DNA from: Anaeromyxobacter sp. Fw109-5
Lineage (GTDB): Bacteria; Myxococcota; Myxococcia; Myxococcales; Anaeromyxobacteraceae
Length of the DNA stretch: 64,000 nt
Assembly: GCF_000017505.1 (NCBI RefSeq)
Contig: NC_009675.1
Span: 4,902,501 to 4,966,500, forward strand
Direction: 5' to 3'
Part shown: positions 1 to 64,000 of the stretch, one piece after another
Layout: the number at the start of each line of letters is the position of its first letter
Position numbering within the stretch: position 1 is the stretch's first letter
Notes under the pieces: generated by a model
Seen by the model: the letters and a program-made list of their open reading frames with translations, nothing else
Databases searched by the model: none
Told to the model about the DNA's origin: nothing
Translations under genes and position numbers: made by a program

Positions 1-632
1 AGGGAGTTCGCTCCGAACTCGAGCCCGTCGGAGATGCCCGCGGCGATCGCGACCACGTTCTTCACGCAGCCGCCGATCTCCGCGCCCACGACGTCGCCGG
101 AGGTGTAAGGCCGGAAGGTCCGGGTGTGGAAGGCGTCCTGGACCTGCTTCGCCACCCGGTCCCAGCGCGCCGCCACCGTCACCGCGGTCGGCAGCCCCTT
201 CGCGACCTCCCTGGCGAAGGACGGCCCGGACAGCACCGCGATGTAGGGGTGGAGCGGCACGGGCAGCACGTCCTCGAGCACCTCGCTCATCGTCATGAGG
301 GTGTCGAGCTCGATGCCCTTCGCGACGCAGACGACGGGCGTGCCGGCGTGCACGTGCCGCTTGGCCTCGATCGCCACCTGGCGCACGGCGTGCGACGGGA
401 CCGCGACCACGACGAGCTCCGCCCCCTCGAGCGCCCGGGCGATGTCGCGCGTGGCGAGCAGGGTGGGCGGCAGCGCCGTGCCGGGGAGGTAGCGGTCGTT
501 GCGGTGGTTCTTCGCGATGTCCTCGATGACGGCGTGGTCCTTGTCCCAGGTGGTGACGGAGTACCCCTTGGACGCGAGGAGCGAGGCGAGCGCGGTCCCC
601 CAGGACCCGGCGCCGAGGACGGTGCAGCGCAT
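1..632 (-). CDS. gpsA: NAD(P)H-dependent glycerol-3-phosphate dehydrogenase, N-terminal part
   Basis: Reduces dihydroxyacetone phosphate to sn-glycerol-3-phosphate in the cytoplasm, feeding phospholipid synthesis. The gene reads leftwards and runs off the window, so only about 210 N-terminal residues are visible, against roughly 330 for the family. The Rossmann fingerprint [10 protein letters not shown] is at residues 7-16, directly after the start. Further on are SGPSFA and, at the window edge, [13 protein letters not shown], both typical of GpsA. The ATG at 632 is chosen because AGGAGG lies six bases upstream. It lies 164 bp downstream of the lipid-polyketide operon on the same strand, so co-transcription is possible but not shown. 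Confidence 0.95.
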
Positions 633-796
633 GATGAGCCTCCTTGCAGCGAATGCTACGCCGCGGGTCTCCCGCTCCCCCGGGAACTCGGGGGCCGCGG
701 GGTCGGAGGACATACCCCGAACGCGGCCCAGCGTCGAGGAGGCGGACGGGCGTGCCCCTCGTCGGGCGCGCGTCCCCCCGGGCCGGTGCGCGCCGC

Positions 797-1885
797 CTAG
801 CCGACCGCGAACCGCACCGCGCGCTCGAACGGCTCGGGACGGGACGCCGCGAGCGCGAGCAGCCGGTGGCGCAGCGCCGGGTGTCGCGTGAGGCTCAGCA
901 CGAGGCGCGTCCACGCCCAGTACGGCACGAAGCGCCGCCTCCAGACGCGCTCGTACGGCGCGAGCGCCTCGCGCGTCGCGCCCGCGCGCAGCGCCTCGGG
1001 CAGCAGCGCCGCGAGCTCCTGCGCGCAGCCGAACGCGAGGGAGAGCCCCTCGCCCGTGACCGCGTCGAGGTAGCCGGCGGCGTCGCCGAGCAGCACCAGC
1101 CGGTCCGCGATGCGCGCGCTGGCGCGGCGTGCGAGCGGTCCGGCGCCGCGCGGCGCGGTGATCGCCGGGGCGTCCTCGAGCAGCCGCGCGAGGGCGGGGA
1201 AGCGCGCGAGGAGCGCCTCGTACTCCACCGGCCCCTGCCGCTCGAACAGGAACGCCACGCCCACCCGGCGCGCGCCGACGGGCGTGACGTAGGCCTCGGC
1301 CCCCGGGCCGAAGTGCACCTCCACCGCCTCGGCCCAGGGCGGGACCGCGAAGTGGCGCCGGAGCCCGTAGCGGGCCGGGCCCGGCGCGGGCAGCTCGAGC
1401 CCCTCGCGGCGGCGCACCTGCGAGCCGAGCCCGTCGGCGGCGACGAGCACCTTCGCGGCGAGGTCGCCGGCCGTCGAGAGCGCCCAGATGCGATCGCGCT
1501 CGCGGCGATGGGCCTGCACCTCCGCCTGGAGGAGCTCGACGCCCGCCTCCCGCGCCCGCGCCGCGAGGGCCGCCGAGAGCGCCACGCGCCGCACGCCGAG
1601 CCCGCCGGGCTCCGGGAGCCGCACGCGCGCCATGTCCCGGCGCTCGATCCAGCGGATCTCGCGGATGGGCGCGGAGTGTTCGGGGTCGATGCGCCCGGCC
1701 ACGCCGAGCCGCGAGAGCGCGCGGACGCCGGCGGGGAGGATCCCCTCGCCGCACGCCTTGTCCACGGGCCGGTCCCGCTTCTCGACCACCGTCACCGCGA
1801 GCCCGCGCCTCGCCGCGGCGATGGCGAACGCGAGCCCGGCCGGCCCGCCGCCCACCACCACGGCGTCGCGCGCCGGACCGCTCAC
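797..1885 (-). CDS. FAD-dependent oxidoreductase, geranylgeranyl-reductase/aromatic-hydroxylase superfamily
   Basis: Predicted 362-residue flavoprotein. The N-terminal dinucleotide-binding motif [10 protein letters not shown] and an acidic residue ending the second strand (VVEKRD) are followed by a CGEGI stretch near residue 47. That stretch is typical of the geranylgeranyl-reductase-like group. The second FAD motif, [16 protein letters not shown], lies in the C-terminal third. The GTG start at 1885 overlaps the TGA of the acyl-AMP ligase by 3 bp, indicating translational coupling. As the last gene of a type III polyketide synthase operon it probably hydroxylates or reduces the lipidic product. 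That role is inferred from context; the substrate cannot be read from the sequence. Confidence 0.85.
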
Positions 1886-3642
1886 GGGTGCCGCCCAAGG
1901 CGCGCCTGGACGAGGCCGAGCTGCCCGCGCGCGAGCTCGAGGGCGAGCCGGAGCGGCGTCACCCTCCGCGGCGGCGAGAGGGCACCGGCGAGGAAGCGCC
2001 GCAGCGCCTCCCGCCTGCGGAGCTTTCCAGAGGACGTGCGGGGGAGCGTCCCGGGGGCGAGGAGCCGCACGGTGTGCGGCGCGACCCCGGTCCGCTCGAG
2101 CACGGCGCGCTGGATCTCCGCCGCCAGCGCGCCGTCCGCCCTCGCCTCGCGGCGGCCGCGCTCCGCCAGGATGGCGAGCGCCTCGCCCTCGCCCTCGGGG
2201 GTGAACCCCAGCGCCACGGCGCATCCGGGCCGCACGCCCGCGACCTGGGCCACGGCCGCCTCGAACTCCTCGGGCGCGTGGTTCGCGCCGCGCACGATGA
2301 CGACGTCCTTCTCCCGCCCGTGCAGGTACAGCTCGCCCCCGAGCGCGAAGCCGAGGTCGCCGGTGTCGAGCCAGCCGCCCGCCAGCGCCCGCCGGGTGGC
2401 CGCCTCGTCTCCCAGGTAGCCGCGCATGAGCGAGGGCCCCCGCACGAAGACTCGCCCGAGCCGCCCCTCGCCCGCCGGCGCCCCGCCCTCGTCGCGGAGC
2501 TCGACCTCGACCCCGGCGATGGGCACGCCCACCGACACGAGCTCGCGCGTCCCCGTCGCGACGACGCCGTCGCGCGCGAGCCGCAGCGGATCGAGGCGGG
2601 TCGTCGCGAGCGGCCGGCCGTGTGGGCTCCACGTCACCGCGAGCGCCGCCTCCGAGAGTCCGTACACGGGGACGACGGCGCCGGGGTCGAACCCGTAGGG
2701 GACGAAGCGAGCCAGGAAGCGGCGGAGCGCGTCGGCCGACACGGGCTCGGCGCCGTTCAGGGCGAGGCGCCAGCTGGCGAGCGACGACCCGGCGAGCTCG
2801 GCGTCCGCCACGCGCTCGGCGCAGAACGCGTAGGCGAAGCTCGGGGCGACCGAGATGGTGCCGCGGTGGCGCGCGATCGCGCGGAGCCAGAGCGCCGGAC
2901 GCGCGAGGAAGTGCTCGGGCGGGATGAGCACGAGCGGGCCGGGGTAGCTCATCGCGGCGAGCAGACAGCCGATGAGCCCCATGTCGTGGTAGAGCGGCAG
3001 CCACGACACGAGGGCGTCCCGGGCGTCGGGCCGCACCGCCGCCATGAGCGCGTCGGCCTGCGCCTGGAGCGCCGCGTGCGAGAGCGCCACCGCCTTCGGG
3101 TCCACCGTCGAGCCGGAGGAGAACTGCACGAGGCCCAGGTCCTCCGGCGCGGGCATGCGCGCGAGCCGCTCGCCCCCCTCCGCGAGCTCCGCGACGTCGA
3201 CGCAGCCGAGCGCGGGCGCGGCGCGCGCCACCGCGCCGCCGAGCAGGCGGCGCACCGCGCCCGAGGAGACGACGAGCCGCGCGCCCGAGACCGCCAGCAT
3301 CCGCGCCGTCTGGGCGAGGTACTCCTCCATGCGCCCGAGCCGCACCGGCGGGTAGAGCGGGACGGGCACGGCGCCCGCGAGCCAGGTCCCGAAGAACGCG
3401 TCGAGGAACTCCGGGCCGGTGCGCAGCACGATGGCCACGCGCTCGCCGGGCGCGACCCCGCGCGCGGCGAGGGCGGCGGCGGTGCGCTCCGCGCGAGCGA
3501 CGACCTCGCCCCACGGCAGCGCCACCTCCCGCTCGTGGAGGTCGACGAACGACACGCCGCTCGAGTGGCCCGCCGCGGCGAGGAGCGCGTGCGCCAGCGT
3601 CGGGGAGCGCGGCGCGGGCGCGGGTGGGCCGCGGAGCCTCAC
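1882..3642 (-). CDS. Fatty acyl-AMP ligase-like adenylate-forming enzyme
   Basis: A 586-residue ANL-superfamily enzyme. Visible features: the phosphate-binding motif [13 protein letters not shown] (P-loop-like, about residue 191), the [14 protein letters not shown] segment characteristic of fatty acyl-AMP ligases, GYLGDE and [11 protein letters not shown] further on, and [18 protein letters not shown] near the C-terminal subdomain. Such ligases activate a fatty acid as the adenylate and hand it to an acyl carrier protein instead of CoA. The gene overlaps the acyl carrier protein gene upstream (4 bp) and the FAD reductase downstream (4 bp). A starter-loading role for the adjacent type III PKS is therefore the simplest reading, as an inference from order and family. 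Confidence 0.9.
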
Positions 3643-3917
3643 GGGGCCGGCTCCTGGATGGGCGGCAGGAGCGCCGGATCCGTCCGCGCCGCCACGAGCC
3701 GGGCGAGGTCCGCGAGGGAGGACGTCCCGGCCGCGTCGTCGTCCTCGAGCACGATCCGGAAGCGGTCCTCGATCGCCACCACGAGCGAGAGGAGCTGCAG
3801 CGAGTCGAGCGCGCCCGCGAGCGCGGCGTCCGGCGCGAGCACGCCCCCGGCGAGGCCGAGCTCGTCGCGCACGATGCGCACGATCTCGCGGGCCACCGCA
3901 GCTTCACGTTGGGTCAT
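3639..3917 (-). CDS. Acyl carrier protein
   Basis: A 92-residue free-standing carrier protein. The phosphopantetheine attachment serine is S39 in ALDSLQLLSLV, followed by a helix (VVAIEDRF) as in other ACPs. The start ATG at 3917 lies only 3 bp after the type III PKS stop, and the 3' end overlaps the acyl-AMP ligase start by 4 bp. It is therefore dedicated to this operon, not the housekeeping AcpP. It probably carries the fatty acyl chain from the ligase to the ketosynthase; this is inferred from context. Confidence 0.88.
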   Translation of the reverse strand: MTQREAAVAREIVRIVRDELGLAGGVLAPDAALAGALDSLQLLSLVVAIEDRFRIVLEDDDAAGTSSLADLARLVAARTDPALLPPIQEPAP

Positions 3918-3920
3918 CGG

Positions 3921-4988
3921 TCACCACCGGAGGAGGAGGAGCTCGGCGGAGAACCCCGGGCCCATCGCCGCGAGGACCCCGAGGTCGCCGGGGCGGGCCT
4001 CGCCCGCGTCGAGCAGATCCCGCAGGACGAAGAGCACCGACGCGGACGAGAGGTTCCCCACCTCCTGGAGGGAGCGCCAGGAGCGGGCGACCGCGGCCTC
4101 CGGCAGCGCGAGGGCGCGGCGGAAGGCCTCGAGCACCTTCGGCCCGCCGGTGTGGGCGATCCAGTGGCGCACGTCGCCGCGCGCGACGCCGTGATCGGCG
4201 AGGAAGCCGTCCACGTCGCGCCCCACGTTGGCCTCGATCACCTCCGGCACCTTCGCCGAGAGGACGACCTTGAGGCCGGTGTCCACGACGTCCCAGCCCA
4301 TCACCCACTCCGTGTCCGGGTAGAACACCGAGCGGGTCGCGAGGACGCGCGGCGCGGCCGCCGCGGCGCGATCGCCTCCCTGGAGCACCACCGCCGCCGC
4401 CCCGTCTCCGAACAGCCCCGTCGCGATGACGTTCGTGATGGACGCGTCCTCGCGCTGGAGGGTGAGCGAGCAGAGCTCGACCGACACCACCAGGGCCACC
4501 TCGGACGGGAAGGCCCGCAGCACGTCGGCGGCGCGCGCGAGGCCCGCCGCGCCCGCCATGCACCCGAGCCCGAAGATCGGCGTGCGCTTCACCGCGGGCG
4601 AGAGGCCGAGCCGGTTCACCAGCTTGGCGTCGAGCGACGGCGTGGAGATGCCGGTCACGGTCACGAAGTAGAGGTGATCGACCTCGCGCGGGGCGAGCCC
4701 GGCGCGCCCGAGCGCGTCGGACACCGCCGCGGCGCCGAGCTCGGTCCCGACGCGGACGAACGCGTCGTTCGCCTTGGCGAAGCTGTCGAGCGCGGGGTAC
4801 TCGGAGAGCGGGAGGGCGAGGTGCCGGCCGCCCACGCGCGCGGCGCGGTGAAGGTCGGCGAGCCGCTCCACATTGAAGTGCCGCGCCCCCCAGTGGGCTG
4901 ACAGGGCGGCGATGAGCGTCTCCTGATCCGCGAAGTTCGGAGGCAGCGCACTGCCGGCGGAGAGGATCGCGGGGGGCGGGCTCGTCAT
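3921..4988 (-). CDS. Type III polyketide synthase (chalcone/stilbene synthase family)
   Basis: A 355-residue homodimeric-type ketosynthase that condenses an acyl starter with malonyl extender units and cyclises the product. The catalytic triad is visible: C143 in FGLGCMAGA, H279 in WIAHTGGPK and N312 in VGNLSSAS. The C-terminal signature GPGFSAELLLLRW matches chalcone-synthase-like enzymes, not FabH. The ATG at 4988 has GGAG five bases upstream. It is the first gene of a four-gene operon with an ACP, acyl-AMP ligase and flavoprotein. That company suggests a long-chain alkyl-resorcinol, pyrone or quinone-type lipid; the product itself is unknown. Confidence 0.92.
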   Translation of the reverse strand: MTSPPPAILSAGSALPPNFADQETLIAALSAHWGARHFNVERLADLHRAARVGGRHLALPLSEYPALDSFAKANDAFVRVGTELGAAAVSDALGRAGLAPREVDHLYFVTVTGISTPSLDAKLVNRLGLSPAVKRTPIFGLGCMAGAAGLARAADVLRAFPSEVALVVSVELCSLTLQREDASITNVIATGLFGDGAAAVVLQGGDRAAAAAPRVLATRSVFYPDTEWVMGWDVVDTGLKVVLSAKVPEVIEANVGRDVDGFLADHGVARGDVRHWIAHTGGPKVLEAFRRALALPEAAVARSWRSLQEVGNLSSASVLFVLRDLLDAGEARPGDLGVLAAMGPGFSAELLLLRW

Positions 4989-5078
4989 GCGGCTCCGGTG
5001 GGAGTCACCGAGGCATGCGCTCCCGCGCGCGCGGCTGCAAGGTCCGACCGGGGTTCGCGGCGCCCGGCCGCACCGCCG

Positions 5079-6659
5079 TCAGGCGAGCGTCACGATGGGC
5101 AACGTGAAGCTGAAGGTGCTCCCCTTCCCCGGAGCGCTCTCCACCTCCACGCGGCCGCCGTGGGCCTCCACCAGGCGCCGCACGATGTACAGCCCGAGGC
5201 CGAGCCCCTCGCCGTCGTGGCGAGGCCCGCGGTAGTAGCGCTGGAAGAGGCGTTCCTGATCGGCGGGCGCGATCCCCGGCCCCTGGTCGGCGACGGAGAT
5301 CCGCACGAACCCACCGTCGAGGGCAGCGCGCACGGCGACCGGACCGTCGGAGTACTTGAGCGCGTTCCCCACCAGGTTCACGAGGATGCGATCGAGCCGG
5401 TCCGGATCGGCGAGCACGGCGGGCAGCGTGTCCGGCACGGCGAGCTCCAGGCGCGCCGGGTCGAACACGCCCTGCGTGAGATCCAGCACCTCCCCCAGGA
5501 AGGCACGCACGTCCACGGGGGCGCGCTGGAGCTGGAGCAGCGCCCCGGCCTCGAGCCGCGCCGAGTCGGCGAGGTCGCGCAGCATCCGCTCCATGCGCCG
5601 CGCCGCGGCGAGGATCGCCCGGGCGCCCTTCTGGGCCGCGTCGCCCTCCTTGCCGCCACGCCCGAGGAGCTGCGCCTTGAGCAGCACGATCTGCAGCGGG
5701 TTGCGCAGGTCGTGCGAGACGGCGCGCATCAGGTCCTCGCGGCTCTCCTTCGTCTGGCGCAGCTCGGCGATGGTGACGTGGAGCTCGTTCTCGATGTGGC
5801 CCTGCAGCCGGACCAGCTCCTGGTGCGGCCTGACCACCGCCCCCACGAACAGCGTGCGGAAAATGAGGAAGAAGGTGAGCAGCAGGTAGCCGTGCCCGAG
5901 CAGGTGCACGGGGTCGTTCGGGTGCTGGTACACCGCGAACGAGAGCTCCGAGAGGACCGTCACGGCCAGCGCAGCGCCGATCGTCCGCGCCCCGCGATCG
6001 CCGGTGCGGCGCGCCGCCCCGAGGTGCAGGACGACGCCCGCGAGCGCCGCGCCGGCCACGAGGAGCTCGAGGGTGACCTTGAGGGGCGTGAGGCCCCGCC
6101 CCTCGACGAAGAACCAGGCGCGGTCTCCCGGCAGGGCCACGTCGAGCGCGAGGAAGGCGGCGACCGCGGCCAGGTGGGGGAGGAGGAGCGTCGCCCGGCC
6201 GAGCGAGCCGTCGGAGAGCGCCTTCGGCGGGCGCACCGCCCACACGAGCGTCCCGACCGTCCAGAGGCGAGCGAGGAACCAGTAGTAGATGCCCCGCTCG
6301 GTGGTGCCGGGCCCCGCGAACCCCGGCATGCCGGGGAACGCGAGGAGGTGGAGCGCCTCGAAGAGCCCCACCGCCAGGAAGGCCGGTCCGATGAAGCGCG
6401 CGCGCGGCTCCGGGAACGCCCGGGCGGCGAACCACTGGACGCCGAAGGTCGCGAACGCGACGCCCACGACCAGCAGCTCGAGGATCGTGTGGATGGCGAG
6501 GTACTCGTCGTGCGGCAGCGGGCCGTGCAGCGGCGGCGCCGCGAGCAGGAGGACGAGCGGCGAGGCGAGCGCCGCGAGCCGCGCCGGCCAGGGGCCCGCC
6601 GAGGCGGCAAGCGGGCGCGTCGTGGCGCGGTTCGCCGACAGGTCGGTCAAGAGAGTCAA
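5079..6659 (-). CDS. MASE3-type membrane sensor histidine kinase
   Basis: A 526-residue kinase. Residues about 25-275 hold seven or eight hydrophobic segments, with aromatic and histidine content ([33 protein letters not shown]) resembling the MASE3 sensor domain. A short coiled stretch leads to the H-box [11 protein letters not shown], with the phosphorylated histidine at H316. The ATPase part shows an N box ([12 protein letters not shown]), DQGPGIA and [12 protein letters not shown]. No receiver domain or partner regulator is adjacent, so the kinase is an orphan here. It lies 90 bp upstream of the type III PKS operon on the same strand and could control or be co-transcribed with it; that is only positional inference. 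Confidence 0.9.
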
Positions 6660-6811
6660 GAAGCCCTGGAGGGACGAGGCCTCGATGTTACACGACCCCG
6701 CGAAGAAGCGCCGTCGAGCCGCTTTCGCGGGCGGAGCTCGGGGTTCGGGCGCCGGTGGGCGCCGCGTGGCCCGCTGCTTGCCAAGCCCCCCCGCCGTCTT
6801 ACGTTCGCGCC

Positions 6812-9436
<2,625 letters not shown>

Positions 9437-9448
9437 GGTTGAAGCGGG

Positions 9449-9518
9449 GGGCTACAGGCTACGGGAGCGGCGCTCAGGCCGGCCGTTCCCGAAGCCCGAA
9501 GCCTGAGGGCCGTAGCCC
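9449..9518. repeat. Intergenic hairpin-forming repeat between convergent genes
   Basis: The 96-bp gap between clpB and the convergent hydrolase gene holds nested inverted repeats. GGGCTAC (9449-9455) pairs with GTAGCCC (9512-9518), and CTCAGGC (9473-9479) pairs with GCCTGAG (9501-9507). The sequence is also internally repetitive (GAAGCC and CCGAAG units). No T-run follows, so this is not a classical terminator. A bidirectional transcription stop or a dispersed repeat are both possible. Confidence 0.45.
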
Positions 9519-9532
9519 GAGAAGGAGCTCCG

Positions 9533-10492
9533 TCAGCCTTTCGGAGCCTGACCGTCCAGCCAGACCTCGAGCCCCTGCGCGTTCAGCTCGAGGTCGGCGC
9601 CGAACACCGCGAGCGCCTCCTCGCGCGAGAGCGGCGCGCCGTGCGCGGCGAGGCCGCGGAGGAGCTGATCGCCGAGCGCGTCGCGCAGCGCGGCGTGCCG
9701 CCCCGGTCCCGGGGCCGCCGCGCGCGCGAGGCGCACGTGCTCGTCGAGGGCGGCGAGGAGCTGCCTCGCGGCGCTCGGGATGTCGCCCTCGAGCATCCCG
9801 AAGTGCGTGAGGTAGATCCGCTCCGGTTGCTCGGAGAGGAGGCGCGCGACCGTCCCGCGCAGCGCGGGCGGATCCAGCTGGACGGGCGTCGTGGTGGGGA
9901 AGACGAACGGCCCCTTCGCCGAGTCGGCCTCGCGGTAGGAGAGCCCGAAGGCGTCGCCCGTGAAGAACCCGCGCGTCGCGGCGTCGTGCACCGCGAGGTG
10001 GTGCTTCGCGTGGCCGGGCGCGTCGAGCAGGCGCAGCACGCGGCCGCCGAGGTCCACCTCGAAGCCGTCCGGCGCCTCCACCACGCGCGCGGCCGCGATG
10101 GGCGGGATCTCGCCGTAGAGCTCCCGGAAGCGCGCCTCGCCGTAGACCTCGGCGGTGCCCGCGATGAGCTTCGAGGGATCGACGAGGTGGCGGGCTCCGC
10201 GCGGATGGGCCACCAGCGTCGCGCGCGGGAGCGCCTGCATGAGCTTGCCGGCGCCGCCTGCGTGATCCAGGTGCACGTGGGTCACGATCACGTGCGACAC
10301 GTCGGCGGGCGCGATCCCGAAGGCGGCCAGCGCCGCGAGGATGCGGGGCACGGAGGACGACGCGGCGGTGTCGACGACCGCCGCCGAGGCGCCGCCGCGG
10401 AGCACGTAGCAGGCGGCGAGCTTCGGGCGGACGTAGCCGGCGTCGACGAGGACGACGCCGGGGGCGATCTCGCGGGGAGGGTCGAGGTGCAC
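9533..10492 (-). CDS. Metallo-beta-lactamase-fold hydrolase
   Basis: A 319-residue cytoplasmic MBL-fold protein. The metal-binding motif HVHLDHAGG is clear, followed by a conserved His in DAPGHAKHH, an Asp in FFTGDAFG and a His in YLTHFGM. This is the glyoxalase II-like arrangement of a dinuclear hydrolase. The open frame extends another 42 codons upstream. The GTG at 10492 is preferred because AGGAG lies five bases before it and the extension has no family character. The physiological substrate is not evident. Confidence 0.88.
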   Translation of the reverse strand: MHLDPPREIAPGVVLVDAGYVRPKLAACYVLRGGASAAVVDTAASSSVPRILAALAAFGIAPADVSHVIVTHVHLDHAGGAGKLMQALPRATLVAHPRGARHLVDPSKLIAGTAEVYGEARFRELYGEIPPIAAARVVEAPDGFEVDLGGRVLRLLDAPGHAKHHLAVHDAATRGFFTGDAFGLSYREADSAKGPFVFPTTTPVQLDPPALRGTVARLLSEQPERIYLTHFGMLEGDIPSAARQLLAALDEHVRLARAAAPGPGRHAALRDALGDQLLRGLAAHGAPLSREEALAVFGADLELNAQGLEVWLDGQAPKG

Positions 10493-10752
10493 GGCAGCTC
10501 CTGGCTGGAGGGGTCGAGGATCTCTACCGGCGCGGCGGGCGCACGGCAACTCGGCGCCGGCGAGCGACGCGCGGCTCGCATCACCGGCGCGCTGGGCGAG
10601 CGAGCCCGCGCCCTTCACGCGGAGCGTCGCCTCCTCCTCCTGCGCGCGGGCGGTCGCCCCACGCGGATCGAGCGTTGACGCGGAGTCCGGGGGCCCGCGC
10701 GGTTATGTATGCCGCGGGCGGGGACGGGTCGCCGCCCAGGAGGTCCCCCGGT

Positions 10753-11247
10753 ATGAATAGCCACCTCGAACGCTACTGGCCGCTGCCGCTGCGCATCCTG
10801 CTCGGCATCGCCTTCATGGTGCACGGCTTCCCCAAGCTCTTCAGCGCGGAGGGGCACGCGCAGTTCCAGGGCATGCTGGGACAGCTCGGGGTGCCGCTCC
10901 CGGCGCTCATGTCCTGGGTGGTCGGCCTGGTCGAGTTCTTCGGCGGGATCGCCCTCGTCGTCGGCCTGGCCACCTGGCTCGTGACGGCGCTGCTGACCAT
11001 CGACATGCTGGTCGCGATGTTCCTCGTCCACCTGCCGCACGGCTTCGGGTTCCTCCAGATCACCGGGACGACCGCCCAGGGGCCGGTGTTCGGGATGCCC
11101 GGGATCGAGGTCAACCTGCTCTACATCGCGGGCCTGCTCGCCCTCTTCATCGGCGGAGCCGGGCCGCTCTCGGTGGACGAGCGGGTCATGAAGCCGGAGA
11201 GCCGGCTGCAGGTGCCCTGGCTGCGGCACCGCGAGGCGCATGCCTGA
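10753..11247 (+). CDS. DoxX family membrane protein
   Basis: A 164-residue integral membrane protein with four hydrophobic segments: residues about 11-27, 55-75, 77-95 and 118-136. The DoxX opening RILLGIAFMVHGFPKLF and the G-rich second segment VEFFGGIALVVGLAT are recognisable. DoxX proteins are associated with quinone or thiosulfate oxidation and redox stress; the role here is unknown. The ATG at 10753 follows AGGAGG closely, which settles the start against the longer open frame. Confidence 0.88.
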   Translation: MNSHLERYWPLPLRILLGIAFMVHGFPKLFSAEGHAQFQGMLGQLGVPLPALMSWVVGLVEFFGGIALVVGLATWLVTALLTIDMLVAMFLVHLPHGFGFLQITGTTAQGPVFGMPGIEVNLLYIAGLLALFIGGAGPLSVDERVMKPESRLQVPWLRHREAHA

Positions 11248-11316
11248 GAACTCCACGGCGCCGCCCGCCCGCGCGAGCGGACGCGACGGCGCCGTGTGAG
11301 CCGCGCCGAGAGGCGG

Positions 11317-12405
11317 CTACTTCGCCTGGATGTAGCCCTCGGCCGTGAGGAGCTCGGCCGTGAGCACCGCGCCGCCCGCGGCGCCGCGCACCGTGTTGTG
11401 CGAGAGCGACACGAACCGGTAGTCGAAGAGCGCGTCCGGGCGGAGGCGCCCCACCGCCACGCCCATGCCGCCGCCGATGTCGCGATCGAGCTTCGTCTGC
11501 GGGCGGGCGTCGTCCTCGAAGTAGGTGAGGAAGGGCTTGGGCGCGGACGGCAGCCCCATCTTCTGCGGCTTCGGCTCCCAGCTCCGCCACAGCTCGATCA
11601 CCTCGGCCCGCTCCGGCCTGCGATCGAACGAGACGAACGCGGCCGCCATGTGGCCGTCCGAGGCGGGCACGCGGATGCACTGGGCGGTGATGATGGGGTC
11701 CTTCGCCTTCTCGATCTTCCCGCCCGCGAGCTGGCCCCAGATCTTCATCGGCTCCTGCTCGCTCTTCTCCTCCTCGCCCTTGATGAAGGGGATGAGGTTG
11801 TCGACCATCTCCGGCCAGGTCTCGAAGGTCTTCCCCGCGCCGCTGATCGCCTGGTAGGTGCACACCGCGACGCGCTTCGGCCCGAACTTCATGAGCGGGT
11901 GGAGCGCGGGCACGTAGCTCTGGATGGAGCAGTTGGGCTTCACGGCGATGAAGCCGCGCGAGGTGCCGAGGCGCTTGCGCTGCGCCTCGATGACCGCGGC
12001 GTGCTCCGGGTTCACCTCGGGGACCATCATCGGCACGTCGGGGGTGCCGCGGTGCGCGGAGTTGTTCGAGACCACCGGCGTCTCGTGCCGCGCGTAGTCC
12101 TCCTCGAGCTTCGCCGTCTCCTCCTTCGACATGTCGACGGCGCAGAAGACGAAGTCCACCTCGCGCGCGATGGCGTCGACGTCGGAGGCGTTCTTCACGG
12201 CGAGGGCGGCGGTCGCGCTCGGGATCGCGGTCTTGAGGGCCCAGCGCCCCTTCACCGCGTCGGCGTATTTCTGGCCCGCGGAGTTGGCGCTCGCGGCGAC
12301 GAGCGTCACCTCGTACCAGGGGTGATTCTCGAGCAACGCGACGAAACGCTGGCCGACCATCCCGGTCGCGCCGAGCACGCCCACCTTCAGCTTCTTCTGG
12401 CTCAT
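11317..12405 (-). CDS. asd: Aspartate-semialdehyde dehydrogenase
   Basis: Reduces aspartyl phosphate to aspartate semialdehyde, the branch point to lysine/diaminopimelate, threonine and methionine. The 362-residue protein begins with the NADP fingerprint GVLGATGMVGQRF (residues 9-21). The catalytic cysteine is C159 in AVKPNCSIQ. The NCSIQ context, the EVNPEH segment and the QAISGAGKTFETWPEM region resemble the archaeal/fungal-type subgroup, not the enterobacterial type. The start at 12405 is chosen because GAGGAG lies just upstream; an open extension of 30 codons is ignored. Confidence 0.95.
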   Translation of the reverse strand: MSQKKLKVGVLGATGMVGQRFVALLENHPWYEVTLVAASANSAGQKYADAVKGRWALKTAIPSATAALAVKNASDVDAIAREVDFVFCAVDMSKEETAKLEEDYARHETPVVSNNSAHRGTPDVPMMVPEVNPEHAAVIEAQRKRLGTSRGFIAVKPNCSIQSYVPALHPLMKFGPKRVAVCTYQAISGAGKTFETWPEMVDNLIPFIKGEEEKSEQEPMKIWGQLAGGKIEKAKDPIITAQCIRVPASDGHMAAAFVSFDRRPERAEVIELWRSWEPKPQKMGLPSAPKPFLTYFEDDARPQTKLDRDIGGGMGVAVGRLRPDALFDYRFVSLSHNTVRGAAGGAVLTAELLTAEGYIQAK

Positions 12406-12528
12406 GACTCCTCGCTGGAAAAGAGCGGCGAAGCGTAGCACACGGGGCGGCCCGGTCGAGGCGGCAGCCCGGCGGGCGGTCGACTCGCGAATCAAGGGGC
12501 CGCGGGGTGGCGGCGACGCCCTCGCGGC

Positions 12529-13266
12529 TCAGTAGAAGACCTCCTCCAGGAAGAGCCCCTGGGGCGGCGCGGTCCGCCCGGCGCGCGTCCGATCGCGCGA
12601 GGCGACGAGCGCGGGCATGTCCTCCGCGCGGCGCCTCCCCTTCCCGACCTCGACCAGCGTGCCGACGAAGTTCCGCACCATGTGCTTCACGAACGCGGTC
12701 GCCTCCACCACGAGCTCGACCCGGCCCGAGGGCTCGCCGAGCACGTCGAGGCGGTGCACCTCGCGGACGGCGTGGTCGCAGGCGCAGTCCGCCGCCTGGA
12801 ACGCCGCGAAGTCCTGCCGGCCCAGCAGGTGGCGCGACGCCTCGCGCATCGCCCCGACGTCGAGCGCGCCGAAGAGCTGCCAGGCCTGGAGGCGCGAGAG
12901 CGGCGCGCGCGTCTCCAGGTTCTCGAGGACGTAGCGGTACCGCTTGCCCCGGGCGCTCCGCCGCGCGTCGAAGCCGTCCGGCTCCACGCTCGCCGCGCGG
13001 ACCGCCACCTCGTCGGGCAGGAGCGCGTTCATCCCCTTCACGTAGGCCGCGAGCGGCAGCGGCCGCGCCTCCGGGAAGGACACCACCTGCCCGCGCGCGT
13101 GCACGCCCGCGTCGGTGCGGCCGGCGGCCGTCACGCGCCGCGGCTCCTTGTGGAGGGTCGCGAGGGCCCGCTCGACCTCGGCCTGGATCGACGGGCCGTT
13201 GGGCTGGACCTGCCATCCGACGTAGCGGGTCCCGTCGTACTCGAGGACGAGCTTCACGACCGGCAC
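12529..13266 (-). CDS. truA: tRNA pseudouridine(38-40) synthase TruA
   Basis: Converts uridines 38-40 of the tRNA anticodon stem-loop to pseudouridine. The 245-residue protein starts with LEYDGTRYVGWQVQPN and carries the catalytic aspartate D52 in AAGRTDAGVHA. The C-terminal half has FVKHMVRNFVGTLVEVGKG. Length is normal. It starts 20 bp from the divergent lipoprotein gene, so their promoters must overlap or lie inside coding sequence. Confidence 0.96.
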   Translation of the reverse strand: MPVVKLVLEYDGTRYVGWQVQPNGPSIQAEVERALATLHKEPRRVTAAGRTDAGVHARGQVVSFPEARPLPLAAYVKGMNALLPDEVAVRAASVEPDGFDARRSARGKRYRYVLENLETRAPLSRLQAWQLFGALDVGAMREASRHLLGRQDFAAFQAADCACDHAVREVHRLDVLGEPSGRVELVVEATAFVKHMVRNFVGTLVEVGKGRRRAEDMPALVASRDRTRAGRTAPPQGLFLEEVFY

Positions 13267-13286
13267 GTGCGCAACGTACCACGGCG

Positions 13287-14534
13287 ATGCCGCTCCTCCG
13301 CCTGCTCTGCGCCACGCTGCTCCTGGCGGCCGCCGCGCATGCCTGCCGGGACGGCGGGACGTCCGGCGAGCCCCCGCCCGCCGGCGGGGGGGGCGGGGGA
13401 GGCGGCGACGGCGGTGGGGACGGGGGCGGAGGCGGCGGAGCTCCCACCACCCCCGGGTGGATCGAGCGCGCGCGGGAAAACTTCGAGGGCGGAGCGCTCC
13501 CCGCGAGCGCGTTCGCGCCCGATCCCGTCCCCGACGACGGCCCCTTCTCGGACGGCGGCGCGTACTTCACGAGCAGGGGCGTCACGCCCCCGGCGGCGTT
13601 CCGCGCCACCCAGCCGTTCGGGAAGGACGGCTGGCTCACCGTCGAGTCGTACTCGCGCCGCGGCGACGCGCGGCTCGCGGACCACGCCGAGGTGGTCGCA
13701 GATCCCGCCGGCGGCGCGAACCACGTGCTGCGCCTGCGCTCCCAGCAGCACACCGACGGCACCGTGGTCCGCCCGACGGCGCCGCTCCCCTCCCGCTACC
13801 GCGTCTCGCTCCGCGCCGGCTTCCCCGCCTTCGGCGACGGCGAGGCGGGCGGCAACAACGGCTACGACGCGGGCGACGAGACCGCCGGGCCGTGGTGGCC
13901 GGAGGAGCGCGCCGCGAGCCAGAACGGCTTCTACTGGCTCACCATCCTCGACGCGCTGCCCCGGCCGCACAACAACACCTGGATCCACCACCACCGCAAG
14001 GTGGTGATCGACTCGGACAACCATCACCCCGCGTGGATGGAGACCTGGACCGGAGACGAGTTCGTCTGGTCTGGCGAGCACCCGATCATGATGATCGCCC
14101 TCGACGGCTCGAGGCCGGGCGACGTGAAGACCGGCAACGCCTTCTTCTCGTGGTCGAACGGGGCCTGGCAGCCGTCGGGCGCGATCCGGGCGGTGGACGC
14201 CTACCTGCCGGACCGCTGGTATCGCGTCACGATCGAGCGCGACGGGCCGCGCTACACCCTCGAGGTCTCGGGCACGTTCCGTTACGGGGGCGAGGGCACC
14301 TACCGGGCCGAGATCGACGCCGCGCAGCGGTGCGTGTGGCACTACCCGGTCGACGCCGCCGAGGCGGCGGGCGCGGCGGGCTGCGTGGACGAGGGGGCGT
14401 TCGTGGAGGGGCACCCGCGCTGGCCCGCGGGAGGCGCGTGGCCCGACTGGTTCATGTTCGGCGATCCGCACGTGAACTACTACGAGGGCGAGGTCTACTA
14501 CGACGACGTCGTCCTGGAGGTGTGGCGGGACTGA
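13287..14534 (+). CDS. Putative lipoprotein with polyglycine linker, function unknown
   Basis: A 415-residue exported protein. The signal LLRLLCATLLLAAAAHAC ends in a cysteine at residue 20, an atypical lipobox (AHAC). A linker of almost pure Gly/Asp follows (residues about 33-53, DNA 13382-13441). The rest is a single globular region rich in aromatic residues and His (NTWIHHHRKVV, DSDNHHPAWMETW, FMFGDPHVNYYEGEVYYDD). It ends in a beta-rich pattern that could be a concanavalin-like or carbohydrate-binding fold, but no catalytic signature is recognised. The start at 13287 is the ATG opening the signal peptide; the long open frame before it is antisense to truA. Confidence 0.72.
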   Translation: MPLLRLLCATLLLAAAAHACRDGGTSGEPPPAGGGGGGGGDGGGDGGGGGGAPTTPGWIERARENFEGGALPASAFAPDPVPDDGPFSDGGAYFTSRGVTPPAAFRATQPFGKDGWLTVESYSRRGDARLADHAEVVADPAGGANHVLRLRSQQHTDGTVVRPTAPLPSRYRVSLRAGFPAFGDGEAGGNNGYDAGDETAGPWWPEERAASQNGFYWLTILDALPRPHNNTWIHHHRKVVIDSDNHHPAWMETWTGDEFVWSGEHPIMMIALDGSRPGDVKTGNAFFSWSNGAWQPSGAIRAVDAYLPDRWYRVTIERDGPRYTLEVSGTFRYGGEGTYRAEIDAAQRCVWHYPVDAAEAAGAAGCVDEGAFVEGHPRWPAGGAWPDWFMFGDPHVNYYEGEVYYDDVVLEVWRD

Positions 14535-14567
14535 CGGTCAAGGGCGTCGTCGTGTAGCCTCCCTGCC

Positions 14568-16151
14568 GTGACCGCCCCCGAGAGCTCCACGGGCTTCGCC
14601 GCCGCGAGCCCCTCGCGCGACGCGGGCGCGGCCCCCGGGCGCGCGACGCGCCTCGTCCCTGCGGCGCTCGCGCTCGCGACCTTCGCGCTCCACGCCGCGT
14701 GCGGGGGGCGCTACGGCATCTTCCGGGACGAGCTCTACTTCATCGCCTGCGGCGAGCGGCTGGCGTGGGGGTACGTCGATCAGCCGCCGGGGATCGCCGT
14801 GGTCGCGCGCGCCGCGCACGCGATCTCCGGCACGTGGGTGCCGGGACTGCGCCTGTTGCCCTGGCTCGCCTCGGCGGCGACCGTGTTCCTCGCGGGGCGG
14901 CTCGCGGTGCGCCTCGGCGGCGGCGCCTTCGCGGCCGCGCTCGCGGGCGTCGCCGTCGCGCTCTCGCCGATGCTCGCGGCGCTCGGCCACCTCCTCACCA
15001 TGAACGCGTTCGAGCCGCTCGCGATGGTCGCCCTCGCCTGCGTGCTCGTGCGGTGCGTGCAGGGGGGCTCGCCGCGGCCGTGGCTCCTCGCCGGCGTGCT
15101 CGTCGCGGCGGGCGCGCTCCTCAAGTACACCTCCGTGCTCCTCGCGGCGTCGCTCGTCGCGGGCCTCCTCGCCACCTCCGCGCGGCGCGCGCTCGCGACG
15201 CGCTGGGCGCTCGCCGGCGCCGCGCTCGGGGCGGCGCTCGTGCTGCCGAACCTGCTCTGGCAGGCGGCGCACGGCTTCCCCTTCCTGGAGCTCGTGCGCA
15301 ACGGGCAGCTCTCGAAGAACGCACCCTTCGCGCTCGCCTCGTTCGCGCGCTCCCTGCTCCTCGAGCCCGGTCCGCTCGCGGCGCCCGTCTGGCTCGGCGG
15401 CCTCGGCTGGCTGCTCCTCGCGGAGGGCGCGCGGCCTCACCGCTTCCTCGGGCTGGGCGGAGCGCTGTACCTCGCGCTCCTCGTCGCGACGCGCGGCAAG
15501 GCCTACTACGCCGCGCCGGCGCTGCCGATCCTGCTCGCCGCGGGCGGCGTGGCCTCGGCGCGGGCGCTCCGGCGTGGCGCCGCGCGGGCCGCGGCGCTGT
15601 CGGCCGTCGCGATCACGAGCGCGATCGGGCTCCCCCTCGCCCTCCCGCTCCTCCCGGTGCAGACGTTCGTCCGCTACCAGGCGGCGCTGGGCGTGAGGCC
15701 GGAGCCGCTCGAGCGAAAGGCGTACGGGGCGCTGCCGCAGCACTTCGCGGATCAGCACGGATGGGAGGCGCTCGCCGCCGCCGTCGCGGACGTCTCGCGG
15801 CGCCTGCCGGCGGAGGAGCGCGCCCGCGCGGCGGTGTTCGCGCAGAACTACGGGCAGGCGGCGGCGCTCGAGGTGCACGGCCCGCGGCGCGGGCTCTCGT
15901 TGCCGGTGATCTCGGGGCACAACCAGTACTTCCTGTGGGGCCCGCCCGCGGGCGGCGCCGATCCCCTCCTGGTGGTGTCGGACGAGCGCGAGGACTGCGG
16001 CGGCGGCCTGTACCGCGAGCGAACGCTCGCCGCGAGGCTGCCGTCGAGCCCGTGGGTGATGCCCTACGAGGACGCGCGCTGGATCTGGATCTGCCGCGGC
16101 GCGACCCGGCCGCTCGCCCCGTTCTGGCCGGCGGTTCGCCACTACGAATGA
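14568..16151 (+). CDS. GT39/ArnT-like membrane glycosyltransferase
   Basis: A 527-residue integral membrane protein with about ten hydrophobic segments in residues 25-370. The PMT-family first periplasmic loop signature appears as GIFRDELYFIACGERLAWGYVDQPP, whose Asp-Glu pair is the presumed catalytic site. Such enzymes move a sugar from a polyprenyl-phosphate donor to a lipid or protein on the periplasmic side. The C-terminal 160 residues are soluble. The GTG start at 14568 follows the lipoprotein stop by 33 bp, so the two may be co-transcribed. The acceptor is unknown. Confidence 0.82.
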   Translation: MTAPESSTGFAAASPSRDAGAAPGRATRLVPAALALATFALHAACGGRYGIFRDELYFIACGERLAWGYVDQPPGIAVVARAAHAISGTWVPGLRLLPWLASAATVFLAGRLAVRLGGGAFAAALAGVAVALSPMLAALGHLLTMNAFEPLAMVALACVLVRCVQGGSPRPWLLAGVLVAAGALLKYTSVLLAASLVAGLLATSARRALATRWALAGAALGAALVLPNLLWQAAHGFPFLELVRNGQLSKNAPFALASFARSLLLEPGPLAAPVWLGGLGWLLLAEGARPHRFLGLGGALYLALLVATRGKAYYAAPALPILLAAGGVASARALRRGAARAAALSAVAITSAIGLPLALPLLPVQTFVRYQAALGVRPEPLERKAYGALPQHFADQHGWEALAAAVADVSRRLPAEERARAAVFAQNYGQAAALEVHGPRRGLSLPVISGHNQYFLWGPPAGGADPLLVVSDEREDCGGGLYRERTLAARLPSSPWVMPYEDARWIWICRGATRPLAPFWPAVRHYE

Positions 16152-16164
16152 GGCCCGGCATTCG

Positions 16165-16193
16165 TTGACCCAGCGACGCCCCCCGCGTTATAT
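16165..16193 (+). promoter_or_regulatory. Probable sigma-70 promoter of the polyprenyl synthase gene
   Basis: TTGACC at 16165-16170 and TTATAT at 16188-16193 are separated by 17 bp, close to consensus in otherwise very GC-rich DNA. The predicted start of transcription near 16200 falls inside the inverted repeat at 16195-16214. This is the arrangement expected of a repressor-controlled promoter. Confidence 0.65.
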
Positions 16194-16194
16194 G

Positions 16195-16214
16195 CCTTCA
16201 ACTTTCGTTGAAAG
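16195..16214. promoter_or_regulatory. Inverted-repeat operator shared with the menaquinone operon
   Basis: The inverted repeat TTCAAC (16197-16202), TTTC, GTTGAA (16207-16212) sits on the predicted transcription start. Its 3' part, TTCGTTGAAAG, is identical to the reverse complement of the operator at 26200-26223. A further half-site, TTCGTTGA, lies at 16161-16168. The likely binder is the GbsR-type regulator encoded at 34295-34870; this is inferred. Confidence 0.6.
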
Positions 16215-16234
16215 TCCCGGTCCCGGAGGCTCCC

Positions 16235-17284
16235 GTGGCAGCGAGTGAGCAGGCCATCCTGTCCCAGCTCGACGCGAGCGCGCAGCGCGGCGTTCGCCCC
16301 GAGCGCGCGCAGGCCGCCCTCGCCGACGTGCCGGCGCTCCCGGAGACGCTCGCGGCGCTCGAGGAGCACCTCACGCGCGCGACCGAGGACGCGGAGGAGA
16401 AGCTCCGCGCCGCCGCGCGGCACCTGGTCTCCGCGGGCGGCAAGCGGATCCGGCCGATGGTGACGCTGCTCTCCTGCGGCGCCTGCGGCGGGGACATGCG
16501 CGCGGCGGTGCCGTACGCCGTCTCGGCCGAGCTCACGCACTCCGCGACGCTGCTGCACGACGACGTGATCGACGACGGCCCCCTGCGCCGCGGCCAGCCC
16601 GCCTCGCGCGTCATCTGGGGCAACGCCGTCTCGGTCCTCTCCGGCGACTGGCTCCTCACCCGCGCGCTCGAGATCGTCTCGGCGGAGCCCGCCCGGTCGG
16701 CGGCGCTGCCCCCGCTGCTCGCCACCATGCGCCGGCTCGTGGAGGGAGAGGTGCTGCAGCTCTCGCTGCGCAGCTCCTTCTCCGCCACGGAGAAGGACTA
16801 CCTCGACGTCGTGATCGGAAAGACCGCCTCGCTGTTCGGCTGGGCCGCCGCCGCCGGCGCGTGGGCGGCCGGGCAGGTCGGCCGGATCCCCGAGGCGCTC
16901 GTGCAGTTCGGCGAGGGCATCGGCATCGCGTTCCAGCTCGTCGACGACGCGCTCGACTACGCCGCCGACCCGCAGCTCCTCGGCAAGCGGCTCGGCACGG
17001 ACCTCATCGAGGGGAAGGCGACGCTCCCGCTCATCCGCGCCTGCGAGGCGGAGCCGCGGCTGCGCGAGCGGCTCGCCGCGCTCGTCGAGGGCCAGGACGA
17101 CGGCGACGCCGTCGCGGCCGACGTGGTCGAGGTGGTGAAGCGCGTCGGCGGCGTCGAGGACGCGCGCGCGCTCGCCCGCGAGCACACCCGCACCTCCCTC
17201 GCCGCGCTCGAGGAGGTGCCCGACGGCGTCCACCGGCGGGCGCTGCGCGAGGCCGCGGTGTCGCTCACCGAGCGGGCGTTCTGA
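16235..17284 (+). CDS. Polyprenyl diphosphate synthase (trans-type)
   Basis: Chain-elongating prenyltransferase that builds the isoprenoid tail from isopentenyl diphosphate, here probably the menaquinone side chain. About 349 residues. The first Asp-rich motif LLHDDVIDDGPLRRG, the substrate-binding GGKRIRP near the N-terminus and the second motif QLVDDALDY are all present. The GTG at 16235 with CGGAGGC upstream is preferred to the TTG at 16208, which lies inside the operator. It is the first gene behind the promoter and operator at 16165-16214. That operator recurs in front of the ring-synthesis operon 10 kb away, supporting a menaquinone role. Confidence 0.92.
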   Translation: MAASEQAILSQLDASAQRGVRPERAQAALADVPALPETLAALEEHLTRATEDAEEKLRAAARHLVSAGGKRIRPMVTLLSCGACGGDMRAAVPYAVSAELTHSATLLHDDVIDDGPLRRGQPASRVIWGNAVSVLSGDWLLTRALEIVSAEPARSAALPPLLATMRRLVEGEVLQLSLRSSFSATEKDYLDVVIGKTASLFGWAAAAGAWAAGQVGRIPEALVQFGEGIGIAFQLVDDALDYAADPQLLGKRLGTDLIEGKATLPLIRACEAEPRLRERLAALVEGQDDGDAVAADVVEVVKRVGGVEDARALAREHTRTSLAALEEVPDGVHRRALREAAVSLTERAF

Positions 17285-17330
17285 GCTGACGGGGACTGCG
17301 TCCCCGCCCTGCTCGGCGGGCCCCTTCGAC

Positions 17331-17385
17331 GTCCCGCTCACCCCGAGCGTAGCGGCGCGGCGCGAAGTCGAGGCGGCCCGCTTCG
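17331..17385. repeat. REP-like palindromic element (degenerate)
   Basis: The 128-bp gap after the polyprenyl synthase gene holds a degenerate relative of elements found at 32198, 43524 and 58401, with CCCGAGCGTAGCGGCGC followed by GCGAAGTCGAGGCGG. A small hairpin, GGGGAC-TGC-GTCCCC (17291-17305), precedes it. It may act as a transcription stop between convergent genes. Confidence 0.4.
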
Positions 17386-17412
17386 CGGCTTCGCGACCGT
17401 CGCCGGGATCGC

Positions 17413-18489
17413 TCACCGCGCCCGCCGCACGGCGGCGATGCCGAGCGCCAGGAACAGGGCGTTGGGCGCCCAGGCCGCCACCCAGGGCGCCACGCGCCCT
17501 GACAGGCCGAGCGCGAAGCTGACGCCCTGGACGCCCCAGAACAGCAGCGACACGCCGACGGACTCGACGAGCGCGGCCGAGACGTGGCCCTTGCGGTTGC
17601 GGCGCAGCGCGAGCGCCACCGCGAGCAGCGCGCCGGGCACGCCCGCGAACGGGTAGGCGACGCGGTCGTAACGCTCGAGCTGGAACTCCTCGGTCGCCAG
17701 CCCGAGGTGCCGGCGCACGGCGATCTGGGCCACCAGCGTCCTCCAGCGGAGCTGACTCGGCCGGCCGGGGACGACCGCGAAGGCCTCCGGCGGCTCGGGG
17801 AACTCGTAGCGGCGAGAGTCCGCGCGCTCGAGCCGCACGCTGCCGTCCGGCAGGAACGTCCGGTCCTGCACCTCCTCGAGCATCCACGCGTCCCCGTCCG
17901 GCCGCATGCGCGCCGCGTCGATCCGGCCGGCGAGCCGGAAGTCGGGCGTCACCGCGAGCACCGTCACGCGCGCGAAGCCCCCCCCGGGGAGGCTCGCGCC
18001 GAGGTGATAGATCCGGCGCCCGTCGCGGCTGCGGAACCAGCGCTTCGGCTCCCGGGCCTGCTGGAACTGCCTCACGCCGCGTGAGAAGCGCGTGGCGCGG
18101 ATCTCCTCGGCGCGCGCGGTCGCCTCGACGCCCCAGACGTCGTGGACGACGACGAGCGCGGCCCCTGCGAGCAGCGTGACCGCCGCCACCGGGCCGGCGA
18201 GGCGCCACGGCCCGAGGCCCAGCGCCCGCATCGCGGTGTACTCGCGCGTCCTGCGGAAGGTCGAGACGGCGATCGCGGCGCCGAGCACCATCGCCGCGGG
18301 CGCCACCTGGCGGACCACCACGGCCGTCTTGTTCGCGTAGAGCTCGAGGACGGCCGGGATCCAGCCCGGCCCCGTGAACGACGCGGAGTTGTCGACGAAG
18401 TCCACGGCCAGGAAGATCGCGACCACGCCGGCGAGCGAGCCTACGAACGCCGCGAACGTCCGGCGAGCGGCGTAGCGGAACAGGATCAC
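17413..18489 (-). CDS. LptF/LptG family permease
   Basis: A 358-residue inner-membrane protein of the YjgP/YjgQ fold. A group of transmembrane segments at the N-terminus (from residue 14, plus VAPAAMVLGAAIAVSTFRR and LAGPVAAVTLLAGAALVVV) is followed by a periplasmic beta-rich domain (about 150-250) and C-terminal segments. LptF and LptG are the membrane half of the ABC transporter that extracts lipopolysaccharide for outer-membrane transport. Only one such gene is seen here and the partner is elsewhere. The GTG at 18489 is chosen where the hydrophobic LptF-type opening (VILFRYAARRTFAAF) begins and GGAG lies upstream. The 290 bp to the divergent epimerase gene hold a degenerate REP-like stretch and nothing else recognised. 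Confidence 0.85.
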   Translation of the reverse strand: MILFRYAARRTFAAFVGSLAGVVAIFLAVDFVDNSASFTGPGWIPAVLELYANKTAVVVRQVAPAAMVLGAAIAVSTFRRTREYTAMRALGLGPWRLAGPVAAVTLLAGAALVVVHDVWGVEATARAEEIRATRFSRGVRQFQQAREPKRWFRSRDGRRIYHLGASLPGGGFARVTVLAVTPDFRLAGRIDAARMRPDGDAWMLEEVQDRTFLPDGSVRLERADSRRYEFPEPPEAFAVVPGRPSQLRWRTLVAQIAVRRHLGLATEEFQLERYDRVAYPFAGVPGALLAVALALRRNRKGHVSAALVESVGVSLLFWGVQGVSFALGLSGRVAPWVAAWAPNALFLALGIAAVRRAR

Positions 18490-18779
18490 CGCGCCGCTCC
18501 GGGGCGGCTGCCGACCACGCGCGCGTTCGGCGGCACGTACCTCGACAGGTGCGGCAGCATGGACAGCCCCCATAGCACGCCGGGCGTGACGGCGGGCCCA
18601 TCGTGCCGTGTCCGAGGGCCGCCGTGGAGGCGGCGCCAGACGGGGCGCCCCGCGGTGTGTCGGCCCCGCGAAGTCGAAGGCGACCCGGTGACGCCTGCGC
18701 GACTTTGTCGCGCGGCTCGTCGGGGGATCCCTCGTCTCGGGGGAGCGCACGCGAGAAGGCCCGATATGCTCCCGCAGTC

Positions 18780-19778
18780 ATGGCCCCCATCGTCCTCACC
18801 GGCTGCGCAGGGTTCATCGGATCTCACGTCGCGCGGCGCCTGCTGCGCGATGGGCACGAGGTGAGCGGGCTCGACAACCTCAACGACTACTACGACCCCT
18901 CGCTCAAGCGGGCGCGGCTCGCGCTGCTCGCGCCGGAGCGCGGCTTCCGGTTCACGGCCGCCGACGTGGCGGACAGGGAGGCGCTCGACGCGGTGCTCGA
19001 CGAGGCCGAGCCCGAGTACGTCGTCCACCTCGCGGCGCAGGTCGGCGTGCGCAACTCGGTGCGGAACCCGCGGGCGTACGCGGAGACGAACCTCGACGGC
19101 TTCTTCAACGTGCTCGACGGCTGCGCGCGCCGCGGCGTGCGGCACCTCGTGTACGCCTCGTCGAGCTCCGTCTACGGCTCGAACGAGAAGGTGCCGTTCA
19201 GCGAGGAGGATCCCGTCGACCATCCGATCAGCTTCTACGCCGCGACGAAGAAGGCGAACGAGATCATGGCGCACGCGTACAGCCACCTGAACCGGCTGCC
19301 CACCACGGGCCTGCGCTTCTTCACGGTGTACGGGCCGTGGGGCCGCCCGGACATGGCGCCCATCCTGTTCGGGCGCGCGATCCTGCGCGGCGAGCCGATC
19401 ACGCTGTTCAACCACGGCCGGATGCTCCGCGACTTCACCTACGTCGACGACGTCGTCGAGGTCGTCACCGCGCTCGTCCCGCGGCCGCCCGAGCCGGAGG
19501 ACGCGGCGCCCTACCGCGTCCTCAACGTGGGGAACGACCGGCCCGTCGCCCTGGAGGAGTTCGTCGCGATCCTCGAGCGGCACCTCGGTCGGCCCGCGCT
19601 CCGGAAGTACGCGCCCATGCAGCCTGGCGACGTGCCCGCCACCTGGGCGGACGTGAGACGACTGCAGGCGACGGTGGGGTTCGTGCCGCGCACGCCGATC
19701 GAGGAGGGGCTCCGGAGGATGACCGAGTGGCTCGTGGCGTACGACGGCGACGCACGGAAGGGAGCGCACGCCGGGTGA
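18780..19778 (+). CDS. UDP-glucuronate 4-epimerase-like NAD-dependent epimerase
   Basis: A 332-residue short-chain dehydrogenase-type sugar epimerase. The NAD motif is GCAGFIGSHVARRL (residues 8-21); the catalytic SSS and YxxxK are in YASSSSVYGSNEKVPF and FYAATKKANE. The N-terminal GLDNLNDYYDPSLKRARL is characteristic of enzymes that interconvert UDP-glucuronate and UDP-galacturonate. It starts a four-gene set with 3-32 bp overlaps: epimerase, flippase-like protein, GT2 polyprenyl-phosphate transferase and GT39 transferase. The set resembles the rhizobial LpsL/RgtE/Rgt pathway that adds galacturonate to lipid A or core. Confidence 0.9.
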   Translation: MAPIVLTGCAGFIGSHVARRLLRDGHEVSGLDNLNDYYDPSLKRARLALLAPERGFRFTAADVADREALDAVLDEAEPEYVVHLAAQVGVRNSVRNPRAYAETNLDGFFNVLDGCARRGVRHLVYASSSSVYGSNEKVPFSEEDPVDHPISFYAATKKANEIMAHAYSHLNRLPTTGLRFFTVYGPWGRPDMAPILFGRAILRGEPITLFNHGRMLRDFTYVDDVVEVVTALVPRPPEPEDAAPYRVLNVGNDRPVALEEFVAILERHLGRPALRKYAPMQPGDVPATWADVRRLQATVGFVPRTPIEEGLRRMTEWLVAYDGDARKGAHAG

Positions 19779-20836
19779 CCCCGCCCCTCGGAGACCGCGC
19801 CGCGGCCGAACCGCCCCCGCCGGGCGTGCCCGCGGGCCCGACCGTCGCGCCGGCGGCGGGCAAGGTCCGCCGCCGCCTCGGGCGCGTCGCGCTCGCCTGG
19901 ACCCTCGGGATCGCCCTGCTCGCGTGGGTCACGCGCGGCGTCGAGTGGGGGCGGCTCTCGTCGTCGCTGCGCGCGGCGCCGTCGTGGACGTGGGCGGCGG
20001 CGGTGCTGGGCCTCGCCGGGAGCTACCTGCTCCGCGCGCTGCGCATCCACGCGGAGCTCGGCAAGCGCCACGGAGCCTCGGTGGGCCAGTGCCTCGAGGT
20101 GATGCTGGTCCACAACGCCGCCGTGAACCTGCTCCCCATGCGCGGCGGCGAGGCGGCGTACCCCTGGCTCGTGCACCGCCGGCTGGGCGTGCCGGTCTCG
20201 CACGCGGTCGCGAGCCTGGTCTGGATGCGCGTGCAGGACGCGCTCGTGCTCGGCCTCGCGGTCATCGCGCTGTGGCCGGGGCTCGCGGCCCCGCTGCGGC
20301 TCGGCGCCGCCCTCCTGCTCGCCGGGGCCATCGCGCTCGGGCTGCGCGTCCTCGAGCGCGCCGCGCTGCGCGCCGGGGCGCGCGATCCTCGCCTCGGCGT
20401 GATCCGCGCCGCGACCGGCGCGCTGCAAGCGCTCGCGCTCGCCCCCCGCCACGGCTGGGCGGGCTGGGCCTTCTGCGTCGGGAGCTGGACGCTGAAGCTC
20501 CTCGTGCTCGCCGCGCTGCTGGCGGGGCTCTCGGCCCTGCCCGCGCCGGCGGCCCGCACCGGCGTCCTCGGCGGCGAGCTCGCCGGCGTGCTGCCGCTGC
20601 AAGGGCCCGCCGGGTTCGGCACCTACGAGGCCGGGGTCTGGGCGGGCGCGTCGCTGCGCGGCCACTCCGCGCTCGAGATCGCGGCGCCCGCCATCGCCGT
20701 GCACCTGCTGTCGCTCGCCACGGCGGTGGCGAGCGGCGCCCTGGCGTACGCGGCGTCCCAGCGCCGCGGCGCATCCCCTCGGACCGCCGGGAAGGACGCC
20801 GATCGTGCTCCCGCACGTGGCGAGCGAGCTCGCTGA
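19775..20836 (+). CDS. Lysylphosphatidylglycerol synthase transmembrane-region (UPF0104) protein
   Basis: A 353-residue polytopic membrane protein with about eight hydrophobic segments. The LPG-synthase TM-like family features are RVALAWTLGIALLAWVTRGVEW near the start, NLLPMRGGEAAYPWL in the middle and LPLQGPAGFGTYEAG near the end. It lacks the soluble aminoacyl-transferase domain of MprF. In glycolipid operons such proteins are suspected lipid flippases; that role is inference. The GTG start overlaps the epimerase stop by 4 bp. Confidence 0.8.
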   Translation: MTPPLGDRAAAEPPPPGVPAGPTVAPAAGKVRRRLGRVALAWTLGIALLAWVTRGVEWGRLSSSLRAAPSWTWAAAVLGLAGSYLLRALRIHAELGKRHGASVGQCLEVMLVHNAAVNLLPMRGGEAAYPWLVHRRLGVPVSHAVASLVWMRVQDALVLGLAVIALWPGLAAPLRLGAALLLAGAIALGLRVLERAALRAGARDPRLGVIRAATGALQALALAPRHGWAGWAFCVGSWTLKLLVLAALLAGLSALPAPAARTGVLGGELAGVLPLQGPAGFGTYEAGVWAGASLRGHSALEIAAPAIAVHLLSLATAVASGALAYAASQRRGASPRTAGKDADRAPARGERAR

Positions 20837-21881
20837 GACACCGACCGCGGTCGAGCTCCCTCCGCATCGCCTCTCCGTCGTCGTGCCCATGTACGACGAG
20901 CGCGACAACGCCGCGCCGCTCGTGGACGCCGTGCAGGCGGCGCTCGCCGAGCACCCGCACCCGTGGGAGCTCGTCGTGGTGGACGACGGCAGCCGCGACG
21001 GGACGGCGGCGGCGCTCGAGCGGCGCGCGGCGCAGGTCGGGGAGCACGTGCGGGTGATCCGCCTCCTCCGCAACCACGGCCAGTCGGCCGCGATGCAGGC
21101 CGGCATCGACGCCGCGCGGGGCGACGTGATCGTCACGATGGACGGCGACCTCCAGAACGACCCGCGCGACATCCCGGCGCTCGTCGCCCGGCTGCTCCGC
21201 GGGGACCTCGATCTCGTCGCCGGCTGGCGGCAGCGACGCGAGGACGGCCTCCTCCTGCGCAAGCTCCCCTCCCGCGTCGCGAACCGCCTCATCCGCCGCG
21301 CCACCGGGCTCCGCTTCCACGACCTCGGCTGCAGCCTCAAGGCGTTCCGCGGCTCCGTCGTGCGCGAGGTGCGCCTCTACGGCGAGATGCACCGCTTCAT
21401 CCCGGCCTGGCTCGCCACCGTGACCTCGCCGGACCGCATGGCGGAGGTGCCCGTCTCGCACCACGGCCGGGCGCGCGGGAAGTCCAAGTACGGCCTCTCC
21501 CGGACGTTCCGCGTGCTCATCGATCTGCTCGCGGTCCACTTCTTCCTGCGCTACCGCGCGCGGCCCGGACACTTCTTCGGCAGCATCGGCCTCGCCGTGC
21601 TCGGCGCCGGGCTCGCGATCCTCGGCTATCTCGGGTTCCTCAAGCTCACCGGCGAGAGCATCGGCGGACGTCCGCTGCTCTCCCTCGGCTTCTTCTGCGT
21701 GATCGGCGGGGTGCAGCTCCTCACCACCGGCGTCCTCGCCGAGCTGCTCGTCCGCGTCTACTACGAGGGCGGGCGCGCTCGCTCGTATCACGCCGCGCCC
21801 GCGGCCTCGCTCCGCGAGGGCGCCGGGTGGCACGCCCCGCGCCCCCGGCCCCTCCAGCTCCCCCCGCCGGAGGGCGGATGA
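20805..21881 (+). CDS. GT2 polyprenyl-phosphate sugar synthase (DPM1/ArnC/RgtE-like)
   Basis: A 358-residue enzyme transferring a nucleotide-activated sugar to a polyprenyl phosphate on the cytoplasmic face. The GT-A domain shows LSVVVPMYDERDN, VVDDGSRDGTAAAL and the metal-binding VTMDGDLQNDP. After GKSKYGLSRTFRVLIDLL come two C-terminal transmembrane helices (about 255-320), as in ArnC-like proteins. The GTG at 20805 overlaps the previous gene by 32 bp; GTG 20817 is an alternative. It sits between an epimerase making the sugar donor and a GT39 enzyme using the lipid-linked sugar. Confidence 0.9.
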   Translation: MLPHVASELAETPTAVELPPHRLSVVVPMYDERDNAAPLVDAVQAALAEHPHPWELVVVDDGSRDGTAAALERRAAQVGEHVRVIRLLRNHGQSAAMQAGIDAARGDVIVTMDGDLQNDPRDIPALVARLLRGDLDLVAGWRQRREDGLLLRKLPSRVANRLIRRATGLRFHDLGCSLKAFRGSVVREVRLYGEMHRFIPAWLATVTSPDRMAEVPVSHHGRARGKSKYGLSRTFRVLIDLLAVHFFLRYRARPGHFFGSIGLAVLGAGLAILGYLGFLKLTGESIGGRPLLSLGFFCVIGGVQLLTTGVLAELLVRVYYEGGRARSYHAAPAASLREGAGWHAPRPRPLQLPPPEGG

Positions 21882-23683
21882 GGATCCCGACTCAGCCGCT
21901 TCGCCGCGAGCCGACCGCCGGCCCGCGGCCCGCGGCCACGACGGCGGACGAGCCGTGGTCCTCCGCCGAGCGGCGCTGGTACGCGGGCGCGATGGCGCTC
22001 GCCCTGCTCGTCATGGCGGCGGGGCTCGTCTTCCCGGACCTCATGGGCGGCGACGCCGCGCAGGACGCGGTGATGGCGCTGCGGATGTACCTCGCCGACG
22101 ACTGGGTCAACCTCGTCAAGAACGGGCGCGACTACCTCGACAAGCCGCACCTCCTCTTCTGGTCGGCGCGGGCGAGCTACGAGCTGTTCGGCGTGCACGA
22201 CTGGGCCTACCGGCTCCCGTCGGCCCTGGCCTCCCTGCTCGGCGCGTGGGCGGCCTACGGCATGGCGAGGCGCCTCCACGGCGAGACGGCCGGCCGGCTC
22301 GCGGCGCTCATGGTGGTCACCGCGTACGCGATCGTGCTCGGCAATCACGACGTCCGCATGGACGCCCTGCTCATGGGCTTCACCGCCTTCGGGACCTGGC
22401 AGCTCCTCGAGTACCTGGAGACCGGCCGCGCCCGAGCGGCGGTCCTCGGCGGCGCCGGCGTGGCGCTCGGGGTCTCCGCGAAGGGCATGGTCGCGGTGGC
22501 GGTGAGCGGCTGCGTGCTCTTCTTCTACGTGTGGGGCCGCGGCCGCTGGCGGCGGCTGTGGAGCTGGAAGATCGCGCTGGGGATCGCCGTGTTCGTCCTC
22601 GCGCTCTCGCCGGTGCTCTTCGCCTACTACCAGCAGTACGATCTCCATCCCGACAAGGTCGTGAACGGTCGCACCGGCGTCTCGGGCGTGAAGTTCATCC
22701 TGCTCGGGCAGAGCCTGGAGCGCTTCGGCGGGGGCCGCGGGCACAAGATCGCCGACGACCACCTCTTCTTCTTCCACACGCTGGCCTGGGCGTTCCTGCC
22801 CTGGAGCCTCCTGACCTATGCCGCGTGGGCCGAGCGGTTCCGGGAGCTGTTCCGGCGGCGCTGGGCCGCGTTCCGTGAGCGCGAGCAGCTCACCTTCCTG
22901 GGCCCGTTCGCGTTCCTCGCCGTCCTGGGCTTCTCGCAGTTCAAGCTGCCCCACTACCTGAACGTCGTGCTGCCCTTCCTCGCCGTGTTCACGGCGAGCT
23001 ACCTCGCCGACCTGCGCCGCGAGGGCCGGCTGCGGGCGCTCGCGCGTCTCCGGTGGGTGCAGCTCGTCGTCATCGCCGCGCTCCTCGCGCTCGTCGTGGT
23101 CCTGAACGCGTGGGCGTTCCCGGTCGAGCGCGCCTGGATCGTGCTCGCCGCGCTCGCGCTGCTCGCCGTCCTCGTCGCGAGCCTCCGCGTCCGCGAGCCG
23201 CTCGCGCGCGTGTGGGCGCCCTCCGCCGTCGCCATCCTCCTCGCGGAGCTCCTGGCGAACACCAGCTTCTACCCGCGCCTCGGCCGCTACCAGCCGGGGA
23301 GGGACCTCGCGGCCGCCGCGGAGGCGAGCGGCGTCGACTGGGAGCGCACGTTCTTCCTGGAGACCGTCTACCAGCCGTTCCAGTTCTACGCGGGGCGTGT
23401 CATCCCGCAGCTGGACTTCGCCGGCCTGCACCGCGAGGTCGCCGCCGGACGAGAGCTCTTCCTCGCCGTGTCCGCGGAGGAGGAGCGCCGCCTGCGCGAC
23501 GAGGGCATCCCGCACGAGGTGCTCGCCACGAGCCCGAGCTGCCGGGTCCTCAACCTCACGGGAAAGTTCGTGAACCCGCGCACCCGCGACGGCACGTGCA
23601 AGACGGTGTTCCTGGTCGCCGCGGGGGCGAGCGCCCCGGACCACCGGCGCGTCGAGCCCGGTCGAACCGGCGACCGTCCGTAG
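21878..23683 (+). CDS. GT39/ArnT-like lipid-A or glycan glycosyltransferase
   Basis: A 601-residue membrane glycosyltransferase. The PMT signature is MGGDAAQDAVMALRM in the first periplasmic loop, where Asp replaces the more common Asp-Glu pair. DKPHLLFWSARASYELFG follows, then about ten hydrophobic segments and a soluble C-terminal domain (about 480-601). ArnT-type enzymes transfer a sugar from polyprenyl phosphate to lipid A. The start overlaps the GT2 stop by 4 bp, making the two almost certainly one functional pair. Product assignment (galacturonate) depends on the epimerase and is inferred. Confidence 0.87.
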   Translation: MRIPTQPLRREPTAGPRPAATTADEPWSSAERRWYAGAMALALLVMAAGLVFPDLMGGDAAQDAVMALRMYLADDWVNLVKNGRDYLDKPHLLFWSARASYELFGVHDWAYRLPSALASLLGAWAAYGMARRLHGETAGRLAALMVVTAYAIVLGNHDVRMDALLMGFTAFGTWQLLEYLETGRARAAVLGGAGVALGVSAKGMVAVAVSGCVLFFYVWGRGRWRRLWSWKIALGIAVFVLALSPVLFAYYQQYDLHPDKVVNGRTGVSGVKFILLGQSLERFGGGRGHKIADDHLFFFHTLAWAFLPWSLLTYAAWAERFRELFRRRWAAFREREQLTFLGPFAFLAVLGFSQFKLPHYLNVVLPFLAVFTASYLADLRREGRLRALARLRWVQLVVIAALLALVVVLNAWAFPVERAWIVLAALALLAVLVASLRVREPLARVWAPSAVAILLAELLANTSFYPRLGRYQPGRDLAAAAEASGVDWERTFFLETVYQPFQFYAGRVIPQLDFAGLHREVAAGRELFLAVSAEEERRLRDEGIPHEVLATSPSCRVLNLTGKFVNPRTRDGTCKTVFLVAAGASAPDHRRVEPGRTGDRP

Positions 23684-23765
23684 GCGACGCACCGCCAGGA
23701 CCCGAGCATCCGCTCCCCTCACCGCGGGGCCACGTGTAGGCTGTCCGGAACCCAGGAGCCTCCCA

Positions 23766-24572
23766 ATGCGCCGCCTCCCGCGAACCCTGCTCGTCTCCAC
23801 CCTCGCCCTCGCGCCTCTCCTCGAGGGCTGCCGCTGGTCGACGGTCGATTCCGGCCACCGCGGCATCGTGTTCAAGGCGCTCGGCGGCGGCACGAGCCGC
23901 GAGGTGCTGGGCGAGGGGCTGCACGTGATCCCGCTGTGGAACAGGATCATCCAGTACGACATGCGCGTGCACGAGATGAAGGAGCAGCTCTCCGTGCTCT
24001 CGTCGAACGGGCTGCCGCTGCGGGTCGAGGCGAGCGTCCGCTTCCGGCCGGAGCTCGAGGAGCTGTTCGAGCTGCAGACGCAGATCGGCCAGGACTACGA
24101 CTCGAAGGTGATCGCGCCGATCGTGCGCTCCGAGGCGCGCAAGGTGTTCGGCCGCTACCAGCCGGAGGAGATCTACTCGACGAAGCGCGAGGAGATCGAG
24201 CAGCAGATCTACTCGGAGGTGACGCGCGCCCTGAAGGGCAAGCACGTCGTGGTCGAGGCGGTGCTCATCCGCGACGTGGACCTGCCGGAGGCCATCAAGA
24301 CCGCCATCTCCGACAAGCTCGCCGAGGAGCAGCGCGCGCAGAAGATGAAGTTCACGCTCGACCGCGAGCGTCAGGAGGCGCAGCGCAAGCAGATCGAGGC
24401 CGAGGGCATCCTGAAGTACCAGAACATCGTGCGCCAGGGGCTCTCGGCCGAGTACCTGCAGTTCAAGGGGATCGAGGCCACCGAGCGGCTCGCGGCGAGC
24501 TCGAACGCCAAGATCGTGATCGTCGGCGGCGCGAAGGGCGGGCTGCCGCTCATCTTCCAGGGCGACAAGTAG
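23766..24572 (+). CDS. Prohibitin/SPFH-family lipoprotein
   Basis: A 268-residue Band 7 protein. The N-terminus is a signal ending in LLEGC, so C22 is a lipidation site instead of the usual transmembrane anchor. The SPFH core follows (VDSGHRGIVFKALGGGTSREVLGEGLHVIPLWN, then EASVRFRPELEELFELQTQIGQDY). A charged helix comes next (EEQRAQKMKFTLDRERQEAQRKQIEAEGI), as in prohibitins. These proteins form ring scaffolds that organise membrane proteases or domains. It has its own start context (GGAG before ATG 23766) 82 bp after the GT39 gene. Confidence 0.88.
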   Translation: MRRLPRTLLVSTLALAPLLEGCRWSTVDSGHRGIVFKALGGGTSREVLGEGLHVIPLWNRIIQYDMRVHEMKEQLSVLSSNGLPLRVEASVRFRPELEELFELQTQIGQDYDSKVIAPIVRSEARKVFGRYQPEEIYSTKREEIEQQIYSEVTRALKGKHVVVEAVLIRDVDLPEAIKTAISDKLAEEQRAQKMKFTLDRERQEAQRKQIEAEGILKYQNIVRQGLSAEYLQFKGIEATERLAASSNAKIVIVGGAKGGLPLIFQGDK

Positions 24573-24696
24573 GGACGCGCAGGGATCGATCCGGGCGGCG
24601 GCGCGCCGGCGCCGTGATCGCGGAGGCCTCGCCCGCTGTCGTGGAGTCGTCGACGTCACCGCAGCGCACCCCGCGAACGTCCGGGGACGCGCGGGC

Positions 24697-25833
24697 CTAC
24701 GGCACCGCCGCCGCGTCGCGGACCAGGTCCGCGTAGCGGTTCACCGGGTCGGCCGGGTCGGTGCCGTCGCGCCAGTAGAACGTGTGCGGGTCCCACGCGT
24801 CGGGGCGGCCGTCGTAGGCGAACAGCCAGGGCGCGACGCCGGCGCCGCCGGCCGCGCGGATGCAGCGGAACCAGCCGCGGTAGATGGCGCGGCGATCCTC
24901 GAGCGGCAGCCCGTCGTTGCGGAGCGCCAGCTCCCCCACGAGGAGCGGCTTCCCGAGACGGCGGGCGGTCGCGATCCGCTCGGAGAGGAACCCCGCCCCG
25001 AAGAACGCGGCCCAGTCCGCGGGCACGCCCCACGCCTCCGGGTAGAGGTGCACGGTCGCGTAGTCCAGGTGCGGCGAGGCGGTGAGGAGCGCGAACTCCT
25101 CGGCGTCGAGCCCCTCCTCGCCCGAGCCGACGAGGTGCCCGGGCGCCTTCGCCTTCACGAGGGCGGCGAGCTCGTCCACCCAGGCGCGGAGCGCCTCGCG
25201 CGAGACGCCGTCCGCGCGCGGCTCGTTCACGAGCTCCCAGGCGAGCACGGCCGGGTGGTCGCCCCAGCGGAGGCCGTCCACCGTGCTGACGCGGTCGAGG
25301 AGCGTGGCGACGTGCGCGCGGAAGTGCTCGACCACCGCGCGCTCGGTGAAGAAGCGCGGATCGCCCTCGCGCGGCGCGGGGAGCCCCGCCCAGGCGACGT
25401 ACTGGCGCTGCCCGCCGTAGGCGTCCCAGCGGTTCGCGAGCGGCAGCACCAGCCGGAGCCCGTGCACGCGGGCCCGCGCGAGGACGAGGTCCAGCCCGCG
25501 CAGGGCGACCTCGTCGTAGACCAGCGGCACCACCTGCATCGCGGTGTCCTGCGCGCCGTCGTTGAACGCGTTCGTGCGCAGGGCCCGAACGCCCAGGGCG
25601 GAGGCCTTCGCGAGCGTCTCCTCCACGGCGGCGGCCTCCGGATCGCCGCGGCGCAGCGCGCGGGTCGCCTCCTCCTGGAGGTAGTAGGCGTTCAGCGCGA
25701 CGAGGTGGCCGTCCACGCCGGGCAGGACGAGCGGCGGCCCCTCCGCGCACGCGGCGGCCTCCGCCTCCAGATCCCGTCCGTCCTCGCACGCGGCCACGAA
25801 GAGCAAGATGATCGCGGGGGCCCCGGCGCGCAC
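24697..25833 (-). CDS. GH5-like beta-mannanase/cellulase-type lipoprotein
   Basis: A 378-residue exported protein. The lipobox FVAAC gives C16 as the lipidation site. The TIM-barrel domain has the GH5 acid/base motif in LAWELVNEPRAD and a probable nucleophile in LLVGELAL, together with FNDGAQDT and a TVHLYPEAWG strand. The fold and motif spacing look like GH5 endo-1,4-beta-mannosidases, but the specificity is not certain. The gene is convergent with the prohibitin gene and likely starts with GTG at 25833. Confidence 0.8.
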   Translation of the reverse strand: MRAGAPAIILLFVAACEDGRDLEAEAAACAEGPPLVLPGVDGHLVALNAYYLQEEATRALRRGDPEAAAVEETLAKASALGVRALRTNAFNDGAQDTAMQVVPLVYDEVALRGLDLVLARARVHGLRLVLPLANRWDAYGGQRQYVAWAGLPAPREGDPRFFTERAVVEHFRAHVATLLDRVSTVDGLRWGDHPAVLAWELVNEPRADGVSREALRAWVDELAALVKAKAPGHLVGSGEEGLDAEEFALLTASPHLDYATVHLYPEAWGVPADWAAFFGAGFLSERIATARRLGKPLLVGELALRNDGLPLEDRRAIYRGWFRCIRAAGGAGVAPWLFAYDGRPDAWDPHTFYWRDGTDPADPVNRYADLVRDAAAVP

Positions 25834-25848
25834 GGGTCCACCGAGGCG

Positions 25849-26124
25849 TCAGGCGTTGCGCCAGGCGCGCTCGGCGCGGAGCACGATCGCGCCGAGCGGC
25901 ACGTCGAACGGCCAGGAGTCCGCGATCATGCGCCCGAGCCCCTCCCCGCGGTCGCGCTTCGGCGGGAGCGCCCCGTCGTCGAGGGCGGCGAGGTAGGTGC
26001 GGAGGGTGTCGCGGCAGGCGCCGAGCTGGGTCGGGCAGAGCTGGTAGCGCGGGGCGGCGAGCTCCGCCTCGATCTCGGCGAGCGCGCTCACGACGAGGGT
26101 GCGGGCCTGCTGGCGGCGGTCCAT
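25849..26124 (-). CDS. Hypothetical protein
   Basis: A 91-residue, mostly helical, charged protein (MDRRQQARTLVVSALAEIEAEL at the start, SWPFDVPLGAIVLRAERAWRNA at the end) with two cysteines near the middle. No family is recognised. The ATG at 26124 is preferred to an upstream in-frame start at 26208, because that one would put coding sequence across the operator at 26200-26223. It lies 15 bp upstream of the GH5 lipoprotein gene on the same strand. Confidence 0.5.
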   Translation of the reverse strand: MDRRQQARTLVVSALAEIEAELAAPRYQLCPTQLGACRDTLRTYLAALDDGALPPKRDRGEGLGRMIADSWPFDVPLGAIVLRAERAWRNA

Positions 26125-26199
26125 CGGCACCGCGTTGTACCCGACCTGCGCCGCGAGGGAAACGGCGCCGCCGGGCCGTCCGCGCCCCCGCCCCGGCCA

Positions 26200-26223
26200 T
26201 TCTTTCAACGAACATTGAAAGAA
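26200..26223. promoter_or_regulatory. Inverted-repeat operator of the menaquinone operon
   Basis: TTCTTTCAA (26200-26208), CGAACA, TTGAAAGAA (26215-26223) is a perfect 9-bp-arm inverted repeat in an otherwise GC-rich region. The core matches the operator at 16195-16214 in reverse orientation. It overlaps the predicted -35 box at 26215. The regulator gene at the end of the operon (34295-34870) is the obvious candidate for binding it. Confidence 0.65.
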
Positions 26224-26243
26224 AGGGCCGCCGCTGGTAGAGA
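26215..26243 (+). promoter_or_regulatory. Candidate promoter of the menaquinone operon
   Basis: TTGAAA (26215-26220) and TAGAGA (26238-26243) are 17 bp apart. The -10 box is a weak match. The -35 box is the right arm of the inverted repeat, so a bound regulator would block it. The ATG of the first gene is at 26253, leaving almost no leader. Confidence 0.45.
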
Positions 26244-26252
26244 TCGCGCGCC

Positions 26253-27782
26253 ATGGCCTACCGCTCCCTGCGGGAGTTCCTCGATCGGCTGGAGAAGGCG
26301 GGCGAGCTCCTCCGCGTGAAGGAGCCGGTCGATCCGGTCCTCGAGATGGCCGCGCTGGCGGATCGCGCGGCGAAGCAGGGGGGGCCGGCGCTCCTCTTCG
26401 AGAACGTGAAGGGTCGGGCGCCCGGCGGGTTCCCGGTGGCGATGAACCTGTTCGGGACGCGGCGCCGGGCGAGCTGGGCGCTCTCCTCGGAGGACTTCGA
26501 GGAGCACGCGCGCGAGCTCCGCTCGCTCCTGCACATGGCCCCGCCGCAGTCGCTCTGGGACAAGCTGAAGATGCTCCCGAAGCTCGGGAAGCTCGCGACG
26601 ATGACGCCGAAGCACGTCTCCTCGGCGGCGAGCCAGGAGGTGGTGCTGCGCGAGCCCGACCTCGGTCAGCTGCCGGTGCTCACCACCTGGCCGCACGACG
26701 GCGGCCCGTTCGTCACCCTCCCGCAGGTGATCACGCGGGATCCGGACACCGGCATCCGCAACGTCGGCATGTACCGGCTCCAGGTGCTCGGTCCCCGGCG
26801 GCTCGCCATGCACTGGCAGCTCCACAAGACCGCGACGGCCCACTACCGCGGCTACCGGAAGCGCGGCGAGCCCATGCCGGTCGCGATCGCGCTCGGCGGC
26901 GATCCCGCCCTCACCTACTGCGCCTCGGCGCCGCTGCCGCCCAACGTGGACGAGTACCTGTTCGCCGGGTTCCTGCGCGGCGAGGCGGTGCGGATGACGA
27001 AGGGCGTGGCGGTGGACCTCGACGTCCCCGCCGACGCGGATCTCGTCATCGAGGGCTACGTGGACACCGCGGCACCCCTCGTGCGCGAGGGGCCGTTCGG
27101 CGATCACACCGGCTTCTACTCGCTCGCGGACGACTACCCCGCCCTGGACGTGGTCGCCGTCACCCACCGCCGCGGCGCGATCTACCCCGCCACCGTGGTG
27201 GGTCCGCCGCCGGTCGAGGACCAGTGGCTCGGCAAGGCGACGGAGCGGATCTTCCTGCCGATGCTGCAGATGATCTTCCCGGAGATCGTCGACATGGCGA
27301 TGCCGGTGGAGGGCGTGTTCCACAACCTCTGCCTCATCTCCATCAAGAAGGAGCACCCCGGCCAGGCGAAGAAGGTCATCCACGGTCTGTGGGGCTCGGG
27401 CCAGATGGCGCAGACGAAGACGCTCGTGGTCTTCGACGACGACGTGGACGTGCAGGACGTGCCGCAGGCCGCCTGGCGCGCCTTCGCCAACGTGGACGTG
27501 AAGCGCGACCTCGTGATCGCCGACGGCCCGGTGGACGTGCTCGACCACGCCGCCACGCACTTCGCGTTCGGCGGGAAGATCGGCGTGGACGCGACGCGGA
27601 AGTGGCGGGAGGAGGGCGGGCGCGAGTGGCCGGAGGTGTGCGTCCACCCGCCCGAGGTGATCGCGCGGATGGACGCGCTGTACGAGCGGCTGGTCCCCGG
27701 CGCGGAGCGGCCGCGCCGGCCGCGCATCGCGCCGCCGCCGGCCGCGTCGTGGAAGCCGCCCAGCGGAGGGATCCTCCAGTGA
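26253..27782 (+). CDS. mqnL: UbiD-family menaquinone biosynthesis decarboxylase (MqnL type)
   Basis: Prenyl-FMN-dependent decarboxylase of 509 residues. In the futalosine route the UbiD-type enzyme removes the carboxylate of prenylated 1,4-dihydroxy-6-naphthoate. The family core is visible: TGIRNVGMYRLQVLGPRRLAMHW, the acidic active-site region VREGPFGDHTGFYSLADDYP, and the EHPGQAKKVIHGLWG segment. The cofactor-making UbiX is two genes downstream. It is the first gene of an eight-gene operon with overlaps of 4 bp (mqnL/ubiE, ubiE/ubiX). The promoter and operator lie immediately upstream. Confidence 0.92.
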   Translation: MAYRSLREFLDRLEKAGELLRVKEPVDPVLEMAALADRAAKQGGPALLFENVKGRAPGGFPVAMNLFGTRRRASWALSSEDFEEHARELRSLLHMAPPQSLWDKLKMLPKLGKLATMTPKHVSSAASQEVVLREPDLGQLPVLTTWPHDGGPFVTLPQVITRDPDTGIRNVGMYRLQVLGPRRLAMHWQLHKTATAHYRGYRKRGEPMPVAIALGGDPALTYCASAPLPPNVDEYLFAGFLRGEAVRMTKGVAVDLDVPADADLVIEGYVDTAAPLVREGPFGDHTGFYSLADDYPALDVVAVTHRRGAIYPATVVGPPPVEDQWLGKATERIFLPMLQMIFPEIVDMAMPVEGVFHNLCLISIKKEHPGQAKKVIHGLWGSGQMAQTKTLVVFDDDVDVQDVPQAAWRAFANVDVKRDLVIADGPVDVLDHAATHFAFGGKIGVDATRKWREEGGREWPEVCVHPPEVIARMDALYERLVPGAERPRRPRIAPPPAASWKPPSGGILQ

Positions 27783-28480
27783 GCGTCCCCCTCCCCGGCG
27801 AGGCGCAGCGCGGCTCGGCGGTGCGGGCGATGTTCGACCGCATCGCCCCCCGCTACGACCTGCTCAACCGCGTGATGACGCTGAAGGTCGATCAGGCCTG
27901 GCGCCGGCGGCTCCTCGCGGACCTGGCGCCGCGCGACGGCGAGGCCCTGCTCGACCTGTGCGCCGGCACCATGGACGTCGCCGCCCTCGCCCGCCGGCGC
28001 TCGCCGGGCCTCCGGATCGTCGGCGCGGACTTCTCGTTCCAGATGCTCGCGCGCGGCGTCGAGAAGACGGGGCTGCCCGCCTCGCAGGCGGACGCGATGG
28101 CGCTCCCCTTCCACGCGTCGCGCTTCGACCTCGCCACCGTGACGTTCGGGATGCGCAACCTGGAGCGCTTCGAGTTGGGGCTCGCCGAGCTCGCGCGCGT
28201 GCTGAAGCCCGGCGGCCGCCTCGGCGTCCTCGAGTTCTTCCGGCCCGAGTCGACCGGCTCGCGCTTCGTCCACGGCGCGTACAACCGGCTCGCGCTGCCG
28301 GTCCTGGGGCGCATCCTCTCGCCGGATCCGGAGGCGTACCGCTACCTCGTCGCCTCCATGGAGCGGTTCGCGTCGCGCCCGGAGTTCGAGGAGGCGGCCC
28401 GGCGCGCCGGCTTCCGCGAGGTGCGGGGCGAGACGCTCTTCCCCGGGGTCTGCGGCCTCGTCACGGCGGTGCGGGCATGA
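27779..28480 (+). CDS. ubiE: Demethylmenaquinone methyltransferase (UbiE/MenG)
   Basis: SAM-dependent C-methyltransferase of 233 residues, catalysing the final ring methylation of menaquinone. The family opening is FDRIAPRYDLLNRVMTL; the SAM motif is LLDLCAGTMDVA; VTFGMRNLERFELGLAELARVLKPGGRL is the UbiE signature. One oddity: the usual G in DxGxGTG is changed (DLCAGTMD), as in many UbiE proteins. The GTG start at 27779 overlaps the mqnL stop by 4 bp. Confidence 0.95.
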   Translation: MSVPLPGEAQRGSAVRAMFDRIAPRYDLLNRVMTLKVDQAWRRRLLADLAPRDGEALLDLCAGTMDVAALARRRSPGLRIVGADFSFQMLARGVEKTGLPASQADAMALPFHASRFDLATVTFGMRNLERFELGLAELARVLKPGGRLGVLEFFRPESTGSRFVHGAYNRLALPVLGRILSPDPEAYRYLVASMERFASRPEFEEAARRAGFREVRGETLFPGVCGLVTAVRA

Positions 28481-29082
28481 AGCTCGTGGTGGCCGTCTCG
28501 GGCGCGACGGGCGCCCCCTACGCGAGGCGGCTCCTCGACTTCCTCGCCGCCAACGGGGAGAGGCACGGCGTCTCCGTGGACCTGGTCTTCACCCAGACCG
28601 GCAAGCAGGTGTGGAAGCAGGAGATCGGCGCGGAGCCGCGCTACCCGTTCCCGGTCTGGAAGAACCAGGACTTCACCGCGCCGTTCGCGTCGGGCTCCGC
28701 GCTCTACGACGGCATGGTGATCGTCCCCTGCTCGTCGGGCGCGCTCGCGCGCATCGCGCACGGCATCTCCATCGACCTCGTGGGCCGCGCCGGGGACGTG
28801 ATGCTGAAGGAGGGGAAGAAGCTCGTGCTCGTGCTCCGCGAGACGCCGCTCTCGCTCGTGCACGCGCGCGCCATCGCGCAGGTCATCGAGGCGGGGGCCA
28901 CCGTCCTGCCCGCCTCGCCGTCGTTCTACTCCGGGCCGAAGACCATCGACGCGCTCGTGGACACGGTGGTGTCCCGGGTGCTCGACCGCCTCGGCCTGCC
29001 GAACGAGCTCATGAAGCGCTGGGAAGGCCTATCAGGTTCTGGCCGGGGGGATGCGGCCCCCGATCCGATGGAGGAGCCGTAG
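28477..29082 (+). CDS. ubiX: UbiX-type flavin prenyltransferase (MqnM)
   Basis: A 201-residue enzyme that prenylates FMN to give the cofactor of the UbiD-type decarboxylase encoded two genes upstream. The flavoprotein motif VAVSGATGAPYARRLL opens the protein. PCSSGALARIAHGISIDLVGRAGDVMLKEGKKLVLVLRETPLS is the conserved core, with PASPSFYSGPKTIDALVDTVVSRVLDRLG at the end. The ATG at 28477 overlaps the ubiE stop by 4 bp, and the stop abuts the mqnE start directly. Confidence 0.95.
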   Translation: MKLVVAVSGATGAPYARRLLDFLAANGERHGVSVDLVFTQTGKQVWKQEIGAEPRYPFPVWKNQDFTAPFASGSALYDGMVIVPCSSGALARIAHGISIDLVGRAGDVMLKEGKKLVLVLRETPLSLVHARAIAQVIEAGATVLPASPSFYSGPKTIDALVDTVVSRVLDRLGLPNELMKRWEGLSGSGRGDAAPDPMEEP

Positions 29083-30246
29083 ATGATCTCGACCCTCGCG
29101 CACCGCGCGCTCGAGCGCGACGGCCTCGGGCCGATCCGCGACAAGGTCCTCGCCGGCGAGCGGCTCGGCGACGCGGACGCGCTCCGGCTCCTGGAGGCGG
29201 CGGACCTCGCCGCGGTGGGCGCCCTGGCGAACCACGTCCGCGAGGCGCGCCACGGCGATCTCACCTTCTACAACCGCAACGTCCACCTGAACCCGACGAA
29301 CGTCTGCGTCGCGACCTGCAAGTTCTGCTCGTTCGCGCGCAAGGACGATCAGGCCGCCTCCGAGGGCTACACGATGTCCCTCGACGAGGCCGTGCAGAAG
29401 GTCCTCTCGCGCCGCGGGCTCGGGATCACCGAGGTGCACATCGTCTCCGGGCTGCACCCGGACCTGCCCTGGGAGTACTACCCGGAGCTGCTGCGCCGCA
29501 TCCGCCAGGCCTGGCCCGAGCTCGCCATCAAGGCCTTCACCGCCATCGAGATCCACTTCTTCGCGGAGAAGTTCGGGAAGAGCTACGAGCAGGTGCTGCG
29601 CGAGCTGCACGAGGCCGGCATGGACACCATGCCCGGCGGGGGCGCCGAGATCTTCGCGACGCGCGTGCGCCGCAAGATCTGCGACGACAAGGCCACCGCC
29701 GAGCAGTGGCTCGAGATCCACCGCACCGCCCACCGGCTGGGCCTCAAGACCAACGCCACCATGCTCTACGGCCACATCGAGCGGCTCGACGAGCGCGTGG
29801 ACCACATGCGGCTCCTGCGCGAGCTGCAGGACGAGACCGGCGGCTTCCAGGTCTTCATCCCGCTCGCCTTCCACCCCGAGCACAACATGATCGGCAAGGC
29901 CTTCCCCAAGCCGACCGGGTACGACGCGCTGCGCACCCTCGCGGTGGCGCGGCTGTACCTCGACAACTTCGACCACGTGAAGGCGTACTGGGTCTCGCTC
30001 GGCGAGCGGCTCGCGCAGACGTCGCTCGCGTTCGGCGTGGACGACGTCGACGGCACCGTGCTCGAGGAGCGCATCTACCACATGGCCGGCTCGACCGTCC
30101 CGCAGGCGCTCTCGGAGCGGACGCTGCACGAGCTCATCCGCGCCGCGGGCCGCGTGCCCGCCGAGCGCGACAGCCTGTACCGCGTCCTGAAGGTGCATGA
30201 GCAGCCGCCGAGCGACGCGCCCGGACGCCTGCAGGTCACCGCCTGA
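29083..30246 (+). CDS. mqnE: Aminofutalosine synthase MqnE (radical SAM)
   Basis: A 387-residue radical SAM enzyme that joins 3-[(1-carboxyvinyl)oxy]benzoate to the adenosyl group of SAM, giving 6-amino-6-deoxyfutalosine. The cluster motif CVATCKFC gives C75, C79 and C82. FTAIEIHFFAEKFGKSYEQVLRELHEAGMDTMPGGGAEIF is the MqnE/MqnC family core. It starts on the base after the ubiX stop, so the two genes must be co-translated. Confidence 0.95.
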   Translation: MISTLAHRALERDGLGPIRDKVLAGERLGDADALRLLEAADLAAVGALANHVREARHGDLTFYNRNVHLNPTNVCVATCKFCSFARKDDQAASEGYTMSLDEAVQKVLSRRGLGITEVHIVSGLHPDLPWEYYPELLRRIRQAWPELAIKAFTAIEIHFFAEKFGKSYEQVLRELHEAGMDTMPGGGAEIFATRVRRKICDDKATAEQWLEIHRTAHRLGLKTNATMLYGHIERLDERVDHMRLLRELQDETGGFQVFIPLAFHPEHNMIGKAFPKPTGYDALRTLAVARLYLDNFDHVKAYWVSLGERLAQTSLAFGVDDVDGTVLEERIYHMAGSTVPQALSERTLHELIRAAGRVPAERDSLYRVLKVHEQPPSDAPGRLQVTA

Positions 30247-30260
30247 CTGGAATCGAGCCC

Positions 30261-32138
30261 ATGCCGAAGCTCCGCGCCGCAGCCGTCTCCTTCCTGAACG
30301 CGCACCCGCTCACCGTCGGGCTCGAGGGCTCCGACCGGATCGAGCTCGTCCCCGCCGAGCCGTCGCGGTGCGCCGCGATGCTGGAGGACGGCGAGGTGGA
30401 TCTCGCGCTCGTCTCGGTCGCGGCCCTCACCAAGGGCGAGTACGAGATCGTCCCGGGCATCGCCATCGGCGCGGACGGGCCGGTGCAGACGGTGGTCCTC
30501 GCCGGCGAGCAGTCGCCCGCGATCTGGGACGAGGTGTTCCTCGACACGGCCTCGCGCACCTCGCACGTGCTCGCCAAGCTCGTGCTCGACGCGATGGGCG
30601 TTCACCCCAAGTTCACGCCGATGCACGCGGACGAGGGGCTCGCGCGCGCCAAGGGGACGAAGGGCGCGCTCGTCATCGGGGACCGCGCCTTCGGCGTGCG
30701 GGCGAACCACGTGCTCGACCTCGGGCGCGAGTGGACGCACCTCACCGGCCTGCCCATGATCTTCGCCCTGTGGGCCGCGCGCCCGGGGCGCGTCTCGCCG
30801 GAGGACGTGCAGGAGCTGACGCGCGCCGCGCAGCACGGCCTCGGCGTCCGCACCGAGCTCGCCCAGCGCTTCGCCGCGCAGAAGGGCGGCGATCCGGAGC
30901 GCTTCCGGCGCTACCTCACGCAGCGCATCCGCTACGGGCTCGGGCCGCACGAGCTGGACGGCCTGGAGGCCTTCCTCGGCAGGGCGGCCGAGAAGGGGTT
31001 CCTGCCGCCCATGAAGCTGCGCTTCGTCGACGACGTGGTCCGCACGACGCGCACGCGGCGGCTGGTGTCGCTCGACACCGCGCTGCAGAAGGGCGCCGAC
31101 GGCGAGCGCCTCGACGCGGACGAGGCGGAGCTCCTCGACGAGAAGGCGCCGCTCCTCGAGCTCGGCCTCGCCGCCGACGCCCGCCGCCGCGCGCTCCACC
31201 CGGACGGAGCGGTCACGTACATCGTATCGCGGAACGTGAACTACACGAACGTCTGCACCACGGCGTGCCACTTCTGCGCGTTCTACCGGCCGCGCGGCCA
31301 CAAGGAGGCCTACGTCCTCGACCGCGACGAGCTGACCCGCAAGATCGACGAGACCGTCGCCCTCGGCGGCATCGAGATCCTGCTCCAGGGCGGCCTGCAC
31401 CCCGACCTCGGCGTCGAGTGGTACGAGGACCTCTTCCGCTGGGTGAAGGCGAGGTGGCCGGCGATCAACCTGCACGCCCTCTCCCCCGAGGAGATCTGGC
31501 ACATCGCCCGCACGAGCGAGCTGCCGCTCGACGACACCATCGCGCGGCTCATCGCGGCCGGCCTCGACTCGATCCCCGGCGGCGGCGCGGAGATCCTCGA
31601 CGACGAGGTCCGCCGCCGGATCGCCCCGCTCAAGTGCTCCAGCGACGAGTGGCTGTCGGTCATGCGGGCGGCCCATTTGAAGGGGCTGCGCAGCACGGCC
31701 ACCATGATGTTCGGGGTGGGCGAGGAGCCCCGCCACCGGGTCGCCCACCTCGTGCGCCTGCGCGAGCTGCAGGACGAGACGCGCGGCTTCACCGCCTTCA
31801 TCTGCTGGCCGTTCCAGTCGGCCAACACCCGCCTCACCGCGTCCGACACGAGCGCGCAGGCCTACCTCAGGGTCAACGCGGTCTCGCGGCTCGTCCTCGA
31901 CAACGTGCCGAACCTGCAGGCCTCCTGGGTGACCATGGGCGGCGGGGTCGCGCAGGCCTCCCTGCACATGGGCTGCAACGACTTCGGCTCGGTGATGATC
32001 GAGGAGAACGTGGTCTCCGCGGCCGGCACGACGTTCCAGATGGACGCGGAGGAGGTCGAGCGGCACATCCGCGACGCGGGCTTCCGGCCGGCGCGGCGGA
32101 ACATGAGGTACGAGCGCGTGGGGGACGCCGCGGCGTGA
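30261..32138 (+). CDS. mqnA/mqnC: MqnA-MqnC fusion: chorismate dehydratase + dehypoxanthine futalosine cyclase
   Basis: A single 625-residue protein holds two enzymes of the futalosine pathway. Residues 1-260 are MqnA, which dehydrates chorismate (SFLNAHPLTVGLEG, VDLALVSVAALTKGEY, VIGDRAFG and the FLPP tail). Residues about 262-625 are MqnC, a radical SAM enzyme cyclising dehypoxanthine futalosine, with cluster cysteines C332, C336 and C339 in CTTACHFC. LGGIEILLQGGLHPDLG, FICWPFQSANT and MGGGVAQASLHMGCNDFGS are typical MqnC. There is no stop, start or obvious linker between them. The two activities are steps one and four of the pathway, so simple channelling of consecutive intermediates does not explain the fusion. 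Confidence 0.93.
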   Translation: MPKLRAAAVSFLNAHPLTVGLEGSDRIELVPAEPSRCAAMLEDGEVDLALVSVAALTKGEYEIVPGIAIGADGPVQTVVLAGEQSPAIWDEVFLDTASRTSHVLAKLVLDAMGVHPKFTPMHADEGLARAKGTKGALVIGDRAFGVRANHVLDLGREWTHLTGLPMIFALWAARPGRVSPEDVQELTRAAQHGLGVRTELAQRFAAQKGGDPERFRRYLTQRIRYGLGPHELDGLEAFLGRAAEKGFLPPMKLRFVDDVVRTTRTRRLVSLDTALQKGADGERLDADEAELLDEKAPLLELGLAADARRRALHPDGAVTYIVSRNVNYTNVCTTACHFCAFYRPRGHKEAYVLDRDELTRKIDETVALGGIEILLQGGLHPDLGVEWYEDLFRWVKARWPAINLHALSPEEIWHIARTSELPLDDTIARLIAAGLDSIPGGGAEILDDEVRRRIAPLKCSSDEWLSVMRAAHLKGLRSTATMMFGVGEEPRHRVAHLVRLRELQDETRGFTAFICWPFQSANTRLTASDTSAQAYLRVNAVSRLVLDNVPNLQASWVTMGGGVAQASLHMGCNDFGSVMIEENVVSAAGTTFQMDAEEVERHIRDAGFRPARRNMRYERVGDAAA

Positions 32139-33385
32139 TCCCGAGGGTGTACAGCGCGCCCTGGGTGCTGACGGGGAGGGGGACTGCCCCCTCCTCCGCT
32201 CGCCCTGAGCCTGTCGAAGGGCGAGCGACCGCGATCCCGGACGGCGCCGTCGCGCTCGACGGCGATCGCGTGGTCGCCGTCGGCCCGCGCGCCGAGCTCG
32301 AGGCCCGCTTCGGCCGGGGCCAGCGGCTCGACGCGGTGATCCTCCCCGCGCTGGTGAACGCCCACGTGCACCTCGAGCTCTCGCACATGGCCGGGCGGGT
32401 CGCCGGCGGCGAGGGGCTCCCCTCCTGGATCCAGCTCTTCCTCTCCGCGCGCGCCCACGCGAGCCGCGAGCAGCAGGTGCAGGCGATGATCATGTCCGCC
32501 GAGGACATGGTCCGCTTCGGCGTCGCGGCGGTGGGCGACGTCTCGAACACGCTCGGCTCGGTGCAGCCGCTCGCCCAGGTCGGGATCGGCGGGACGGTCT
32601 ACCACGAGGTGTTCGGCGTGACGCCCGCGCGGATCGAGGCGGCCCTCGCCGGCGCCCGGGCGGCGCGCGCCTCCTGCCCGCCCGCGGCGGGGCTGCGCGT
32701 CGTGCTGTCGCCGCACGCGGTCTACTCGACCCACGGCCCCACGCTCGCGCAGCTGCTCCGCGCCGGGCCGGCCTCCATCCATCTGGCGGAGGACCCGGCG
32801 GAGCGCGCGCTGTGCGCCACCGGGACGGGCGACTTCGCGCGGATGTACACCTCCCTCGGCGCGCCACGCTCGCTCCGCCCGCACGCGCGCTCGCCGGTCG
32901 CGTTCGTCGCCGAGCACCTCGCGCCCCATCACCTCGTCGTCCACTGCGTCGACGTGGACGAGGACGACGTGGCGCTCCTCGCCGCCACCGGGGCGACGGT
33001 CGTCCTCTGCCCGCGCTCCAACCGCTACATCGTGGGGAAGCTCCCGCCGCTCGCGGCGTTCCTCGAGGCCGGCGTGCCGCTCGCCGTGGGCACCGACTCG
33101 CTCGCCTCCTGCCCGTCGCTCTCGCCCCTCTGCGATCTCGCCCTCCTCCGCCGCGAGCTCCCGCAGGTCCCGGCCTCGGACCTCCTGCCGCTCGCCTGGA
33201 ACGGCCCCGCCGTCGGCGCGCCGCACGTGGGGGCCCTCGCCCCCGGCACGGCCCCGGGCGTCCTCTCCGCGCCGCTCCGCGGCGCGCGCGTGGAGGACCC
33301 CTTCGACTTCGTCGTCTCGACGTTCGGCGCCGAGGAGCGCCCCTTCACCTGGCTCGCGCGCCCGCGCGCGGAGGCCCTCGCATGA
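32135..33385 (+). CDS. Aminofutalosine deaminase-type amidohydrolase
   Basis: A 416-residue metal-dependent amidohydrolase. HVHLELSHMAG carries the HxH metal pair; HAVYSTHG, VVHCVDVDEDDV and AVGTDSLAS provide the remaining metal and catalytic positions. The VLCPRSN stretch is typical of adenosine- and aminofutalosine-type deaminases. Position after mqnE and mqnA/mqnC supports conversion of aminofutalosine to futalosine. The GTG start overlaps the upstream stop by 4 bp. Residues about 22-33 (SARPEPVEGRAT) are encoded by a REP-like palindrome inserted in frame (32198-32226). Confidence 0.88.
   Translation: MIPRVYSAPWVLTGRGTAPSSARPEPVEGRATAIPDGAVALDGDRVVAVGPRAELEARFGRGQRLDAVILPALVNAHVHLELSHMAGRVAGGEGLPSWIQLFLSARAHASREQQVQAMIMSAEDMVRFGVAAVGDVSNTLGSVQPLAQVGIGGTVYHEVFGVTPARIEAALAGARAARASCPPAAGLRVVLSPHAVYSTHGPTLAQLLRAGPASIHLAEDPAERALCATGTGDFARMYTSLGAPRSLRPHARSPVAFVAEHLAPHHLVVHCVDVDEDDVALLAATGATVVLCPRSNRYIVGKLPPLAAFLEAGVPLAVGTDSLASCPSLSPLCDLALLRRELPQVPASDLLPLAWNGPAVGAPHVGALAPGTAPGVLSAPLRGARVEDPFDFVVSTFGAEERPFTWLARPRAEALA
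32198..32226. repeat. REP-like palindrome inserted in frame within a coding sequence
   Basis: GCTCGCCCT (32198-32206) and AGGGCGAGC (32218-32226) form a perfect 9-bp inverted repeat around GAGCCTGTCGA. The sequence belongs to the same family as the elements at 43524 and 58401 (CGCCCTGAGC ... TCGAAGGGCG). It encodes the peptide ARPEPVEGR inside the aminofutalosine deaminase without breaking the frame. Confidence 0.7.
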
Positions 33386-34287
33386 CCGCCCCCACCCCCG
33401 CCCGCGCCGCGCCCCGCGCCCCCGGCGGGACCGTCGCCGCCCTCGCGCGGATGGTGAAGCTCAGCCACTCGCTCTTCGCGCTGCCGTTCGTGGCCGCCGC
33501 GGTCGTGCTCGTCTCGCGCGACGCGCGGCTCGAGCCGTTCCGGCTCGCGCTCGTCGCCCTGGCGGTCGTCGCGGCGCGCACCGCGGCGATGGCGATGAAC
33601 CGCCTCGCCGACCGGCCCTTCGACGCGAGGAACCCGCGCACCGCGCGGCGCGAGCTCGTGACGGGCGAGGTCTCCCCCGCGGCCGCGTGGGCGCTCCTCG
33701 CCGGGAGCGGCGCCGCCTTCGTCCTCGCGGCGGCGCTGATCGCGCCCATCTGCGGTTGGCTCTCCCTGCCGGTGCTCGCCATCCTGCTCGGCTACTCGTA
33801 CGCGAAGCGCTTCACCTGGGCCTGCCACCTCTGGCTCGGCGTCGCGCAGGCGCTGGCGCCGATCGGGGTCGCCATCGCCCTCACCGGCACGGCGCCGCTC
33901 CCCGCCGTCGTGCTCGGCCTCGGGGTGGGCGCCTGGATCGCCGGCTTCGACGTCTTCTACTCGCTGCAGGACGCGGACTACGACCGCAGCGTCGGGCTCC
34001 GCTCCATCCCGGCGCGGTTCGGCGTCGCCGGCGCGATCGCCTGGGCGCGCGGCCTGCACGTGCTCGCCGTCGCGGGCGTGGCCGCGGCGGGCGCGCTCGC
34101 CGGGCGCGGGGCGGGGTGGCTCGCGGGGACGGTCGTCCTCGCCGCGGTGGTCGCCGCCGAGCACGTCTACGTGGCGCCGCGCGGCCAGCTCCGGCAGGAG
34201 CGCATCAACGTCGCGTTCTTCAACTACAACGCCTTCGCGGCCGTCGCGTTCGCGCTCTGCGCGCTCGCCGATCTCGCCCTCGCGTGA
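33382..34287 (+). CDS. mqnP: UbiA-family prenyltransferase (MqnP type)
   Basis: A 301-residue integral membrane enzyme attaching the polyprenyl tail to the naphthoate ring. It has about eight hydrophobic segments. The first Asp-rich motif appears as NRLADRPFDARNPRTARRE and the second as YSLQDADYDRSVGLRSIP, both as in MqnP/UbiA-like futalosine-pathway enzymes. The ATG at 33382 overlaps the deaminase stop by 4 bp. Its prenyl donor is presumably made by the enzyme at 16235-17284, whose promoter carries the same operator as this operon. Confidence 0.92.
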   Translation: MTAPTPARAAPRAPGGTVAALARMVKLSHSLFALPFVAAAVVLVSRDARLEPFRLALVALAVVAARTAAMAMNRLADRPFDARNPRTARRELVTGEVSPAAAWALLAGSGAAFVLAAALIAPICGWLSLPVLAILLGYSYAKRFTWACHLWLGVAQALAPIGVAIALTGTAPLPAVVLGLGVGAWIAGFDVFYSLQDADYDRSVGLRSIPARFGVAGAIAWARGLHVLAVAGVAAAGALAGRGAGWLAGTVVLAAVVAAEHVYVAPRGQLRQERINVAFFNYNAFAAVAFALCALADLALA

Positions 34288-34294
34288 CGTCGCC

Positions 34295-34870
34295 ATGACC
34301 GCCACCGCGCCCCGCCCGCCCTCGACCTCGCACGCGCTCGCCCGGGTCGACCTCGCGGTCGCCGACGCGGTCGGCGCGCTCATGGAGCTGTGGGGCTTCC
34401 GGCGGCAGCTCGGGCGCGTCTGGGCGGTGCTGTTCCTCTCCGAGCGCCCCCTCGCCGCGCCGGAGCTGTGCGATCGGCTGCACATCTCGACGGGCCTCCT
34501 CTCGATGAGCCTCGCCGAGCTCCGCCAGTGGGCCGTCGTCCGCAGCGTCCCCGTCGCCGGCGACCGCAAGGAGCACTTCGAGGCGGAGACGAACGTCTGG
34601 AGGCTCGTCGCGAACGTGCTGCGCCAGCGCGAGAAGCGCGCCGTCGAGGGCGCGCTCGAGACCTTCGAGCGGGCGTTGCAGGAGCTCCGCGCCGCGATGG
34701 GCGACGTGGATCCCGCCGTGAAGGCGGCGGCGCGCTTCAAGAGCCGCCGGCTCGAGCACCTCGCGGACCTCGCGCGCGCCGCGCTCAACCTGCTCAAGCT
34801 CCTCATCGACAGCGCGCGCGTGGACGCCGGCCCGCTCAAGGCGATCAGCGAGACGCTCGCGCGCCGCTGA
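34295..34870 (+). CDS. GbsR/MarR-family transcriptional regulator
   Basis: A 191-residue winged-helix regulator of the GbsR group (COG1510-like). A helical N-terminus (MELWGFRRQLGRVWAVLFLSERPLAAPELCDRLHI) leads into the recognition helix STGLLSMSLAELRQWAVV and a long C-terminal helical dimerisation part. It is the last gene of the menaquinone operon, 7 bp after mqnP. GbsR-type proteins usually act as repressors and bind AT-rich inverted repeats, which suits the TTCAA/TTGAA repeats at 26200-26223 and 16195-16214. The ligand is unknown; a quinone or pathway intermediate would be logical. Confidence 0.87.
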   Translation: MTATAPRPPSTSHALARVDLAVADAVGALMELWGFRRQLGRVWAVLFLSERPLAAPELCDRLHISTGLLSMSLAELRQWAVVRSVPVAGDRKEHFEAETNVWRLVANVLRQREKRAVEGALETFERALQELRAAMGDVDPAVKAAARFKSRRLEHLADLARAALNLLKLLIDSARVDAGPLKAISETLARR

Positions 34871-34882
34871 GCGATCGAGGGC

Positions 34883-36385
34883 TCACGCGCCGTCCGCGGG
34901 CGGCGTCGCCTCGCGCGGCCCGGGGTCGGAGGACCCCCTCGCCAGCGGCAGCTCGACGCAGAAGGTGGAGCCCTCGCGCGGGTGGCTCTTCACGCGGATC
35001 GCGCCGCCGCCCGCCTCGATGATCTCGCGTGCGATCCAGAGCCCGAGGCCCAGCCCCCCGTAGTGGTGCGCGCTCACCGCCCGCTCGAACGGCTGGAAGA
35101 TGCGGGCCTGGTCCTCGGGGGCGATCCCGATGCCGCGATCCGCCACCGTGAGCAGGGCGACGTCGTTCCGTCGCGCGAGGCCGAGGGCGATGGGGCGCCC
35201 GGCGCCGTACTTCACGGCGTTCGAGAGCAGGTTCGTGATCACCTGCTCGATCCGCAGCCGGTCGCCCAGGGCGGTCACGCCGGGCGCGACGTCCACCTCG
35301 ATGGCACAGCCGGCGCGGTCGGCCGCCTCGGCGTGACGTGCGGCGACCGACGTGACGCTCTCGGTGAGGTCGAAGCGCCTGCGCTCCAGCGTCAGCTTGC
35401 CGGTGGCGATGCGAGAGACGTCGAGCAGCGTCCCCACGAGCACCCCGAGCCGCTCCACGCTCGCCGCGCTCGCGGCCACGCGCTGCGCGATGCCCGGCAG
35501 GTCGGCGGCCGCCTCCGTCCTCCGCAGCATGCGGTGCGCCTTCTGGATCTGCAGCAGCGCCGCCGCGACCGGCGTCTTCAGCTCGTGGCTCGCGACCGAG
35601 AGGAACACGTCGCGCGCGCGGACCGCCTCCGCCTTGGCGTCCTCCGACTCCTTCTGAGCGTTGATGTCGGTGAGCGTCCCGATCCACTGCCTCAGCCGTC
35701 CGTCCACGGCGCGCACGTGGACGGCGCGGACCAGGAACCAGCGGTACCGCCCGTCGCGGCCGAGGAGGCGGAGGGTCCCCTCGCCGCCCGTCCCCCGCTC
35801 GCGCATGCGCCGCCACAGCGCCACGGTGGACCGCCGATCATCGCGGTGGAGGAGCCTCCGCCAGCGTCCACCGGCCAGCTCGGCGTCGCTCTTGCCGGTG
35901 TAGTCGCGGATCTGGGAGTTCTGGAACTCGGCGCGGCCGCTGCCGTCGGAGGTCCAGACCATCTGCGGGATGGTCTCGAGCAGCGTCCTGAACCACTCCT
36001 GCAGCTCGCGGTGCGCCGCCTCCCGCGCCGTGTGCCGCTCGAGGTACCCCTCGCGAAGCTCGGAGGCGACCCAGCAGAGCGCCCCGCCGACCACGAGGAA
36101 GATCCCGGCCGCGCCGACCTCGGCGAAGGACGGCCCGAACGCGCCGTACGGCGGGATCAGCGCGTACGTGCAGAGCGCGGCGGAGAGCCCGAGCGCGACG
36201 AGCCCCGGCCCGAGCCCGCCGAGATAGGTCGCGAACACGACGGCCGGGACGAAGAGCGCGAACGGCACGTCGACCACGAGCGGGCGCAGGGCGAGCGAGA
36301 GGGCGATGGAGGCGAGCGGGAGCGCGACCCCGAGGGCGTGGGCGCGTGCAAGGTCGAGCTGGGGTGGCGGGAAGCGCACGCGCAC
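34883..36385 (-). CDS. Membrane-bound PAS sensor histidine kinase
   Basis: A 500-residue kinase. Residues about 16-108 hold three or four transmembrane helices of the KdpD-like DUF4118 type (LSLALRPLVVDVPFALFVPAVVFATYLGG). A PAS/PAC domain follows (about 130-245: LLETIPQMVWTSDGSGRAEFQNSQIRDYTGKS, RQWIGTLTDINAQKESE). The H-box is FLSVASHELKTPV with H267. The ATPase part has NLLSNAVKYGAG, DRGIGIAPEDQ and GLGLGLWIAREI. No receiver domain or adjacent response regulator is seen. The start codon at 36385 is GTG. It converges on the menaquinone regulator gene. Confidence 0.92.
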   Translation of the reverse strand: MRVRFPPPQLDLARAHALGVALPLASIALSLALRPLVVDVPFALFVPAVVFATYLGGLGPGLVALGLSAALCTYALIPPYGAFGPSFAEVGAAGIFLVVGGALCWVASELREGYLERHTAREAAHRELQEWFRTLLETIPQMVWTSDGSGRAEFQNSQIRDYTGKSDAELAGGRWRRLLHRDDRRSTVALWRRMRERGTGGEGTLRLLGRDGRYRWFLVRAVHVRAVDGRLRQWIGTLTDINAQKESEDAKAEAVRARDVFLSVASHELKTPVAAALLQIQKAHRMLRRTEAAADLPGIAQRVAASAASVERLGVLVGTLLDVSRIATGKLTLERRRFDLTESVTSVAARHAEAADRAGCAIEVDVAPGVTALGDRLRIEQVITNLLSNAVKYGAGRPIALGLARRNDVALLTVADRGIGIAPEDQARIFQPFERAVSAHHYGGLGLGLWIAREIIEAGGGAIRVKSHPREGSTFCVELPLARGSSDPGPREATPPADGA

Positions 36386-36458
36386 GGACCGCAGACTACC
36401 GCGCTCGCCGGCGCGCGCATCGGCCGGGAGGGGCAGCCCACCACGGGTCGTGCGACGC

Positions 36459-37754
36459 TCAGGTGGGGTCGAGCACCGCTCGCGCCGCCTCCCGCGCCGC
36501 GGCCGCGATCTCCGCCTCGTCGGCGCCGAGCAGGCGTCCCTCGCGCAGCCTGACCTCGCCGTCCACGATCGCCCACGCCGCCGGGGCGCCCGCCCACAGG
36601 AGCGCGAGGTCGCCGGCGGGGAGGTCCGGGAGCGGCACCGCAGGGCGCCAGTCGAGCACGACGACGTCCGCGAGCGCGCCCGGCTCCAGCCGGCCGAGCG
36701 ACTCGCCGAAGAACTCCGACGCGAGCCCGGCCGCGGCCGGCCAGGCGACCCGGCCCACCAGCCCCGCCGCGGCGCTCGCGTCGCGCTGCGCGTGGCGGAG
36801 CATCGTCGCCGCGTGGAGCGCCTCGCCCGCGACGTCCGGGAAGAGGCCGTCCGTGCCGAAGGCCATCGAGAGCCCCACGCTCGCGAAGTCGAGGAGCGGA
36901 GGGAGCGCCGCGCCGAAGAACATCGCCGAGCGCGGTGCGACCACGAGGGTGCTGCGGGCGTCGGCGAGCAGCACCGCCTCGGCGTGCACCGTCGTCCCGC
37001 CGTGCGCGACGATGGTCCGGGGGCCCAGCAGCCCGTGCGCGGAGAGCACCTCGACGGGGCGGCGGCCGAAGCGGGCGAAGGCGTGCGCGAGATCGCTCTC
37101 GTCCTCGCCGAGGCAGACCTGCGCGCCCGCCCGCGCCGCGTGCGACGCCGCGGCGGCGAGGGTGTCGTCGTCGGTGTCGTGCAGCCCCGAGACCCCGACG
37201 GCGCCGCGCAGGCGCGCGTCGTCCGCGTGCCGCTCCGCGAACGCGGCGGACGCCCGCACCTCCTCGGTGCCGGCCGGCCCGCGCGCTCCGTACGCCAGCA
37301 CCGCGCGCGGGCCGAGCGCGCAGGCTCCGGCGAGCGCGTCGAGGGCCTCCGGCGCGGAGCCCGGCGCGGCGCGGAGCTGGTCGAACACGCAGGTCACGCC
37401 GGCCCGCAGCGCGGCGACCGCCCCCGCCCGGGCGAGGGCCGCGACGCGCTCCGGCGTGGCGCGCCGCTCCATCCGGCCCCGCAGGCCGGCGCGCAGGTCG
37501 GAGACGGTCGGCGGCGGCCGCCCGGGGAGCCCCGCCAGCCGCTGCAGCGCGCCGAGCGCGAGGTGGGCGTGCGCGTCGATCCCCCCCGCCACGACCAGCC
37601 GGCCGTCGGCGTCGACGTCCCAGTCGCCCGGCCGCCCCTCGACCCGCCGGCCCGGCGGGGCCACCTCCGCGAGGCGCCGCCCCTCGACCACGACGGTGGC
37701 GCCGGCGCCCTGGGGCGCGACGATCCCGTTCCGGATGACGATCCGCCCCTGCAC
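36459..37754 (-). CDS. SsnA/ATZ-like amidohydrolase
   Basis: A 431-residue amidohydrolase-superfamily protein with the N-terminal small beta domain and HAHLALG as the HxH metal site. Later motifs are CLGEDESDLAHAF, a His in TIVAHGGTTVHAEAVLL and the metal Asp in MAFGTDGLFPD. The pattern resembles SsnA-like and chlorohydrolase/deaminase-like members. It belongs to the same superfamily as the deaminase at 32135-33385 but is not in that operon and differs in every loop. The substrate is unknown. Confidence 0.82.
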   Translation of the reverse strand: MQGRIVIRNGIVAPQGAGATVVVEGRRLAEVAPPGRRVEGRPGDWDVDADGRLVVAGGIDAHAHLALGALQRLAGLPGRPPPTVSDLRAGLRGRMERRATPERVAALARAGAVAALRAGVTCVFDQLRAAPGSAPEALDALAGACALGPRAVLAYGARGPAGTEEVRASAAFAERHADDARLRGAVGVSGLHDTDDDTLAAAASHAARAGAQVCLGEDESDLAHAFARFGRRPVEVLSAHGLLGPRTIVAHGGTTVHAEAVLLADARSTLVVAPRSAMFFGAALPPLLDFASVGLSMAFGTDGLFPDVAGEALHAATMLRHAQRDASAAAGLVGRVAWPAAAGLASEFFGESLGRLEPGALADVVVLDWRPAVPLPDLPAGDLALLWAGAPAAWAIVDGEVRLREGRLLGADEAEIAAAAREAARAVLDPT

Positions 37755-37861
37755 GGCTCGGCATCATCCCTCCCGGCGGGCCGCGGCGCAAAGGCGGCGT
37801 CCCGCCGCGTCGACCGAGCGCCTTGCCGGGTGCGCCCTGGAGCGGTTAAGAACGTGCCCCC

Positions 37862-38980
37862 ATGCTGTCCCAGGAAGTCCTGAAGAAGCTCGAGGCGATC
37901 GAGCAGCGGTTCGAGGAGCTCACCGCGCTCCTCTCGGACCCGTCCGTCGCCTCGAACGGCGACCGGTTCCGCAAGGTTTCCAAGGAGCGCGCGTCGCTCG
38001 AGCCCACCGTGGAGGCGCTGCGCGCCTACCGGAAGCTCGTGACGGACATCGGGGACAACGAGGCGCTGCTGGAGGAGAAGGACCCCGATCTGCGCGAGAT
38101 GGCGAAGGAGGAGCTCGCCCAGCTTCGCCCGCAGGTCGATCCGGCCGAGGAGCAGCTGAAGCTCTACCTCGTGCCCAAGGACCCCGCCGACGAGAAGGAC
38201 GTGATCCTCGAGATCCGCGCCGGCGCGGGCGGCGACGAGGCGGGGCTGTTCGCGGCGGAGCTGCTCCGCATGTACCTGCGCTACGCGGAGCGGCGCGGGT
38301 GGCGAACGGAGGTCGCGGACACCTCCGCCGGCAACCTCGGCGGCGTGAAGGACGTGACCGTCAACATCGCCGGCGACTCGGTCTACTCCTGGCTCAAGTT
38401 CGAGTCGGGCGTCCACCGCGTGCAGCGCGTGCCCGCCACCGAGGCGCAGGGGCGCATCCACACGTCCACCGTGACGGTGGCGGTGATGCCGGAGGCCGAG
38501 GACATCGACATCCAGGTGAGCCCCGCCGACATCGAGATGGACGTGTTCCGCTCCACCGGCTCGGGCGGCCAGAGCGTGAACACCACCGACTCCGCCGTGC
38601 GCCTCACGCACAAGCCGACCGGCATCATCGTCAAGTGCCAGCAGGAGAAGAGCCAGCTCAAGAACCGCAACATGGCGATGCGCATGCTGCGCGCCAAGCT
38701 CTACGAGATCGAGCTCGAGCGGCAGCGCAGCGCGCGCGACGCCGCGCGGAAGAGCCAGGTCGGCACCGGCGATCGCTCGGAGAAGATCCGGACCTACAAC
38801 TTCCCGCAGGACCGGCTCACCGACCACCGCATCAACTACACGCGCCACAACCTTCCGGCGGTGATGGACGGCGACGTCCAGGACGTCATCGACGCGTGCC
38901 GGACCTTCTACGCCGCGCAGGCGCTCCGCGAGGCGTCGCGCGGCAACGCCGCCGACGGCGCCGCGGAGCGCCGCGCCTGA
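37862..38980 (+). CDS. prfA: Peptide chain release factor 1
   Basis: A 372-residue class I release factor that reads UAA and UAG and triggers peptide release. The codon-recognition tripeptide PAT is at residues 191-193 ([18 protein letters not shown]), identifying RF1 and not RF2. The GGQ motif is at 235-237 in [25 protein letters not shown]. The Gln is the substrate of the methyltransferase encoded by the next gene, prmC. That pairing is common in bacteria. Confidence 0.98.
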
Positions 38981-39122
38981 GTCGCGCGGCGAGACCGATG
39001 ACGACGCGTGTACAGGCGAGTGAAGCGAGCCCGCCGGGGCGCCACCGCGTCAGCCGCGAAGCGGCCCGCGGTGGCGCACGGGACCCGGCGAGCAGGGGTG
39101 GGGGCGCAGCCTCCGCCAGACG

Positions 39123-39980
39123 ATGACCTGGACGCCGCTCAAGCTGCTCGCCTGGACGCAGGAGTTCTTCGCGAAGAAGGGCGTGGACTCGCCGCGCCTC
39201 ACGGCCGAGGTGCTCCTCGCCCGCGCCCTCTCCTGCGATCGCGTCCGGCTGTACCTCGACTTCGACAAGCCGCTCGGCGATCCCGAGCTCGCCGTCTACC
39301 GCGAGCTCGTCCGCCGCCGCGCCGAGGGCGAGCCCACGGCGTACCTCGTCGGCAAGCGCGAGTTCTACGGCCGGGACTTCGCGGTGGACGCGCGCGTGCT
39401 CGTCCCCCGGCCCGAGACGGAGCTGCTCGTCGAGGCCGCGCTGGCGGAGCTGCCGCGCGGCGGTCGCCTGCTCGACCTCTGCACCGGCTCGGGGGCGATC
39501 GGGGTGACGGTCGCGCTCGAGCGGCCGGACGCGCGCGTCCTCGCGACCGACGCCTCGGAGGACGCCCTCGCCGTCGCGCGCGAGAACGCCTCCCGCCTCG
39601 GGGCCGTGGTCGAGCTCGCCCACGGCGACCTGTGGGCGGCCGTCCACGGCGACGCGCGGTTCGAGGTGATCGCCTCGAATCCTCCCTACGTGCCGGCCGG
39701 AGAGCTCGCGGGCCTCGCGCCCGAGGTGCGGCGCGAGCCCTGCATCGCGCTCGACGGGGGGTTCGACGGGCTCGCCGTCCTCCGCCGCATCGTCTCCGGC
39801 GCGCCCGGGCGGCTCGTCCCCGGGGGCGCGCTCCTGCTCGAGATGCACGAGCGCCACCTCGACGAGCTGCCGAGGCTCTGCCTGCAAGCTGGCTTCGAGC
39901 GGGCGGAGGCGCGGCGTGATCTCGCCGGGCTGCCCCGTCTGGTGGTGGCCCACATGGCGGGCGGACCCCGCCCGGCGTAG
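39123..39980 (+). CDS. prmC: Release factor glutamine methyltransferase PrmC
   Basis: A 285-residue SAM-dependent N5-glutamine methyltransferase that modifies the GGQ motif of release factors. It has the N-terminal helical domain, [11 protein letters not shown], the SAM loop [13 protein letters not shown] (about 116-128) and the catalytic NPPY at 186-189. The start ATG at 39123 follows a 142-bp gap after prfA that contains imperfect GC palindromes but no other gene. Confidence 0.96.
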
Positions 39981-40078
39981 AATCCGCCCGCCTCGACGCC
40001 CGATCCTCGTGCGACGGGCCCGCGCCGTCACGCGCGGTGCAACACCCGCGGCGCACGCGCCCGCGGGCCTGGAGTGGA

Positions 40079-41347
40079 ATGGACAAGATCGTCATCGACG
40101 GAGGCGTCCCGCTGCGGGGCAGCGTCGCGACCTCCGGCGCGAAGAACGCGGCCCTCCCCATCATCGCCGGCGCCCTCCTCGCCGAGGGCGACCACCTCGT
40201 GCGGAACGTCCCGGATCTCGCGGACGTCCGCACCCTCGGGCGGCTGCTCGTCCACATGGGCTGCCAGGCGGAGCGCAACGCCGGCGAGAAAGGCGCCCTC
40301 TGGATCAGGGTCCCCGCCGCGGTGCAGCCCGAGGCGCCCTACGAGCTCGTGAAGACGATGCGCGCCTCGGTGGTGGTGCTGGGCCCGCTCGTCGCGCGCT
40401 GGGGCAAGGCGCGCGTCTCGCTCCCCGGCGGCTGCGCCATCGGCGCGCGGCCGATCGACCAGCACCTCAAGGGCCTCTCGGCGCTCGGCGCGGAGATCAG
40501 GCTCGAGCACGGCTACGTCGAGGCCACGGCGCCGCGCGGGCGGCTCCGTGGCGCCACCTTCACCTTCGACGCGCAGACGGTGACGGGCACCGAGAACGTG
40601 ATGATGGCGGCGGCCCTCGCCGAGGGCGAGACGCTGCTGCGCAACTGCGCGCGCGAGCCGGAGATCGTGGACCTGGCGGCGGCGCTCGTGCGCATGGGGG
40701 CGCGCATCTCGGGCGCCGGCGCGGACGAGATCCGGATCGAGGGCGTGGAGACGCTGCGGCCGCTCGACCACGTGGTCATCGCCGACCGCATCGAGGCGGG
40801 CACGTTCCTCGCCGCGGGCGCGCTCCCCGGCAACGACGTGACGGTCCAGGGCTGCGTCCTGGAGCACGTCGAGGCGCTCGTCGAGAAGCTGCGCGCCGCC
40901 GGCGCGGAGGTGCTGCCGGTGGACGGCGGGCTGCGCGTGGTCGGCGACGGCCGGCCGCGCCCGGTGGACGTCCGCACCGCGCCCCACCCCGGCTTCCCGA
41001 CCGACATGCAGGCGCAGATGATGGCGCTCCTCTGCCTCGCCGACGGCTCGTCGAAGATCACGGAGACCGTCTTCGAGAACCGCTTCATGCACGTGCAGGA
41101 GCTGCAGCGGCTCGGCGCCGAGATCGCCGTCGACGGGAAGACCGCCGTGGTGAAGGGCGTCCCCGAGCTCTCCGGCGCCCCGGTGATGGCCTCGGACCTG
41201 CGCGCCTCGGCGGCGCTCGTCCTCGCGGGCCTCGCGGCGCAGGGGACGACGGAGGTCCATCGCGTGTACCATCTCGATCGCGGCTACGAGCGGATCGAGG
41301 AGAAGCTCGCGCCCCTGGGCGCGCGCATCCGGCGGGAGAAGGCGTGA
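40079..41347 (+). CDS. murA: UDP-N-acetylglucosamine 1-carboxyvinyltransferase
   Basis: First committed enzyme of peptidoglycan synthesis, transferring enolpyruvate from PEP to UDP-GlcNAc. 422 residues. The opening [21 protein letters not shown] and the active-site loop [17 protein letters not shown] are as expected, with C119 as the residue alkylated by fosfomycin in the family. The ATG at 40079 is chosen because GGAG lies just before it and the protein then begins MDKIVIDGG, as homologues do. Confidence 0.97.
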
Positions 41348-42006
41348 ACGGCGAGATCATCACGGTCGCGGTCCCGAAGGGCCGCCTGCTCGAGGAGTCG
41401 TCGGCGCTGTTCGAGCGCGCCCTCGGCGTCTCCCCGAAGCGGCTGCTCGACGGCACGCGCAAGCTCGCCGCCGACGCCCCCGAGGCGGGCCTGCGCTTCA
41501 TCTCGATCCGCGCCGCCGACGTGGCGAGCTACGTCGAGCACGGCGCCGCCGCGGTGGGGATCGTCGGCCTCGACATCCTCCGGGAGGAGCCGCGCGACCT
41601 CTACGAGCCGCTCGACCTCGGGATCGGGCGCTGCCAGGTGATCGTCGCCCGCCACAAGCAGGCGAAGCCCCTACCCCGCGGGGTGGCGCCGCGCGTGGCG
41701 ACCAAGTACCTCTCGCTGGCCGCCCACCACTTCGCTCGGAAGGGCATCCCGGCCGAGATCATCCCGCTCCACGGCTCCATCGAGGTGGCGCCCTCGCTCG
41801 GGCTCGCCGACGCCATCGTGGACATCACCGAGACGGGAGAGACGCTCCGCGCCAACGGGCTCGTGATCGAGGAGCTCGTCCTGGACGTCTCGGCTCGCCT
41901 GGTGGTCAACCGGGTCGCCCTGAAGCTGCACGCGGAGCGGCTCCGCCGCCTGATCGAGGCCCTTCGGCGGGTCTGTGCCGAGACCGCGACGCCGAAAGTC
42001 CGTTGA
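41344..42006 (+). CDS. hisG: ATP phosphoribosyltransferase, short (HisGS) form
   Basis: First enzyme of histidine synthesis. At 220 residues it is the short form lacking the C-terminal regulatory domain, so it should need a HisZ partner, which is not in this window. Motifs: [13 protein letters not shown] at the N-terminus and [22 protein letters not shown] near residue 160. The GTG start overlaps the murA stop by 4 bp, indicating translational coupling of a cell-wall and a histidine gene. Confidence 0.95.
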
Positions 42007-42032
42007 AACGTCGGATGGCTTCTGCCTAGTAT
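42003..42032 (+). promoter_or_regulatory. Probable promoter of the zinc-ribbon gene
   Basis: TTGAAA (42003-42008) and TAGTAT (42027-42032) are 18 bp apart, overlapping the hisG stop codon. The predicted leader is about 85 nt long and ends with GAGGAGGA before the ATG at 42125. Confidence 0.5.
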
Positions 42033-42124
42033 CCCGGGAAGTCCCTGGATAGACCCGGCGTTTCGCTTGGATCCCCTTCCCTGAAACACGTGCCTCACGG
42101 TCCCGAGGAGGACCCGTTTCCGTC

Positions 42125-42508
42125 ATGGATTGCCCGCGGTGCAGCGTCGAGATGACCGAGATCGCCCAAGAGGACAGCGCCCTCCAGCGTTGCGGTGAAT
42201 GCGGAGGCATCTGGGTGGTCGACGTCGCAGACCTGAACAAGATGCTGCTGCACGCGAACCTGCCCGCGCTCTCGGCGCTCGGCGGTTACGTGAACACCGA
42301 CGAGATCGCCGGCATGTGCCCGGCGTGCAACGTCGACCTCGTGGTGGTCGAGGGCGGTGAGCGGAAGTCGGTCGCCTACGACACCTGCGAGTCGTGCGGC
42401 GGGGTGTGGGTGGAGGGCGAAGAGGACGAGCCCGCCCCGGAGCTCGGCTGGCGGGACGCCGAGAAGCAGATCGTCGGCTTCTTCAGGCGCTTCGCGAAGA
42501 AGAAGTAG
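42125..42508 (+). CDS. Double zinc-ribbon (zf-TFIIB-like) protein
   Basis: A 127-residue protein with two copies of a zinc-ribbon of the TFIIB-like bacterial family. The first has MDCPRC and RCGECGGIWV; the second has CPACNVDL and CESCGGVWVEGE. Each ribbon supplies four cysteines. The C-terminus is a short charged helix (DAEKQIVGFFRRFAKKK). The function of the family is not established. An independent promoter lies upstream. Confidence 0.85.
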   Translation: MDCPRCSVEMTEIAQEDSALQRCGECGGIWVVDVADLNKMLLHANLPALSALGGYVNTDEIAGMCPACNVDLVVVEGGERKSVAYDTCESCGGVWVEGEEDEPAPELGWRDAEKQIVGFFRRFAKKK

Positions 42509-42513
42509 GCCGC

Positions 42514-43209
42514 TCACCACATCCGATCGTCGCGCCACGGGTACCCGGTGTTGGAGTAGCCGCGGATCTCCCAGTAGCCGCGCTGGTCGTGCGTCATGAG
42601 CTCCAGGCGCGAGACCCACTTCGCGCCCTTCCAGGCGTAGAGCTGCGGCGTCACCACGCGCACCGGGCCGCCGTGCGCCCGCGCGAGCGGCGCGCCCTCG
42701 ACGGCGTGGACGAGGAGCACGTCGGGCTTGAGCGCCTCCTCGAGCGGCAGGTTGGTCGAGTAGCCGTCCGACGCGTGCGCCATGAGGTGCGTAGACTCCG
42801 CGAGCGGCCGCGCGAGCGCGAGCACGGTCTCGAGCCGGACGCCGCGGAAGGCGAGGTCGAGGATGGACCAGCCCGTCACGCAGTGGAAGTCCGCCTCGAC
42901 GGCCTCCTGCGGCAGCTCCATCAGCTCGGCGAAGGAGAGCGTGAGCGGCGCCTCGCAAGCCCCGTCCACCACGAGGCGCCAGCGCTCGGGCGCGATGTCC
43001 GGCGTCTCGCCGAGATCGAGCACCGGCCACTCCGCCTTCTCGAAGACGTTCTGGCCCGGCGGCTCCTTCGGCATGCCGTGCCGGTTGCGCGGTCCGTCCC
43101 CCTGCGGCGCCGCGTCGGAGAGCGAGGGCGTCGCGCGCATCCTCTCCCCGAAGCGCGCCCGCAGCTCGGCCACGCCCTCCTCGATCCTGCGTCGGATGTC
43201 GTCGTTCAC
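42514..43209 (-). CDS. Sulfite-oxidase-fold molybdopterin oxidoreductase
   Basis: A 231-residue protein with the molybdopterin-binding domain of the sulfite oxidase/YedY family. The Mo-ligating cysteine is in DFHCVTGWSILDLAFRGV. HASDGYSTNLPLEEAL and HGGPVRVVTPQLYAWKGAKWVSRLEL are the conserved cofactor-binding stretches. There is no signal peptide, so it is probably cytoplasmic. The GTG at 43209 (VNDDIRRRIEEGV) is the most plausible start; longer open frame upstream crosses the tRNA gene antisense and is rejected. Confidence 0.85.
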   Translation of the reverse strand: MNDDIRRRIEEGVAELRARFGERMRATPSLSDAAPQGDGPRNRHGMPKEPPGQNVFEKAEWPVLDLGETPDIAPERWRLVVDGACEAPLTLSFAELMELPQEAVEADFHCVTGWSILDLAFRGVRLETVLALARPLAESTHLMAHASDGYSTNLPLEEALKPDVLLVHAVEGAPLARAHGGPVRVVTPQLYAWKGAKWVSRLELMTHDQRGYWEIRGYSNTGYPWRDDRMW

Positions 43210-43293
43210 GGGAGCCGTTCTAGCCGTTCCGGCCCCGCTCCGCCTCCCGCGCGAGCCGGCCCGACCCGCTCGGCTCGCCCCCGGCCGAACTCC

Positions 43294-43322
43294 TTGACTC
43301 GCGGGCTCCTTCGCGGCAAAAA
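43294..43322 (+). promoter_or_regulatory. Candidate promoter of tRNA-Gly
   Basis: TTGACT at 43294-43299 is a good -35 box. An A-rich stretch, CAAAAA, lies about 17 bp further on as a weak -10 box, 10-15 bp before the tRNA 5' end. It lies between the divergent oxidoreductase gene and the tRNA. Confidence 0.4.
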
Positions 43323-43334
43323 CTGGTTCGCGAC

Positions 43335-43410
43335 GCGGGAATAGCTCAGTTGGTAGAGCATCAGCTTCCCAAGCTGAGGGTCGCCGGTTCGAACCCGGTT
43401 TCCCGCTCCA
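43335..43410 (+). tRNA. tRNA-Gly (anticodon CCC)
   Basis: A 76-nt cloverleaf with encoded CCA. The acceptor arms GCGGGAA (43335-43341) and TTCCCGC (43400-43406) pair. The anticodon stem TCAGC/GCTGA flanks the loop TTCCCAA, with anticodon CCC at 43368-43370. The T-arm has GGTTCGAACCC. Its 3' 45 bp is the attachment core of the integrative element and is duplicated at 52400-52444. Confidence 0.97.
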
Positions 43411-44752
43411 GTCTCCAGGCCGGAACTTCCTGAGCTTTCGCTCGCGGGGTTCCGGCCTTTCTCTTTCCGGCGGTGGGGTCGGGTAGCAACCGGGTAGCAA
43501 ACCCGCGGGCCTCGGAGTCCGTTCGCCCTGAGCGTAGCGCCCGCGCAGCGGGCGCGGAGTCGAAGGGCGGCACCGTCTCCAGCACAGCCGCCCCGAACGA
43601 GAGCCGGTCGACCTCCGCCCGCAGGTACTCTGGTGCCAGGTGCGCGTAGACCTCGGTCGTGAGCTTCGGGTCGCTGTGGCGGAGGATCCGCTGCACCGCC
43701 GCGAGGTCCGCGCCCGACATGATGAGCAGGCTTCCGGTCGTGTGGCGCAGGTCGTGGAACCGGATCGGCCGGACCACCGGCTTCACCCAGAGCTTCCGGC
43801 CATCGGCCGGGCACCGGCGCAGGTCCTGGTCCGCCGTGGCCTCGACATGACCGCAGCCCTTTCGCCGGCAGACGTGCCGGTAGCCTTCGACGACGCCGGC
43901 GCGCCCGAGCGCGCGCCGGAGCGTGTGCTCCAGGTTCACGTCCCGCCGCATCATCGAGCCGTCCAGCTTCGGGAACACGAGCTCGGACGGCGACGCCGTG
44001 AGGGCGACCTCCAGGAACGGCACGAGCTCGGTCGCGATCGGGATGCCATCCTGGTGACCGCCCTTCGTCGTCGCCCGATCGTGCGAGCGCGCGACCGTCA
44101 AGACCTGGCGCCCGAGGTCCACGTCAGACTTGCGGAGCGCGAGCAGCTCGCCCTTCCGCAGACCCGTGTAGATCGCCGCCGCGAACAACGGACGCCAGCA
44201 CGGGTCGAGCGCCCGCAGCAGCAGCGGGACCTCGTGGACGCGCAGGAAGTCCGGCTTCCGCCTCGGCACCTTCCGCTTGCGCACGTCGAGGACGGGGTTC
44301 GGCCCCGGGTACCGCCCCGCGCGCCGAGCCGCGTTGAACGCGCGGCTCAGGTACCCGCGGAGATGGTTCACCATCTGCGGCGACACCTCGCCCGTCTTCG
44401 CCTGCAGGAACGCCTCGACGCGCCCCGCGGTCACCGCGGTGAGCGGCAGCGATGCGAGCTCCGACGCGAGGAAGTGGACGCGGATCGCGCTCTCGTTCGT
44501 CGCGTGAGAGGCGAGCGGCTTCGAGTACGTGTCGAGCCACCACTGGAGCAGCTCGGCGAGGGGCCCGCCGCCGTCCTCGGGGAGCCCGACCTCGACGCCG
44601 AGCCGGACCCGCTCGGCGCGCCGCTCGAGTTGCCCCTGGAGCTGCCGCGCCTCGGTCTTGGTGCGCGCGGCGCAGGCCTTCGCGCGCCAGCGCCCCGCCT
44701 CGTCCTTCCACCGCAGGTACCACGTGCCGCGCTTCAGGTACGGAGCCGCCAT
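43361..44752 (-). CDS. int: Tyrosine site-specific integrase
   Basis: A 463-residue recombinase with an N-terminal AP2-like arm-binding part, a SAM-like core-binding domain (about 62-150) and a catalytic domain. Catalytic residues visible: R199 (TGLRKGE), K230, H333 and R336 (RFHDLRHT), H359 (ILRHSD) and Y369 (TEVYAHL). A zinc-ribbon-like insertion (C295, C300, C314, with the fourth Cys replaced in CPADG) sits inside the catalytic domain. The tail after residue 385 is non-conserved. It runs through a REP-like palindrome, the arm sites and the att core, and stops inside the tRNA at 43361. In the excised circle this frame would continue into the HTH at 52074-52399. Confidence 0.95.
   Translation of the reverse strand: MAAPYLKRGTWYLRWKDEAGRWRAKACAARTKTEARQLQGQLERRAERVRLGVEVGLPEDGGGPLAELLQWWLDTYSKPLASHATNESAIRVHFLASELASLPLTAVTAGRVEAFLQAKTGEVSPQMVNHLRGYLSRAFNAARRAGRYPGPNPVLDVRKRKVPRRKPDFLRVHEVPLLLRALDPCWRPLFAAAIYTGLRKGELLALRKSDVDLGRQVLTVARSHDRATTKGGHQDGIPIATELVPFLEVALTASPSELVFPKLDGSMMRRDVNLEHTLRRALGRAGVVEGYRHVCRRKGCGHVEATADQDLRRCPADGRKLWVKPVVRPIRFHDLRHTTGSLLIMSGADLAAVQRILRHSDPKLTTEVYAHLAPEYLRAEVDRLSFGAAVLETVPPFDSAPAARALRSGRTDSEARGFATRLLPDPTAGKRKAGTPRAKAQEVPAWRLERETGFEPATLSLGS
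43366..43410 (+). repeat. attL core (45-bp direct repeat, copy 1)
   Basis: Identical to 52400-52444. It begins at TTCCCAAGCTGAGGG in the anticodon loop and ends with the encoded CCA, so integration leaves the tRNA intact. Weaker similarity (TCTC, then AGGCCGGAA) continues beyond the core into the terminator on both sides. Confidence 0.92.
43417..43468 (+). terminator. Rho-independent terminator behind tRNA-Gly
   Basis: AGGCCGGAAC (43417-43426) pairs with GTTCCGGCCT (43449-43458) and is followed by the pyrimidine-rich TTCTCTTTCC. It lies on the element side of attL. A related hairpin follows attR, so the element brought its own copy of the tRNA terminator. Confidence 0.75.
43481..43500 (+). 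repeat. Arm-type integrase site pair, left end
   Basis: Two direct copies of GGGTAGCAA (43481-43489 and 43492-43500), 11 bp apart, start 71 bp inside the attL core. The same pair with the same spacing occurs inside attR (52263-52271 and 52274-52282). Paired direct repeats at one helical turn, near both att cores, are typical of the arm sites of tyrosine integrases. Confidence 0.6.
43524..43569. repeat. REP-like palindrome within the integrase C-terminal tail
   Basis: CGCCCT (43524-43529) and AGGGCG (43564-43569) bracket a perfect inner hairpin, GCGCCCGC-GCA-GCGGGCGC (43537-43555). It is the best-formed member of the family also seen at 32198, 58401 and, degenerate, 17331. It lies in frame in the non-conserved tail of the integrase. 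Confidence 0.65.
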
Positions 44753-44779
44753 GCTGCACCCGCCTTGCTGCCCGGCGCG

Positions 44780-45001
44780 TCAGCGCCGGTGATCCACCTT
44801 CGGCCCGCCGCCGGACCCGAGCGCGAACGCCCGTACCCGCTCCGGAACGAACCGCACGAGCCCACCGACCTTGAGATACGGGAGCAGCCCGGCCTCCGCC
44901 TTCTGGTAGACCCACGAGCGGCTGACCTTGAGGTAGCGCGCGACGTCGCGCGCGTCCCAGAGCGTCTCGATCCCATCCGGCCCGTGGTCCATGCCGCTCA
45001 C
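44780..45001 (-). CDS. Small HTH excisionase/AlpA-like DNA-binding protein
   Basis: A 73-residue protein with a MerR-like helix-turn-helix of the excisionase/HTH_17 type: LWDARDVARYLKVSRSWVYQKAEAGLLPYLKVGGLVRFVPERVRAF. Such proteins direct excision or control element genes. The GTG at 45001 overlaps the upstream gene's stop; an in-frame ATG lies at 44992. It is 27 bp upstream of the integrase on the same strand, forming a three-gene operon from the promoter at 45356-45384. Confidence 0.8.
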   Translation of the reverse strand: MSGMDHGPDGIETLWDARDVARYLKVSRSWVYQKAEAGLLPYLKVGGLVRFVPERVRAFALGSGGGPKVDHRR

Positions 45002-45318
45002 CTCTTCGTCTGCTTCGCGTCGAACGCGGGCCCCTTCTCCCGGACGGCGATGCTGCGCTCGTAGAGCAGGTGCAGGAGGTAGTCGGCCGGGTCGAGTCCG
45101 AGCGCCTCGCGGTCCTGGTCGAGCAACCGCGCCGCCGGCGGCGGCAGGCCGAAGTGGTTGCGGAGCCCTTCGAGCACGCGCGTCACGTAGCCCGTGAGGT
45201 CGCTCCCGCGTCTCGTCGCCTCGCCCTTCAAGAACATGACGAGGTCCCGGGACATCCGGAACGTCTGCATCAGCTTCTCGGCGGACGGGAGCGCTGCGTC
45301 GGGCGGCTTCTTCGCCAT
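44998..45318 (-). CDS. Small element protein, possibly DNA-binding, unknown function
   Basis: A 106-residue protein. The segment FRMSRDLVMFLKGEATRRGSDLTGYVTRVLEGLRNHFG looks like a ribbon-helix-helix-type or plasmid-partition-type basic region, followed by an acidic helical tail. The ATG at 45318 is chosen because the promoter at 45356-45384 would start transcription about 30 nt upstream. The longer open frame (to 45651) is antisense to the Nmad3-like gene. It is the first gene of the integrase operon. Confidence 0.7.
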   Translation of the reverse strand: MAKKPPDAALPSAEKLMQTFRMSRDLVMFLKGEATRRGSDLTGYVTRVLEGLRNHFGLPPPAARLLDQDREALGLDPADYLLHLLYERSIAVREKGPAFDAKQTKR

Positions 45319-45355
45319 GCTCGTTGGCCTCTGTACTAGCGTTGTATGTACGTTA

Positions 45356-45384
45356 TCTATACAGCGCGATTCGTCGCGTTTCAA
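45356..45384 (-). promoter_or_regulatory. Probable promoter of the integrase operon
   Basis: On the minus strand TTGAAA (45384-45379) and TATAGA (45361-45356) are separated by exactly 17 bp. Around it is an AT-rich patch (TTGTATGTACGTTATCTATA) in otherwise GC-rich DNA. Transcription would start near 45349. Confidence 0.7.
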
Positions 45385-45458
45385 TGGAGCGCCCCAACGG
45401 TGATCCGTCGCAACGCGCGAGAGGCGCTGCGTCCGCCGGTGAGCGATGATGCTCGTCG

Positions 45459-46193
45459 ATGCGCGCCTACCTCGTCCGCGTCGGCATCGACCAGGCGTTC
45501 GGCGGCTGGAACGCGCCGGTGGACCCGGGCACGAACGAGTTCGTCTACGTGCCCATCCCGGAGGGCTCGCCGCAGCGCCCCCGGCTCGAGACGCCGTACG
45601 AGCTGGTCCGTCCGGCGCTGGCGCGCTTCGCGGACCGTCACCGCGACGCACCGCTCCGAGCCATCCAGCTCCCCGCCGAGCTTGCGCGGGCGGACATGCA
45701 CCTCGACCCCGACTTCGAGGCGCTCACGTACGGCGACACCGAGCGGAGGGGCCGCGGCCTCGCCGACCTCGAAGCCGGCGATCTCCTCGTCTTCTACGCA
45801 GGCCTCCGGCCGGTCAGCCCGTGCGCGCACACGCTCCTCTACGCGCTCATCGGCCTGTACCGCGTCCGCGACGTGGCGCGCCTCGACGCCGTCCCTCAGG
45901 CTCGGTGGCCAGAGAACGCGCACACCCGCCGAGCGGACCCGCGCGCCAGCGACGTCATCGTGCGCGCCGACCGGCGTGCCAGCGGGAGGCTGCGGAGGTG
46001 CCTGCCCGTCGGCGAGTTCCGCGACCGTGCCTACCGCGTCACCCGGGAGCTCCTCGAGGTGTGGGGCGGGCTCTCGTGCCGCGACGGCTACCTCCAGCGC
46101 AGCGCGGTCCCCCCACGGCTTCTCGACCCCGCCCGCTTCCTGGCGTGGTTCGAACGCGCCGCGCCCGAGCTCGTCAGCTCGAACAACCCTTGA
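45459..46193 (+). CDS. Nucleotide-modification-associated domain 3 (Nmad3)-like protein
   Basis: A 244-residue protein. The opening MRAYLVRVGIDQAFGGWNAPV followed by PIPEGSPQ resembles the start of Nmad3-family proteins, which are found beside DNA-modification enzymes and are suspected to act on modified nucleotides. Other stretches (DMHLDPDFEALTYGD, LEAGDLLVFYAGL, RCLPVGEFRDRAYR) also fit that family. No catalytic residues are assigned. The gene overlaps the convergent gene at 46174-46707 by 20 bp. Assignment is from memory of the family pattern and needs a profile search. Confidence 0.6.
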   Translation: MRAYLVRVGIDQAFGGWNAPVDPGTNEFVYVPIPEGSPQRPRLETPYELVRPALARFADRHRDAPLRAIQLPAELARADMHLDPDFEALTYGDTERRGRGLADLEAGDLLVFYAGLRPVSPCAHTLLYALIGLYRVRDVARLDAVPQARWPENAHTRRADPRASDVIVRADRRASGRLRRCLPVGEFRDRAYRVTRELLEVWGGLSCRDGYLQRSAVPPRLLDPARFLAWFERAAPELVSSNNP

Positions 46194-46707
46194 CCGGCTT
46201 CGCCGCCGGCGACGGGCGGCAGCTCCCGCCCTTCCGGATCGCGGGCCCCCGCGTCCCGGCTTGCGGAGCACCCGGCGCGGCGACGCCCTCGCCTTGGTTC
46301 CCGCGTGACGGTGGTGCGTCCTTCGCGAGCGCGAGCATCGCGTCGATCTCCTTCTGCTCCTCCCTGCTGACGTCGTTCATCACGAGCCGGACATTGTTCG
46401 CGTACATCCTGTCGGCCAGCTTGGGCGCGAGGTCGAGGAACCCCGGAGCGTCGACGCCGAACTGGAGGAAGTGATCGAACGTAACGAGCGGCCCGCGCTT
46501 GCCGACCTCCGCCTTGTGCGGCCCGATGCCGATCCAGTTCACCTTCCCGGCGATGCCCCACCCCTCCGGCTCCTCGCCGATCCCGCCCACGCCGATGACC
46601 GCTTCGTACCCGTACCCGCGCACCTGGCCCATGCAGTCATGGATGCCGAAGCGCCCCTCCGCATCCGGATCCCCGTTGTGCGTTCGCTTGTAGACGAGCG
46701 TCCTCAC
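46174..46707 (-). CDS. Unknown protein of the element
   Basis: About 177 residues. The conserved-looking part is RTLVYKRTHNGDPDAEGRFGIHDCMGQVRGYGYEAVIGVGG, then KVNWIGIGPHK and GPLVTFDHFLQFG. It looks like a compact alpha/beta domain with a DCMG motif, and the C-terminal 45 residues are low-complexity. No family is named with confidence. Its partner in a convergent pair is Nmad3-like, so a role in nucleotide modification or defence is possible. The GTG at 46707 is preferred because GAGGGGG lies five bases upstream; a TTG at 46755 is the alternative. Confidence 0.6.
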   Translation of the reverse strand: MRTLVYKRTHNGDPDAEGRFGIHDCMGQVRGYGYEAVIGVGGIGEEPEGWGIAGKVNWIGIGPHKAEVGKRGPLVTFDHFLQFGVDAPGFLDLAPKLADRMYANNVRLVMNDVSREEQKEIDAMLALAKDAPPSRGNQGEGVAAPGAPQAGTRGPAIRKGGSCRPSPAAKPVKGCSS

Positions 46708-46790
46708 GGTGTCCCCCTCGCCGATCTGCCCGACCCCCTCCACCCTCAAACTCAACCCTTCCCCTGATCCCTACACCCATTTGCTCCATT

Positions 46791-46808
46791 TTGAACCACG
46801 TGGTTCAA
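46791..46808. repeat. Palindrome 1
   Basis: TTGAACCACGTGGTTCAA, a perfect 18-bp palindrome. Its flanks (ACCCATTTGCTCCATT before, GAG after) are nearly identical to those of palindrome 3 at 47146. Confidence 0.85.
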
Positions 46809-46859
46809 GAGTTGCCCGGCCCCGCCGCGCTTCATCACTTGAGATCCAAGGACGCCAGC

Positions 46860-46903
46860 AGCCCGACCCCCCGATCCTGTGGTTGGGAGCGGGGGGTCGG
46901 GCT
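46860..46903. repeat. Long hairpin, 14-bp perfect stem
   Basis: AGCCCGACCCCCCG (46860-46873) pairs perfectly with CGGGGGGTCGGGCT (46890-46903) around a 16-nt loop. There is no T-run, so it is not a standard terminator. It may be a structured RNA or a protein-recognised DNA hairpin. Confidence 0.75.
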
Positions 46904-46981
46904 GATGGCGCGCCTCACGCCGCGGTGAACGCCGCTCCGGGCGGCGGGGCCGGGGCGCCGCGATCTCGCGCAGTTACGACG

Positions 46982-47029
46982 CCAATCCTGATCCCAACCC
47001 TGTTACCAATCCCGCTCCCAATCCTGTGG
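46982..47029. repeat. Four 12-bp tandem repeats (iteron-like)
   Basis: CCAATCCTGATC, CCAACCCTGTTA, CCAATCCCGCTC and CCAATCCTGTGG follow each other without gaps. The invariant part is CCAAyCCyG. A small hairpin (CCTGTG/CACAGG, 47023-47044) overlaps the last unit. Confidence 0.7.
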
Positions 47030-47070
47030 GCGCCGGGGCACAGGGGTCAGGAACACCCCTTCCAAGCATT

Positions 47071-47088
47071 TTGGACCACGTGGTCCAA
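47071..47088. repeat. Palindrome 2 (compensated variant)
   Basis: TTGGACCACGTGGTCCAA, a perfect 18-bp palindrome. It differs from palindromes 1 and 3 by one base in each arm, changed symmetrically, so symmetry is conserved over sequence. Confidence 0.85.
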
Positions 47089-47145
47089 CGCGACGACCTT
47101 CGGGCCGCGCTCGGCGACGCCCGCGCTGTACCCGTTTGCTCCATT

Positions 47146-47163
47146 TTGAACCACGTGGTTCAA
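47146..47163. repeat. Palindrome 3
   Basis: TTGAACCACGTGGTTCAA, identical to palindrome 1 and 355 bp from it in direct orientation, with almost identical flanks. Confidence 0.85.
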
Positions 47164-47199
47164 GATAGCGCATCGGGCTATGGGGTGGTCAGCCCGCGA

Positions 47200-50043
47200 T
47201 CACCTCCGCCGGAACAACAGAATGTCGTTCCTTGTGATCGCGTGGTGCGCGTTCAACCGTGCCTCCTTCGTCACCGTGATCGGCACGCACGCATCGAGAG
47301 TCCACCCGAGCCGATCTCCCATCTCTTGAATAGCCTTCGAGCTCTGGATTGTGACTTCACCGGCGCCGGTATGCGTCACGTTGTCACCGATCACAATCGC
47401 TATGGCTCCCCCCGGGCGCACGGCACGGTCCAGGTTCGAAAGAGTCCGCCACATCGACGTGAAGTACCGGATGAGCAAGGACGCCATGTTCTTTCGACGG
47501 AACCCGACATCCGCGCCCGAATTCTGCCGGTGGATCTTCTTTGCGATCGCACATGCCGTCCGGGACCCGATCGTCGCATCGAGGCCGTCGATGGCCGCCT
47601 CGAGTGCCGCTCGGTCTCGCTGCCGAATCTCGCGTGATCCCGTTAGCTGCATCTCTAGCGAGCTGCGCAGGTTGCTGGGAATATCGAGCAGTGACAGCAA
47701 GCTCAGCCGATCTGTGTCGATATACGGAAGGGCCGTCGCATAGGGGGGACTCGTCACCACGGCGTCATACGCCTCGGCGCCGACCCGCAAGTCCGCGCCC
47801 TCGGTACCTGAGTCCCGCGACACGACGTGTGCGGGCGGGAACAGGTTTGGGGCCGCTGCCGCCTGTTCTCCGAAATGACGACACCGATCGCGAAAGCGGA
47901 CCACCCTGGCGCGCAGGAGCATCTCGACTGGCGCATCGGCGAGCGGCTCCTTCCGGCGCCTCACGCGCAGATCGGCCGGCTCCTGGTGAGACACCTCTCG
48001 AATCAGACTGCTGAGCAACACCTTCAGCAGAAGCTGCGCCGTCTCGTTCGGCACCTCTTCGACCTGCCTCCTAACTTTGCCTAGACGACGCGCGACCGGA
48101 CGCGGGAACCAACTCAGGACCTCCTCGCGCGTCGCGGCGGGAAACACCTCAAGGTCCGTGTCCGTCGCGGGCGCTCCGAGCTGCTCCAAGAACGACCGCA
48201 GTGCGCGGTCGAGCAGCAGTGCGTTCTCCGTCGCGACCGCAGTTTTGGCGCGCGAGATGAGGACTGCGAGTGGATTTAGGTCGAATCCGACTGCGCGGTG
48301 GCCGCTGAGCTGGGCCTCGAGGAGCACCGTCCCACTGCCGCAGAAGGGATCGAGGATTCGGCAACCCGGCTGTGAGACGGAGAGGTTCAGGAGCGTCTTC
48401 GCGAGCTGCGGGTAGAACTTTCCCTTGTAGTCGTGAATCCCATGGGTCACGTACTTCGGGTCTCGCCGCGCCGCTGCCCCGTTCTCGAGGCGAGCCTGCC
48501 ACGTCTGCCAACCGGTGCACGCAGCCCCGACCGTGAGCTCAGAGGTAAGGGCGAGGCGGCGAGCTCGGTCAACGCGGTAGCAGTCCAACGTCGCCGTCAG
48601 TTTGCCCTCGGCCGCCGAAACGGGCGCGACGCCGACCACCCTTTCAACTTCCCGGAGCCTGAGCTCATGCTCGTACGGCCACAACCGGTACTTCGGCAAC
48701 TCGAACGTCACCTTCAAGCTGCGCGGCGGCTTCCTGAAAATGACGATATGCTCGGCGCCCAACCGGCGGGCGGCCGGAACGAAGGAGCGGCGAGTTGCGT
48801 GAATCTTCCGCTCGACTGCTCCAAGCCACTCCAGTCCGACTTGAGTGCCGATCTCACCGAGCCGGGCGGCCGAATCAACTTCCTTGCCATCGAAGACCGC
48901 TCCGCCGATTACCATGGCACAGTACCTGCCAGGCCGGAGACGCCGCGCAATCCCGGCGAGACATCCGAGCATTTCGTCGGCGTACAGATCGAACCCGCGC
49001 TTCTCACGCTGATGGCGAAGATGCGAGCCAATCTCTGCTGATCCCAGTACGCGCGGGTCGAACCCGAGCCAGAAAAGCCTGAACCGATGGTACAGGTGAT
49101 AGTCCGTGGCGTTCGCGTAAGGCGGCGACGTGACGATGAGGTCGACCGACTCCGGCTCAGGAGCGTCCGGCGACGTGTCAAGTTGCCTTAGGTCGAGAGT
49201 CGCGACGCGAGCGCGGCGGTAGCCGAGAAGTCGCTCGAGGGGCTCGTGCTCTACGAGAATCCGCTCAAGGGCGGTCGCGAACAACCGCAGGACGTCTCCG
49301 GGGCGATGCCCTTTGTCACGCCGCGTGTAGCGCGTTTCGGAATCCTGATTCGACACCGCTACAACGATCGAGGACAGAGCGACCTCAGACACCAGCCGAG
49401 CGTCGTCATCCGCGATCGCGCTCGCGAGCTGCCGCACGTACGCGAGTTCGCGTGTAGCCTGCGCGGTGAACCACTGTTCATAGTTCGGGATGTCCGGCAC
49501 AAAGCCCTTCGCTGCCCCCCATGCACGCTCAAGGAAGCCTTCGAGGCCGCGGTCGAGCGCGAGGGCGGCAACGCGCTGCCCGAGCGCCCTCAGCACGTCG
49601 CGCTGCTCAGGTCCAAGCGCGGTACACTTCGCGCGTGCGATGTGGCCGGCCAAGGGGTTTGCGTCGGTAGAGAGTGCCTGACGTCCCAGCAGAAGCGCCT
49701 CTAGCGCTGTCGTCCCGCTCCCGCCAAACGGGTCCCACACGAGCTCACCGGGAAGCGATAGCGCAGCAATGAGGTTGGCCGGGATCTGTGGAATGAACTT
49801 CGCGGGATACGGATGCAGATCGTGGCCGAGGTAGCCGGTCTCGTCGTGCGTGAACGCCCAATCGATCGCGCCGAGCGCCTGCATCACGTCCGCGGGATTC
49901 GACAGGTCCTCGAGGCGCGAGAGCTGTGGCAGCCGCGGCTGCGAGTACACCGGTTCGGCGACGAACAGGTTGAAATCCGCGTTCCTGGCTGGGCGTGAGC
50001 GAGCGGGCATTCTGGGAAGGTGCATACCAGCCCAGACTGACAT
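47200..50043 (-). CDS. Two-domain DNA methyltransferase (fused N4/N6 amino-MTases)
   Basis: A 947-residue protein with two complete amino-methyltransferase domains. Domain 1 has HDLHPYPAKFIPQIP, the SAM motif DPFGGSG (104-110) and catalytic TSPPY (305-309). Domain 2 has HDYKGKFYPQLAK, DPFCGSG (565-571) and TSPPY (764-768). The nuclease partner is divergent, 60 bp away. Two methyltransferases are what an asymmetric (type IIS-like) recognition site needs, one per strand, as for the PLD-type enzyme BfiI. The ATG at 50043 is used; in-frame ATGs at 50025 and 50013 are possible. Base composition is less GC-rich than the chromosome, suggesting transfer. Confidence 0.92.
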   Translation of the reverse strand: MSVWAGMHLPRMPARSRPARNADFNLFVAEPVYSQPRLPQLSRLEDLSNPADVMQALGAIDWAFTHDETGYLGHDLHPYPAKFIPQIPANLIAALSLPGELVWDPFGGSGTTALEALLLGRQALSTDANPLAGHIARAKCTALGPEQRDVLRALGQRVAALALDRGLEGFLERAWGAAKGFVPDIPNYEQWFTAQATRELAYVRQLASAIADDDARLVSEVALSSIVVAVSNQDSETRYTRRDKGHRPGDVLRLFATALERILVEHEPLERLLGYRRARVATLDLRQLDTSPDAPEPESVDLIVTSPPYANATDYHLYHRFRLFWLGFDPRVLGSAEIGSHLRHQREKRGFDLYADEMLGCLAGIARRLRPGRYCAMVIGGAVFDGKEVDSAARLGEIGTQVGLEWLGAVERKIHATRRSFVPAARRLGAEHIVIFRKPPRSLKVTFELPKYRLWPYEHELRLREVERVVGVAPVSAAEGKLTATLDCYRVDRARRLALTSELTVGAACTGWQTWQARLENGAAARRDPKYVTHGIHDYKGKFYPQLAKTLLNLSVSQPGCRILDPFCGSGTVLLEAQLSGHRAVGFDLNPLAVLISRAKTAVATENALLLDRALRSFLEQLGAPATDTDLEVFPAATREEVLSWFPRPVARRLGKVRRQVEEVPNETAQLLLKVLLSSLIREVSHQEPADLRVRRRKEPLADAPVEMLLRARVVRFRDRCRHFGEQAAAAPNLFPPAHVVSRDSGTEGADLRVGAEAYDAVVTSPPYATALPYIDTDRLSLLSLLDIPSNLRSSLEMQLTGSREIRQRDRAALEAAIDGLDATIGSRTACAIAKKIHRQNSGADVGFRRKNMASLLIRYFTSMWRTLSNLDRAVRPGGAIAIVIGDNVTHTGAGEVTIQSSKAIQEMGDRLGWTLDACVPITVTKEARLNAHHAITRNDILLFRRR

Positions 50044-50103
50044 TCGGCCGGTGGCCGCGACCGGCAGGTCGTCGTACGCTCCCCCCTTCGGAGGGAGCCG
50101 ATC

Positions 50104-51315
50104 ATGCCCGCATTTGAGTTCCTGAGCCCGCTCGATCAGCCGTTCGCGACAGCACGCGCTGCAGAATGGCTGAAGAATGCGCTCACATCGAAGAAGTACA
50201 ACGAGTTCCTAGCCGCTGTCGCGTTCGCGAAAGAGGGCGCGCTGAAGCGGCTGCTTCCAGCACTCGATGCGTTCAGGAAGGGGGGAGGGAACGCCGAGAT
50301 CGTCTTCGGTATCGATCAACAGGGCACGTCCCGGCAGGCGCTCGAGCTGGCCTTGACCTCGCTCGACGCATCGTACGTGTGGAATCACCCTAGCCCGTAC
50401 ATCACATTTCACCCCAAGGCATACCTGTTCAGCGGCCATGATGCGGCTCTGGCTATCATCGGGTCCTCTAACCTCACGGTGGGCGGCCTCGAGACGAACA
50501 GCGAGATGGTCGCCTCGATTGCCTTCGACTTGCCTAACGAGAACGCCGCGTGGACGAAGGCTCAGTCGTGGTGGAAGCCGCTCATCGGGCACGCAAATTG
50601 CGCAAAGCTCACCGCAGACTTGATAAAGGAACTTGATGCGCGAGGTTTGCTACTGGACGAGACTGCTCCTGGCTCGCATGGCTGCCCCCCTCCCAAGGGC
50701 GAAAAAGGCACAGCGACAGGCGCCCCCTACCCGTTCCCATTTACGAAGGTAGTTCCGCCCTCGAGCGCGCCGACGGCAGGCAAGGGGAAGTCTGCCGCGG
50801 CCGGCAGTGCCAAGCCGATTTCGGCGACCGCCAAGGCGTACCAGCCGTCCGCGCTGCTGATACAGATCATTCCGCACGAAAATGGCGAGATCTTTCTGAG
50901 CGTGACCGCCGTTAACCAGTATCCGGCATTCCTCGGGTGGCCATTCAAGGGGAAGACTACACCGAAGAAGAAGGGCAACAAGCCGTACCCGATGCTGCAG
51001 CCGGATCCAATCACAAATTGGCGCCTGTTCGATAAGTCAGGATCCGTGGCTCAGGCGCTCACCGGCTGGAATCTGAACACGATTTACTACGACAAGAAAT
51101 CGGAGATCCGGATAACGGTTCCGCCCTCGCTCGCGGCAGCCATCCCCGAGTACTCGCTGCTTGAGATGCGGCGCGCCTCGCAGGGCTCCGGTGTCGACTT
51201 TTACTGTGACGTGTACCCCAATGGATCTCCTCAGTACGCGTCGATGATCGGCGCGTGTACGCAGACGCTGCCAAGTGGAGGCAAGCCGGTCGCTCGGAAG
51301 TACGGATGGATTTGA
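50104..51315 (+). CDS. PLD-superfamily restriction endonuclease (NgoFVII/BfiI type)
   Basis: A 403-residue nuclease. One phospholipase-D catalytic motif is visible: H103 and K105 in TFHPKAYLF, with N123 in GSSNLTVGGLETNSE. A single motif implies a dimeric active site. After a low-complexity linker (about 195-240) comes a C-terminal domain (QIIPHENGEIFLSVTAVNQ, WRLFDKSGSVAQALTGWNLNT) resembling the B3-like DNA-recognition domain of such enzymes. GGAGG precedes the ATG. It is divergent from the two-domain methyltransferase, together forming a type II restriction-modification system. Confidence 0.85.
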   Translation: MPAFEFLSPLDQPFATARAAEWLKNALTSKKYNEFLAAVAFAKEGALKRLLPALDAFRKGGGNAEIVFGIDQQGTSRQALELALTSLDASYVWNHPSPYITFHPKAYLFSGHDAALAIIGSSNLTVGGLETNSEMVASIAFDLPNENAAWTKAQSWWKPLIGHANCAKLTADLIKELDARGLLLDETAPGSHGCPPPKGEKGTATGAPYPFPFTKVVPPSSAPTAGKGKSAAAGSAKPISATAKAYQPSALLIQIIPHENGEIFLSVTAVNQYPAFLGWPFKGKTTPKKKGNKPYPMLQPDPITNWRLFDKSGSVAQALTGWNLNTIYYDKKSEIRITVPPSLAAAIPEYSLLEMRRASQGSGVDFYCDVYPNGSPQYASMIGACTQTLPSGGKPVARKYGWI

Positions 51316-51395
51316 AAGCGAAGTAGGGCGCCGCCAGCTCACGTCCGCGTAGGCGCGAGGGCGCGCCTCACCGGTGCCGAGCCGCCTCAGGCCGG

Positions 51396-52034
51396 CTACC
51401 CGGCGCGAGAACGGGTCCGCGCCCTCTTCGGCTCGGCCACCGACAGCCAGAGCTCGATGGCGTCCTTCGCCATCCGCTTCGCCTCGGCGAGGTCGTCGCC
51501 TTCGGTGATGCAGCAGGGGAGCTCGGCGACCTCGACCGTGTAGCCGCCGGCCTCGAGGTCCGGCGTCAGGACCGCCTTGTACCCGCGTCCGCGCACTCGG
51601 ATCGTCGCCGCGCGCGGCGCGCTGATCTCGCTCACGCCGCGCTCGAGGTGGCGAGCGACCTTCGCGACGCTGATGGCGAGCACGACCTGCCCCTCGCCGG
51701 TGGCCTCGATGAGCTTGGCCGGATCGTCGGTCAAGGCGAACACCTTCTTGCCCTGAGCCGTCAGCGCGAGCGTCGCGAGGGGCTGGTCCGCGTGGCTGCG
51801 CAGCCACTTCACGGCGCGCCGGATGGTCTGGACGCTCACGCCCGCCTCGCGGAGCTGCCGCACGACCCGGAGCGCCACCAGGTCCGCGAACGAGTAGACG
51901 CGCCGGGATCCGCGCCCGGCCGCCTGCCGCACGGACGATCGGACGAGCCCGGTCCGCGCCCAGTGATCGAGCTGACGGTAGCTGATGCCGGTGAGGGACA
52001 GGACCGCCCTGGCGCCGAAGCCGGTCGCAGACAT
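51396..52034 (-). CDS. MerR-type HTH fused to a HicB-like antitoxin domain
   Basis: A 212-residue protein. Residues about 12-80 are a MerR-like winged helix (LTGISYRQLDHWARTGLVRSSV, SRRVYSFADLVALRVVRQLREAGVSV). Residues about 90-135 are a linker domain. Residues 151-198 have the HicB partial-RNaseH-like pattern YKAVLTPDLEAGGYTVEVAELPCCITEGDDLAEAKRMAKDAIELWL. HicB usually neutralises the HicA mRNA interferase and represses its own operon, but no HicA-like gene is adjacent. It could be a stand-alone regulator of the element. Confidence 0.8.
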   Translation of the reverse strand: MSATGFGARAVLSLTGISYRQLDHWARTGLVRSSVRQAAGRGSRRVYSFADLVALRVVRQLREAGVSVQTIRRAVKWLRSHADQPLATLALTAQGKKVFALTDDPAKLIEATGEGQVVLAISVAKVARHLERGVSEISAPRAATIRVRGRGYKAVLTPDLEAGGYTVEVAELPCCITEGDDLAEAKRMAKDAIELWLSVAEPKRARTRSRAG

Positions 52035-52073
52035 AGACGCTGGATAACACGCGTGTAGTTCGGCTCAACGTCG

Positions 52074-52399
52074 TCACGGGTGACCCCGCGTCGCCAACGC
52101 CTGGAGGGCCGTGGCGGGGATGCGGACGACGTTCAGCACGCGCACGTGGACGAGCTCCCCGCGCGCGCAGAGCTTGTAGACGGTCGCCGTCGAGACCCGC
52201 AGGCGCCGGGCCACCTCCCGGACGGTCAGGAACTTCTCGGACCCGGCGTCGCGTCCGGCTTCGGGTAGCAAGGGGGTAGCAAAATCTCCGCGAACGGCCC
52301 CGACCGGCTGGGACCGCTGGACTCCGGCGTCCGTCTCAACTCCAGTAGTTGCAAGAGGTTGCGAACCTCCGTGAACGCCTGGACTGCGCGTGAACCCGT
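52074..52399 (-). pseudogene. Excisionase-like HTH segment, detached integrase C-terminus in the integrated state
   Basis: The open frame encodes a helix-turn-helix EKFLTVREVARRLRVSTATVYKLCARGELVHVRVLNVVRIPATALQALA and ends at 52074. Inside the element it has no ATG; only a TTG at 52271 or an internal GTG could start it. The frame runs backwards through the attR core in the same phase as the integrase uses in attL. In the circular form the integrase would therefore end with this domain (570 residues). It may be a genuine switchable C-terminus, an independent xis using TTG, or a coincidence of GC-rich frames. Confidence 0.55.
52263..52282 (+). repeat. Arm-type integrase site pair, right end
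   Basis: GGGTAGCAA at 52263-52271 and 52274-52282, the same sequence, orientation and 11-bp spacing as at 43481-43500. It ends 117 bp inside the attR core. Confidence 0.6.
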
Positions 52400-52444
52400 T
52401 TCCCAAGCTGAGGGTCGCCGGTTCGAACCCGGTTTCCCGCTCCA
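52400..52444 (+). repeat. attR core (45-bp direct repeat, copy 2)
   Basis: Exact copy of the tRNA-Gly 3' part at 43366-43410. The sequence 5' of it does not continue the tRNA, so this is a fragment and not a second tRNA gene. Confidence 0.92.
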
Positions 52445-52451
52445 ATTCTCG

Positions 52452-52500
52452 AGGCCGGAATTCGGTGGCTTGGTCGCCCCGGGTTCCGGCCTTCGTCTTT
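52452..52500 (+). terminator. Original chromosomal tRNA-Gly terminator
   Basis: AGGCCGGAA (52452-52460) pairs with TTCCGGCCT (52484-52492), followed by TCGTCTTTCC. It is the counterpart of the terminator at 43417 and marks the chromosomal side of the insertion. Confidence 0.65.
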
Positions 52501-52560
52501 CCGGGGATCACATCGGAGGCCGTCGAGATCCGCACGGAAGCCCGCTGCTACTCTTCCCCG

Positions 52561-53684
52561 GTGGAGCATCGTCCGAAGGGCCTCGCGCCGATCGACCCGC
52601 TCTCCGTTCCCCTGCCACACGGAACGGAGGTGACGACGCGCGTGGAGCGCCTCGCCGGCGAGCGCCGCGTTCCCCAGGGCGTCGTCGGCCGAGTCATTGC
52701 GATACGAGACGACGGCTTCGACGTCCTCATCACCGGGATCGGAACGCTGCGGTACGCGCGGGACGAACTCGTTCCTCGCCGGCCTGGCCAGGTCCGGTTC
52801 GCAGAGCAGCGTGCGGCGGACTGGGAGAGGCTCCGGCCCTGCGTCGTCCTCGAAGCCACGGTCGGATCTCGTGCGTGGGGCCTCGCGGACGAGGGGTCGG
52901 ACACCGACCTTCGTGGCGCGTTCGTGCTGCCGTTCCCGCGGACGGCCGGTCTCGTCGATCCGCCGCACACGCTGACCAGCGCCGACGGCGCGACGCGTTC
53001 GTCTCCGCCGACCTCTTCGGCAGCTTCGGGCGGCATGCGGTCAGCCAACTCGGGAAGCTAGCGCGTTCGGCGCGCCTCGCGGAGCACCGCGACCTCGTCC
53101 TCGACTGGCTCCGGGAAGAGCCCCCGCCCGACCTGGACGCCGTCGCGGCGAGGCTCGCGCAGATCTCGCCGCGTCCCGCGCCGACGAAGGCAGCCGCGAT
53201 CCTCGCGGCGAAGGAGTACGTGAAGCAGCTCTATCGGTCGCTTCACGATCTGGGCGTCGTCGAGGCGAACGACTTCGCGTCGCTCGTCCGGTACGCGCGC
53301 GACGGCGGAAAGCAGCCCGAGCCGGCGCGCGAGCTCCGACCGAAGAACGCATACAACCTGCTACGCCTCATCCACGTCGCGACGGGGTGGCTGCGAACCG
53401 GCGCACCGGAGCTCGAGATGCAGGGCGCCGTCCGCGATCGGCTCCTGGCGGTGAAGCGGGGCGAGGTCGGCCTCGATGCCATGCTCACCGAAGCCGAGGC
53501 GCTCGTCCCCGCTCTCGAGGCCGCGCGCGACGCGACCCGCCCGCGCCGCCCCGACCTCGACCGGGCCGACGCGCTGTTCCGGCGCGTCGCCGAGGAGGTC
53601 GCCCGGCGATGGCTGGAGCGCGTTCCGGGACCGTTCGGCGCCGACGCTCCGCCCGCACCGGCCGTTCGGGAGGTCAGCTCGTGA
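52561..53684 (+). pseudogene. RlaP-type nucleotidyltransferase with internal deletion and frameshift
   Basis: The N-terminal part, from a GTG at 52561, reads in one frame to about 52985 and contains the nucleotidyltransferase motif EATVGSRAWGLADEGSDTDLRGAFVLPF. The frame then runs into unrelated sequence and stops at 53061. A second frame, offset by two bases, picks up at about 52988 with RDAFVSADLFGSFGRHAVSQLGKL and continues to 53684 as the helical C-terminal domain. Relatives have roughly 50-60 further residues between these points, so a deletion with frameshift is more likely than a point change. It is overlapped by 4 bp by the next, intact relative. Confidence 0.72.
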
Positions 53685-54421
53685 TCGACAGGGTGCTCGA
53701 CTCGAAACAGCGCGCGGCCGCCGGGCGGCTCCTCGACCAGGAGTCCGCGGTGCGTCGGAACGTGGTGGTGTCCCTGTCCGGCGCGCACGCGTACGGATTC
53801 CCGTCCCCGGACTCCGACCTCGACCTGAAGGCGATCCACGTCGCGCCCACCGAGAGGCTCCTCGGGCTGTCGCCGCCGCCCCAGAGCGCGCCCGACCGGA
53901 TCGAGCTCCTCGACGGCGTCGAGGTCGACTATTCGTCCAACGAGATCCAGCCCGACCTCGTCGGCATCCTCCAGGGCAACGGAAACTTTATCGAACAAGT
54001 CCTGTCGCGATTCGTCCTGCGGTCGTCACCCGAGCACGACTCGGTCCGCGAGGTCGTGAAGAGGAGCCTCTCGCGCCGCCTTCACCGGCCCTACCGCGGC
54101 TTCGCGACGGGCCAGCTCCGAGAATGGGAGAAGGACGGATTCCGCTCCGCGAAGAAGCTCCTGTACGTGCTGCGAACGACGCTCACCGGGACACACGCGC
54201 TCCTGACGCGCGAGATCGAGACGGACGTCATCCTCCTGCTCGACGCCCACGGGTTTGGAGCAGCCCGCGAGTTGGTGGAAGCGAAGCGTCGCCGCGAGAA
54301 GTCGGAGCTGGCTTCCGAAGTCGCCGAGCGCTGGAAGGGAACCGTCGGCCGAACTTTCGACCTGCTCGACTCGGCGCTCGAGCGGTCCGAGCTACCGGAG
54401 GAGGCAACGCTGCAGAGGTGA
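53681..54421 (+). CDS. RlaP/PF10127-type nucleotidyltransferase
   Basis: A 246-residue protein of the DNA polymerase beta-like nucleotidyltransferase superfamily. The motif SLSGAHAYGFPSPDSDLDLKAIHVAP supplies the helical-turn and two-Asp metal site. GVEVDYSSNEIQPDLVGILQGNGNFIEQVLS follows, and the C-terminus is helical. These enzymes are often next to defence or RNA-repair genes; the substrate is unknown. The GTG at 53681 overlaps the stop of the decayed relative upstream by 4 bp, so the pair was once a coupled operon. Confidence 0.8.
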   Translation: MIDRVLDSKQRAAAGRLLDQESAVRRNVVVSLSGAHAYGFPSPDSDLDLKAIHVAPTERLLGLSPPPQSAPDRIELLDGVEVDYSSNEIQPDLVGILQGNGNFIEQVLSRFVLRSSPEHDSVREVVKRSLSRRLHRPYRGFATGQLREWEKDGFRSAKKLLYVLRTTLTGTHALLTREIETDVILLLDAHGFGAARELVEAKRRREKSELASEVAERWKGTVGRTFDLLDSALERSELPEEATLQR

Positions 54422-54473
54422 ACGCATGGCTTGTGACGCTCCGTCGGGCAACCTTGGTCGGTTAAGGCGGTGA

Positions 54474-54502
54474 CGTTTTCGGGCCGAAAACGCCTGAAAA
54501 CG
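54474..54502. promoter_or_regulatory. Palindromic operator candidate upstream of the IetAS pair
   Basis: CGTTTTCGG-G-CCGAAAACG (54474-54492) is a perfect palindrome with a one-base centre. A third half-site, GAAAACG, lies at 54496-54502. It lies 70-100 bp before the ATPase gene start, in a 150-bp gap with no other recognised feature. No regulator gene is adjacent. Confidence 0.5.
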
Positions 54503-54571
54503 TGCGGCTGTCGGTCACCCACGGTATCGTCTGGCTCGGCCGCCCGGTAGCGGGCTCGGGGACCTCGGGAC

Positions 54572-55558
54572 GTGGCGACAGCTGAACAGCTTAAGGCGCT
54601 CGTGCGGAGCTTTGGCGAAGGCGATCAGGCGACCTTCCTTGCGGTCGCCATGCAGGTCGCTGCCTACGCCGCGCGCCAGGGCCACGGCAAGCTTGCCGAG
54701 GAACTCCGCGCCGCGATCGACGAGGTCAAGGCTCGAGGCGCCGTCGTTCCCCGCAGGCACGAGCCCCCCACCCCCCTCGTCCAGCCACGCGGCGAACTCG
54801 CCGGCATTCTCTCCGTCGCGTATCCGAAGACGCGGCTGAGCGAGATGGTCCTCGACACGTCCGTTCGCCGGAAGCTCGACCGCGTCCTGAAGGAGCATCG
54901 GCAGTCGTCGAAGCTCCAGGCGCATGGCCTCGCACCGCGGCACCGCCTCCTCCTCGTCGGTCCGCCGGGAAGCGGGAAGACGATGACGGCCGCGGCGCTC
55001 GCCGGCGAGATGAGCCTCCCGCTGTTCACTATCCAGCTGGACGGCGTGATCACGAAGTTCATGGGCGAGACGGCCGCCAAGCTCCGGCTCGTGTTCGACG
55101 CGATTCGCACCACGCGCGGCGTGTACCTGTTCGACGAATTCGACGCGATCGGCGGTCGCCGGACGGCATCGAACGACGTTGGCGAGATCCGGCGCGTGCT
55201 CAACTCGTTCCTGCTGTTCCTCGAGCAGGAGCGGTCCGACAGCCTCGTCGTAGCGGCGACGAACCACCCCGACCTCTTGGACCGAGCGCTATTCAGACGG
55301 TTCGACGACGTCGTCGAGTACGGAGCGCCCGAGGGCGCTGCGATCGACCGCGCCATTCGCGCGAAGCTCGGCGCATTCAACATCTCCGGCCTGAGCTGGC
55401 CTCGCGTTCGCACCGCAGCACGAGGGCTCAGCTATGCCGAGATCGCGAAGGCGTGCGAGGACGCGTTGAAGGAAACGGTCCTGGCCGACGGCCGAAACGT
55501 CTCCACGCAGTCGCTCGTTGAAGCGTTTCGCGAACGACGCAGAACCCGACGAAAGTAG
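54572..55558 (+). CDS. ietA: AAA ATPase of an IetAS-type defence pair
   Basis: A 328-residue AAA ATPase. Residues 1-85 are a helical N-terminal domain (YAARQGHGKLAEELRAAIDE). Walker A is GPPGSGKT at 130-137, Walker B LFDEFD at 187-192, sensor 1 is in VVAATNHPDLLD, and the Arg finger region is ALFRRFDD. The neighbour, 21 bp downstream, is a subtilisin-like protease. AAA ATPase plus S8 peptidase is the two-gene composition of the IetAS anti-phage system, first known from plasmid exclusion. Start: GTG at 54572. Confidence 0.85.
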   Translation: MATAEQLKALVRSFGEGDQATFLAVAMQVAAYAARQGHGKLAEELRAAIDEVKARGAVVPRRHEPPTPLVQPRGELAGILSVAYPKTRLSEMVLDTSVRRKLDRVLKEHRQSSKLQAHGLAPRHRLLLVGPPGSGKTMTAAALAGEMSLPLFTIQLDGVITKFMGETAAKLRLVFDAIRTTRGVYLFDEFDAIGGRRTASNDVGEIRRVLNSFLLFLEQERSDSLVVAATNHPDLLDRALFRRFDDVVEYGAPEGAAIDRAIRAKLGAFNISGLSWPRVRTAARGLSYAEIAKACEDALKETVLADGRNVSTQSLVEAFRERRRTRRK

Positions 55559-55579
55559 GTCCGTCGGCCGAGAAGGGCC

Positions 55580-58018
55580 GTGGCCAAACCGAGAATTCGC
55601 CGACATCTCTTCGTCCGAGACGCTCCGAACACGGAGCGTTTCACGTCTGTGCACGCAGGTGGCGGGAAGCCGCGGGTCAAGGCACAGGATCGCGGCGCTC
55701 ACGCGCGCGATCTGGAGGCGGAGCTCGATACCGCCGCTGCTGCGGCGGAAGACGCCGACCGACCGGTCAGGATCGACTTTCATAGCGAACCCGGCTTCGA
55801 GCTTGCCCTCGCGAGCCTCGACTCGACGCGGCCTGGCGCGTACGAGCTGCTGGCCGTTCGGCACGATGGTGACGTGACAATCGCGACGGTCCTGGTCGAA
55901 CGAAAGAGCATCAAGCACTTCCGAAAGGCGATTGAGGAATACGCGGCGAAGGACACGCGGAAGGGCCTACCGGCGCACGAGCGGCTGATCGCGAACATCT
56001 CGGCGATTCACCGCGCATCCGTGCGGTCCATCTGGACGGATGAAGGCGCGCCGTTCCCAGCTAACGGGGAGGCGATGTGGTGGGAAGCGTGGCTCCGCCG
56101 ACGTGAGGGAGCGATCGCCGGTTTCAGGGCTCGCGCCGTCGAGCAGGGACTGCGGCCCGGTCCTCGAACGCTGGCCTTCATCGACCGGCTCGTCACCACC
56201 GTGTACGGCACGGTCGAGCAGATGGGAGCTCTGTTCGAGGAGGACGACGCCCTCGCGGAGCTCAGACGCGCGAAGGAACTCTCAACGGAGTTCTTAAGCC
56301 TCACGCCCCGGGAACAAGCTGAGTGGGCGCGAGATCTTCGGCGCAGGGTGGTCCCCCCAGGACCCGATGCGCCTTCCGTGTGCCTCCTCGATACGGGCGT
56401 CAATCGGGGGCACATCCTCTTGGAGCCGCTCCTCGATGCGAGGTCCACGCTGTCCTGCGACGAACAATGGGGCGCGAACGACCACAATGGCCACGGGACG
56501 GAGATGGCGGGCCTGGCCGGGTTCGGAGACCTCGCACCGCTTCTGATGTCTGGCAGCCTCGTTCCAATCCGTCACCGGCTCGAGAGCGTGAAGATCCTTC
56601 CTCCCGCCGGGAACAACGAACGCGAAGTCTACGGCGCCCTCACTCAGGAGGCAGTGGCACGCGCAGAGGCTGCGAATCCGGACCGCGCTCGCGCCGTATG
56701 CCTCACGGTGACGACCAGGGACGGCCGCGACCAAGGAAAGCCGTCTTCCTGGTCCGCCGCGATCGATCAGTTCGCCGCGGGGGCGCTCGATGATCAGCGA
56801 CGCCTGTTCTGTGTTTCGGCGGGGAACGCGGACGTCGACGACGCGATGAACTACCCGACGAGCAACGAAACCGACTCGATTCACGACCCTGGGCAGTCGT
56901 GGAACGCCATCACAGTGGGCGCGCTCGCGGACCGCGTCGATATTACAGAGCCCGAATTCCACGGCTGGTCCGCGGTGGCGCCAGCCGGTGATCTCGGACC
57001 CTGCAGCACGACCTCGTCCACGTGGCCCGGGCAGAGGCGGTGGCCGATCAAGCCCGAAATCCTGATGCCGGGCGGCAACATCGCAATCAACCCGGACCGG
57101 ACCGTCGTGGATGCGACGGACAGCCTGTCGCTCCTGACGACGCACTGGATGCCCATCGAGCGGCAGTTCACGACCTCTGGCGACACGAGCGCGGCCGCTG
57201 CCTTGGCGGCGCGCTTGGCTGCGCGTATCCAAGCGGACTACCGTCAGCTCTGGCCCGAGACGGTTCGGGGCCTGATCGTCCACGCCGCCGAGTGGACCGA
57301 GGCGATGCGAAGGCGATTCCCCGCCAAGAACGACGTCGAGAAGCGGCTCAGGTTCTACGGGTTCGGTGTCCCCGACGAAGCTGCCGCGGTTCGAAGCGCG
57401 GACGATGCGCTGACGCTCATCGCCCAGAACACGATTCAGCCATTCATAAAGGAGAAGAAGGGCAAGAGCACACGGTTCGTCACCGCGGATATGCACGTTC
57501 ATCGGCTGCCATGGCCGACGGACGTTCTCACCGAGCTCGGAGAGAGGGACGTGGACCTCCGTGTGACGCTCTCGTATTTCATCGAGCCAAGCCCGGGTGA
57601 GCGGGGATGGAAACAGAGGCACCGGTACGCGTCGCACGGCCTCCGGTTCGAGCTTAAGACCGCCACCGAGACATTCGAGCAGTTCCGAACCCGTATCAAC
57701 CGTGCGGCGCGCGCCGAGGATGAGAAACCTACGAGCAAGGGCGACCAACGGGGGTGGACGCTTGGCCCCGATCTGCGCACCGCCGGATCGATTCACTCCG
57801 ACACATGGACCGGCCCGGCGATCGACCTCGCGCGCCGCAGTGCGATCGCCATCTACCCCGCGATCGGTTGGTGGCGGGAGCGGCACCATCTAGGTCGATG
57901 GAACCAGAAGACGAGGTACTCCCTCGTGGTGTCGATCCGGACACCAGGGATCGAGACCGACATCTACACCCCGGTTGCGATCCAACTCGGCATCCCCGTC
58001 CCGACCGAGATCGCGTGA
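55580..58018 (+). CDS. ietS: Subtilisin-like serine protease of an IetAS-type defence pair
   Basis: An 812-residue intracellular S8-family peptidase; no signal peptide is present. A 260-residue N-terminal region precedes the protease domain. The catalytic triad is D271 (LLDTGVN), H305 (DHNGHGTEMAG) and S537 (TTSGDTSAAAA), with the oxyanion Asn N416 in CVSAGNAD. The C-terminal region (about 600-812) is beta-rich and may bind the ATPase or a target. All catalytic residues are intact, so the system looks functional. The start codon is GTG at 55580. Confidence 0.88.
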   Translation: MAKPRIRRHLFVRDAPNTERFTSVHAGGGKPRVKAQDRGAHARDLEAELDTAAAAAEDADRPVRIDFHSEPGFELALASLDSTRPGAYELLAVRHDGDVTIATVLVERKSIKHFRKAIEEYAAKDTRKGLPAHERLIANISAIHRASVRSIWTDEGAPFPANGEAMWWEAWLRRREGAIAGFRARAVEQGLRPGPRTLAFIDRLVTTVYGTVEQMGALFEEDDALAELRRAKELSTEFLSLTPREQAEWARDLRRRVVPPGPDAPSVCLLDTGVNRGHILLEPLLDARSTLSCDEQWGANDHNGHGTEMAGLAGFGDLAPLLMSGSLVPIRHRLESVKILPPAGNNEREVYGALTQEAVARAEAANPDRARAVCLTVTTRDGRDQGKPSSWSAAIDQFAAGALDDQRRLFCVSAGNADVDDAMNYPTSNETDSIHDPGQSWNAITVGALADRVDITEPEFHGWSAVAPAGDLGPCSTTSSTWPGQRRWPIKPEILMPGGNIAINPDRTVVDATDSLSLLTTHWMPIERQFTTSGDTSAAAALAARLAARIQADYRQLWPETVRGLIVHAAEWTEAMRRRFPAKNDVEKRLRFYGFGVPDEAAAVRSADDALTLIAQNTIQPFIKEKKGKSTRFVTADMHVHRLPWPTDVLTELGERDVDLRVTLSYFIEPSPGERGWKQRHRYASHGLRFELKTATETFEQFRTRINRAARAEDEKPTSKGDQRGWTLGPDLRTAGSIHSDTWTGPAIDLARRSAIAIYPAIGWWRERHHLGRWNQKTRYSLVVSIRTPGIETDIYTPVAIQLGIPVPTEIA

Positions 58019-58086
58019 CACGTCCTCCCCGTCGGTCGCGCTCGACCGGCGTGAAGAAGCGACCGTAACGATCGTCAGGAGGGGAA

Positions 58087-58329
58087 ATGCCTCAAGAACG
58101 ATTCGCCCGTCGTCATCCGCGAACGGTGCTCCTCGTCGCGCTTAGCCTCTGGGGCGGAGTTCCAGCGCAGGCGTAGGACCGGCCCGGTCCCGGCACGCCG
58201 AAATCTATCGCACTGCGATTCGCGTGGCCCGCGACGCTTGAGGCGGACGTCGATACGGCGGCACTAGATTCGACTCGGACCGACCCGCGACGACGGGCTT
58301 GGTCGCTTGGAGGAGCGCCAGTCCACTGA
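58087..58329 (+). pseudogene. Remnant of a secreted-protein gene, amber codon after the signal peptide
   Basis: AGGAGG and ATG at 58087 start a perfect signal peptide: RRHPRTVLLVALSLWGGVPAQA, with an AQA cleavage site. The very next codon is TAG (58174-58176). The frame then continues for 50 codons (GTPKSIALRFAWPATLEADVD...) to TGA at 58327. This reads as an exported protein inactivated by a nonsense mutation and truncated at the 3' side. A 29-codon leader peptide is the alternative. Confidence 0.55.
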
Positions 58330-58400
58330 TAGCTTCCGGCCCCTCCGCTCCAGCTGCGCAGCGCGATTCGGATCTCGTCGTTTGTGGTTGTCGTCGTCAA

Positions 58401-58432
58401 GCGCCCGCGAAGCGGGCGCGGAGTCGAGGGCG
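58401..58432. repeat. REP-like element (half copy)
   Basis: GCGCCCGC-GAA-GCGGGCGC (58401-58419) followed by GGAGTCGAGGGCG, the inner hairpin and right part of the element seen complete at 43524-43569. Confidence 0.6.
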
Positions 58433-58449
58433 CCGCTGGCCGCGTAGCC

Positions 58450-58500
58450 GGCACGGCCTCGTCGAACGAGAGCGGTCCACCTCGGCCGCAGCGAGCGCGT
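58450..58500 (-). pseudogene. Possible remnant of an integrase C-terminal end
   Basis: Read on the minus strand the sequence gives AEVDR and, after a one-base shift, LSFDEAV. The live integrase at 43361-44752 has AEVDRLSFGAAV at the end of its catalytic domain, and the DNA is similar there (CGAACGAGAGC and GTCGACCTC-like). With an adjacent REP-like element this may mark the edge of an older insertion. The match is short. Confidence 0.25.
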
Positions 58501-58600
58501 CACGCCAGTGCTCCAGGCAGGCGCCCAGGCTGTGTTTGGCAGAAGTTGTTGCGACGAGGACCGGTTGCGACCGCGGCCTCCGGTCCACTACGACGAGGAC

Positions 58601-59134
58601 ATGCTCGCCTACCTCTTCTGGCACTGGCCGGCGCCCACGGTCGACGCCGCGCGCTACGCGGAGGCGCTCGTCGCGTTCCACCGCGCCCTCGCGTCCAGCG
58701 CTCCTCCCGGCCTGCGCGCGTCGCGCGTCTTCGAGGTGGAGGCCGCGCCGTGGCTGGCGATCCCGCGCGCGTTCGAGGACTGGTACCTCGTGGACGACTT
58801 CGCCGCGCTCGGCGCGCTCAACGACGCTGCCGTCTCCGGCGCCCGCCGCGACCCGCACGACGCGGCCGCCCGGCTGGCGGGCGGAGGCCACGGCGGCGTC
58901 TACCGCCTGGTCGCTCCAGGCCTCGGGAGCGCCGCCCTCGATCGCACCACGTGGTGCTCGAAGCCCGACGGCGTTCCGTACGCCGAGTTCCTCACGAGGC
59001 TTCCTGCCGGCGAGACCTGGCAGCGGCAGCTGGTGCTCGGGCCGGCCCCCGAGTTCTGCGTCGTCGGCGTGGACGCGGCCGCGGCGCTCGGCGGTGTGGC
59101 GGTCCCGGCCCGCCGCATCCACGCCTCACCTTGA
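58601..59134 (+). CDS. Conserved-looking hypothetical protein
   Basis: A 177-residue soluble protein starting MLAYLFWHWPAPTVDAARYAEAL, with VFEVEAAPWLAIPRAFEDWYLVDDFAALG in the middle and WQRQLVLGPAPEFCVVGVD near the end. The pattern of alternating helices and strands with many aromatic residues recalls dimeric alpha/beta-barrel-type small proteins, but no family is claimed. The ATG at 58601 is preferred because the 31 upstream in-frame codons overlap the possible integrase remnant. Confidence 0.6.
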   Translation: MLAYLFWHWPAPTVDAARYAEALVAFHRALASSAPPGLRASRVFEVEAAPWLAIPRAFEDWYLVDDFAALGALNDAAVSGARRDPHDAAARLAGGGHGGVYRLVAPGLGSAALDRTTWCSKPDGVPYAEFLTRLPAGETWQRQLVLGPAPEFCVVGVDAAAALGGVAVPARRIHASP

Positions 59135-59154
59135 GGCCGGCGCGGCCGGACCAC

Positions 59155-59266
59155 GGGCGCACCCGACCCAGGGCGCACCCGACCCAGAGTAATCGTCTCC
59201 AATTCATGACGCGCGGAGGGGCAGGAGCGAACTCAGGGGTCTCGTCATCTTCCGTCATGACGCGCG
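59155..59266. repeat. Short tandem and direct repeats in an intergenic region
   Basis: GGGCGCACCCGACCCA is duplicated exactly in tandem (59155-59170, 59171-59186). TCATGACGCGCG occurs twice, 51 bp apart (59204-59215, 59255-59266). The rest of the 256-bp gap to the next gene holds nothing recognised. Confidence 0.6.
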
Positions 59267-59390
59267 AAGCGCCCGCTCCGCGCGCGTCAACGGATCGGCG
59301 CGTCGCTTCGTGATCGCCCGCCTCGGCGCTCCGCAGCAGGGTGCACCCTGCTCGCGAGACATCGAAGCAGATCTCGGCGAGCATCGCGGG

Positions 59391-59873
59391 ATGCACGCGA
59401 CCCTCCTCACTGCCGCCCTGCTCCTCTCCGTCCCCTCGCGGGCCGGGGACGCCGATCCCCGCTCGCTCGTCGGACGGCCGCTCCCCGAGGCCGCGCGCGG
59501 CGACTTCGCTGCGTGGAAGCTCCAGGACACCTGGTTGGTCGACGAGCCCGGGGCAGCCAAGGGGTACGGGTGGGTGATCTGGACGCGCCGTGGCGAGGCG
59601 GCCGTGTTCCTCAGGAAGGGAGCCAGGGTGGCGGACGCGCTGCGGGTCTCGGTGCCGCGCGGCCACGCGATCGGGTTCGCCTGCACCCCCGCCGGCTCGG
59701 CCGGCCCTGACCCGGACGTCGTCGCGCTGGTCGACGATCCGCCGGTGCCCCAGGGAGCGCGCTGCGTGTTCTCGAGCCCCCGCAAGGCATGGCGGCTCGA
59801 CCGCAGCCGCGGCCGCATCGAGCCCGTCACGCCGGCCGGGATGCGGTGCCAGCGATCCTGCCCCTGGGACTGA
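59391..59873 (+). CDS. Exported hypothetical protein
   Basis: A 160-residue protein with a signal peptide (MHATLLTAALLLSVPSRAG, likely cleaved before DADP). The mature part is rich in Trp, Gly and Pro and has four cysteines (FACTP, GARCVF, GMRCQRSC), suggesting disulfides. No family is recognised. The ATG at 59391 opens the signal peptide and is preferred to the upstream frame. Confidence 0.6.
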   Translation: MHATLLTAALLLSVPSRAGDADPRSLVGRPLPEAARGDFAAWKLQDTWLVDEPGAAKGYGWVIWTRRGEAAVFLRKGARVADALRVSVPRGHAIGFACTPAGSAGPDPDVVALVDDPPVPQGARCVFSSPRKAWRLDRSRGRIEPVTPAGMRCQRSCPWD

Positions 59874-59881
59874 GAGGCGGA

Positions 59882-60619
59882 TCACTCCCGCGACAGCTCG
59901 CGCGCGAGCGCGCCCCGCATGCCCTGCGCCGCGCGCTCCATCGCCTCGGGGCCGCGCTCCAGGTGGAACGGGCTCACCCGCGGGACCCCCAGGAGCGCGA
60001 TGGCCTGCATGCGCGGGCGCTCGGGGATGCGGAGCGCGGGGCTGCCCCTCCGGCGCCACGGCGAGCGCGAGGTGAGGTGATGGTAGAGGACGCGCTCCCC
60101 GGCGACCGCGCCGGCGAGCCCGGGGCGGTCCAGGACGCCGCCGTCCAGGTACAGGCGCCTCCCGATCCGCACCGGGTGGAACAGGAGCGGCAGCGCGCAG
60201 GATGCGTGAAGCGCCGGAGCGAGCTCCCCGGCGTCGATGACGGAGGTGCGCCTCGCGAGGACGTCGAACGCCGACACGGCGAGCGGAACGCGGCACCGCT
60301 CGAACGTCCTCGCGGGAGCGAGCGCCTCGAGCCGCGCGCGGAACCGCGCTCCGCGCAGGAGCCCGAGCCCGGGGCGGAGATCCCAGAAGTGCTCGCGGCG
60401 CAGCGCCACGAGCTCCTCGCAGAGCCGGCGCGCCGGGACCCCGGCCGCCCAGAGCCCTCCCACGAGCGCGCCCGCGCTCGAGCCGAGCACGCGCGCGGGG
60501 AGCAGCCCCTCCTCCTCGAGGACCCGCACCACCCCCGCGTGCGCGTAGAACCCGAAGAACCCTGACGACAGCGCGAGGGTGAAGGGTCCCGAGGCGAGCC
60601 ACTCCCGGAGCGTGGGCAC
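59882..60619 (-). CDS. Patatin-like phospholipase
   Basis: A 245-residue lipid acyl hydrolase. The oxyanion loop is [20 protein letters not shown], where SGFFG replaces the usual GGGxRG. The nucleophile serine is in [11 protein letters not shown] and the catalytic Asp in [12 protein letters not shown]. The altered oxyanion loop may change activity. The GTG at 60619 is used although no clear ribosome binding site precedes it. The gene converges on the exported hypothetical gene. Confidence 0.85.
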
Positions 60620-60699
60620 GGCGGCAGCATGCCGTCGGGCGGCGCGGGGCGCAACGCCGGAGGCGGCGGCCCGCGGCTCCTCCGCCCGCGACGGCCGCG

Positions 60700-61356
60700 T
60701 CAGCGGGAGCCGCGCAGCACGAGGTCGCCTTCCGTCACGCGCCCGTGCAGCTCGACGAGCCGCACGTCCGTGAACCCAGCCGCCGAGGCCGCCGCGACGA
60801 GGGCCCCGTTCTCGTGGAACCGGAACCCGTGCCGGGTGACGCCGCCGAACTGGCGGAGCTTCGCCGCGCTCGAGAAGCCCAGGGTGAGGAGGCCGCCCGG
60901 CCTCAGCACGCGGTGCAGCTCGCAGAACGCCCGGGCGAGGTCGGGCCAGAAGTAGACCGTGTTGGTGGTCGCCACGACGTCGAAGCTCGCGTCCTCGAAA
61001 GGGAGCGCCTCGACGACCCCGATCTCGAGCCGAGGCTCCTCCGATCCGCGGAGTCGATCGCGTCGCGCGCGAAGCCACGCGACCGCCGCCTCGGACGGAT
61101 CGACGCCGGCGAGGCTCCGGACGCCGCGGCGGTGCGCCAGCTCGAGCAAGGCCCCGCCGCCGAAGCCGACGTCGAGGAGCCGGCAACCCGCCGTGAGCTC
61201 CACGCCCTCCAGCGTCGCCTCGATGAGGTCGCGGTTCCCGCGGTTCAGCGCTCGGGTCATGACGGTGCGACCGAACCAGCCACGTGGCCTGGCCAGCTGC
61301 CCGGCGATGATGGCGGACACGGGATTCAGCAGCCGGTACAGAAGAGCTTCGCGCAT
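60700..61356 (-). CDS. Class I SAM-dependent methyltransferase
   Basis: A 218-residue methyltransferase with motif [16 protein letters not shown], an acidic motif II ([13 protein letters not shown]) and the [47 protein letters not shown] core of the UbiE/small-molecule type. AAGGAGG lies six bases before the ATG at 61356. The substrate is unknown. It is 81 bp upstream of the patatin gene on the same strand. Confidence 0.88.
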
Positions 61357-61710
61357 CTACCCTCCTTAGATCGGGTCCAAGATGCGATCGCGAGTCTCGC
61401 ACGCTGGGCCTCGATGTCGGAGCGCGCGACCAGGGCTCCCGGATCCGGGCGGGTGCGATCGCCACGCGGCGGGCCACTTTGCGGCCCCTCTCGCGCGAAG
61501 CGAGCACGTTCGGTGAGTGCCCCGGTCCGCGCGACCTGGAGGCGCGACCTCGCCCCGCAGCTGACCGCGATCAATCGCGCCGCCCTCCGGATGGCGCAGC
61601 CTGAACGGATCATGACGAGGTCCTCCGGGCGACGCTCGATCCCCGGCTGACCGGCGCGTGTGGCGTGAAAGCTCGGTGGTCCCTCGATTCGACATCCTGG
61701 AGGTCTCCAG
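61357..61710. other. Intergenic region, nothing recognised
   Basis: The 354 bp between the divergent methyltransferase and CstA genes contain no supported gene or clear promoter. There is one perfect 12-bp palindrome, CCCGGATCCGGG. GGAGGT precedes the CstA start. Confidence 0.5.
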
Positions 61711-63153
61711 ATGGTCCTGTTCCTCGCAAGCGTGGCGGCGCTCGTCGTCGGCTACGCGATCTACGCCAAGGTCGTCGAGAAGGCGTTCGGCATCGAGCCG
61801 AGCCGGCCGACTCCGGCGGTGGCCATGGCGGACGGCGTCGACTACGTCGTCCTGCCGCAGTGGAAGATCTTCCTCATCCAGCTGCTCAACATCGCCGGGC
61901 TCGGGCCGATCTTCGGGCCCATCCTCGGCGCGCTGTACGGCCCGGCGGCCCTACTCTGGATCGTGATCGGCACCCTCTTCGCGGGCGCGGTGCACGACTA
62001 CTTCTCGGGCATGCTCTCCGTCCGCAACCGCGGCATGAGCATCCCCGAGGTCGTCGGGCGCGAGCTCGGCGCCGGGCTCAAGCAGTTCATGCGGGGGTTC
62101 TCGATCCTGGTGCTGCTGCTCGTCGGCGTCGTCTTCGTGCTCGGCCCGGCGAAGCTGCTCACGACGCTCTCCGGTATGCCGACGCCGTACTGGGTCGCCC
62201 TCATCTTCGCGTACTACTTCCTCGCCACGATCCTGCCCATCGACCAGATCATCGGCCGCCTCTACCCCATCTTCGGCGCGGTGCTCCTGTTCATGGCCAT
62301 CGGCCTCACGGCGGCGCTGTTCGCCCAGGGCTACGACGTGCTGCCGAACGTCACGCTCGAGAACCTGCACCCGACGAAGCTGCCGCTCTGGCCGCTCATG
62401 TTCATCACGATCGCGTGCGGAGCGATCAGCGGCTTCCACTCCACGCAGTCGCCGCTCATGGCGCGCTGCATCTCCAACGAGAAGCAGGGCCGCGCGGTGT
62501 TCTACGGCGCCATGGTCGGCGAGGGTATCGTCGCGCTGATCTGGGCGACGCTGGGGATGTCGTTCTACCAGAGCCCCGAGGCGCTCAACGCGGTCATCGC
62601 GAGCGGCGGCCCGGGCGCGGTCGTGAACGAGGTCTCCCTCACCCTGCTGGGCAAGTTCGGCGGCGCGCTCGCGATCATCGGCGTCGTGGTCCTGCCCATC
62701 ACCTCGGGTGACACGGCGTTCCGCGCCGCCCGGCTCATCGTCGCCGACTTCCTGAAGTACCCGCAGAAGCTGAAGCTCGCTCGCCTCTACCTCGCGGTGC
62801 CGCTGTTCGCCGTCGGGTACCTGATCTCGCTCACGAAGTTCGACGTGCTGTGGCGCTACTTCGGCTGGGCGAACCAGACCCTCGCCACGCTCGTCCTCTG
62901 GACCGGCGCCGTGTACATGGTGAAGCGGCGGAAGGCGCACTGGATCGCGACGGTCCCGGCCGCGTTCATGACGACCGTCTCCGTCGCCTACCTGGCGAAC
63001 GCCAAGATCGGGTTCAACCTGCCGATCCCGGTCGCGACCGGCGCCGGCGTCGCCGCGTCGATCGCCGCGCTGATCGCCTTCTTCGCGCTGTTCAGGCCGA
63101 GCCGGGTGCAGGCGCTGGCCGCCGAGCTCGAGGAGCTGGATCGGGCGGCCTGA
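61711..63153 (+). CDS. cstA: CstA-family carbon starvation transporter
   Basis: A 480-residue inner-membrane protein with about 12-14 transmembrane helices. The CstA family core is visible: GIEPSRPTPAVAMADGVDYVVLP, then FIQ-like LIQLLNIAGLGPIFGPILGALYGPAALLWIVIGTLFAGAVHDYFSGMLSVRNRG, SGFHSTQSPLMAR and LPITSGDTAFRAARLIVADF. It is the short form (E. coli CstA has about 700 residues). Family members import peptides or pyruvate. GGAGGT lies just upstream of the ATG. Confidence 0.93.
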   Translation: MVLFLASVAALVVGYAIYAKVVEKAFGIEPSRPTPAVAMADGVDYVVLPQWKIFLIQLLNIAGLGPIFGPILGALYGPAALLWIVIGTLFAGAVHDYFSGMLSVRNRGMSIPEVVGRELGAGLKQFMRGFSILVLLLVGVVFVLGPAKLLTTLSGMPTPYWVALIFAYYFLATILPIDQIIGRLYPIFGAVLLFMAIGLTAALFAQGYDVLPNVTLENLHPTKLPLWPLMFITIACGAISGFHSTQSPLMARCISNEKQGRAVFYGAMVGEGIVALIWATLGMSFYQSPEALNAVIASGGPGAVVNEVSLTLLGKFGGALAIIGVVVLPITSGDTAFRAARLIVADFLKYPQKLKLARLYLAVPLFAVGYLISLTKFDVLWRYFGWANQTLATLVLWTGAVYMVKRRKAHWIATVPAAFMTTVSVAYLANAKIGFNLPIPVATGAGVAASIAALIAFFALFRPSRVQALAAELEELDRAA

Positions 63154-63244
63154 CGCGGGTCGCGCCCCGGCCTCGCCACCGGCGAGGCCATGGCGGCGGC
63201 CGGGGCCGCGCCGCGAGCGGGCGCGGGCCCCGGCCGATCCCTCC

Positions 63245-64000
63245 CTACGGCAGCGCGAGATCCGCGGTGGCGGTGGCGCCCGCCGGGACGGTGGCGCTCA
63301 CGGATGCACTCGTCGTGAGCGTCTCGTTCCCGTCCCTGTCCACCGTCCGGCGGGTCGCGAGGACGTTGTACGCGCCGGCCGGTACGCTCGGGACGGAGTA
63401 GCTCTCGGAACCGCTCGCCACGGTGCCCGCGGCGGTGCGCACGATGAGCGTCGTGGGCGTGCCGCCCGCGTCGAGGCTCTGGCGCACCTGCACCTCGTCG
63501 GCCTGCGACTCGTTCGCGGTCGGCGAGATGGCGCCGGAGATCGTCCCCACCTCCGAGGTCACGTCGAACGCCGCGTCCCAGGCGACGACGGCGGACGCCT
63601 CGGAGACGGTGATCGCGCCGCTCGCACGCGGGAGATAGACCGCCGGCCCCACCACCGGCTGGCTGACGACGTGGTAGGTCCCGCCCGCGTCGAGCAGGTC
63701 GAGGACGTACGAGCCGTCCGCGCCGGTGATCGCGGCGCGCACGATCGTGGGCTCACCGGCCACCGACGTCTGGGCCGTGACGAGCACGCCGGCGAGGCCG
63801 GCGCCGCTCGCGCGATCGCTGAGCTTCCCGGCGATCGCCCCGGTCGCGAGGACGTCGACGCCGCGCACCGTGGGGCGCAGGATGTACTTCTCCGAGGCGC
63901 CGGTCTCGTGGACGAAGACCGAGCGGTGCGCGTCGAGGTCGACGAGCACGTCGCGGGTGGTGTTCGACTCCACCTCGAAGTTCACGGTGAGCTTCACGCC
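63245..64000 (-). CDS. C-terminal part of a DUF4382-like surface protein
   Basis: The gene reads leftwards from beyond the right edge; about 250 C-terminal residues are visible. The first 50 residues (VLVDLDAHRSVFVHETGASEKYILRPTVRGVDVLATG) look like the end of a DUF4382 domain. Then follow carboxypeptidase-regulatory-like or collagen-binding-type beta repeats (AIAGKLSDRASGAGLAGVLVTAQ, ADGSYVLDLLDAGGTYHVV, GTISGAISP, VPAGAYNVLATR). Such proteins are usually exported lipoproteins; the signal would be outside the window. A GTG at 63997 exists but is unlikely to be the true start. Confidence 0.75.
   Translation of the reverse strand, partial: GVKLTVNFEVESNTTRDVLVDLDAHRSVFVHETGASEKYILRPTVRGVDVLATGAIAGKLSDRASGAGLAGVLVTAQTSVAGEPTIVRAAITGADGSYVLDLLDAGGTYHVVSQPVVGPAVYLPRASGAITVSEASAVVAWDAAFDVTSEVGTISGAISPTANESQADEVQVRQSLDAGGTPTTLIVRTAAGTVASGSESYSVPSVPAGAYNVLATRRTVDRDGNETLTTSASVSATVPAGATATADLALP

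Follow-up and report, generated by a model that had tools for sequence, protein, structure and literature searches.

A GbsR-type regulator and a shared operator appear to link menaquinone tail and ring supply in Anaeromyxobacter and other myxobacteria

Little is understood of how bacteria keep quinone ring supply in step with that of the isoprenoid tail. In the 64-kb window analyzed here (the whole stretch of 64,000 nucleotides from Anaeromyxobacter sp. Fw109-5), a gene for the menaquinone side chain and an operon for the ring each carry a similar palindrome at the promoter, which raises the question of whether one regulator acts on both. The tail gene (16235–17284, + strand) encodes a trans-polyprenyl diphosphate synthase (PPS; PF00348, E = 3e-62), and its start codon is a GTG at 16235 preceded by GGAGG. 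The ring operon, also on the + strand, opens with mqnL (26253–27782), encoding a UbiD-type menaquinone decarboxylase (TIGR03701, 647 bits against a cut-off of 495.9), and continues with a menG/ubiE-type methyltransferase gene (27779–28480, PF01209), mqnM for a UbiX-type flavin prenyltransferase (28477–29082, TIGR00421 above cut-off) and mqnE for aminofutalosine synthase (29083–30246, TIGR03700, 515.8 bits against a cut-off of 434.6). These are followed by a single 625-aa open reading frame for an MqnA-MqnC fusion (30261–32138; PF02621 at residues 4–244, Radical_SAM and CofH_C at 326–619), an amidohydrolase gene (32135–33385, PF01979) whose product is probably an aminofutalosine deaminase (the best NCBIfam match, NF006269 of the aminofutalosine deaminase family, fell below its cut-off) and mqnP for a UbiA-type prenyltransferase (33382–34287, PF01040). 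Since TIGR03700 and TIGR03701 both exceeded their curated cut-offs, the operon is of the futalosine (Mqn) type. The same enzymes are recognized here as in known futalosine operons (mqnA, C, E, L, M, P), to which the window operon adds a regulator gene and a putative operator in common with the polyprenyl synthase gene.

The gene calls for PPS, mqnL, MqnE and the GbsR-like protein were correct, and the two inverted repeats described in an earlier reading of the sequence only were both present where it had placed them. Operator 1 (CCTTCAACTTTCGTTGAAAG, 16195–16214) coincides with the predicted transcription start, about 40 nt 5' of the codon that begins PPS. Operator 2 (CTTTCAACGAACATTGAAAG, 26202–26221) has arms that reach 26197–26208 and 26215–26226 with 92% complementarity, and its right half, TTGAAA (26215–26220), is also the putative -35 box of the mqn operon. 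The two have TTCGTTGAAAG in common in opposite orientations, as the earlier reading had stated. When the pattern CTTTCAA-N6-TTGAAAG was scanned with up to two mismatches allowed, only operators 1 and 2 matched within the window, and 100 dinucleotide shuffles of the window gave no match. The whole 5.28-Mb genome likewise contained exactly these two matches, and a first-order model predicted 0.43 sites at up to two mismatches, 0.012 at up to one and 0.00014 at none. The repeat is rare in this genome rather than spread over many unrelated promoters. Two one-mismatch matches to TTCAAC-N4-GTTGAA in the same genome (4586036 and 4678888) were inside or at the edge of predicted open reading frames and were taken as background. 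The expectation of further sites at mqnB and mqnD was not borne out: mqnD is at 1816468, about 7 kb from the nearest weak match (1823941), and the genome scans yielded no third strong site that could belong to mqnB (mqnB itself was not located). Because there is no third strong site genome-wide, the predicted regulon comprises two promoters.

The palindromes lie at putative promoters, which were read by eye on the + strand. The PPS promoter (16165–16193) consists of TTGACC (16165–16170), a 17-nt spacer and TTATAT (16188–16193), and operator 1 begins 2 nt past this -10 box; the -10 box of the mqn operon, TAGAGA (26238–26243), lies 17 nt 3' of TTGAAA. Neither promoter was among the listings of a strict consensus promoter scan. 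Among relatives, TTGACC and TATAT were kept at PPS, and a TA[CG]AGAT-like sequence was kept together with the -35 hexamer at the mqn operon.

The operon closes with a gene (34295–34870, + strand) for a 191-aa GbsR-type protein, the predicted binder of both operators; the gene lies between mqnP and a convergently oriented histidine kinase gene. The regulator profile (A2) matched Mj223 (PDB 1ku9; E = 8e-22 over about 142 positions), an archaeal protein of unknown target and the nearest solved structure by profile, indicating homology to GbsR/Mj223 through the winged helix-turn-helix (wHTH) and the helical C-terminal part. The curated model for a MarR-type winged HTH, PF12802 (MarR_2), scored 26.1 bits, slightly below the curated 27. 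NF047500 (CudC) matched residues 19–156 (E = 5.5e-15) with 55.6 bits against a cut-off of 218, and the neighboring genes are mqn genes, which places the protein outside the GbsR/OpuAR/CudC osmoprotectant subgroup. The family founders, GbsR and OpuAR of Bacillus, are MarR-type repressors with linked target genes that are released by a pathway-related small molecule; they sense choline or glycine betaine, with a proposed aromatic cage, and act on osmoprotectant uptake (PMC6207618).

The closest studied relative in operator and theme is CydE of Alishewanella, a GbsR-type repressor of cydAB that is released by sulfate (PMC6096048). Its DNase I footprint, the sole one for a GbsR-family operator that we found in the literature searched, covers TATTTCAGAAATTTCTGAAAGTTCA (PMC6096048), which fits TTTCAR-N6-YTGAAA, as does the CydE operator (site 1), TTTCAGAAATTTCTGAAA; half-sites and 6-nt spacing are the same as in the window operators. 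CydE and the window regulator are alike in protein type, in operator and in their link to the respiratory chain, but CydE acts on a quinol oxidase adjoining its own gene, whereas the window regulator would act on two separate promoters for the menaquinone tail and ring. The window operon has no cytochrome bd gene, and the protein does not belong to the CydE subgroup, which is defined by a gene beside cydAB. In the literature searched we found no description of a GbsR-type menaquinone regulator, in agreement with the sequence-only reading, nor of any other transcriptional regulator dedicated to menaquinone synthesis.

We then compared the locus among 23 genomes of the same family. The mqnL site was intact in 21 of them, at -45 to -55 of mqnL, and the PPS site (TTCAA-N6-TTGAA with up to two mismatches) was found at -36 to -49 in 18. 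Each family genome with an assembled locus had the regulator orthologue in linkage with its mqn operon. In two complete genomes (G022 and G023) the regulator gene was absent and the mqn operon was intact through mqnP; here the PPS site was gone and the mqnL site was reduced to the half that serves as the -35 box. These two genomes share one downstream gene and therefore probably reflect a single loss event. In one genus (g4, G014–G016) the regulator and the mqnL site were kept and the PPS site was absent. Some conservation would be expected without any regulator, because the right half of operator 2 is also a -35 box, and the palindromes might then be chance matches or common promoter sequence with no operator role. 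This explanation is hardly credible, however: the other half is also conserved and has degenerated only in genomes that lack the regulator, the two sites have no counterpart elsewhere in the genome, and throughout the phylum such sites turn up at the equivalent genes.

It is also conceivable that another factor binds the palindromes and that the operon GbsR acts on something else. The pairing of operator and protein is statistical, and the genome does encode a GbsR-like paralogue at 669713. However, many genomes in which the sites persist lack this paralogue (G001, G002, G006, G009–G011, G014–G016 and G018), and no palindrome site lies near it; it was rejected as the binder. By contrast, throughout Myxococcota the site goes with the regulator adjoining PPS or mqn, and the two are lost together, making a different binder improbable.

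Outside this family, PPS has a homologous GbsR gene beside it and the same palindrome upstream in most of the order's families, and likewise in Polyangia. A second site was found at mqnL or menG-mqnM of the futalosine pathway, or at menF-menD of the classical pathway. In other genera, PPS is co-directional with mqnL and carries an operator site of its own. In Polyangia, the PPS-gbsR pair bears the site and the second one precedes mqnL or menG-mqnM; in family f2, the second site lies 5' of menF (TIGR00543 above cut-off), and menD and menB come next. With up to one mismatch allowed, 19 sites were present in ten Myxococcaceae-like genomes (about 96 Mb), and all 18 whose flanks were examined were at PPS or menF/menD. 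In a few lineages the targets also include dxs and a further prenyl synthase gene. At Myxococcota GbsR-like loci without PPS or mqn linkage, the palindrome was not found. There were exceptions: in G040 and G128, PPS adjoins the regulator and has no recognizable site, and in G031 a weak site is present at PPS even though the regulator gene lies elsewhere. Scattered one-mismatch matches in f3, f8 and single f2 genomes were set aside, among them one inside an open reading frame (G029:C282) and one without a long adjoining frame (G036:C32). The Myxococcaceae-like regulators are only about 33–38% identical to the window protein, and in a regulator tree made by a quick method with few firm branches the PPS- or mqn-linked regulators were scattered over several branches, so that a single origin was not shown.

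Judged by these comparisons, the operator is real, conserved, nearly confined to promoters for menaquinone supply and tied to the regulator at 34295–34870. We consider it very probable that the two palindromes are operators of this GbsR/MarR-type protein at the PPS and mqn promoters, most likely repressing both. A regulator dimer would bind TTTCAA-N6-TTGAAA directly over two promoters, that of PPS (tail) and that of the operon mqnL-menG-mqnM-mqnE-mqnAC-deaminase-mqnP-gbsR (ring, joining and finishing). Since the regulator gene closes this operon, the protein would be autoregulated. All four GbsR-family members studied genetically are repressors, and the MarR superfamily includes activators as well (PMC6207618). 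An activator would suit those promoters in which the site precedes the promoter elements or falls between them. In the window, however, the sites lie over the -35 box and the transcription start, and the PPS site of the Myxococcaceae-like genomes abuts TATATG, a -10-like box, an arrangement that fits steric blocking; furthermore, the -35 half survives loss of the regulator. Activation is therefore unlikely.

The sequence-only reading had proposed a dedicated GbsR-type regulator that acts through one operator on tail and ring genes and senses a quinone or an intermediate. The first part gained strong support from the uniqueness and conservation of the sites, their loss together with the regulator, its adjacency to PPS across Myxococcota and the CydE match. 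The second part needs to be narrowed. The same GbsR-operator pair on futalosine or menF-menD genes indicates that the regulator was kept while the ring pathway differs, and a ligand restricted to the futalosine pathway, including a futalosine-specific intermediate, is therefore unlikely. By pathway logic, the signal would be one that the two pathways share, whether menaquinone or demethylmenaquinone, a polyprenyl diphosphate, chorismate, or a cue from ions or redox state. There is about an even chance that a dedicated phylum-wide GbsR-type regulator couples tail and ring synthesis, outlasted the exchange of the futalosine and Men pathways and, having been retained through it, senses menaquinone/demethylmenaquinone as the common product or a polyprenyl diphosphate. 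A possible but less favored explanation keeps the same regulator and operator and assumes an ionic, respiratory or redox signal, as for CydE, by which quinone supply would be adjusted to respiration; the match to the CydE operator in half-sites and spacing speaks for it. The targets, however, are nearly confined to genes for menaquinone and polyprenyl supply, which suits end-product control.

These results offer a concrete candidate for a menaquinone regulator with a defined two-promoter regulon. In myxobacteria, one dedicated GbsR-family protein appears to set both tail and ring supply of vitamin K2, across two ring pathways. One regulator-operator pair on two ring pathways offers a natural example of regulation that persists beyond the enzymes under its control, and it narrows the possible ligand to what the pathways share. 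If this is true, the protein would be a sensor that gauges quinone supply, whichever pathway makes the quinone.

The sequence-only reading had placed two inverted repeats before the trans-polyprenyl diphosphate synthase gene (PPS; 16235-17284, +) and the futalosine (mqn) operon, and both were present there. Operator 1, CCTTCAACTTTCGTTGAAAG (16195-16214), precedes PPS, and operator 2, CTTTCAACGAACATTGAAAG (26202-26221), precedes mqnL (26253-27782, +), both being AT-rich in a window of 73% G+C. When the 5.28-Mb genome was scanned with CTTTCAA-N6-TTGAAAG, these two sites were the only matches at up to two mismatches (expected counts under a first-order model, 0.43 with ≤2 mismatches, 0.012 with ≤1 and 0.00014 with none). 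The operator sites that had been predicted at mqnB and mqnD were not found in the scan with this pattern. Reading by eye indicated a putative mqn-operon promoter (TTGAAA-17-TAGAGA) overlapped by the 26202-26221 palindrome and a putative PPS promoter (TTGACC-17-TTATAT) followed by the 16195-16214 palindrome, and the elements of both were kept among relatives. A strict consensus promoter scan picked up neither, the elements being too degenerate, and both promoters therefore remain assignments.

Model matches identified mqnL (TIGR03701), menG, mqnM, mqnE (TIGR03700), an MqnA-MqnC fusion, a probable aminofutalosine deaminase, mqnP and, in last place, the GbsR-like gene (34295-34870), neighbouring genes in this single run either overlapping or lying close together. 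The fusion is one 625-aa reading frame (30261-32138), and MqnA and MqnC are also contiguous in the other operons of the family and in several from Polyangia. A PAS-domain histidine kinase gene with a DUF4118 domain (34883-36385, minus strand) is convergent to the operon. The regulator scored 55.6 bits against the CudC model (NF047500), far below the cut-off, and its profile matched Mj223 (1ku9) with an E value of 8e-22. Judged from these matches, it is a genuine yet distant GbsR relative. The genome carries a second GbsR-like gene (L147, about 8717-9200; genome C1:669713) with ~43% identity over 116 residues; this paralogue is patchy across the family and has no palindrome nearby.

Within the family (24 genomes including that of the window; mqnL located in 23), TTCAA-N6-TTGAA was found 45-55 nt upstream of the mqnL start codon in 21 of 23 genomes (≤1 mismatch) and 36-49 nt upstream of PPS in 18 of 23 (≤2 mismatches). 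The regulator gene lay ~8 kb downstream of mqnL in every genome whose contig extends that far. It was absent from two complete genomes, G022 and G023, whose mqn operons stop at mqnP but lack nothing else; the gene after mqnP is the same in both, which probably reflects a single loss event. In these two genomes the PPS palindrome is gone and mqnL retains just the half that doubles as the -35 box, a state unique among the genomes without the regulator gene. Such decay is what release from selection for binding of the predicted regulator should look like. The regulator was also undetected in G012 and G021, but these genomes are 79-80% complete and their mqnL contigs end before the expected end of the operon. 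Genus g4 retains the regulator and lacks the PPS site.

In other families of the order, a homologous regulator adjoins PPS in f2, f5, f6, f7, f9 and part of f8, and the palindrome lies upstream of PPS in f2, f6, f7, f8 and f9; the f5 palindrome, likewise before PPS, has one mismatch. In ten genomes (about 96 Mb) of f6, taken as Myxococcaceae from gene content, AGTTCAA-N6-TTGAACT (≤1 mismatch) gave 19 sites, one of them in G100; flanks were read for the other 18, and all of these lie at PPS or menF/menD. In f2, a conserved TTTCAGAATGTTTTGAAA stands ahead of isochorismate synthase (TIGR00543, 283 bits vs 225), followed by menD and menB. The predicted switch thus sits on classical-pathway menaquinone genes in f6 and f2 but on futalosine-pathway genes in the window's family and f9. 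In G040 and G128 the regulator gene adjoins PPS but no site is recognisable; in G031 the site is weak and the regulator gene lies elsewhere.

Named genomes of the wider phylum were scanned with the regulator profile, and twelve with PPS-gbsR pairs were then scanned whole for sites. Such pairs occurred in several Polyangia, among them Labilithrix, Polyangiaceae and Sorangium, with the palindrome ahead of PPS in nearly all. A second site preceded mqnL in G146, G147, G150 and G152 and the menG-mqnM operon in G151 and G154, and in G145 one site heads a single PPS-mqnL-menG-...-mqnP-gbsR operon. Among Men-type loci, one site at L294 lies between gbsR and a divergent PPS-menG-menF-menD-menB cluster and is shared by both, and G153 has a site ahead of gbsR-menG-menF-menD-menB; G148, with a site about 1 kb upstream of menG-menF-menD, is less clear. 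The gene heading the G153 cluster (L335, 7463-8018) is a divergent second GbsR-like gene with the palindrome directly before it, and G153 also carries a separate PPS-gbsR locus. The palindrome was absent from 33 GbsR-like loci that offered no PPS upstream region to test; a few of them are cut off by contig ends or, as at L268, have the site just beyond the stretch examined. A clade of GbsR-like genes from Myxococcota of about 63% G+C (L249, L254, L255, L283 and similar loci) has no PPS link and no palindrome. The regulator tree was poorly resolved.

Some lineages appear to add isoprenoid supply to the regulon. Two genomes of genus g3 have a third palindrome ~75 bp ahead of the 1-deoxyxylulose-5-phosphate synthase gene dxs (L340 2809, G011:C1:1575808; L341 1091, G012:C367:1091), a putative precursor-supply site, and Sorangium-like G156 has a perfect palindrome ~250 bp ahead of a second polyprenyl synthetase gene (L332 8522, G156:C108:32521).

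The consensus of 37 hand-picked representative sites was TTTCAA-N6-TTGAAA. An independent experimental reference point is the GbsR-type protein CydE, which represses cytochrome bd in Alishewanella and whose DNase I footprint covers TATTTCAGAAATTTCTGAAAGTTCA (PMC6096048). TTTCAGAAATTTCTGAAA fits TTTCAR-N6-YTGAAA, the form taken by many sites in this analysis. A second CydE footprint, GGGATGCGCATATGCAAAT, is unlike the first, and sulfate releases the protein (PMC6096048). All four GbsR-family members studied genetically are repressors (PMC6207618).

Taken across genomes, these comparisons show the predicted operator to be unique, conserved, paired, and linked both with this regulator gene and with genes for quinone supply. 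The regulator would bind the palindrome as a dimer and, once bound, block RNA polymerase at the PPS and mqnL promoters; because its gene sits in the controlled operon, it would also be autoregulated. A ring intermediate found in only one of the two ring pathways is unlikely to be the signal, since the regulator would act on both. Candidate signals are menaquinone or demethylmenaquinone, polyprenyl diphosphate and chorismate, or else a cue from respiration such as the sulfate that releases CydE. The proposal of one operator for an operon-encoded GbsR-type regulator of menaquinone tail and ring genes thus stands as a sequence-based model, and extends far wider than could be seen from the window. 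No earlier description of a GbsR-type menaquinone regulator was found in open-licence papers, which is not proof of novelty. As a protein, the regulator is a member of an already known family; what would be new is the regulon, a proposed switch dedicated to quinone tail and ring synthesis that has been kept with either ring pathway.

Follow-up and report, generated by a model that had tools for sequence, protein, structure and literature searches.

A 64,000-nucleotide stretch of DNA (the window) from a soil bacterium related to Anaeromyxobacter (Anaeromyxobacter sp. Fw109-5, contig NC_009675.1) contains an integrated 9.0-kb element bounded by two identical att cores, one of which lies inside a tRNA-Gly(CCC) gene. 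The element encodes a tyrosine integrase (Int) whose stop codon falls within the tRNA gene, a separate excisionase-like gene directly upstream of int, and a set of cargo genes. The coordinates of these features are collected in Table 1.

Table 1. Features of the integrated element (positions within the window)
Feature	Position	Strand	Description and basis
tRNA-Gly (CCC)	43335-43410	+	target gene, intact at the int end of the element; ARAGORN
int-proximal att core	43366-43410		45 bp, exact repeat; read on the - strand as the last complete codons of Int (ETGFEPATLSLG)
Tyrosine integrase, integrated form	43361-44752	-	463 aa; stop TGA at 43363-43361; Pfam PF00589 (E 1e-21) and Int_N
Putative P-arm integrase sites	43479-43501	-	direct repeat TTTGCTACCCGGTTGCTACCCGA inside the int C-terminal coding region; matching pair on the other side of the core
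Excisionase-like gene (xis candidate)	44780-45001	-	Pfam HTH_17 (E 6e-8); conserved position
Cargo of the element	45459-52034		Nmad3-domain protein 45459-46193 (+); double type II-like DNA methyltransferase 47200-50043 (-); PLD/NgoFVII-like 50104-51315 (+); MerR-HicB-like 51396-52034 (-)
Tail frame joined to int in the circular form	52077-52399	-	108 codons; stop 52076-52074
HTH domain of the joined protein	52086-52232	-	Pfam HTH_17 (E 1.8e-11); predicted winged HTH (AF2)
Putative P'-arm integrase sites	52261-52283	-	TTTGCTACCCCCTTGCTACCCGA inside the linker-coding part
Distal att core	52400-52444		45 bp, identical to the int-proximal core

The Int reading frame crosses the att core

Both att cores lie in the frame of the integrase. 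Joining Int through the core into the distal flank, as in a circle, gives an open frame of 570 residues, consisting of 462 residues to the end of the core followed by 108 more that include an HTH_17 domain, with the predicted joint peptide ETGFEPATLSLGNGFTR. The initial annotation had proposed that the circular form encodes this Int-HTH protein while the integrated form encodes a shorter Int, and our analysis supports this interpretation. Its statement that the HTH has no ATG of its own was also correct, as no ATG lies in frame between the core and the HTH; however, a TTG is present at 52271 and, inside the HTH, a GTG at 52214. The tail HTH is not the only excisionase-like protein of the element, because a separate HTH_17 gene lies directly upstream of int (similar in 25 of 32 elements). 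The empty attB was identified in a sister genome of the genus (genome G008, C1:92075-92255) as one unbroken 93% match across the tRNA and right flank.

AF2 modelling of the tail returned block-mean pLDDT values of 79-94 for residues 51-100, and the closest folds were BldC, Pukovnik Xis and RdfS (6ama Z 9.8; 4j2n Z 9.0; 8dgl Z 7.9). A naturally joined ORF (L146, in contig G046C6) was predicted by AF2 to contain Int, a disordered segment (386-495) and a winged HTH. This contig may be a junction of two tandem elements and not a circle, since its ends do not overlap and the arm repeats differ on the two sides.

Conservation of the joined frame in Myxococcota

To investigate whether the open frame is a coincidence, attP was rebuilt for 32 elements in Myxococcota. 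Of these, 27 (the window included) have an HTH beyond the distal core, and a frame-blind HMM scan of three frames placed the HTH in the Int frame in 27 of 27 cases. About 17 of the 27 were not HMM seeds, and the 27 represent 19 Int clusters at 80% identity, six tRNA types and two more sites without a detected tRNA. The spacer between core and HTH is open in 26/27 in the Int frame, compared with 13/27 and 10/27 in the two other frames and 6.8/27 expected from shuffles. Frame breaks were found in one reconstructed element (G062C10, with a stop 5 codons after the core, in a small element without a detectable xis) and at one tandem-type junction (G045C199), which is out of frame. Three elements (G003, G045C266 and G001) have open tails without an HTH; elements whose Int stops before the core (G108 and G092a) have no HTH there.

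The HTH is under purifying selection, with dN/dS mostly 0.1-0.26 (range 0-0.42), against 0.03-0.25 for the catalytic domain and 0.25-1.13 for the linker. Codon-position GC of the window HTH (0.74/0.48/0.98) resembles that of its catalytic domain (0.74/0.49/0.95), while the linker has 0.76/0.63/0.59. Int and HTH identities correlate (Mantel r 0.76, p about 0.0005), indicating that the two are co-inherited. No conserved start of the HTH was found: only 7 of 27 have an ATG at the edge of the HTH, and 21 of 27 have no ATG in the linker. Arm-type repeats flank the core in nearly all elements.

A scan of viral contigs with the window Int alone found no relative, and with an alignment only two close ones were found, neither with an HTH in the Int frame; a tblastn search of the window tail in phages found nothing. 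A second HTH locus in the same genome (1.21 Mb) has an att pair at tRNA-Pro, but the tail frame meets a stop 5′ of the core and no homolog of this Int was found in the 40 kb searched.

Comparison with known systems

An integrase edited by its own reaction, which the initial annotation treated as a departure from known repressor switches, has been shown before. In Myxococcus phage Mx8 (Tojo 1996; Magrini 1999) attP lies inside int, and integration replaces a 112-residue tail by 13 residues, giving a less active enzyme (PMC4701971, PMC6070905). Here as in Mx8, the catalytic part is kept and a separate excisionase gene lies upstream (uoi in Mx8, also HTH_17). However, the Mx8 tail shows no HTH match in Pfam, Mx8 Int was not among the listed phage matches of this Int (the four Myxococcus records are Mx9 and Mx4), and Mx8 is a 49.5-kb phage while the window element is a 9-kb cargo element. 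The closest phage integrase is that of Myxococcus phage Mx9 (29.8% identity over 84%; AY247757, OQ709411; Julien 2003). In phage DNA, Mx9 Int is Phage_integrase plus a C-terminal HTH_17, and a segment matching tRNA-Gly at 32 of 34 positions lies inside int between them, although the core-to-HTH distance is much shorter and no clear arm repeats were found.

Streptococcal ICEs in rumA likewise have an att site inside the integrase gene and a C-terminus that differs between free and integrated forms, but they use a serine integrase and a protein-coding target, with no HTH module described there (PMC4701971). In BPs-type integration-dependent immunity, integration also shortens the product of the gene that holds attP, but that gene is the repressor and its long form is unstable through an ssrA-like tag (PMC4557955), whereas here the gene is the recombinase and the long form gains a DNA-binding domain. 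The arrangement also differs from the SSV-type partitioned integrase, as the catalytic domain lies wholly on one side of the core. The tail shares its fold with wHTH recombination directionality factors (Pukovnik Xis, RdfS, lambda Xis) and BldC, but those are small separate proteins, and it is the gene upstream of int that fits this description. What is new here is that the swapped module is a conserved wHTH, found in many small elements at six tRNA types.

A proposed switch between two forms of Int

We consider it likely that the element carries attP within its integrase gene such that, in the circle, the int frame runs through the P-arm sites, the tRNA-Gly core and the P'-arm sites into a winged HTH. 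Integration splits this gene at the core, leaving the HTH as a start-less fragment 9 kb away, and excision restores it. The frame, the att copies, the empty attB, conservation across relatives and selection on the HTH are established by sequence; no transcript, protein or circle was observed, and that the joined protein is made is inferred. It is also inferred, mainly by analogy with Mx8, that the tethered HTH acts as a built-in accessory DNA-binding domain at attP that favours integration when the element is free, and that its loss gives a less active Int, so that excision depends on the separate Xis and the integrated state is stable. This functional direction is about as likely as not; it rests on Mx8, whose tail has no HTH.

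Alternatively, the joined protein may be made but the tail may work as a regulator, with the HTH of free-form Int binding the int/xis promoter or another operator and controlling expression or copy number until integration removes it. The closest folds include regulators (BldC, MerR family) as well as excisionases, in the window a MerR-like gene follows the HTH after 39 nt on the same strand, and integration-dependent regulators with attP in the gene are known (BPs repressor, PMC4557955). We regard this as possible but unlikely, because the tail sits directly behind the P'-arm in the attP of most elements and is tied to Int, the element already has a separate HTH_17 gene next to int, and no conserved gene follows the HTH (14 on the same strand, 7 on the opposite strand). 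It is considerably more doubtful that the HTH is an independent small gene at the left end of the element whose frame relation to int means nothing. The TTG in the window and the ATG at the HTH edge in some relatives mean that separate translation in the integrated state is not excluded, and an unfused arrangement exists in phage MinS1, where int stops before the core and an HTH lies beyond the P'-arm in another frame; nevertheless, the shared and open frame and the lack of conserved start positions argue against it. Finally, the near-neutral linker dN/dS in several pairs and the weak codon signal in the linker could suggest that the open frame is a by-product of GC-rich DNA and of the repeated arm sites. 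This is very improbable and already largely refuted by the frame test, as the HTH is under selection in the Int frame and, in four elements, the arm repeats lie in different frames on the two sides, yet the joined frame is still open.

A broader reading, slightly less likely than not, is that a whole family of small integrative elements uses its attachment site as a domain switch. In this view attP DNA doubles as the code for a disordered linker and only the free circle makes an integrase with a tethered Xis/BldC-like winged HTH, so that free and integrated elements would run recombination with two different enzymes (integration-proficient Int-HTH, excision-limited Int plus Xis), a directionality control written in the gene's own structure.

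Practically, genome annotation splits these genes, so integrated sequences hide the full-length integrase, and integration vectors built from such elements would need the circular form. Directionality of tyrosine recombinases is usually explained by separate accessory proteins. Here the recombinase gains or loses a DNA-binding domain through its own reaction, an arrangement conserved in at least 26 elements from six myxobacterial families at six kinds of tRNA gene. This turns the Mx8 observation, cited as one of very few cases (PMC4701971), into a testable general strategy, and it gives natural pairs of enzymes, with and without tail, for biochemical comparison.

The integrase reading frame and the att cores

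The integrase frame was found to end at a TGA inside tRNA-Gly(CCC), and a 45-bp exact repeat marks the att cores, which lie 9034 bp apart. Joining the int side of the first core to the element side of the second gives a 570-aa frame in which the last 108 codons lie beyond the core. The tail carries a Pfam HTH_17 domain (E 1.8e-11), while Int is a Phage_integrase with an Int_N domain. Between the core and the HTH the in-frame starts comprise no ATG, no GTG and one TTG, and a GTG lies within the HTH. In addition, a related genome of the genus (G008) has the uninterrupted site, with one 93% match running over the tRNA and the right flank. The initial annotation, which predicted that excision would change the C-terminus of the integrase, is therefore confirmed with exact coordinates. 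Int also carries a Cys-rich, zinc-ribbon-like insertion in its catalytic domain (HVCRRKGCGHVEATADQDLRRCPADGRKLW), which is conserved in relatives and in the integrase of phage Mx9 and would serve as a signature of the family.

Coordinates of features in the window and of two loci outside it
Feature	Coordinates	Strand	Remarks
Integrase frame	43361-44752	-	463 aa
tRNA-Gly(CCC)	43335-43410		contains the TGA of the integrase frame
First att core	43366-43410		45-bp exact repeat
Second (distal) att core	52400-52444		45-bp exact repeat
Repeat before the core	43479-43501		TTTGCTACCCNNTTGCTACCC; inside int
Repeat after the core	52261-52283		TTTGCTACCCNNTTGCTACCC; inside the linker code
TTG	52271		in frame, between core and HTH
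GTG	52214		within the HTH
Second HTH_17 gene	44780-45001		directly upstream of int
Possible restriction-modification or defence cargo	47200-50043 and 50104-51315		947-aa protein that looks like two type II DNA methyltransferases in one chain, beside a PLD/NgoFVII-like protein and an Nmad3-domain protein
MerR-type HTH fused to a HicB-like domain	51396-52034	same as the HTH tail	starts 39 nt after the stop of the tail
Frames right of the element (chromosomal side)	52548-54421		motifs such as GSRAWGLADEGSDTDLRG and GAHAYGFPSPDSDLDLKAIHV; look like nucleotidyltransferase genes
Uninterrupted site in a related genome	G008:C1:92075-92255
Second att pair in the same genome (L012/L013)	G000:C1:1209697-1232457		46 bp, tRNA-Pro, 22.7 kb apart

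Conservation of the joined frame in related elements

To determine whether the joined frame is conserved, Int homologs were searched in 195 genomes of the phylum and 87 loci with upstream sequence were assembled; elements were not chosen for having an HTH. For 32 elements (the window included) both att copies could be found, as repeats of 18-93 bp that nearly all overlap a tRNA gene antisense to int, and attP was rebuilt by the same rule. In 30 of them the core lies inside the Int reading frame. Critically, a frame-blind HMM scan identified an HTH within 900 nt beyond the distal core in 27 elements, and in 27 of 27 it is in the Int frame, with 26 of the 27 frames running open to it. Although the HMM was seeded with 11 tails seen in the first batch, about 17 of the 27 elements were not seeds. 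The 27 elements fall into 19 clusters at 80% Int identity, so that a one-in-three chance per cluster gives about 1e-9. Between the core and the HTH the Int frame is open in 26/27, compared with 13 and 10 for the other two frames and 6.8 expected from shuffles. The targets are tRNA-Gly, Arg, Pro, Met, Asp and Val, plus two sites where no tRNA was detected.

To assess selection, pairwise Nei-Gojobori estimates of dN/dS were made, giving 0 to 0.42 for the HTH (mostly 0.1-0.26), 0.03-0.25 for the catalytic domain and 0.25-1.13 for the linker. The codon-position GC of the window HTH (0.74/0.48/0.98) equals that of its catalytic domain (0.74/0.49/0.95), whereas the linker does not show it. Moreover, the identities of Int and HTH correlate over the 27 elements (Mantel r 0.76, p about 0.0005), although in the integrated state they lie at opposite ends. 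Of the 27 linkers, 21 have no ATG in frame and 8 have neither ATG nor GTG, while 7 elements (one subgroup plus the element G021C9) have an ATG at the HTH edge. Thus no own start is conserved, but in that subgroup separate translation is possible.

Several elements depart from this arrangement. The element G062C10 has a stop five codons after the core and no detected xis. Two others (G108 and G092a) have Ints that stop before the core and have no HTH there, and a further three (G003, G045C266 and G001) have open tails of 90-109 residues without an HTH. In G046C6 (loci L050/L146), Int, core and HTH occur in one 549-codon stop-to-stop frame without a tRNA, but unlike arms suggest a junction of two tandem elements; G045C199 (L147/L051) is a similar junction out of frame. 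Together with L084 (G046C52), these look like tandem elements at one tRNA site, where the Int of one element is followed by the core and the HTH tail of another, in frame in two and out of frame in one, and tail exchange between elements could arise this way. The locus G194C165 reads through a tRNA-like motif into an HTH without a stop up to the contig end. The second att pair in the same genome has the same kind of HTH tail after a tRNA-core motif, but the frame meets a stop before the core and no homolog of this Int was found in the 40 kb searched, suggesting that it is probably a decayed or different element. Finally, in Microcystis phage MinS1 (MZ923504) the int stops before a tRNA-like core, and an unannotated HTH lies between int and the next gene, beyond the core and a second arm repeat, in another frame than int; this may be the unfused form of the same layout.

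Organization of attP and the predicted tail domain

In nearly all elements a tandem direct repeat of about 2 x 9 bp with an 11-12-bp period lies about 60-70 bp before the core and again about 115-125 bp after it, identical or nearly so within an element and different between elements. We infer that these are arm-type integrase sites. Interestingly, in four elements the repeats lie in different frames on the two sides, yet the joined frame is open. AF2 modelling of the window tail gave a confident winged HTH after a low-confidence linker, and modelling of a naturally joined ORF (L146) gave the Int domains, a disordered stretch at 386-495 and then a wHTH. These models suggest that the site DNA encodes a disordered linker, which would be how recombination sites and coding can share the sequence. 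The nearest solved folds are BldC, Pukovnik Xis and RdfS, all DNA-binding proteins of the MerR/Xis type.

A gene like the second HTH_17 gene of the window was detected in 25 of 32 elements, including all five without an HTH tail, indicating that the tail is an additional domain rather than the only excisionase candidate.

Relation to known systems and possible role of the tail

In Mx8, attP lies in int, integration replaces 112 C-terminal residues by 13 and the prophage form is less active; such att positions are called very rare (PMC4701971; PMC6070905), and Islander allows for them (PMC4383910). The closest phage integrase to the window Int is that of Mx9 (29.8% identity), which in Mx9 phage DNA is a 548-aa Phage_integrase plus C-terminal HTH_17, with a stretch matching tRNA-Gly at 32 of 34 positions in between. 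BPs phages use the same logic for a repressor (PMC4557955).

Expression of the joined protein and the role of its tail are inferred. We consider it most likely, although only about as likely as not, that tethered HTH domains help the free element to integrate, because the tail exists only when attP exists, sits beside the P'-arm sites and is of the Xis/BldC type, and because the long form of Mx8 is the more active one. The next most likely possibility, which we regard as doubtful, is that the tail regulates int/xis transcription in the free form. In the circle, the gene for the MerR-HicB-like protein would lie directly downstream of int-HTH.

Taken together, the data indicate that the arrangement is real, conserved and selected. 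While the switching principle is known, the exchanged wHTH domain and its spread over many small elements, of which we found no description in the open-licence papers searched, appear to be a new variant.

Follow-up and report, generated by a model that had tools for sequence, protein, structure and literature searches.

A block of palindromes, repeats and stems at 46708-47199 of the stretch of DNA analysed here (the window, 64,000 nucleotides of the Anaeromyxobacter sp. Fw109-5 genome) is probably a composite cis-acting site, through which an integrative mobilizable element (IME) without a relaxase would mimic the combined oriT-parS site of an ICE. Within this block, a conserved fold is best read as a putative origin of transfer (oriT), and the palindromes on both sides of it are best read as putative, parS-like ParB sites. 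The part between the palindromes is more widespread than the palindromes and accompanies a relaxase gene and a ribbon-helix-helix (RHH) gene; it looks like an oriT, and had been missed when the block was first described from its letters alone (the sequence-only reading). We computed the conservation and covariation of the fold, its gene associations, the pairing of palindromes with ParB types, the att repeats and the gene absences in the host genome; nicking, ParB binding, mobilisation and partition are what we infer from them.

An integrative island at a tRNA-Gly gene

The block lies on an island that is bounded by direct repeats and carries an integrase at one end. Its features are as follows:

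43411-52444, no strand: genomic island (integrative element) of 9,034 bp, recognised by direct repeats and an integrase at one end
43366-43410, plus strand: att repeat copy 1, the 3' part of tRNA-Gly (CCC), 43335-43410
52400-52444, plus strand: att repeat copy 2, 45 bp, identical to the last 45 bp of tRNA-Gly
43361-44752, minus strand: tyrosine integrase (PF00589, 1e-21)
44780-44992, minus strand: small HTH protein, AlpA/excisionase-like (HTH_17, 5e-8), candidate directionality factor
44998-45318, minus strand: 106-aa RHH protein, candidate relaxosome accessory factor
45459-46193, plus strand: cargo, Nmad3-domain protein (PF18754, 1.2e-23)
47200-50043, minus strand: cargo, double DNA methyltransferase of restriction-modification type (PF01555; PADLOC MTase_II over both halves)
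50104-51315, plus strand: cargo, PLD-family nuclease with a weak NgoFVII match, candidate restriction enzyme

A longer repeat around the att sites displays 79% identity. The cluster to which the small HTH protein belongs also adjoins the integrase in other elements, and a MerR/HicB-like protein is a further product of the island. Integrase, att repeats and a candidate excision factor are thus all present, as for an integrative mobilizable element. Relaxase, T4SS and ParAB genes are absent from the island. At the search thresholds, the genome as a whole yielded no PF13814 match, no TraG/VirB4 match and no element ParB; its single strong ParB_N match lies near the contig end, a position which suggests that it is the chromosomal ParB.

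The tRNA-Gly gene is an integration hotspot, and the neighbouring content varies among relatives. A clean empty site was sought at this locus in the relatives and none was found, the content being different and the right flank unconserved. Between the Nmad3 gene and the block, a 189-aa protein (46174-46743, minus strand) had no match in Pfam, NCBIfam or PADLOC. Just beyond the island, two adjacent genes for an AAA ATPase and an S8 peptidase (54572-58018) matched the IetAS anti-phage system.

Palindromes, repeats and a covarying fold

The three 18-bp palindromes, four 12-bp repeats and 14-bp stem described in the sequence-only reading are all present in the block. To these we add that the outer and inner stems are nested parts of one 138-bp fold:

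46696-46790, plus strand: pyrimidine-rich tract upstream of the fold, C+T about 70%
46791-46808, no strand: palindrome 1, TTGAACCACGTGGTTCAA, putative ParB site (parS-like)
46816-46953, plus strand: conserved fold, putative oriT core (outer stem 46815-46828/46941-46954, inner hairpin 46853-46910)
46815-46828/46941-46954: outer stem, 14 bp, perfect
46853-46877/46886-46910: inner stem, 25 bp, 92%, inside the outer stem
46964-46979, no strand: conserved short motif CGCG..GTTAC, adjoining the outer stem on its 3' side, candidate nic region
46982-47029, plus strand: four 12-bp repeats, units CCAATCCTGATC, CCAACCCTGTTA, CCAATCCCGCTC and CCAATCCTGTGG (CCAATCCTGATC-like), candidate accessory-protein sites
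47071-47088, no strand: palindrome 2, TTGGACCACGTGGTCCAA, symmetric TTGGACC variant (A/G-T/C), putative ParB site
47146-47163, no strand: palindrome 3, TTGAACCACGTGGTTCAA, putative ParB site; lies in a second, 36-bp copy of the region around palindrome 1

The perfect 18-bp palindromes occur in three exact copies, against 0.05 from dinucleotide shuffles of the 64-kb window with up to three mismatches allowed. The symmetric variant reported earlier is indeed TTGGACCACGTGGTCCAA, and the near-identity claimed for the outer copies over about 35 bp amounts to 35 of 36 bp (46775-46810 vs 47130-47165). A genome-wide count in the hundreds had been named as the outcome that would make the palindrome an ordinary REP. 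The 18-mer is found three times in the 5.28-Mb genome, each time inside the block, and a REP/BIME repeat was rejected. The suggestion that the palindrome serves as recognition site for the neighbouring modification genes is not supported either: the genome has no copy of it outside the block, and in relatives it lies beside quite different cargo.

The covariance search that had been proposed over the block proved productive. A model (R1) built from seven blocks, with which the window fold scores 120.7 bits, recovered relatives of the fold in 25 of the 147 genomes of the class, most of them drafts, spanning 12 genera. Covariation was evaluated in a MAFFT alignment of 31 copies, made with no structure fitting from copies that had been chosen with the covariance model. 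In this alignment 96.5% of the cells were paired and 21 of the 35 pairs displayed two-sided changes; the covariation score was 0.337, compared with 0.107±0.008 after shuffling and at most 0.088 with slid partners. The folding z scores of the two strands were -4.9 and -5.3. Mispairs among the copies were 26 G.T and 19 A.C, and because these two kinds are about equally common, we infer that the pairing constraint acts not on a transcript but on DNA, as a cruciform or a single-stranded hairpin.

The surroundings of the fold also have shared features. The CGCG..GTTAC motif is found at the equivalent position in the flanks of the fold copies, and the region upstream (-120 to -20) has a mean C+T content of 68% in 44 copies vs 54% in nearby controls. 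Neither similar plasmid DNA nor the RHH protein was found in plasmids. In one 5.1-Mb genome (G027, loci L115-L126), which has a single ParB_N match, we counted about 13 fold copies and 12 RHH genes, many of them situated at contig ends.

Genes that accompany the fold and the palindromes

When the neighbours of the fold were clustered, three recurrent partners emerged: the 106-aa RHH family, integrases, and a family of 250-480 aa that we read as relaxases. Within 4.5 kb of 43 mapped folds there was a relaxase-cluster gene in 18 cases, an RHH-type gene in 24 and an integrase in 19, frequently in the order fold-RHH-relaxase-HTH-integrase. In about 10 of the 43, the relaxase-cluster gene starts 130-450 nt from the fold and is directed away from it; gene calls outside the window were made with a codon-usage script, so these starts are approximate. 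Five of six scanned members of the 250-480-aa family matched PF13814 (Replic_Relax), the divergent L130 member being the one without a match. PF13814 is placed in the MobC relaxase superfamily (PMC5357655) and is treated as a relaxase in two other IME/ICE surveys. Across the 147 genomes, the fold (25) and PF13814 (22) share 16 (Fisher p=1e-10) and the fold and the RHH protein (23) share 17 (p=1e-11), p values that overstate independence because the genomes are related.

The RHH family has no Pfam match. A profile of 22 homologues matched Mnt, Arc, omega and CdbA in the PDB, with a best E of 0.0024 and Mnt alone below 0.01; a single-sequence AlphaFold model had a low pLDDT (66), and its Foldseek matches were not significant. 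Among oriT systems there are precedents both for accessory factors of the RHH type and for a conserved core whose adjacent sites diverge (PMC8136818). The fold is read as a putative oriT because its relatives adjoin an RHH gene, a PF13814 relaxase gene and an integrase. It contains conserved inverted repeats, and stands as a cis site beside a relaxase gene in the relatives, not in the window itself. At the position of the window's 12-bp repeats, relatives display lineage-specific repeat arrays: CAATCCTG units are common to elements with type A and with type B palindromes, and the type C elements have GGTGCC units. Since the units go by lineage and across palindrome types, these repeats may be sites of the relaxosome side.

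The exact 18-mer was detected in four of the 147 genomes. Two copies lie 277-284 bp apart around the homologous block in the window, in G014 and in G034, a Myxococcales MAG in which parB and parA directly follow the block and a search for a PF13814 gene found none. The G014 element is an ICE, encoding a VirB4-like ATPase, RHH, relaxase, parAB and integrase, with further T4SS-like genes judged by eye from order and size. Its block displays 79% identity to that of the window over about 320 bp, with parAB about 5 kb and the relaxase gene about 37 kb away. The ParB of G014 and G034 combines a ParB_N with an HTH_ParB domain, and among solved structures those of ParB/Spo0J/Noc proteins come closest to it. 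In G028 and G029, close relatives of this ParB adjoin a homologous block with a different palindrome, GTTGGTCCGYGCGGACCAAC, in two to three copies.

Other loci carry further variants of this arrangement. ICE-type elements at L023/L024 display a conserved row of VWA, MoxR-like AAA, DUF6744 and second ParB_N proteins beside the block, and at L085 (425-6205) a 1,926-aa protein without Pfam match adjoins T4SS genes. In Anaeromyxobacter sp. PSR-1, a block with the same palindrome (L025, contig C102, 596-3744) lies beside nucleotide-cyclase-like and cyclic-nucleotide-sensor/TIR-like genes, which, read by eye, are other defence-like cargo. The same genome (G018) has a half block on contig C336 (L075, 8032-8195) with repeats and two palindromes, one of them centrally mismatched, and no fold; this looks like decay. 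The 18-mer also turned up in unrelated genomes and in two viral contigs; none of those loci carries the fold, and these matches were treated as chance.

Among the 44 folds with enough flank, 15 had a perfect palindrome of at least 16 bp at +60 to +400, against 0.022 expected per flank from the same loci (p=2e-14). The palindromes at the equivalent place belong to at least six sequence types: TTGRACCACGTGGTYCAA, GGTCCRCGYGGACC-centred, ACGATCCACGTGGATCGT, GACGTCACCGGTGACGTC, CGAGCAGCGCTGCTCG, besides singletons from G010 and from G001. In elements that have a ParB, palindromes pair with it in four types, of one or two genomes each:

ParB type A (G014, G034): TTGRACCACGTGGTYCAA
ParB type B (G028, G029): TTGGTCCGYGCGGACCAA
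ParB type C (G016, G017): GACGTCACCGGTGACGTC
ParB type D (G086): CGAGCAGCGCTGCTCG

The same element contains parAB in G014, G034, G028 and G029 and a ParB in G016, G017 and G086; no such cognate genes were found in the window or its genome. Elements with similar ParB proteins share one palindrome, and the ParB types differ from one another in the recognition-helix region. We also considered the RHH protein as reader of the palindromes, which is not favoured, given that RHH identities do not track palindrome type: the window RHH is equally far (55%) from the RHH proteins of types A and B, and so does not explain the palindromes. The palindromes are read as putative ParB sites because, where parAB is present, their type goes with ParB and not with RHH. 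As in parS, a palindrome of about 14-22 bp is present in several copies. The likeness to ParB-type sites and the replication or partition region named in the sequence-only reading are thus partly supported, by the same palindrome beside parAB in two relatives and by other ParB types with other palindromes; what that reading lacked was the oriT-like fold between them.

The block palindromes also resemble chromosomal parS of the TGTTCCACGTGGAACA type, being 16-18 bp long with a CACGTG centre; TGTTCCACGTGGAACA shares 12 of 16 bases with palindrome types A, B and one more. They differ from it at positions 3-4 of each half, are confined to mobile elements and are paired with element-specific ParB proteins. 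The canonical chromosomal parS TGTTYCACGTGRAACA was not matched (10-12 of 16 bases).

Proposed mechanism, rival explanations and known systems

Based on these findings, we postulate that the fold and adjacent repeats act as an oriT for PF13814 (MobC-type) relaxases aided by an RHH accessory protein, of which the island encodes the accessory only, and that the flanking palindromes serve the ParB of a related ICE as centromere-like sites. Neither the island nor the host genome encodes a ParB for the palindromes, so that a larger conjugative element probably carries the island along. The island would remain in place until a G014-type helper ICE enters the cell. The island integrase and HTH protein would then excise it, as the att repeats suggest; the RHH protein would bind the 12-bp repeats while the helper relaxase nicks the fold, a step modelled on their association in relatives; and the island would exit through the type IV system of the helper. 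While extrachromosomal, it may use, and titrate, the helper ParAB through its palindromes, competing with the helper, as the ParB-palindrome pairing and the precedent of SGI1 would have it.

Several points weigh against this explanation: the distance of the relaxase gene from the block in G014, the lack of a PF13814 match in G034, the one or two genomes behind each ParB type, and the fact that the window has neither relaxase nor ParB, so that its palindromes may be all that is left of a former parAB. In its full form, this last alternative holds that they have no function and descend from an ICE whose parAB, relaxase and T4SS have been lost, and that nothing is mobilised now. We regard it as somewhat unlikely. 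The absence of all three sets of genes from the genome fits it, as does the half-decayed block with one damaged palindrome in PSR-1; yet in the window the fold is undamaged, none of the three palindromes has a mismatch, and palindrome 3 is an added duplicate. Furthermore, palindromes without an element ParB recur in G027, G030, G010 and G001, each with a single ParB_N match, which suggests retention and not one decay event.

Given that PF13814 bears the name 'replication-relaxation', the fold might also serve to initiate replication. The fold and repeats would then be a vegetative or rolling-circle origin (oriV/dso) of the excised element with a PF13814 initiator, and the palindromes its centromere. 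This fits the 12-bp repeats adjoining the hairpin and the parAB genes nearby in G014, G034, G028 and G029, and origin and transfer functions can coincide. We nonetheless consider it improbable: no candidate for the initiator is encoded on the island, the scanned neighbours of the fold included no recognisable Rep-type gene, published IME/ICE surveys handle PF13814 proteins as relaxases, and relaxosomes typically include an RHH partner. Lower still is the probability we give to a structured non-coding RNA, an option named in the sequence-only reading, for mobilisation or copy control, comparable to the SGI1 small RNA in the consulted part of PMC9299015. The strong fold and its covariation speak for such an RNA, and the pairing seen by the sequence-only reading is real; but both strands fold equally well, the mispairs reveal no strand-specific wobble enrichment, and at the Rfam gathering score the tRNA was the sole match in the window, with no family for the fold.

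The composite site that we favour has precedents on each of its two sides. The SGI1 island uses the parABS system of its helper IncC plasmid through copied parS sites (PMC10954446). SGI1 resembles the present island in being an integrative mobilizable island without ParAB that bears copies of the helper's parS and uses its ParAB, which is putative here. SGI1 is tied to IncC plasmids; in our case the palindromes flank a putative oriT, the proposed helper is a Myxococcota ICE whose relaxase belongs to PF13814, and the binding of ParB is a prediction. Islands without a relaxase that carry an ICE-like oriT are a known type (PMC5704250). SXT-type MGIs such as MGIVflInd1 likewise have an integrase, an excision factor and an ICE-resembling oriT, with 63% identity to the ICE over 282 bp, where the window block displays 79% over about 320 bp to G014. 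Those islands depend on a MobH relaxase and MobI, whereas a PF13814/MobC-type relaxase, an RHH protein and parS-like flanks are found here.

The oriT mimics of the staphylococcal pWBG749 family (PMC8136818, PMC4652767) also combine a conserved core with subtype-divergent specificity sites beside it, which are read by a DNA-binding protein of the conjugative element while the mimics sit on non-conjugative DNA. There, the RHH protein SmpO sets specificity, whereas in our elements it is apparently ParB that the variable palindromes go with. Segregation proteins and conjugation are linked at or near oriT by ParB/parS and ParR of NAH7 (PMC12421886) and by stbABC of R388 (PMC3098194); these are plasmids with other protein families, and the consulted parts of both accounts report no covarying fold of such kind.

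We tentatively suggest, as a possibility that goes beyond the present island, that Myxococcota ICEs and their hitchhikers share this composite site, a covarying cruciform oriT between exchangeable ParB centromeres. Competition for a 300-bp region would decide between transfer and partition, and islands without a ParB would exchange one palindrome type for another, thereby choosing or excluding particular helper ICEs. Palindrome types are exchanged while the fold is kept, which makes helper specificity directly testable, and the covariance model would provide a searchable signature for this family of mobile islands. Our literature search found little on such elements in Myxococcota.

If our reading is correct, the island would join in one site the hijacked parS of SGI1 and the mimicked oriT of SXT-type MGIs. 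Parasitism of parS, so far described for SGI1, would then occur in an unrelated lineage and be joined to a transfer origin, and the site would show how islands of defence genes in Anaeromyxobacter and its relatives move without conjugation genes.
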